This document shows, piece by piece, positions 1-17,427 of a DNA stretch of 17,427 nt. The position numbers and the translations under genes are program-made. The notes under the pieces are model-generated. The model was not told where the DNA came from and ran no database searches. It was given only the letters and a program-made list of their open reading frames with translations. This stretch comes from Erythrobacter sp. Lineage in GTDB: Bacteria > Pseudomonadota > Alphaproteobacteria > Sphingomonadales > Sphingomonadaceae. Each line of letters starts with the position of its first letter. The stretch's first letter is position 1. The stretch covers positions 1-17,427 of the forward strand of contig NZOF01000124.1 of assembly GCA_002695185.1 (NCBI GenBank). The letters are read 5' to 3'.

Positions 1-1
1 C

Positions 2-412
2 GAGCGCGTCCATTATCTGTCCGACTGGGACATTGCCGAAGTCGTGCAGAAATCGCTGGGCGTGGTGACCGTCAACAGCACGGTGGGCACGCTGGCGCTG
101 AATGAGGCAAAGCCGGTGGCGGCCCTGGGGCACGCCGTCTACAAGGTTCCCGGCATCGTCCATCACGGCAGTCTTGACGCTTTCTGGGGCGCGGCGCGCC
201 AGCCCGATGTAAAACTTTATGCCGCCTTCAAACGCGTGCTGGAGGATCGGTGCCTCATCCGGGGTGGATTGCTGAGCGAAGAGGGCCTGCAAATGCTGGT
301 GTCCAACGCGGTTGAGCGGCTCGAGCGGGCGCCGTCCGCCGTTCTCTCAATGCCGCGTTCCATCCGGCGGCGGCGACGTTCGATGGATGTCATTCATGGG
401 GATGCGGCCTGA
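2..412 (+). CDS. Capsule polysaccharide synthesis/export protein, C-terminal part (partial at 5' end)
   Basis: Reading frame 2 is open from the left edge to the stop at 410-412, so the gene starts outside the window. The visible residues include VHYLSDWDIAEVV, then VTVNSTVGTLAL, KPVAALGHAVYKVPGI and HGSLDAFW. By eye this matches the C-terminal half of the Capsule_synth family (KpsS/LipB type, beta-Kdo transferases or export-linked proteins acting at the cytoplasmic face of the inner membrane in capsule biosynthesis). The NSTVG-type segment followed by KPV..LG..VY is the typical end of the sugar-nucleotide-binding domain. The last 20 residues are Arg-rich (SIRRRRRS) and unlikely to be conserved. 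It is host DNA outside the prophage. The family call is fairly safe; the exact sugar is not known. Confidence 0.75.
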   Translation, partial: ERVHYLSDWDIAEVVQKSLGVVTVNSTVGTLALNEAKPVAALGHAVYKVPGIVHHGSLDAFWGAARQPDVKLYAAFKRVLEDRCLIRGGLLSEEGLQMLVSNAVERLERAPSAVLSMPRSIRRRRRSMDVIHGDAA

Positions 413-652
413 GAAATGGCCTGACGGGATATGCGGGGCGTGTCTGATGCCCATAGCCGCCCAGCGTCCTGGGAGCCGGGGGCAAAGGGGATTGGTCCGG
501 GCATGTGGAAAGCTCTGACCGGAGCGCACGACCTCCACGGAGCTAAGAGGCGAAAAGCCGATAGGTGAGCGCTCGGCGCGCCAATGATTTTGCGCAAATT
601 GGCGCCACGACATCATGATTGTGGAGCGTATCGGGGCTGGTCTGGAGAGTTT
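413..652. other. Host intergenic region between capsule gene and left att site
   Basis: I see no convincing gene here. The only structure is an 8-bp inverted repeat, GCGCCAAT (578-585) and ATTGGCGC (598-605), with a 12-nt loop and no T-tract, so it is a poor intrinsic terminator. Before integration this stretch would have separated the capsule gene from the 3' end of tRNA-Gln. Confidence 0.5.
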
Positions 653-696
653 TGGATGCCCGACGAGGATTCGAACCTCGATTGACGGAGTCAGAG
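653..696. repeat. Left attachment site (44-bp direct repeat of tRNA-Gln 3' half)
   Basis: These 44 bp are identical to 16919-16962. They correspond to the tRNA from the anticodon loop through the T arm and acceptor strand to the CCA end. After position 696 the sequence departs from the tRNA, so this copy is not a functional tRNA. The identity ends exactly at the edge of the anticodon loop, a usual crossover place for tyrosine integrases using tRNA genes. Confidence 0.93.
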
Positions 697-734
697 AGCG
701 TGGTTGTGCCGCAGAATAGCGGTGTCTTCAGCTT

Positions 735-755
735 CCATGTGCCATCCATGTGCCA
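735..755 (+). promoter_or_regulatory. Left integrase arm-type sites (two direct repeats)
   Basis: CCATGTGCCA occurs at 735-744 and again at 746-755, an 11-bp period, about 40 bp inside the left att core. The same core ATGTGCCA is paired with the same 11-bp period at the right end (16771-16789) and is present inverted at 16861-16868. Short repeats on both sides of the core are the expected arrangement of arm-type binding sites for the N-terminal domain of a tyrosine integrase. Binding by this integrase is inferred. Confidence 0.7.
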
Positions 756-785
756 AGTTGGCTCAGACGCCAGCCCTCGCGAGGG

Positions 786-980
786 TCAAAATGCCTCGTC
801 GATGCCCGCTTGCTTCAAGATGTTGTTAGCTGACTTCCGTGATCGCAGATCGTGCTGCACGACAAATCTTTTGCCCGAAATGGGGCTTTGCCAGAGCTCA
901 TGGCTGCCGTTTGCTTGGCGCACAAACTCGCAGCCACTTGCTTTCAGGATTTTGATGAGATCGCGGCGGTAGTCTGCCAT
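786..980 (-). CDS. hicA: HicA-family mRNA interferase toxin
   Basis: This 64-residue protein has the HicA double-stranded RNA-binding-like fold signature. It starts DLIKILKASGCEFVRQ, then has a GSH motif with the predicted catalytic His27, then the strand region FVVQH and the C-terminal helix NNILKQAGI. HicA toxins cleave mRNA in the cytoplasm and are held inactive by HicB. The start codon overlaps the stop of the upstream hicB by one base, so translation is probably coupled with antitoxin first. It ends about 30 bp from the left arm-type sites, making it the outermost gene on this side of the element. Length is normal for the family. Likely role: stability of the element, or defence. Confidence 0.85.
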   Translation of the reverse strand: MADYRRDLIKILKASGCEFVRQANGSHELWQSPISGKRFVVQHDLRSRKSANNILKQAGIDEAF

Positions 981-1243
981 CAGGCGGCAACGAGTGCCTT
1001 GCCCTTGGCCAATGCGCTGGCCGCAATGTGCACCGGCAACTGCTGTTGCCCATGGAGATCCGGCAGCATATCATTTTCGACAAGCAGCACTGGAATTAAT
1101 TCCAGCACAATGCCTTGAAGAGCGCGAAAATCTGCATGCTCTGCGGTCAAGCCGGGCACATCGTCGCTGGTTGCCACCCAGACGCCCGCCTCGTCATCCC
1201 ACTCAACCGCAACTTGGACGGATAGGATGGGTTCTGGCTTCAT
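980..1243 (-). CDS. hicB: HicB-family (DUF1902-like) antitoxin
   Basis: The 87-residue product has the partial RNase-H-like HicB core, with VEWDDEAGVWVATSDDVPGL near the N-terminus, where the D-x-P-G-L turn is the family hallmark. The ATG at 1243 is chosen because an AGGA ribosome-binding site lies 7 nt upstream; a longer frame reaching 1465 would run into the integrase gene. The C-terminal part lacks an obvious HTH or RHH domain, so DNA binding and autoregulation are uncertain. It neutralises the adjacent HicA. The pair lies downstream of the integrase in the same orientation and may get some read-through from it, but a 121-bp gap gives room for its own promoter. Confidence 0.82.
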   Translation of the reverse strand: MKPEPILSVQVAVEWDDEAGVWVATSDDVPGLTAEHADFRALQGIVLELIPVLLVENDMLPDLHGQQQLPVHIAASALAKGKALVAA

Positions 1244-1310
1244 ATTTGGTCCTTTCGCCCTGGGAGATAGCAGGATCCGACTTAAAGTTCGGTGAACCCG
1301 CTTTAGGGCT

Positions 1311-1325
1311 CCACCAAAGTGGTGG
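1311..1325. promoter_or_regulatory. Inverted repeat between integrase and hicB
   Basis: CCACCA (1311-1316) and TGGTGG (1320-1325) are perfect complements around a 3-bp centre. The site lies about 70 bp upstream of the hicB start and 40 bp past the integrase stop. It could be an operator for the toxin-antitoxin promoter. It lacks a T-tract, so a terminator is less likely. Function is inferred only from symmetry and position. Confidence 0.35.
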
Positions 1326-1364
1326 GTCGTGGGGCGATAGTCAATTGACATTTGTGCAACGAAG

Positions 1365-2564
1365 CTAGGTCCGCGCGTCGTCAAGGTGCCGGGTTGGCGC
1401 GAGTTCTCGCTCGATCGCCAAAGCGACGGCACCGTCCTGATCGGCTTGGTCGAACAGGTGTCCATAGGTATCGAATGTCACCTGTATGGAGCTGTGGCCC
1501 ATCCATGCTTGCACGCGCTTGGGGCTTACCCGCTGCTCAATCCAGAGCGAGGCGGCGGCGTGGCGGAAGTCGTGAAGGGAATAGCGCTGGACCATCACCG
1601 GCTGCTCATCCTGGTCGAGCGCTGGCTTGCCGTCTTTCACCATCGGATCGCAGACACCGGCCGCAATCTGGACCGCTCCCATGATCGTCAGATTCATGTA
1701 GCGGTGGCTCATTACCCGTTTGGCGATCGAGGGAAACACCAGCTCATCGTTCGAGGGTGGGCAGGCCAGCTTCCAGATCTTGAGCGCGGCGACGGCGGAC
1801 GGTGGCAGGGGAATGGTTCGGTAGCCCGCTTCGGATTTCGGTGGACCGATCACATTCTTGAGGTCGGCACGTTGATCGACTGCCACCGTCGCGGCGCTGA
1901 AGTCGATGCAGCGCCAAGGCAGACCGCGCAGTTCTGAGGCGCGTAGGCCTGCAAAGATGGCCATGAGGGCCAGAGGATGCGCCATCGGCTCTGTGGAGGC
2001 GCTGGCGGCCTTCAGGATGGCTTGTAACTCTGCCTTGGTCGGGATTGCTACCTTGGGCTTCTCACGCTTCGCTCGGCGCACCTTGACGCCCGTGACGACA
2101 TTCTGCGCGACATAGCCCCTGCTCTGGGCTTCCGACACGATGGCGGACAGGGAGCGCAGCACGCGCGTCGCCATTGGCCTAGAGAGCTTTTCCAGCCATG
2201 TGTCGCGCCAGCCCTCCACCATCGGACGTGTTACCTGGGACAGCTTCCGGTCGCCGCACAGGGGCGCGATGTGCAGCCGAACATGCTGATCGTAGGCCGC
2301 GAGGGTGGACGCCTCCAGCTTTTCGCGCTCGCCGCGCTTGATCCATAGGTCTGCCGCCTTTGCGATCGTGATGGACTGACTATCGGGCGTGTGCGTGCCC
2401 TGCTGCACCTGATAAGCGGCTGTCGTTATCCAGCTTTCCGCCTCTTTCTTGCGGGCGAACTGCTTGCGGCGGCGCTTGCCGGCGCTGTCGACATAATCGA
2501 CCTGCCAGCCGGACTTTTCAGTGCCGTCCGGGGCGGTCCAGCTACGCTTGCGGATGCTGGTCAT
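1365..2564 (-). CDS. int: Tyrosine-family site-specific integrase
   Basis: The 399-residue protein has the full phage integrase layout. Residues 1-55 form an N-terminal Arm DNA-binding domain (GWQVDYVDSAGKRRRKQF), about 65-165 the core-binding helical domain, and 175-385 the catalytic domain. Catalytic residues are visible: Arg208 (FAGLRASEL), Lys243 (GPPKSEAG), His331 and Arg334 (LHDFRHAA), His357 (WMGHSS) and nucleophile Tyr367 (TFDTYGHLF). It would recombine attP with the tRNA-Gln attB through a Holliday junction. The start ATG overlaps the stop of the upstream 201-codon gene as ATGA, so the two are translationally coupled. It lies about 670 bp from the left att core, and arm-type repeats are at both ends. 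Nothing suggests damage. Confidence 0.96.
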   Translation of the reverse strand: MTSIRKRSWTAPDGTEKSGWQVDYVDSAGKRRRKQFARKKEAESWITTAAYQVQQGTHTPDSQSITIAKAADLWIKRGEREKLEASTLAAYDQHVRLHIAPLCGDRKLSQVTRPMVEGWRDTWLEKLSRPMATRVLRSLSAIVSEAQSRGYVAQNVVTGVKVRRAKREKPKVAIPTKAELQAILKAASASTEPMAHPLALMAIFAGLRASELRGLPWRCIDFSAATVAVDQRADLKNVIGPPKSEAGYRTIPLPPSAVAALKIWKLACPPSNDELVFPSIAKRVMSHRYMNLTIMGAVQIAAGVCDPMVKDGKPALDQDEQPVMVQRYSLHDFRHAAASLWIEQRVSPKRVQAWMGHSSIQVTFDTYGHLFDQADQDGAVALAIERELAPTRHLDDART

Positions 2565-3166
2565 GTAATAATCCCATGTCGCCAGTCCTTAATCTCCGCG
2601 ATGAACGCGTCGAAGGCTTCAGGATGGTTTGCCCTTAGATACTCCGTTACTGCTCCAACTATGTTGGAGGCACTTATGATTAGGTGGTGACGTTCAGACG
2701 TGAGAAAATCCAACGTCGCACGAGAAATCCCCTGTTCCCTGTCAATCGCTTCATCTGCGAGTCCGATGTTTCTAGCTGCGGTGATACCTGTGCTGACAAC
2801 CTCGCCCTTCTCCGATCGTCTACTCGGTTCCGAGACGTTCCCCGCAAATGCGGTGGCGATCGGCTGGGTATGAAGAGCTCCTACCACTGCCCTCACAATG
2901 ATTATGGGCCAGAAATCCCTCACGATTGACGAAGCTCGCTCTGGCGTGATGCCAAGCATGAGCAGCTCGACCGCATAGGCCATTTGAAACACTTGCTTGG
3001 CTCCGTAAATGGCGCGGGTTCCTTTGCCCGTATTGACGCCTTCTGGAGTTCCTAGTTGCCGCAGATGGCGCAGGCGCGCTTGGAAAGCCGGGCGTCCGCT
3101 TTCTGGAACGTCAGCTAGCATAGCCATCAGGGGCTCCACATCTGCGTAACGCAATTCGACCGGCAA
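2561..3166 (-). CDS. Putative DNA-binding protein coupled to the integrase
   Basis: I do not recognise this 201-residue protein with certainty. Residues 48-83 (GKGTRAIYGAKQVFQMAY, then LLMLGITPERASSIV) resemble the winged-helix part of MerR-like regulators, where a TR-x-Y-G element precedes a helix and an LxxLGITP-like segment. The rest has no motif I can name. The chosen start is a TTG at 3164-3166 because a GAGG ribosome-binding site lies at the right distance and no ATG is available near it. It shares an ATGA overlap with the integrase, and its promoter would lie in the divergent region containing the 20-bp-spaced repeats. A role in controlling integrase expression or directionality is inference from context. 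Confidence 0.7.
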   Translation of the reverse strand: MPVELRYADVEPLMAMLADVPESGRPAFQARLRHLRQLGTPEGVNTGKGTRAIYGAKQVFQMAYAVELLMLGITPERASSIVRDFWPIIIVRAVVGALHTQPIATAFAGNVSEPSRRSEKGEVVSTGITAARNIGLADEAIDREQGISRATLDFLTSERHHLIISASNIVGAVTEYLRANHPEAFDAFIAEIKDWRHGIIT

Positions 3167-3206
3167 TTCGCACCTCGAAACTAAATCTGATTTTCCTGTT
3201 GCACGG

Positions 3207-3238
3207 ACGCAGCGGTAAGTCTAGGTACGTAGCGGTAA
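3207..3238 (+). promoter_or_regulatory. Early control region: two 12-bp direct repeats (probable operator)
   Basis: ACGCAGCGGTAA (3207-3218) and ACGTAGCGGTAA (3227-3238) are spaced 20 bp, about two helical turns, so a protein would bind the same DNA face. They lie between the divergent genes at 3166 (minus) and 3274 (plus). A weak plus-strand promoter, TTGCAC (3199-3204) then 17 bp then TAGGTA, would place the first repeat in the spacer. A weak minus-strand promoter would overlap the repeats too. The core GCGGTAA or GCGGAAA recurs in the right attachment arm (16809-16845). This suggests an autoregulated, excisionase-like protein as the ligand, as inference. Confidence 0.5.
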
Positions 3239-3273
3239 ACCAAAACCAGTATTAGTAAGAAAGGGCTGGGTTT

Positions 3274-3462
3274 ATGTTAGGTGATGAGCTTATCAAAGGG
3301 GCGAAGGGCCTTGCGAAGTATACAGGAAATGTCCTCACGCCTCGACAAGCATACCGGCTGGCTGAAGAGGGCAAAATTCCCGTCATCAAAGTTGGACGCT
3401 CACTCTACTTTCGGAAGAGTGAGGTGGATGCCGCATTCCGTTCGGACGCCGCCAATGGCTGA
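3274..3462 (+). CDS. Excisionase-like helix-turn-helix protein
   Basis: The 62-residue product has the small HTH_17/MerR-type winged helix used by phage excisionases and AlpA-like proteins. Residues 20-37 (VLTPRQAYRLAEEGKIPV) form the HTH and KVGRSLYFRKSEVDAAF (39-55) the wing and final helix. It is the first gene of the plus-strand early operon and faces the integrase operon across the repeat-bearing control region, the classical place for a Cox/Xis-type switch protein. An AAGGG ribosome-binding site precedes the ATG. It would bind DNA and could both repress integrase transcription and promote excision. The domain is clear; the excisionase role is inferred from position and from the shared repeat at the att arm. 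Confidence 0.75.
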   Translation: MLGDELIKGAKGLAKYTGNVLTPRQAYRLAEEGKIPVIKVGRSLYFRKSEVDAAFRSDAANG

Positions 3463-3655
3463 GCGCATCATCGAAATCACCTATGAGCCGTTCGGTGCCG
3501 GCTTTGACGTGAAAGTGATCCCGCCAGTGGAAGGCGAGGAATTGGACGCCGAATTTCCGACGCACAAGCGGGCACGCGGCTGGGCTTCGGGCCTTCGTAT
3601 GACGCGCGGGTGGCGGATCGTGGATCGCACCGGAGTGAGTGTCGATGTGAAGTGA
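3455..3655 (+). CDS. Hypothetical small phage protein (66 aa)
   Basis: I do not recognise this protein. It starts at an ATG at 3455 that overlaps the end of the preceding HTH gene by 8 bp, which points to translational coupling. A longer frame from 3281 exists but lies entirely inside the HTH gene and is not credible. The sequence has a beta-rich beginning (IIEITYEPFGAGFDVKVIPP) and then EFPTHKRARGWASGL, which loosely recalls DUF2188-type small proteins where an FPTK-x-EA element begins a helix. That similarity is weak. The gene is acidic-basic mixed, with no signal peptide or membrane segment. It is part of the early operon. Confidence 0.6.
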   Translation: MAERIIEITYEPFGAGFDVKVIPPVEGEELDAEFPTHKRARGWASGLRMTRGWRIVDRTGVSVDVK

Positions 3656-3722
3656 AGCAAGGCGGTCGAGGTGACGGCTGGAACCCGTCATCCCCGACCT
3701 TATCATCATGGAGGTACCAACA

Positions 3723-4184
3723 ATGATTGGACGCAATATAGCGCCTTCGCGGCGCGACGCAATCCGCGCGCTCGCCGCACTTTCAGTCAGCCTGCCGACT
3801 TTGGCAAATGCTACACCAGCCGAGACATGCCCCGCCGCCGTGAGCCAGCGTTGGAGTGCGCTGCTCTCCGCCTACAGAGAGGCACAGGCGGCTGAAGATG
3901 CCTACGATCAAGGCGTCATTGAACCGTTCTTCGTCGGCATCGACAAAAATGATCAGGCGGCATGGAGAAAGGCTGCGAAGCCCATTACCCGCGCCATGTG
4001 GGATCATCTGGAGTGCTTGGGCGACGAGCGCTTGGCAGCCGAAAAAGCGCTCATGGAATGCCCGTCGCCACATGCCTCTGCCTTTGCGCTCAAGTATGTG
4101 ATCGCACACGGCAATGGCCGGGAAGCTGATTGCTGGGATGATCTGCTGGAGGCGGAAGCCAAGCAGTTTGGCGGGAGGGCGTGA
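3723..4184 (+). CDS. Small protein with twin-arginine signal (first of two related genes)
   Basis: The 153-residue product begins with a Tat-like signal: Arg10-Arg11 in PSRRDAIRAL, a hydrophobic stretch to about residue 28, and a possible cleavage site after ANA (28-30). It would be exported folded to the periplasm. The mature part is helical, with SALLSAYREAQAAEDAYDQG and four Cys residues. The ATG at 3723 is preferred over one at 3708 because GGAGG (3710-3714) lies 8 nt upstream. The next gene also has a Tat signal and a matching helix (AL-[LI]-x-x-Y-x-x-x-x-AA-x-x-AY), so the two are probably distant paralogues. Function is unknown; export of early-operon products by a phage is uncommon. 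Confidence 0.65.
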   Translation: MIGRNIAPSRRDAIRALAALSVSLPTLANATPAETCPAAVSQRWSALLSAYREAQAAEDAYDQGVIEPFFVGIDKNDQAAWRKAAKPITRAMWDHLECLGDERLAAEKALMECPSPHASAFALKYVIAHGNGREADCWDDLLEAEAKQFGGRA

Positions 4185-4186
4185 CG

Positions 4187-4813
4187 ATGACGACACGTCG
4201 CAATTTCCTCGCTGGACTTGCCGCTGCCCCAGCCCTGGGAGCCCATCCCGCCTTTGCTGCTTCGTCCTTGGCGCACGGGTCTGCGCCCAGTGCGGCGATC
4301 TGCGCCCTTATCGCGGATTACGAGGTCAAAGAGGCTGCATGCGCCGCCTACTCTGCCAATATCTTCACGCCGGCCCGCGACGCATGGCTGGTTGATGTCG
4401 ATGCGATCCCCCATCGAACGACCAGCCTGACCTATCTTTATCATGGGGATGCCCGCCGCCTTTCAACCGATCGTAGTGACCAAGTGGCCGCGGCGAAAAC
4501 GGCCGCGGACATAGGTTCTGAAGGGCTTTATTCCCCTGACTATGCCGCGTGCTGCGCGGAACTGCGCGGGTTGGTGGCTGAACGCGAAGCGCAGCGGACA
4601 AGCCTGGACGAATTACATGGGATCGCTGCACTCGTCGCTGAAGACGAGAGACTTAGCGAGCTAGCCTGGCAAGCGCTTCAGAAGGTCGAGGCATTCCCAG
4701 CTGAAACCATTGCCGACTTGCTCGCCAAAATCGACTTCATCGAGGAAACGGGCGGCCAAATCGATGCTGAGATGTTGCGCGCCGATCTGCGCCACATCAA
4801 TGGGGAGGCATGA
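4187..4813 (+). CDS. Small protein with twin-arginine signal (second of two related genes)
   Basis: The 208-residue product starts TTRRNFLAGLAAAPALGAHP, a textbook Tat signal with Arg4-Arg5 and a likely cleavage after AFA near residue 24. The rest is helical and acidic, with a Cys cluster around SPDYAACCAEL and no catalytic motif I can name. The ATG at 4187 is chosen over an in-frame GTG at 4181 because GGGAGGG (4173-4179) is then 7-8 nt upstream. The gene follows the first Tat gene with only 2 bp between stop and start, so they are cotranscribed. The residues CALIADYEVKEAACAAYSAN align by eye with the helix of the previous protein. Function is unknown; a periplasmic role is inferred. Confidence 0.68.
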   Translation: MTTRRNFLAGLAAAPALGAHPAFAASSLAHGSAPSAAICALIADYEVKEAACAAYSANIFTPARDAWLVDVDAIPHRTTSLTYLYHGDARRLSTDRSDQVAAAKTAADIGSEGLYSPDYAACCAELRGLVAEREAQRTSLDELHGIAALVAEDERLSELAWQALQKVEAFPAETIADLLAKIDFIEETGGQIDAEMLRADLRHINGEA

Positions 4814-4816
4814 CCC

Positions 4817-5050
4817 ATGGTCGAAATTATTCCCGTTAGCCCTGCCGCTCTACGTTCGGCGGGGCACCGCGTTGACGTGCATGATTTCGTCCGCATCTGG
4901 GTTGTCGTGGTCTGGCGCGGACGGGCCGTTCTGTCGCAGCGGGATTTCCCGGAGCGCCGGGACGCGGAGGCTTATGCTCAGCAGTGGGCGCGCGAGCTGG
5001 AATGCAGCCTGATCCACCATCCGACATGTGCCGGGGGTGGCAGTCATTGA
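4817..5050 (+). CDS. Hypothetical small phage protein (77 aa)
   Basis: I do not recognise this protein. The ATG at 4817 is 3 bp after the preceding stop and has GGGGAGG just upstream, so it belongs to the same operon. The N-terminal half is hydrophobic and beta-like (FVRIWVVVVWRGRAVLSQ), followed by a helix (RRDAEAYAQQWARELECSL). This strand-strand-helix pattern is like many small phage proteins of unknown role. It is followed by 82 bp of non-coding DNA containing the first copy of the GTCGATTCAA box, so this may be the last gene of the first early transcript. Confidence 0.55.
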   Translation: MVEIIPVSPAALRSAGHRVDVHDFVRIWVVVVWRGRAVLSQRDFPERRDAEAYAQQWARELECSLIHHPTCAGGGSH

Positions 5051-5070
5051 GCGGCGTAGAAAAGCGTTCG

Positions 5071-5088
5071 CGTCGATTCAAACCCGTG
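5071..5088 (+). repeat. Box A: GTCGATTCAA box, left arm of an 18-bp inverted repeat
   Basis: CGTCGATTCAAACCCGTG is repeated exactly, inverted, at 5441-5458, so the two flank the alpA-like gene. The inner 10 bp (5072-5081) match the box found upstream of four other genes. This copy ends 51 nt before the alpA-like ATG, nearly the same distance as in boxes C, D and E. Unlike those three there is no minus-strand cargo gene beside it. It may be a promoter or operator element, or one end of a recombining segment. Confidence 0.7.
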
Positions 5089-5132
5089 AAAATCTGTTTA
5101 TTGGGAATGTCGCTTTTGAATGGAGCGACACA

Positions 5133-5333
5133 ATGACGGACCAGATATCACGGGTTTTGAGGGTGGCGGAGGTCTGCGCTCGCACGGGCCTCTGCCGCGT
5201 CACCATCCATCATCTTCGCAAGCGCGATGACTTTCCAGCGCCGATCCGGCTCAGCCCCGGCGCAATCGGATGGCTGGAGCATGAGATAGACGAATGGATC
5301 GCGCGGCGTGCTGCCGAGAGGCGGGTGGCATGA
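5133..5333 (+). CDS. alpA: AlpA-family phage transcriptional regulator
   Basis: The 66-residue product matches the small AlpA/MerR-like winged HTH proteins: VLRVAEVCARTGLCRVTIHH (8-27) forms the HTH, DFPAPIRLSPGAIGWLEHEI (33-52) the wing with its typical FP..I.L....GW..., and DEWIARR the final helix. In P4-like phages and satellites AlpA activates integrase or excision genes. The ATG at 5133 is chosen because GGAG (5122-5125) lies 7 nt upstream; a longer frame from 5028 overlaps the previous gene and has no ribosome-binding site. The gene is enclosed by an 18-bp inverted repeat. The family is clear; its targets are not. Confidence 0.85.
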   Translation: MTDQISRVLRVAEVCARTGLCRVTIHHLRKRDDFPAPIRLSPGAIGWLEHEIDEWIARRAAERRVA

Positions 5334-5476
5334 TGGCGTATCCGATGCCGGGAGGGCCGCCGAACGAAAACGGCCCCGGTCGCGAAACCGGAGCCGCCTG
5401 CGAAAAGGAGTGTGGACACCGCTCCTATGCCGCCATCCCCCACGGGTTTGAATCGACGGGAGGCAACCATGGGTGA
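5330..5476 (+). CDS. Possible small ORF (48 codons) between alpA-like and next gene
   Basis: An ATGATG start overlaps the alpA-like stop, and the frame runs to a stop inside the start of the gene at 5469. The product is Pro/Gly-rich at first (YPMPGGPPNENGPGRE), then has three Cys/His-containing stretches. I know no family like it. It spans a GC hairpin and box B, so the open frame may be accidental. Overlap with both neighbours is the only argument for a real gene. Confidence 0.3.
   Translation: MMAYPMPGGPPNENGPGRETGAACEKECGHRSYAAIPHGFESTGGNHG
5371..5396 (-). terminator. Possible minus-strand hairpin terminator
   Basis: CGGCCCCGGT (5371-5380) and ACCGGAGCCG (5387-5396) pair over 10 bp with one mismatch and a 6-nt loop. 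On the minus strand the stem is followed at once by TTTT, as in an intrinsic terminator; on the plus strand no T-tract follows. There is no minus-strand gene here to terminate, so it may serve antisense transcripts, or simply be a structured stretch. Confidence 0.3.
5441..5458 (-). repeat. Box B: GTCGATTCAA box, right arm of the 18-bp inverted repeat
   Basis: CACGGGTTTGAATCGACG is the exact reverse complement of 5071-5088. Of the five boxes this is the only one in minus orientation. It lies 10 nt before the ATG at 5469 and partly overlaps that gene's GGGAGG ribosome-binding site, so anything binding it could affect translation or transcription of the replication genes. Confidence 0.7.
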
Positions 5477-5723
5477 TGTGCTGAAGCATCCGGTCGTGCC
5501 GGTGCGGTCGTGGGTCGCTTTCCCTGTCGAGGACAGCGCCGATCCCTTTCAGGCGCGCTGGATAGCCCGCCTCAATGGGGCTTTCGCTGATGCCGCGGAC
5601 CTGGGCGATGCGCCTCCGGTGTCGTTTGAGGTGCTGCTCGATGTTTTCAGGCAGCCAGAGGTCCGCATGGGCCTGCCGATCGTGTTCCACCCGCATTGGT
5701 CAGTATTGGGAGGCGCGGCATGA
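5469..5723 (+). CDS. Hypothetical protein upstream of primase (84 aa)
   Basis: I do not recognise this protein. It starts at 5469 with GGGAGG upstream and its stop overlaps the primase start as ATGA, so it is coupled to replication. Residues RSWVAFPVEDSADPFQARWI and FEVLLDVFRQPEVRMG suggest a compact mixed fold with no membrane segment. A longer frame from 5412 exists but would read through box B and lacks a ribosome-binding site. Placement immediately before the primase suggests a replication accessory role, as inference only. Confidence 0.6.
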   Translation: MGDVLKHPVVPVRSWVAFPVEDSADPFQARWIARLNGAFADAADLGDAPPVSFEVLLDVFRQPEVRMGLPIVFHPHWSVLGGAA

Positions 5724-6631
5724 GCTTGCTCGATGTCATGGCGATCCGGTCGGCGCATCCGCTGCCCCGGATTGCCGCCGCCAGCGTGAAGCTGTTCAAG
5801 GCCGGCAACGAATTGAAGGGCTGCTGTCCCTTTCATGATGACAGCTCGCCGTCCTTTACGATCTTCGCCAATGGCGAGCGCTTCTACTGCTTCGGCTGCG
5901 GCGCGACCGGCGACGTGCTCGACTTCGTGCAGCGCGCGCACCATGTCGATATTCGGACGGCGGCTGAAATGCTTTGCGGTGGCAATTTGCCCTCGGTGGA
6001 CGTGGCGATGCCGCGCGAGATCGAGCCTGGCCCGGATCGCACCGACGAGGCGCTGGCGATCTGGCGCAACGCTGTGCCGGTGCAGGGGACGGAAGCGGAG
6101 AGCTATCTGCGCTTTCGTGGCATCCACATTCCCATTCCGGCAAGCATCCGGTTCGCCCGTCTCCGCTATGGCAAGCGCGGGCCTGAACATCCTTGCCTGA
6201 TTGCCTGTGTGGGATCGGTCGATAACAAGGTGGTCGGCATCCAGCGGACCTATCTTAATTCGGCCGGCACGGGAAAGGCAGGCGTCGCCAAGCCCAAGCT
6301 ATCGCTTGGTCGTGTCGCTGGCGGGGCCGTCCGGCTTGCCCCTGCCGCCGCCGAATTGGTCGTGTGCGAGGGGCTGGAGGATGGCCTGACGCTCATGCAG
6401 GAGCTTGGCCGGGCGGTGTGGGTGGCCGCTGGGGCTTCCATGCTGCCTAAGATGCAATTTCCTGTCGGGGTGCGCGCGGTGGCGATCGGCGGGGACGGTG
6501 ACGATGCTGGACGGAAAGCCGCTGCTGCTGCTGCCCGCGGCTTCGCAGATCGCGGACTGGCTGCGCGAACGTTCTTCCCGCTGGAGGGCTTCAAGGACTT
6601 CAATGACGAACTGCGGGGGGTGGCGCAATGA
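5720..6631 (+). CDS. DnaG-type primase with CHC2 zinc finger and Toprim domain
   Basis: The 303-residue product starts with a CHC2 zinc-binding domain: C36-x2-H39 (CCPFHDDSSPSF) and C57-x2-C60 (FYCFGCGATGD). A Toprim catalytic fold follows, with Glu217 in VVCEGLEDGLT and the D-x-D pair Asp259/Asp261 in GGDGDDAG that would bind catalytic metal. It would make RNA primers on the phage replication fork. It is shorter than bacterial DnaG (about 600 residues) because it lacks the helicase-binding C-terminus, which is usual for phage primases. The ATG at 5720 overlaps the previous stop, and its own stop overlaps the helicase start (ATGA). Pairing with the next gene gives a complete primase-helicase unit. 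Confidence 0.9.
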   Translation: MSLLDVMAIRSAHPLPRIAAASVKLFKAGNELKGCCPFHDDSSPSFTIFANGERFYCFGCGATGDVLDFVQRAHHVDIRTAAEMLCGGNLPSVDVAMPREIEPGPDRTDEALAIWRNAVPVQGTEAESYLRFRGIHIPIPASIRFARLRYGKRGPEHPCLIACVGSVDNKVVGIQRTYLNSAGTGKAGVAKPKLSLGRVAGGAVRLAPAAAELVVCEGLEDGLTLMQELGRAVWVAAGASMLPKMQFPVGVRAVAIGGDGDDAGRKAAAAAARGFADRGLAARTFFPLEGFKDFNDELRGVAQ

Positions 6632-7962
6632 AAGGCCCGTCATTGAAAGAGCGAGCAGACTCTGCTCCTCCCGTAACCCAGATAGAACCCGGCATCGAGC
6701 CGACAGAGCGTTTCATCGCGATGGAGTGGGCCCGGCTTAATTCCGTTAGGTGTCGGTATGACCATGGCATTGGCCGATGGTTTCAGTTCGATGACGTCCA
6801 TTGGAAAGAAGACAAGACTCGAGCGGTGTTTCATTCGATAGCCGAACTAGCTAACCGCATTGGCCGCGGTTCAAAGGCCACGGGGAAGGCAGGAACCGTG
6901 CGGGGGATCGAGGCATTCGCCCAGGCCGATCCTCGCGTGGCTGTCACACACGAAATCTGGGATGCCAATCCTATGCTCCTGGGGACGCCTGCCGGCACTG
7001 TCGATCTGAAAACTGGAAAGCTTCGGGTATCCAAAGCTGAGGAATACCTGACGCGGCAGGCGTCGGTGGCTCCTCGTCATGGACGGCCGGAGCTGTGGCT
7101 GCGCTTTCTGAATGAAGCAACTGGTGGCGACGCCGAACTCATCCGATTCTTGCAGCAGGTTCTAGGCTACGCGCTTACAGGCGATACCAGAGAGCACGCG
7201 CTGTTTTTCGTTTATGGTTCGGGCAAAAACGGCAAATCCGTGTTCCTCAACACAGCCGCCCGGATCATGGGTAACTATGCATCTACAGCGGCGATGGAGA
7301 CTTTTGCCGCGTCCCGAAGTGATCGCCACCCGACCGAGTTGGCGCGCCTCGACGGCGCTCGCTTGGTTTCGGCTTCAGAAACCGAAGAGGGCAGAGCATG
7401 GGCCGAGGCTCGGATCAAGCAACTCACTGGAGGCGATCCAATCGCTGCCCGGTTCATGCGGGGAGACTTCTTTGAATTTACCCCCAAGTTCAAGCTGATC
7501 ATAGTCGGGAATCACCAGCCCTCGCTGCACAACGTAGATCCGGCGACGCGACGGCGCTTCAACATTATCCCGTTTACCCACACGCCTGCGAACCCCGACC
7601 CTCTACTCGAACGGAAGTTAGAAGCCGAGCACGGCATGATTCTTAACTGGATGATCGAAGGTTGTCGGGATTGGCTTGCAAATGGCTTGACGAGGCCAAG
7701 TGCGGTGAGCGCCGCGACGGAAGACTATTTCGAGTCTCAGGACGTGCTAGGGCAGTGGATTGCTGAACGCTGCGTCACAGGCAAGAACGAATGGGAGCAA
7801 CCTACAATCCTATTCAGGGATTGGTCGGAGTATGCCCGCGCCAGCGGCGAAGATGCTGGGACGAACAAATCCTTCGGTAGCAAATTAGAAAAGAGGGGTT
7901 TCCGCGCTGGCCGCCGCCCAGGAGGCATCCGCTGCCGGCAAGGCATATCCTTGCAGCGTTGA
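6628..7962 (+). CDS. D5/P4-type SF3 replicative helicase
   Basis: The 444-residue product is a phage/plasmid primase, P4 family C-terminal type. A D5-N-like region (LLGTPAGTVDLKTGKLR, about 117-133) precedes an SF3 helicase core. Walker A is GSGKNGKS (197-204), the Walker B region RLVSASETEEG (245-255) carries the acidic residues, sensor 1 is LIIVGNHQP (290-298) with Asn295, and arginine-finger candidates are in ATRRRFNIIPF (306-316). It would form a hexameric ring and unwind the element's origin. The separate primase gene upstream explains the lack of a primase domain. It ends one base before a converging gene. No origin iterons were recognised close by. Confidence 0.9.
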   Translation: MKGPSLKERADSAPPVTQIEPGIEPTERFIAMEWARLNSVRCRYDHGIGRWFQFDDVHWKEDKTRAVFHSIAELANRIGRGSKATGKAGTVRGIEAFAQADPRVAVTHEIWDANPMLLGTPAGTVDLKTGKLRVSKAEEYLTRQASVAPRHGRPELWLRFLNEATGGDAELIRFLQQVLGYALTGDTREHALFFVYGSGKNGKSVFLNTAARIMGNYASTAAMETFAASRSDRHPTELARLDGARLVSASETEEGRAWAEARIKQLTGGDPIAARFMRGDFFEFTPKFKLIIVGNHQPSLHNVDPATRRRFNIIPFTHTPANPDPLLERKLEAEHGMILNWMIEGCRDWLANGLTRPSAVSAATEDYFESQDVLGQWIAERCVTGKNEWEQPTILFRDWSEYARASGEDAGTNKSFGSKLEKRGFRAGRRPGGIRCRQGISLQR

Positions 7963-7963
7963 T

Positions 7964-8371
7964 CTAGCCTGCTTCACGGATTTGCTGGTTCAGCGTGGTC
8001 CCGGCAAATTCATGATCGTCAGCTGAGATGAAGCGCCGCTCGAGCATCATATCTTGGAGCGCGAAGAAGAGCGCCCGTTTTTGCCTTCCGATGTGGCTTA
8101 AAGTGTCACGATAGGTATGTTCCCTGCCTGATGCCAAGTCCCCACCGCACAAGTTTACTAACAAGTTCAGCACAATTTCGAGGCATTGCTTGCCTTCGAC
8201 AACGCTCGCGTTTCTAACCCCTGTCGGGTTTTGAATGATAGCCCGCCGCGCCCTCAGCTTTAGGTCATCATATGTGGGGTTAGTTTTAAGCGCCGTTTGG
8301 TCGAGTGAATCTAGCGCAAATAAAACATCTCGAACGGCCTTCGTCCGGAACATCCAACGCATTATGCCCAT
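7964..8371 (-). CDS. Unknown minus-strand cargo gene (135 aa)
   Basis: I do not recognise this protein. The ATG at 8371 is chosen because GAGG lies 6 nt upstream (GAGGTGGGCG-ATG). A longer frame to a TTG at 8506 adds 45 His/Arg/Val-rich residues that do not look like protein. The product is helical, with LRARRAIIQN, CLEIVLNLLVNLCGGDL and RALFFALQDMM segments and a basic N-terminus. It lies opposite to all neighbours, ends 1 bp from the helicase stop, and is followed on its 5' side by box C. This is a typical moron position. A superinfection or defence role is possible but unsupported by any motif. Confidence 0.6.
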   Translation of the reverse strand: MGIMRWMFRTKAVRDVLFALDSLDQTALKTNPTYDDLKLRARRAIIQNPTGVRNASVVEGKQCLEIVLNLLVNLCGGDLASGREHTYRDTLSHIGRQKRALFFALQDMMLERRFISADDHEFAGTTLNQQIREAG

Positions 8372-8557
8372 CGCCCACCTCACCTGATCTGTGACGTGTG
8401 ACACGTTGTGACGGATTTTTCCATTATGACGCACACGCGTGCGCGCATGAAGCGCAACCGGGAAATGCGTCGGATGCGACACACGCGTCACACCTAGTCG
8501 ATTCAAGGAGATGGCCTGATCAAGGTATCCAGCTTGCTACCAACGAAGGAGCAAGCG
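8372..8557. promoter_or_regulatory. Divergent intergenic region with GTGAC repeats and box C
   Basis: This region separates the minus-strand gene ending upstream and the TerS-like gene. It holds three GTGAC direct repeats (8391-8395, 8398-8402, 8408-8412) and an inverted GTCAC (8487-8491). Two ACGCGT cores lie in ACACGCGT contexts, one in the palindrome CACGCGTG. A minus-strand promoter of the form TTCATG, 17 bp, CATAAT can be drawn for the gene starting at 8371. These marks suggest an operator-rich region, but the regulator is unknown. Confidence 0.4.
8497..8506 (+). repeat. Box C: GTCGATTCAA
   Basis: An exact copy of the 10-bp box, 51 nt before the GTG start of the TerS-like gene. It follows the minus-strand cargo gene and its regulatory region. 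Boxes A, C, D and E are all in plus orientation and at similar distance from a plus-strand start. Confidence 0.7.
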
Positions 8558-8848
8558 GTGACGTTCAAGAAAGGGCAGAGCGGAAATCCTGCGGGACGAT
8601 CGCCTACGGTGATGCCGGATGGTCGGACCCTGACGGACGTTGCGCGGGAGCATACGCTGGAGGCCGTCAATTGTCTGGTGGCGATGGTGGCGGATGAGAA
8701 AGCGCCTCATGCTGCCAAGGTGTCAGCGGCGACGGCTCTGCTGGATCGTGGCTGGGGGCGTCCTCGTCAGGACCTGGGCGTCGATATCAAGTCCGATGCG
8801 TCGGTGGCGAAGATGCTGGAAGAGGCGCGGCGTCGGGCTGGGGGTTGA
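8558..8848 (+). CDS. DUF5681 protein, probable small-terminase-like packaging factor
   Basis: The 96-residue product starts with FKKGQSGNPAGRSP, the hallmark of DUF5681 proteins that commonly sit near phage terminases and act like a small terminase subunit or DNA-recognition factor. A helical part follows (LEAVNCLVAMVADEK, AAKVSAATALLDRGWGRP), ending in a predicted helix. The GTG at 8558 is taken because GAAGGAG is positioned 7-8 nt upstream; an in-frame TTG at 8534 lacks this. In this element the large terminase is 1.9 kb downstream, separated by three inserted genes, which is unusual for a TerS-TerL pair. The family call is good; the packaging role is from context. Confidence 0.75.
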   Translation: MTFKKGQSGNPAGRSPTVMPDGRTLTDVAREHTLEAVNCLVAMVADEKAPHAAKVSAATALLDRGWGRPRQDLGVDIKSDASVAKMLEEARRRAGG

Positions 8849-8901
8849 GCTATCGCTCCAGCTCGCTCATCATGCAACGCGCGCGTTCTTGGGGCAGAGA
8901 A

Positions 8902-9261
8902 ATGAAGCTCAAGGTCTTGATCGTATTGGCCGCTCTTATGGGTTCATCGAACCTGCCCGCCAGCGCATCGGACACTCCTCGCTTTGACGGCAAAGCCCTA
9001 TTGCAGCAGTGCGACAGCGCGGAGCCGCTAATCGCTATGTCTTGCTGGTCCTTCATCACCGGAGTTTTAGAAGGCTCGCTTGCCACGTCCGCCGCGCGAG
9101 AAGAGAAACCGATTATCTGTCTGCCCGAAGTCTACAGTCAGCGCATGATCCGAGACAGTGTGCTGGCTTGGATTCGGCTCAACGAACAATATCAACCATT
9201 GAGTTCCGGTCCCCTCGTTACACAGGCGATGAGAAGACAATTTCCTTGCAACTCCGACTAG
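8902..9261 (+). CDS. Rap1a/Tai-like secreted immunity-type protein
   Basis: The 119-residue product (from ATG 8902) has a Sec signal peptide (MKLKVLIVLAALMGSSNLPA, cleavage near ASA 20-22). Four Cys residues follow at 37, 48, 73 and 116 (CDSAEP, MSCWSFITGV, IICLPE, RQFPC). This four-Cys pattern with CLP and a C-terminal FPC is that of Rap1a/Tai proteins, periplasmic immunity proteins to type VI amidase effectors; phages also encode members. A frame starting at 8845 overlaps the previous gene but has no ribosome-binding site and would hide the signal peptide. A periplasmic role in protecting the cell wall or excluding other phages is inferred. Confidence 0.65.
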   Translation: MKLKVLIVLAALMGSSNLPASASDTPRFDGKALLQQCDSAEPLIAMSCWSFITGVLEGSLATSAAREEKPIICLPEVYSQRMIRDSVLAWIRLNEQYQPLSSGPLVTQAMRRQFPCNSD

Positions 9262-9331
9262 CTTGACCCTTCCCATTTCATATAAAATGGCGTAACGTTC
9301 GTAACGCTGATTTGTATGGAAGGGCAAAGCG
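9262..9331 (+). promoter_or_regulatory. Promoter/operator region of the serine recombinase
   Basis: The segment is AT-richer than its surroundings. It contains a TTGACC (9263-9268) and a TATAAA (9281-9286), though their 12-bp spacing is too short for a normal sigma-70 promoter. CCATTT and AAATGG form an imperfectly spaced inverted repeat around the TATA. The direct repeat CGTAACG-TT-CGTAACG (9291-9306, 9-bp period) follows. The repeats could be an operator or a recombinase binding site for the gene that starts at 9332. Confidence 0.45.
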
Positions 9332-10003
9332 ATGAAAGCCGTCGCCTATTACCGGGTATCCACCGCCGCGCAGGGCCGCTCTGGTCTGGGGCTAGAGGCT
9401 CAGCGGGAGGCCGTGGAGAGCCTATGCCGATCGAGGGGGTGGGAGCTTACCGCGCCGCCTTTCACCGAGATTGAGAGTGGCAAGCGCTCCGATCGCCCTG
9501 AGTTGGCGATGGCTCTGCACCGCGCGAAGGTGACGGGCGCAACGCTGGTCGTGGCGAAGCTGGATCGCTTGTCGCGCAATGTCGCGTTCCTCGCGGCGCT
9601 TCAGGACAGCGGCGTCAAGTTCGTGGCGGCTGACATGCCTGAGGCGAACGAGTTGACGGTGCATATCATGGCAGCCGTGGCCCAGGCTGAGCGCAAAGCC
9701 ATCTCAAAACGAACTCAGGAAGCCCTACAGGCGGCAAAGGCGCGTGGGCAGCGATTGGGTAATCCAAATGGCGCGGCGGCTCTCAGGCGGGCCGGGAAGG
9801 GCAATGCTGCCAGTGTAGACGCCATCAGGAGCGAAGCGGCTGCGAGGGCCGATCAGATGCGTCCTGTGATTGAGGATATGCAGGCCCGCGGGATCAGGTC
9901 GCTAGGCGCGTTGGCGAAGGCGTTGAATGATGGCGGGTTCGTCACGGCGCGGGGAGGGCGTTGGCACGCGTCGTCGGTGCGCAATCTGGTGGTGCGGCTT
10001 TAA
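9332..10003 (+). CDS. Small serine recombinase (resolvase/invertase family)
   Basis: The 223-residue product has the resolvase catalytic domain: nucleophile Ser10 and Arg8 in YYRVSTAAQ, LVVAKLDRLSRN (72-83) with the conserved D-R-L-S-R, and the E-helix residues ERKAISKRTQEAL (120-132). A C-terminal DNA-binding region (IEDMQARGIRSLGALAKALNDGG) resembles the usual HTH. Such enzymes resolve, invert or integrate short DNA pieces. A full tyrosine integrase already serves the element, so this is a second recombinase. It ends tail-to-tail with the HEPN gene, sharing TTAA, and begins behind a repeat-bearing AT-rich region. What it acts on is not visible; box-flanked segments are candidates. Confidence 0.92.
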   Translation: MKAVAYYRVSTAAQGRSGLGLEAQREAVESLCRSRGWELTAPPFTEIESGKRSDRPELAMALHRAKVTGATLVVAKLDRLSRNVAFLAALQDSGVKFVAADMPEANELTVHIMAAVAQAERKAISKRTQEALQAAKARGQRLGNPNGAAALRRAGKGNAASVDAIRSEAAARADQMRPVIEDMQARGIRSLGALAKALNDGGFVTARGGRWHASSVRNLVVRL

Positions 10004-10689
10004 GCGGTTGCTGCTCCGCGCCTAATAGTTCGCCATAGCTCTTCGGCGCTGAGCCGGGCATTTTCGTCCAGCATGTCCCAGAAAATGCTAGCCCCGGATA
10101 AAGCTAGTTCGCTGGCCTCAACGAGCAGCGTCATTTCTTCAAGCATCGACGTGATATGGCCAAAAATCGGGCGCTCGCGCTCGATGTCGAATACGAGGTT
10201 ATGCGCTAGATACTGGTCGCGAAAGTTTCGCATGAGTCTGATCCGGTTTGGCTCCTCGGCATCAAGCCTCAGCAGGGCAGCGTCAATTTGATCTAACGCA
10301 CCTAGCGCAGCTCTCGCATTCTCGTCAGCGTTCCAACCATCCTCAAACCATGCCGATGCCCTGCGCGCCACTTCGTCCCGGACGCCGTGCAGTTGCGCGA
10401 GTTCGGCAAGCACCTTGAACGAAGCCCGATCGCTTCTTAGTGCGCCACCGCGACCGGAAGCATCGAAGGCACGCGTTACGATCATGATAGTTTCGTACAG
10501 TGCCGAATTAGCCAGCCTGTTGATGGCGCTGGCCCCTTCATTGCCGATCAGTGCTTGATCGCGAAGCGGGTTGTTCTGGTCATTATAAGACTGCCAGATG
10601 ATCCAGAGCGGCCGTGAATTGACTACGCAGCGAGAATAGAGGGTGCGACTGAGATTAGCCATCCGGTCAACAATTTCGGCGGGCGTCAT
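10000..10689 (-). CDS. HEPN/AbiU2-like protein, candidate abortive-infection cargo gene
   Basis: The 229-residue all-helical product resembles the AbiU2-type HEPN family. An N-terminal helical part (RPLWIIWQSYND, NEGASAINRLANSALYETIM, IVTRAFDAS) precedes a segment with RNFRDQYLAHN, where Arg157-x5-His163 fits the R-x4-6-H RNase signature of HEPN proteins. Such proteins are ribonucleases used as toxins or in abortive infection (AbiU in Lactococcus). The ATG at 10689 has AGGGA upstream. The gene is opposite to all neighbours, its stop overlaps the serine-recombinase stop, and box D lies 13 nt beyond its start. This is the same layout as the other two minus-strand cargo genes. The fold is moderately sure; a defence function is inferred. 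Confidence 0.6.
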   Translation of the reverse strand: MTPAEIVDRMANLSRTLYSRCVVNSRPLWIIWQSYNDQNNPLRDQALIGNEGASAINRLANSALYETIMIVTRAFDASGRGGALRSDRASFKVLAELAQLHGVRDEVARRASAWFEDGWNADENARAALGALDQIDAALLRLDAEEPNRIRLMRNFRDQYLAHNLVFDIERERPIFGHITSMLEEMTLLVEASELALSGASIFWDMLDENARLSAEELWRTIRRGAATA

Positions 10690-10702
10690 TTGGTCTTCCC
10701 TG

Positions 10703-10712
10703 GTCGATTCAA
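10703..10712 (+). repeat. Box D: GTCGATTCAA
   Basis: An exact copy of the 10-bp box, 47 nt before the GTG start of the large terminase and 13 nt upstream of the HEPN gene's start on the other strand. It sits in the 70-bp gap between two divergent genes, so any factor bound here could affect both. Confidence 0.7.
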
Positions 10713-10759
10713 CCGCCAGCCTATCACGCTACCCTCGCTCCACAAGGAGCGTGACGACA

Positions 10760-12298
10760 GTGACACCAGATGAAATTCGCCGCGAGGTCATAGCAGACCT
10801 CGCCCGCTTCACCCATGACCCATTGGGCTTCGTGCTGTGGGCCTTTCCATGGGGCGTGGAGGGCACGTCGCTCGCGAAGGAGGATGGTCCCGACCAATGG
10901 CAGCGCGACCAGCTCAGCGCGATCGGTGCGAGCCTTCAGGCCGATCCGTTCAAGGTCATACAGGACGCGACGGCATCGGGTCACGGCATCGGCAAATCCG
11001 CTGAGGTATCCTGGCTGATCCTGTGGGCCATCATGACGCGGGAAGATACGCGCGGCGTCGTCACGGCCAACACGGATACGCAGCTTCGAACCAAGACCTG
11101 GCCGGAATTGTCGAAATGGTATGCGCTCCTGCAATTCGACGTGCTGCGGGAGATGTTCAAGCTGGAGGCGACCAGTATTCATGCCGCTGATCCCGGCCAT
11201 GAGCGGACATGGCGCATCGACGCAATTCCCTGGAGCGAACGCAACACCGAAGCCTTCGCGGGCCTCCACAACGCCGGCAAGCGCGTCATCCTGCTATTCG
11301 ATGAGGCGTCTGCGATCATCGATCCCATTTGGGATACGGCGTCGGGCGGCCTGACGGACGCGGACACGGAAATCCTGTGGCTGGCCTATGGCAACCCGAC
11401 GCGAAACACCGGGCGCTTCAAGGAGACGATCGCCGGGCGCTTTCGCAGCCAGTGGACGCACCGGCAGGTTGACGGCCGGGACGTGAAGCGGACCAACAAG
11501 GCGCTGCTCCAGACTTGGATCGACACCTATGGCGAGGACAGCGATTTCGTGCGCGTCCGTGTAAAGGGACAGTTTCCGCGTGCCGGTTCGACGCAGTTCA
11601 TTTCGTCGGAAGTCGTGCAACAGGCGCGCAAACGCGAAGCGGGTGAGGTGCTGCGCTCCGATCCGCTGATCTTTGGCGTCGATATCGCGCGCTTTGGTGA
11701 TGATCATTCCACCCTGGCAATCCGGCGCGGACGCGATGCCCGATCGATCGAATGGAAACGTTGGCACGGTGCCGACACGATGCAGGTGGCCGGCGACATA
11801 GCGCTGGAAGCCCGACGCTGGCACCCTGAGGCGATCTTCGTGGACGTCGGGGCCATGGGCGCTGGCGTGATTGATCGTCTGCGCCAGCTTCAGGTGCAGA
11901 ACGTATTTGAGGTCAACTTCGGCGGCAAAGGCCGCGAGGTGGACTGGGCTACCGGCGTTCGCGTTAAGACCACGAACAAGCGCGCCGAAATCTGGACGAA
12001 GATGCGTGCCTGGCTGGCGACGGCGGCGATCCCCGATGAGGATGATCTGGAAGCCGATCTGACCGGACCAGAATATGGCTATGGTCCTGATCAGGTGTCG
12101 ATCCAGCTCGAGCGCAAGAAGGACATGAAGGCGCGCGGCCTACCGTCACCTGATGATGCCGACGCACTGGCCTGCACGTTCGCGGAGATGGTCATGCCGG
12201 TTGATGTGCCTGGCTATCTTAATCCCGATCACTTCATGCCGACGCGGGATTATGACCGCTACAAGGAGCTGGACGCGCTCGATGCCCGCTATCACTGA
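10760..12298 (+). CDS. terL: Phage terminase large subunit (ATPase/nuclease)
   Basis: The 512-residue product has both terminase domains. The ATPase has Walker A GHGIGKS (74-80), Walker B VILLFDE (176-182) and the coupling segment LAYGNPTRNTGRF. The RNase-H-like nuclease has FGVDIARFGDD (305-315, Asp308), IFVDVGAMG (359-367, Asp362) and DDADALACT (465-473). It would translocate DNA into a prohead and cut concatemers. The start is taken as GTG 10760 with AAGGAG 10 nt upstream; GTG 10751 is in frame but too close to the ribosome-binding site. A longer frame to 10643 overlaps the HEPN gene. The gene looks intact although no capsid or portal gene follows, which is the main oddity of the element. 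Confidence 0.94.
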   Translation: MTPDEIRREVIADLARFTHDPLGFVLWAFPWGVEGTSLAKEDGPDQWQRDQLSAIGASLQADPFKVIQDATASGHGIGKSAEVSWLILWAIMTREDTRGVVTANTDTQLRTKTWPELSKWYALLQFDVLREMFKLEATSIHAADPGHERTWRIDAIPWSERNTEAFAGLHNAGKRVILLFDEASAIIDPIWDTASGGLTDADTEILWLAYGNPTRNTGRFKETIAGRFRSQWTHRQVDGRDVKRTNKALLQTWIDTYGEDSDFVRVRVKGQFPRAGSTQFISSEVVQQARKREAGEVLRSDPLIFGVDIARFGDDHSTLAIRRGRDARSIEWKRWHGADTMQVAGDIALEARRWHPEAIFVDVGAMGAGVIDRLRQLQVQNVFEVNFGGKGREVDWATGVRVKTTNKRAEIWTKMRAWLATAAIPDEDDLEADLTGPEYGYGPDQVSIQLERKKDMKARGLPSPDDADALACTFAEMVMPVDVPGYLNPDHFMPTRDYDRYKELDALDARYH

Positions 12299-12425
12299 TC
12301 GCGCGGTCTGTGGTGCCAAGCGGCGGAACGGGGAGCCTTGCCGCAAGCCGCCGATGGCGAACGGGCGGTGTCATCTGCATGGCGGAAGGACGCCAAAGCG
12401 CAGTCTAAAGATCCAAAGGGAATGA
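12282..12425 (+). CDS. HGGxTP-type zinc-ribbon mini-protein
   Basis: The 47-residue product has the C-x9-C-x9-C-x-H pattern (Cys10, Cys20, Cys30, His32) of small phage proteins with an HGGxTP motif, here HGGRTP at residues 32-39 or so. Members lie directly after terminase genes and probably bind one zinc ion; their function is unknown. The ATG at 12282 overlaps the end of terL, which is normal for the family. Family members usually run on for a Thr/Gly/Pro-rich tail, and this one ends after KRSLKIQRE, so the C-terminus may have been cut by the rearrangement in the 12.4-12.66 kb region. Confidence 0.65.
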   Translation: MPAITDRAVCGAKRRNGEPCRKPPMANGRCHLHGGRTPKRSLKIQRE

Positions 12426-12560
12426 AGCCTTCAGCATCATTGCTTCATTGTCAGATTCGATCCGATAGGCAATCCCGTCGCCATCTGGTCCGCGTCGGAA
12501 GGCGGATTTAGGCAAGGCTGGGAAGCCCTCGCTGATCGCTTTGTCCTCGGCCGCTGTCAT
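12405..12560 (-). CDS. Small unknown minus-strand ORF (51 aa)
   Basis: The product (from ATG 12560) is MTAAEDKAISEGFPALPKSA and a further 31 residues with IAYRIESDNEAMML near the end. I know no family like it. Its stop overlaps the 3' end of the HGGxTP gene by 21 bp and box E lies 39 bp beyond its start, the same convergent layout as the two larger minus-strand genes. There is no clear ribosome-binding site for the ATG; an in-frame GTG at 12590 and a TTG at 12608 are alternatives. It may be a real cargo gene or a short frame left over from a deletion. Confidence 0.42.
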   Translation of the reverse strand: MTAAEDKAISEGFPALPKSAFRRGPDGDGIAYRIESDNEAMMLKASFPLDL

Positions 12561-12598
12561 GCGCCACAATTTCCCAGCAATCCTTCTCACGTTGCCCC

Positions 12599-12608
12599 GT
12601 CGATTCAA
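12599..12608 (+). repeat. Box E: GTCGATTCAA
   Basis: An exact copy of the 10-bp box, 56 nt before the GTG start of the coiled-coil gene at 12665. It lies at the place where portal and capsid genes would be expected to begin, so it also marks the probable boundary of missing structural genes. Confidence 0.7.
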
Positions 12609-12664
12609 GCTTGTCCCCCTGAACCCTATCGTCGCCTCCGACGATCCACAAAAGGAGTTTGGAC

Positions 12665-13327
12665 GTGGCGGACAAAAAGGAATTTTCGGCGGCGGATTAT
12701 GCCGCGCAGCGCGCTGCGCTCGATGAGCAAATCCGGGTTGCGGAGGACGATCATCACCGCGCCGGCTATCAGCAGGTGCTGGGCGAGGCGACCCAGGACG
12801 ATGTCGATAAGGCGCTTGTCACGCTTGATGCGCTGAAGTCCAAGCGCCGCACTCTGGAGGCGGCCTGGCAGGAGGCCCAGCGACGCGTTGCCGCTGCCAA
12901 TGAGGCGCTGGCGAAGGCCGATCAGGAAAAATCCATCGCCGAATTCAACGGCCTTCTGGCTGCCCGCGTCGCCTCGGCCGCCAAGATGGAGGAAGCCGCC
13001 AAGGTGCTGGGCGCGATGGTGACCGAATACCATGATGCCGGGGCGCGGCTGAAGGCAATCGCCGGCAGCCTTTTCAAAACCTACAGGCAAGAGCGCAGCC
13101 GGGACCATCTGTCACTGATCCACGCCAACCTGTCCGACACGCGCGACATAAACCTGCTCGCGGCGTTGCTCTATCGTGAGGGTTGCGACCTTTCGCATAC
13201 CCGCCCTGGCACCGCGCGGTTCGAATATGAACGGATCGGCGGCATCGCGCCGCTGGTTGAACAAATCAACGAGAAGCTTCGGCATAGGGTGCTGAACCTC
13301 TGTCCCGATCTGGAGGATGACGCATGA
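12665..13327 (+). CDS. Coiled-coil phage protein of unknown function (220 aa)
   Basis: The product begins ADKKEFSAADYAAQRAALDE and is strongly helical and charged over residues 15-115, with heptad-like spacing (LKSKRRTLEAAWQEAQRRVAA and AALAKADQEKS-like segments), so a coiled coil is likely. The C-terminal part (NLLAALLYREGCDLSHTRPG) is more globular. No catalytic motif is seen. It is the first gene of the structural-like block, starting at GTG 12665 with AAAGGAG 7 nt upstream and box E further up. A scaffold or virion accessory role is conceivable from position but cannot be supported by motif. The ATGA overlap with the next gene shows one operon. Confidence 0.6.
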   Translation: MADKKEFSAADYAAQRAALDEQIRVAEDDHHRAGYQQVLGEATQDDVDKALVTLDALKSKRRTLEAAWQEAQRRVAAANEALAKADQEKSIAEFNGLLAARVASAAKMEEAAKVLGAMVTEYHDAGARLKAIAGSLFKTYRQERSRDHLSLIHANLSDTRDINLLAALLYREGCDLSHTRPGTARFEYERIGGIAPLVEQINEKLRHRVLNLCPDLEDDA

Positions 13328-13593
13328 GCCTCCAGCGTGCCCTTGTCGTGGTGCAGACGCCCTTTCCCGACAGCCGGTTGATCGCACGGGGGGAGGTGAT
13401 CGAATGGGACGGCCTGGACTGGAAGATGGAGCCAACGGACGCGGTTGAATGGGAGGCCTGGAACGCCAGCCATCGCGATGATGAGCGCGTCGCCGCCAAT
13501 TTGCGCCGCGCGGGCAAGCTGGAGGACATGTCGCCGTTGGAGGATCTGCACGTGGCTAGCGGAACGGCGGCAAGCGTTAAAGGGGATCTGTAA
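13324..13593 (+). CDS. Hypothetical phage protein (89 aa)
   Basis: I do not recognise this protein. It starts MSLQRALVVVQTPFPDSRLI, then has a Trp/Glu-rich part (IEWDGLDWKMEPTDAVEWEA) and a helical tail. The start overlaps the previous stop (ATGA) and its own stop TAA overlaps the following ATG (TAATG). Being locked between the coiled-coil gene and the internal-virion-like gene, it is probably translated with them. No signal peptide or membrane segment is present. Confidence 0.55.
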   Translation: MSLQRALVVVQTPFPDSRLIARGEVIEWDGLDWKMEPTDAVEWEAWNASHRDDERVAANLRRAGKLEDMSPLEDLHVASGTAASVKGDL

Positions 13594-14138
13594 TGTGTGC
13601 GCCACCCGTCATTGCCGCCGCCGCTGCCGCTGTAACTGCCGTTGGCACGGTATATGGCGGGCTGGCCGCGCAAGCCCAAGGGAAATATGAGCAGCGCGTA
13701 GCCGAGCAAAACGCCCGACTGGCAGGCGAGGCGGCGCGGCGCGAACAGGACAATACTCGTGATGCGCTTCTATCCCACTACCGTCAAGTCGCCCAGCTTG
13801 AGGGCCAGCAGCGCGTCGCCATGGCGGCGGGTGGGCTGGACGTGAATTTCGGGAATGCCGCCGATCTCACCGCCGACACGCATATGCTCGCGCAGGAGGA
13901 TGCTCGGCGCATCTATGAACAAGGTGCGGAGAATGTCCGCGGCTATAATATCGAGGGCATGAATTACCAGTCGCAGGGACGGGCTGCTCGGTCCCGGGGC
14001 AATGCGGCTTTCGTCGGAAGTTTGTTCAGTGCAGCGGGAACGGCGCTGGGCGGTGCAAGCCAGTATTCTTCCCTGAAAGTGAAAATGGGCGGATCTGGCA
14101 GGAACGCGTATGGCATTTCGGGCGGCGAAATCTACTGA
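13593..14138 (+). CDS. T7 gp14-like internal virion protein (ejection protein)
   Basis: The 181-residue product has the layout of T7 gp14-type internal core proteins. An N-terminal hydrophobic, Ala/Val-rich segment (about 5-30, PPVIAAAAAAVTAVGTVYGG) would insert into the outer membrane during DNA ejection. A charged helical part follows (KYEQRVAEQNARLAGEAARR), then a central stretch ending DLTADTHMLAQEDARRIYEQ. A Ser/Gly-rich tail (SAAGTALGGASQYSSLKV) closes the protein. In podoviruses it is ejected with gp15 and gp16-like proteins to form a transenvelope conduit. The next genes fit this set. I assign it from composition and neighbours without a search, so it is likely but not proved. Confidence 0.65.
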   Translation: MCAPPVIAAAAAAVTAVGTVYGGLAAQAQGKYEQRVAEQNARLAGEAARREQDNTRDALLSHYRQVAQLEGQQRVAMAAGGLDVNFGNAADLTADTHMLAQEDARRIYEQGAENVRGYNIEGMNYQSQGRAARSRGNAAFVGSLFSAAGTALGGASQYSSLKVKMGGSGRNAYGISGGEIY

Positions 14139-14362
14139 TGCTTCGTATCCAGGTCTACGGTCGGCATATGCACCGGGAGTCCGCTGCGCAGCCGGAAAGC
14201 GCCATGGCGTGGGTCAAGGCGTGGGAGCGTCAGATGGTCGCACGAGACCGAGCGCAAGAGTCGGCTGAGGCAGGGATGGTTCCGCCTATCTCATCTGTCA
14301 GGCTTCCCCTGTTGAGTGGCATCCTCATGCAGGAACAAGAAAGGCGCGATCGTGGCGACTGA
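14138..14362 (+). CDS. Hypothetical protein between internal virion genes (74 aa)
   Basis: The ATG at 14138 overlaps the previous stop (TGATG). The product, rich in Arg, Glu and Gln, reads MLRIQVYGRHMHRESAAQPE and later MVARDRAQESAEAG, with no recognised motif. Its last codons overlap the start of the following large gene by 11 bp, so it is tightly packed in the operon. It may be a small virion or assembly protein. Confidence 0.5.
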   Translation: MLRIQVYGRHMHRESAAQPESAMAWVKAWERQMVARDRAQESAEAGMVPPISSVRLPLLSGILMQEQERRDRGD

Positions 14363-15758
14363 TCCGTTCCAATATCTGGACCAAATGCGCAGCCGGGACA
14401 GCGAGCCCGAGACCGTCGATCCCTTCGCCGCCGATTTGCAGCGCCAGCGCGATGAGGAAATGGCGTTCCGCATCAAAGTCGCCAAGCCCGACGAAGCGGC
14501 GCGGGCTGGAGCCATCGCAAAGGCGCGGGGCCTTCCCGCCGCCGTGGTGGAAAGCAACCTGCCCGCGTTTGAAATGGAGGCGCGGGCCGCGCGGGCGAAA
14601 GCTGCGGCGCAGGACTATCCCGCCATCGGGCGCTGGGCAGCGTCGCAAAGTAACGTAGCGGTCGCGGCTGACGATTTCGACGGCCTGCTAAAGATCGCCA
14701 AGGCGCTTGATCCTGTTGATTGGGCACGAAGCGGGAGCAATGAGCGGTTTTGGAAAAAGGCGCTAGCTGGGCAAGGTAGTGTTTCGGCCTCTCAGCAGCC
14801 GGACCCGTCGCTGATCAGTGTTGTGAAGGGCTTGGTCACTGATGTCATTCAAGGCGGGGCAAAAGCACGTGAAGGTCTGCGCGCCGCGTTTTCTGACTGG
14901 ACGGATTTTCTGGTGCCGAGAGCAGCGCCAGGCGCACCCTCGTTGGGAAACTTTGGGGCTGCCAATGCAATCCAGCGTTACCAGCGCGCAGATGCACGCG
15001 CTGCGGCCAGTCGGCCCGCTTTCAAGTCCAGAACGGCGCAAGGGCTCTATAGCGGTGCGTCGTCATTGGCGCAGATGGTGCCTGGCATTGCCGTGTCCGT
15101 CGCGACCGGTAATCCGCTGCCGGGGCTCGTGGCGGCTGGCGGCCAGACTGGTTTTGACGCCTATGGAAAATATCGGGCCCGTGGCGGCTCGCCCGCGGAA
15201 GCGTCGATCGGCGGGGCGCTAGAGGGTGGCGTCGAAGTAGCAACCGAACTGCTTCCCATGGGCTTCCTCGTCGAGCGGTTGGGCAAGGTGGGGGCGGGGC
15301 GGTTCCTCTCTGGCTATCTTGGTCGGGAGATGGCCACCGAACAGGCAGCTACGCTAGCGCAGGACGCGGTGGACACGGCCATCGCCAATCCCGGCAAGAC
15401 GTGGGGACAATATCTGGCTGAGCGCCCTGACGCCTTTTACCAGACTGCGCTAGCTACGTTTGTCGCGTCTGGCGCGCTTACCGGCGTCGCTCACGTCGCC
15501 AACAAGATGCAGCAGCAGGCCGATGCCATCTTGGAGGCACAGGCAGGCGCTGCCGTTCTGGACAAGCTGGGCAGGGCGGTTTCTTCCTCTAAGGCCGCCA
15601 CGCGCGCCCCTGAAGCCGTTGCCGAACTGGTGCAGCATTTGGGGGAGGAGCGTGGCGTTGAGCGCATCTATGTGCCCGGTGAGTCCGTGCAGGCGTATCT
15701 CGCTGCCGACGACGATCGCGAATATTTTGGAGGTGCACAGTGTCCTTGGCAAATCTGA
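14352..15758 (+). CDS. Large ejection/internal-virion-like protein, probably truncated at the C-terminus
   Basis: The 468-residue product starts at GTG 14352 (ATDPFQYLDQMRS). Its N-terminal third is charged and helical, followed by a hydrophobic Gly/Ala-rich region at about 233-273 (VPGIAVSVATGNPLPG, LVAAGGQTGFDAYGKY) and a second at 286-311. This composition is typical of the N-terminal part of gp16-like or large polyvalent ejection proteins, which usually run well beyond 1000 residues. After VERIYVPGESVQAYLAADDD the reading frame goes through the ribosome-binding site of the next gene and stops at 15758, ending in residues GAQCPWQI that look out of place. I infer a deletion with its joint near 15722-15730. 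What remains could still act in ejection only if the cut protein folds. Confidence 0.55.
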   Translation: MATDPFQYLDQMRSRDSEPETVDPFAADLQRQRDEEMAFRIKVAKPDEAARAGAIAKARGLPAAVVESNLPAFEMEARAARAKAAAQDYPAIGRWAASQSNVAVAADDFDGLLKIAKALDPVDWARSGSNERFWKKALAGQGSVSASQQPDPSLISVVKGLVTDVIQGGAKAREGLRAAFSDWTDFLVPRAAPGAPSLGNFGAANAIQRYQRADARAAASRPAFKSRTAQGLYSGASSLAQMVPGIAVSVATGNPLPGLVAAGGQTGFDAYGKYRARGGSPAEASIGGALEGGVEVATELLPMGFLVERLGKVGAGRFLSGYLGREMATEQAATLAQDAVDTAIANPGKTWGQYLAERPDAFYQTALATFVASGALTGVAHVANKMQQQADAILEAQAGAAVLDKLGRAVSSSKAATRAPEAVAELVQHLGEERGVERIYVPGESVQAYLAADDDREYFGGAQCPWQI

Positions 15759-16423
15759 TCGTCCAGCCCCAGGCTGCATACCTTTACACTGATCAGGGCT
15801 ATTACGATCGCGACGGCGTAATCCTCCGCCTAGAGCACAAGATAATGCCGTTTCTCGGCCAGTGCATGGCGATTGCAATGGTTGGGGCAGGCAAGCTGAC
15901 GCCGACGATTATTTTCGACCTGATCGAAGCGCGAGGGATCGATCGTCTGACGCAGGTCGATTTTCTCGCAGCCTTCCGCGACTTGGTGCAAGAACTTTGC
16001 CCGGAAGATGCTAGCGGGTCCGATAAAGAGGATCGCCGCTTCATGATTGGGATGTATAGTCATAAGCAACAGCGGGCTATGGGTTTAACCATCTTCACTC
16101 CGGACATGGGGCCAGAGGGAAAGGCCCCCTATCAGTATCACCACGCCGACATCATCATTGCTCCCATGGTGCCGCCCTCGGAGGCATTCGGCGGGCGCAG
16201 GATTAACGTCACCTCTCACGCGTCGTTTGATCCTCGAGAAGATGGCCGCGCGCTCGTGGGTGCTCAGCGCCGGAAGCGAACTGGCTGGAGCCATGGCGTT
16301 GCTGATGGCAGTCGGGTTGCGGGTGATATCATGCTGACCGAAATTTCTGCGCAGGGCGTGAGATTCGAGCTGCTGCGGACTCATTCGGACCGGATCGGCG
16401 AGAAGGTGCGGGCCTTCGCTTAA
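15740..16423 (+). CDS. Hypothetical phage protein (227 aa), last large gene of the element
   Basis: The GTG at 15740 has GGAGG (15729-15733) upstream, so this is a real start. It overlaps the previous gene's truncated end by 19 bp. The product begins SLANLIVQPQAAYLYTDQGY and continues with a beta-rich N-terminal half. The phrase LYTDQGYYDRDGVI and the later MAIAMVGAGKL loosely suggest an Ntn-hydrolase-like or proteasome-beta-like fold, but this is a guess. The C-terminal half is basic (RRKRTGWSHGVADGSRVAGD). No membrane segment or signal is seen. It belongs to the structural-like block and is followed by the non-coding right end. Confidence 0.5.
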   Translation: MSLANLIVQPQAAYLYTDQGYYDRDGVILRLEHKIMPFLGQCMAIAMVGAGKLTPTIIFDLIEARGIDRLTQVDFLAAFRDLVQELCPEDASGSDKEDRRFMIGMYSHKQQRAMGLTIFTPDMGPEGKAPYQYHHADIIIAPMVPPSEAFGGRRINVTSHASFDPREDGRALVGAQRRKRTGWSHGVADGSRVAGDIMLTEISAQGVRFELLRTHSDRIGEKVRAFA

Positions 16424-16628
16424 TGAAGGCTGTTGCATCGAACCTGTTTCTGTGGGACAGAATAGCAATGTCGTCCACAAAATGGCTCGACTGAAGAACT
16501 GAGCGCGATCTGGCTGGACCAGCATTCATGCACCCTACTGCGCGCCAACCATCTTCCTTCCTTCTAAATCGCTAGCGCTAGCGCACCCTCATTCTATCCG
16601 GCGTGCGTCGGGTCATGGAGTTGTTTTC
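16424..16628. other. Non-coding right-end region
   Basis: I see no gene here. It holds a small inverted repeat TTCTGT-GGG-ACAGAA (16448-16462), which may fold in RNA but lacks a T-tract, and the perfect palindrome at 16570-16583. The last 10 bases before 16629 carry the ribosome-binding site of the small ORF below. The attachment arm with its repeats continues to 16918. Confidence 0.5.
16570..16583. promoter_or_regulatory. 14-bp perfect palindrome
   Basis: CGCTAGCGCTAGCG is identical to its reverse complement over all 14 bases. Such a site may bind a dimeric protein. It lies 45 bp upstream of the small ORF at 16629. There is no T-tract, so it is not a terminator. Confidence 0.4.
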
Positions 16629-16718
16629 ATGGCTCGTATCTTGAAATGGCTGTCGTCCATAAACTGGGCGACGGTCGCAACCACTCTGATTGTGGAGGCT
16701 ATCCGCAATCTACTCTGA
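16629..16718 (+). CDS. Small ORF (29 aa) with strong ribosome-binding site
   Basis: ATG 16629 is preceded by GGAG (16617-16620) with a clean 8-nt gap, an ideal start. The product is MARILKWLSSINWATVATTL followed by IVEAIRNLL, and is amphipathic with a hydrophobic middle and basic ends. It is too short for common gene-finders. Small peptides of this kind can be membrane-active toxins or holin-like, but there is no family match I can name. A hairpin follows its stop by 8 nt. No capsid-type gene neighbours it. Confidence 0.45.
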   Translation: MARILKWLSSINWATVATTLIVEAIRNLL

Positions 16719-16725
16719 AAGATGG

Positions 16726-16745
16726 CCAGCGGTGCACGCCGCTGG
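16726..16745 (+). terminator. Hairpin after the small ORF
   Basis: CCAGCGG (16726-16732) and CCGCTGG (16739-16745) form a perfect 7-bp stem with a 6-nt loop, 8 bp after the stop of the 29-codon ORF. A weak T-tract follows, so it would be a poor intrinsic terminator or an mRNA-stabilising hairpin. Confidence 0.4.
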
Positions 16746-16770
16746 TCGTCCCTGCTCATGGGTCAATTTC

Positions 16771-16789
16771 ATGTGCCATTTATGTGCCA
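16771..16789 (+). promoter_or_regulatory. Right integrase arm-type sites (two direct repeats)
   Basis: ATGTGCCA occurs at 16771-16778 and 16782-16789, an 11-bp period identical to the left pair at 735-755. They are about 130 bp from the right att core, with the repeat array 16809-16845 between. These are likely binding sites of the integrase Arm domain, as inference from symmetry with the left end. Confidence 0.68.
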
Positions 16790-16808
16790 TGGAGACGCCG
16801 GGAGCGGG

Positions 16809-16845
16809 CGGAAAGTAGCGGAAAAGCCCGGAAATCTGCGGTAAA
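16809..16845 (+). repeat. 10-bp-phased CGGAAA array in the attachment arm
   Basis: CGGAAA begins at 16809, 16819 and 16829, and CGGTAAA at 16839, so four copies lie at exactly one helical turn. GTAGCGGAAAA here differs by one base from GTAGCGGTAAA at 3229-3239 in the early control region. Phased binding sites between arm-type sites and core are typical of excisionase sites. The ligand is not known; the HTH protein at 3274 is a candidate. Confidence 0.6.
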
Positions 16846-16860
16846 GCAGAGAGGCGTCTT

Positions 16861-16868
16861 TGGCACAT
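16861..16868 (-). promoter_or_regulatory. Inverted integrase arm-type site
   Basis: TGGCACAT is the reverse complement of the ATGTGCCA core. It is the only inverted copy, 50 bp from the right att core. This gives two arm sites on the left and three on the right. Confidence 0.55.
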
Positions 16869-16918
16869 AGAACGACAGCCCCCGGTCATCTAAGTCTATG
16901 CTTTTCAAGGGAAAATGA

Positions 16919-16962
16919 TGGATGCCCGACGAGGATTCGAACCTCGATTGACGGAGTCAGAG
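16919..16962. repeat. Right attachment site (44-bp direct repeat, inside intact tRNA-Gln)
   Basis: Identical to 653-696. It forms the 3' part of the intact tRNA gene, so this end keeps the tRNA functional. The two identical copies show that the element sits inside one target. Confidence 0.93.
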
Positions 16963-16992
16963 TCCGTAGTCTTACCTTTAGACGATCGGGCA
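16919..16992 (-). tRNA. tRNA-Gln (anticodon CTG), intact, prophage target
   Basis: On the minus strand the gene starts TGCCCGATCG and ends TCGGGCA plus T and CCA, 74 nt with an encoded CCA. The acceptor arm pairs TGCCCGA with TCGGGCA. The anticodon stem ACGGA/TCCGT encloses the loop CTCTGAC, giving anticodon CTG (16958-16960), which reads CAG as glutamine. The T arm has the usual GGTTCGAATCC. The 3' half is duplicated at 653-696. Only this copy is whole. Confidence 0.95.
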
Positions 16993-17085
16993 TCAGGAGC
17001 GGGCTGTCGCTCGCTGGAGACGCGCAGATAGTCGCCACTTTTTTCTGCGTCAAGCATGTTGTGAAAAGTCAGCAGGACGTTTTTG

Positions 17086-17101
17086 CAACCGCATGCGGTT
17101 G
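17086..17101. terminator. 16-bp perfect palindrome after the ABC ATPase gene
   Basis: CAACCGCATGCGGTTG is a perfect palindrome starting one base after the stop codon of the minus-strand gene at 17103. It can fold into a hairpin with a 4-nt loop. On the minus strand an A-tract, not a T-tract, follows, so it is at best a Rho-independent-like or mRNA-protecting structure. Confidence 0.35.
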
Positions 17102-17102
17102 A

Positions 17103-17427
17103 TCAGCACGCCATTTCGACGATGCGGTCGGCGAGGCGTTCGGCTTCGCGCAGGTCGTGCGTGACATAGAGGATCGGCAGGCGCATGTCGTCGCGCAGCC
17201 GTTCGATGAGGCGCATGATTTCTTCCCGCCGGGCGCGATCGACGCCGGACAGGGGCTCATCCATCAGCAGGAAACGCGGGGCCGACAGCAGCGCCCGGCC
17301 GATCGCCACCCGCTGCGCCTCGCCGCCCGACAGCGTCGCCGGCATGCGGTGGAGCAGATGGCCGATGCCGAGGAAATCCAGCACTTCCGCCTGCGAGAGG
17401 CTGCCGCCCGGGCGTCGGCCATAGCGC
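17103..17427 (-). CDS. ModC-like ABC transporter ATPase, C-terminal part (partial at 5' end)
   Basis: The minus-strand frame is open to the right edge, so its start is outside. Visible are RYGRRP, the signature [15 protein letters not shown], Walker [13 protein letters not shown] with D-loop, and the H-loop [13 protein letters not shown]. The order [19 protein letters not shown] and DEPLS..D..R..E suits ModC, the molybdate importer ATPase at the inner membrane. The frame ends at ADRIVEMAC, so it lacks the TOBE domain of E. coli ModC; a short form is usual for some relatives. It is host DNA beyond the tRNA. ATPase is sure; the molybdate assignment is moderate. Confidence 0.75.

Follow-up and report, generated by a model that had tools for sequence, protein, structure and literature searches.

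The signal by which a helper phage wakes its satellite is known for few systems. In the sections cited from PMC7552001 and PMC8628076, P2 Ogr trans-activates P4, a satellite in which replication and late genes are controlled by the late activator of the helper, and an AlpA homologue (Vis) is described in P4 as well (PMC6092414). For the Gram-negative PICIs EcCICFT073 and EcCIMP1, helper induction induces alpA, the helper signal acting there not being named in the sections cited (PMC6092414, PMC11773190), and int and alpA are given as co-oriented in a mostly unidirectional genome (PMC10111431). The locus analysed here would follow the same logic as P4/P2, with satellite genes under a helper late activator and with a podovirus, not a P2-like phage, as the putative helper.

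The window, the whole stretch of 17,427 nt that was analysed, holds an integrated element of ~16 kb with tRNA-Gln ends, an integrase, AlpA, a primase/helicase, a terminase and a gp14-like protein:

644 to 704, no strand assigned, left end, partial tRNA-Gln copy, 89% direct repeat with 16910-16970
1365 to 2564, minus strand, tyrosine integrase
5133 to 5333, plus strand, alpA (PF05930, E 1.9e-14)
5696 to 6631, plus strand, primase (CHC2 zinc finger, Toprim_3)
6628 to 7962, plus strand, D5_N / DUF5906 helicase
8558 to 8848, plus strand, terS-like gene, from its position and DUF5681 (E 2e-06), not a named terminase family
10760 to 12298, plus strand, terL (phrog_2, E 2.6e-37; Terminase_6C below its cut-off)
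12665 to 13327, plus strand, 220-aa protein, first gene after box 5
13593 to 14138, plus strand, gp14-like internal virion protein, 52-71% identity with its counterparts in five prophages
14316 to 15758, plus strand, 480-aa protein (LPD22), of which the true start may be GTG 14352
15740 to 16423, plus strand, 227-aa satellite protein, with 70% identity over 225 aa to a protein of the second AS12 element
16919 to 16992, minus strand, right end, intact tRNA-Gln (ctg)

Since portal, capsid and tail proteins gave no match among the 20 window proteins scanned, the element is probably a phage satellite. The terS-like protein also matched phrog_15261 (unknown function), the 12665 protein gave no family match, with six pattern matches in viral contigs of which none was a relative by tblastn, and megablast of 4900-13400 against the phage collection returned no match. 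Integrase, AlpA and primase are common to the window and the Gram-negative PICIs, but here int lies on the minus strand and alpA on the plus strand, unlike the PICI orientation, and the window has five dispersed helper-type boxes and its own TerL. Pfam searches of the 20 satellite proteins found integrase and AlpA and no match to Ogr/Delta, Psu or epsilon, and the P4-like gene set (integrase, alpA, alpha, psu, delta, sid, epsilon) is incomplete in the window, in a comparison made on integrase, alpA, delta, psu and epsilon (sid is detected with a custom profile in the section cited of PMC8628076). In contrast to P4, the element has a TerL of its own and an operon of virion proteins.

The five exact copies of the 10-mer GTCGATTCAA (the box) on which the original prediction was built were all recovered:

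Box 1, 5072 to 5081, plus strand, upstream of alpA-g5469-primase-helicase; -10-like TA at 5099-5100; same place in satellites L007, L008 and L009
Box 2, 5448 to 5457, minus strand, facing a short RNA unit; TA at 5426-5427
Box 3, 8497 to 8506, plus strand, upstream of the terS-like gene; -10-like TA at 8526-8527
Box 4, 10703 to 10712, plus strand, upstream of terL; -10-like TA at 10730-10731; one mismatch in L007
Box 5, 12599 to 12608, plus strand, upstream of genes 12665 to 16423; -10-like TA at 12627-12628

In the window no other canonical 10-mer has as many copies as GTCGATTCAA (next two: 4 copies each, GC-richer), and in 1000 dinucleotide-preserving shuffles GTCGATTCAA occurred 0.036 times on average (maximum 2; 0/1000 reaching five), in line with the chance figure of 0.03 calculated earlier. 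Distances of 51, 51, 47 and 56 nt from the plus-strand copies to a start codon were reproduced with ATG 5133, GTG 8558, GTG 10760 and GTG 12665. The further statement that all copies are intergenic stands given sensible start choice and fails for two mechanical ORFs, 7964-8506(-), whose TTG start would fall inside the 8497 box, and 5412-5723(+), which would cross the 5448 box. An additional one-mismatch copy at 11515(-), inside terL, is probably due to chance (1.19 matches with at most one mismatch expected from shuffles).

The box was searched for at the same boundaries in relatives, as had been suggested with the original prediction, where its absence would have told against that prediction; it was present there in 3/3 related Sphingobium satellites, with all five copies in L008 and L009, and four exact copies plus one single-mismatch copy, TTCGATTCAA, in L007. 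The flanks of the boxes had diverged in two of these three. Distant primase relatives (L080-L089) had no box in 9/10 cases, L081 having one, and L011, a gapped-pattern match in viral contigs, was unrelated and discarded as chance. Scanning for the box with TAYC spacing gave matches in 27/397 genomes of the family, G003 alone matching more than once, and in 13/94 genomes of the genus; a plain-box search, run on all 13 genus matches and one non-matching genome, yielded three satellite hosts, 4 genomes with prophage clusters and 6 with only scattered copies. Were the box a mark of module-exchange points, kept because it recombines, its place at module boundaries and the differing box-adjacent sequences between satellites would be expected, but a ten-base match is little for homologous exchange, the TA spacing and gene-ward orientation would be left unexplained, and the minus copy goes with a short unit whose end resembles a terminator; this already disfavoured reading is very improbable.

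Spacing to the -10-like TA was analysed over 41 non-redundant sites out of 70, satellite and phage combined. TA started at +18 to +20 after the box in 34/41 sites (satellite 13/14, phage 21/27), with A at +20 in 30/41 (binomial P 1e-11), and at other offsets from +2 to +57 TA was found in at most 7 sites each, barring overlapping windows centred at +18 and +20; this spacing places the box at the -35 position of a promoter. The seven sites lacking TA at +18 to +20 were the minus copy of the window, where the gap of 20 nt is an outlier (18 nt in L008), and six phage sites, four in the interval from portal to protease and two in front of the small gene that precedes portal. The sigma-70 consensus (TTGACA, 16-18 nt, TATAAT) had 0 sites in 4900-5760, the span of boxes 1 and 2. 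Leader hairpins were clear for satellite alpA and terL and were not general (L008 terS leader, z 0.4), z falling below -2 in 10/41 leaders with a mean of -0.9. A promoter element, operator or processing signal for the regulator, packaging and structural genes had been offered as options, of which the promoter is the best supported; the other two are not needed, and an operator overlapping the promoter may be compatible with it.

Mycobacteriophage stoperators and start-associated sequences are also short oriented repeats between genes, and the multiple asymmetric, oriented box copies resemble them, so a repressor bound to scattered boxes could silence satellite and phage genes in the lysogen, and a repressor site overlapping the -35 would give the same spacing. 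However, the fixed distance between box and TA fits a -35 element, phage boxes are all on one strand and at late operons where genes were examined, and Pfam gave no repressor family among the 20 satellite proteins, AlpA and a second small HTH_17 protein aside; we regard silencing of this kind as improbable.

Outside the satellites, GTCGATTCAA recurs as the late-gene element of podovirus prophages that resemble Rauchvirus (BPP-1). Of the IMG/VR records retrieved by portal, 7/7 carried 3-7 boxes, all on one strand, and besides S. xenophagum four more Sphingobium genomes had one-strand clusters of 7, 5, 7 and 5 in related prophages, the IMG/VR and genome sets overlapping by two (L090 is the same prophage as that of S. 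xenophagum, and L095 is apparently that of G432). In the 4.5 Mb genome of S. xenophagum, all 11 boxes fall in a satellite with 5 boxes and a podovirus prophage with 6 on one strand. This prophage contains a one-mismatch variant, GTCGATTCAC, has no box within one mismatch at its TerL, and matches phrog_332, 458, 212, 394 and 376 in a BPP-1-like portal, protease, capsid and tail order. Box-bearing prophages have a portal (36%) and late gene order in common with the Rauchvirus BPP-1 of Bordetella, of which the 13.6-kb stretch examined contained no CGATTCAA. The gp14-like and LPD22 proteins of the satellite match virion proteins of box-bearing prophages, the 480-aa protein corresponding, in shorter form, to the N-terminal part of their ~2,020-2,230-aa internal protein, and satellite TerL shares 58-59% identity with that of two such prophages, G418 and G435. 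Some phage boxes are contained in the reading frame upstream, as is the one at S. xenophagum 23239 in ORF 23171-23485, and more distant phages (G126, G143, G012, N. rosa L010) carry the core CGATTCAA at comparable late boundaries. The related podoviruses G410, G436, G443 and G470 had no exact box and no equivalent repeat, G443 having one CGATTCAA without TA at the usual place. Since no second box cluster was found in the satellite hosts G001 and G002, co-residence of satellite and prophage was seen in one strain only. From these comparisons it is likely that the box is the -35-position element of a late promoter class of Rauchvirus-like Sphingobium podoviruses, and that the window is a satellite of theirs that carries it.

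The box also contains GATTC, a CcrM GANTC site at about -37 to -33, kept in all exact boxes, in TTCGATTCAA and GTCGATTCAC and in the core of the other phages, and GcrA (PF07750) is present in 6/6 host genomes searched, as would be expected if host GcrA with sigma-70 read the box on methylated DNA and the elements exploited host cell-cycle control. Against the GcrA consensus YGAKTCK / YGAKTCG, in the section cited of PMC7987155, the box CGATTCA breaks the last position and its other strand, TGAATCG, the fourth; 8-10 bases of the box are constant, far more than GANTC, every exact copy in G003 is in mobile elements, and a host factor alone would not be expected to silence late genes in lysogens. 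GcrA gave no match on the window or on contig C107 of G003, and a phage-borne GcrA was rejected, every PF07750 match lying more than 40 kb from the satellite and prophage boxes and the nearest being on G003 C138, at ~44 kb. Reading by host GcrA is unlikely.

The satellite shows no recognisable late activator, and the factor reading the late-promoter box is therefore probably a product of the helper. The leading candidate for it is a protein of 149-161 aa whose gene immediately precedes the helper terminase genes and for which AlphaFold predicted a winged helix (helices 13-27, 35-42, 49-59; strands 63-68, 71-76; mean pLDDT 78.1, pTM 0.58). Its profile matched in 13/14 box- or core-bearing podovirus stretches, the miss being L094, a 5.7-kb fragment with only the last 35 aa of the protein; as three of the 13 positives (G126, G143, G012) had been found by searching with the protein itself, the unbiased count is 10/11. 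It matched in 0/4 related podoviruses without the exact box and 0/5 satellite elements. A 349-aa HTH/DnaA_N-like protein was nearly as widespread (7/9 other phages, versus 8/9 for the winged-helix protein). The winged-helix protein is not put forward as the proven reader, given the pre-selected positives, a diverged N-terminal domain in G435, where the box is identical, and its occurrence in G061 with a 63% identical TerL, another late module and no CGATTCAA. A survey of family genomes for this protein gave matches in 23/397, and downstream stretches were examined for 16 of the 22 besides G003, showing CGATTCAA in 6/16 (seven in G126; one each in G143, G012, G290, G314 and G140) and a portal homologue in 3/15 tested (G126, G143, G012; G288 left out); the single CGATTCAA in G290, G314 and G140, without such a late module, was taken as chance.

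Box 2 faces a feature of another kind:

5367 to 5422, minus strand, putative ~56-nt RNA, antisense to the region downstream of alpA, with a terminator-like hairpin end and an inferred 5' end

The 56-nt folds in the window, L007, L008 and L009 ranged from -26.5 to -30.9 kcal/mol, and one terminator-like site was found, at 5390-5371, with 0.6 expected in shuffles of that region. Rfam gave nothing above threshold, and a match to ar35 over the alpA leader (23.8 bits, gathering 45) was taken as chance. If the RNA exists, cis-antisense pairing is its only certain pairing. It might in addition be an active regulator, pairing in trans with box-led mRNAs at their ribosome-binding sites: gene 12665 has an AAGGAGT-TGGAC leader complementary to the conserved GTCCACACTCC of the RNA, GTCCACACTCCTT does not vary across four satellites, unlike the hairpin loop, the 12665 leader of the window matches the complement of GTCCACACTCCTT at 14/15 bases, and the L009 terL leader ranked fourteenth in its duplex ranking. 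By duplex energy, however, the 12665 site ranked eighth in L008, counting the own locus of the RNA, and lay outside the 14 best duplexes in the window and in L009, so the anti-SD complementarity may be generic; the ranking lends trans-pairing no support, and such a regulator is unlikely.

We infer a circuit in which the satellite would have copied the late promoter of its helper, placing one in front of each main functional unit. In the late phase of the helper, the box-reading factor would turn on the helper's own late operons, and the same factor would turn on the satellite genes for replication (alpA-primase-helicase) and packaging (terS-like gene, terL), together with the operon of virion proteins and the putative short antisense RNA beside alpA. 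The sites of Ogr are near -55, whereas the box is at the -35 position. The arrangement suggests that the satellite switches on only when a helper phage of the box-bearing family is active, and suggests a helper signal at alpA. A fuller version is possible but tentative: a P4/P2-like circuit built from unrelated parts, in which an undescribed family of winged-helix activators would read a 10-bp box at -35 of podovirus late promoters, and the whole satellite cycle (alpA-replication, own terminase, short-form ejection proteins, antisense RNA) would be under that signal. One short sequence links satellite and helper and predicts that the helper belongs to a specific prophage family, one member of which resides in the same strain as the S. 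xenophagum satellite, so that the trigger of the satellite becomes testable by reporter, and the satellite type would be marked by having a TerL of its own and a shortened form of a podovirus internal virion protein.

An exact search of the window returned all five copies of the 10-mer box GTCGATTCAA put forward in the original prediction, against a mean of 0.036 copies in dinucleotide shuffles of the window, 0 of 1000 of which held five. Relatives were found by scanning genome contigs with the window TerL, giving TerL identities of 99% for the S. naphthae satellite (L007), 92% for that of Sphingobium sp. AS12 (L008), 89% for that of S. xenophagum (L009), and 54% for a Novosphingobium rosa prophage (L010). 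Conservation at the gene boundaries, which had been proposed as a check, held: L008 and L009 carry five exact boxes each in the same orientations, and L007 carries four, with one mismatch in the terL-box copy. The exact box was absent from L010, which has three GCGATTCAAGCC copies. The first of these lies about 50 nt upstream of a gene start, and in it TATC follows 18 nt downstream of the core CGATTCAA. A second element in AS12 (G002:C35, approximately 320001-346000, loci L167 and L168, reverse strand) contains a gp14-like gene after one box, a gp697-like gene, and a short LPD22 protein and a 227-aa satellite protein matching those of the window at 61% and 70%; the window's TerL, AlpA and primase were not found in this 26-kb stretch.

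Catalogued in IMG/VR as a virus record, the window is 17,427 bases long and carries one partial and one intact tRNA-Gln copy at its ends. Its genes include those for an integrase, AlpA, a primase and a D5-type helicase. For packaging there are a terS-like gene (DUF5681) and TerL, and the window also encodes a resolvase, an internal virion protein of gp14 type and an LPD22 protein. Since a Pfam scan of 20 window proteins gave no match to portal, capsid or tail families, we infer from gene content that it is a satellite. Two cargo genes lie between boxes 3 and 4:

Window 8902-9261: Rap1a-like protein
Window 10000-10689: HEPN/AbiU2-like protein, which may act in phage defence

The S. xenophagum genome contains 11 boxes. 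Five belong to the satellite; the other six share one strand of a second contig, where PHROGs matches for a head-tail adaptor, a protease, a major head protein and tail proteins mark a podovirus late module. The portal of this prophage is closest to those of Cobetia phage Carin1, Sodalis phiSG1 and Bordetella BPP-1 (34-41% identity, among 25 of 175 records listed). Four more Sphingobium genomes harbour related prophages in which the boxes cluster (7, 5, 7 and 5 copies), and seven portal-retrieved IMG/VR records have 3-7 apiece, invariably on a single strand. The satellite gp14-like protein is 52-71% identical to those of the five prophages, and the satellite LPD22 protein (480 aa) aligns with the N-terminal part of the prophages' ~2,020-2,230-aa internal protein (best match up to 86% over 120 residues). 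Satellite TerL is 58-59% identical to that of two of the five prophages; for the remaining three, the figure is about 28% across some 250 residues. The LPD22 protein (window 14316-15758), about one quarter the length of its phage counterparts, may be a cut-down ejection protein fitted to satellite particles. In the S. xenophagum prophage (L014), a 78-aa protein (5102-5338) matches phrog_1761, is 76-91% identical in three other prophages, and resembles Acb2 anti-CBASS proteins; an N6/N4 DNA methylase gene (5520-6257) has relatives in several box phages, not all, with none found in the prophage-bearing genome G432.

For promoter geometry, the exact boxes of four satellites and ten phage stretches were pooled, 70 sites in all, and reduced to 41 by a redundancy cut (<80% identity, 40 nt downstream). 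Downstream of the box, T peaks at +19 and A at +20, and 34 of the 41 sites have a TA whose first base falls at +18 to +20; by this spacing, the box therefore spans about -40 to -31, where it stands in for the -35 element, and the -10 is weak. Four of the seven remaining sites are the phage portal-protease site, which is located within a small reading frame and may be a weak promoter or none. Leader hairpins of alpA, the terS-like gene and terL (window 5108-5130, 8532-8556 and 10737-10750) have the ribosome-binding site inside or adjoining, and the alpA stem is preserved by compensating changes across satellites.

The minus-strand box is followed in all four satellites by a short unit ending in a strong hairpin and TTTT, which a terminator scan picks up in the window (0.6 such sites expected by chance in the region). 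Because a G-U pair in the stem is a mismatch on the opposite strand, base pairing makes transcription from the minus strand likelier. Within this unit, antisense to the stretch between alpA and the next gene, GTCCACACTCCTT is invariant and the hairpin loop variable across the four satellites; trans pairing of the putative RNA with ribosome-binding sites was no better than background.

Among the satellite's genes, none was recognised as a late activator. Candidate readers of the box were sought among S. xenophagum prophage reading frames outside the late module, using phmmer against nine other phages. The most widely shared was a 149-161-aa winged-helix protein directly before TerS (8/9), the ninth phage, G012, having a more distant winged-helix protein; next was a 349-aa HTH/DnaA_N-like protein (7/9, with G435 cut before the gene), which probably serves replication. 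A winged-helix profile matched 13 of 14 podovirus stretches with the box or the core (10 of 11 after removing three stretches found with the protein, the sole miss being a fragment), and none of four related podoviruses without the exact box. Counting against a reader role, its DNA-binding domain is variable while the box is constant, and G061 has the protein but no box, so that we place its reading of the box slightly below an even chance. The main alternative is recognition by host GcrA; the box mismatches the extended motif published for GcrA (PMC7987155).

Beyond the sequence, we infer every step of the following mechanism: in the helper's late phase, a late factor would read the box and turn on the helper late operons, and at the same moment the alpA-primase-helicase genes, terS-like gene, terL and virion-protein operon of the satellite would be turned on. 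This system was absent among the matches listed for literature on Sphingobium satellites and satellite late promoters, a coverage mostly outside subscription papers. In published accounts, alpA of E. coli PICIs is induced by the helper (PMC6092414, PMC11773190), and P4 is activated by P2 Ogr (PMC7552001, PMC8628076). Compared with both, the logic in the window satellite and its helper would be alike, but the parts unrelated.
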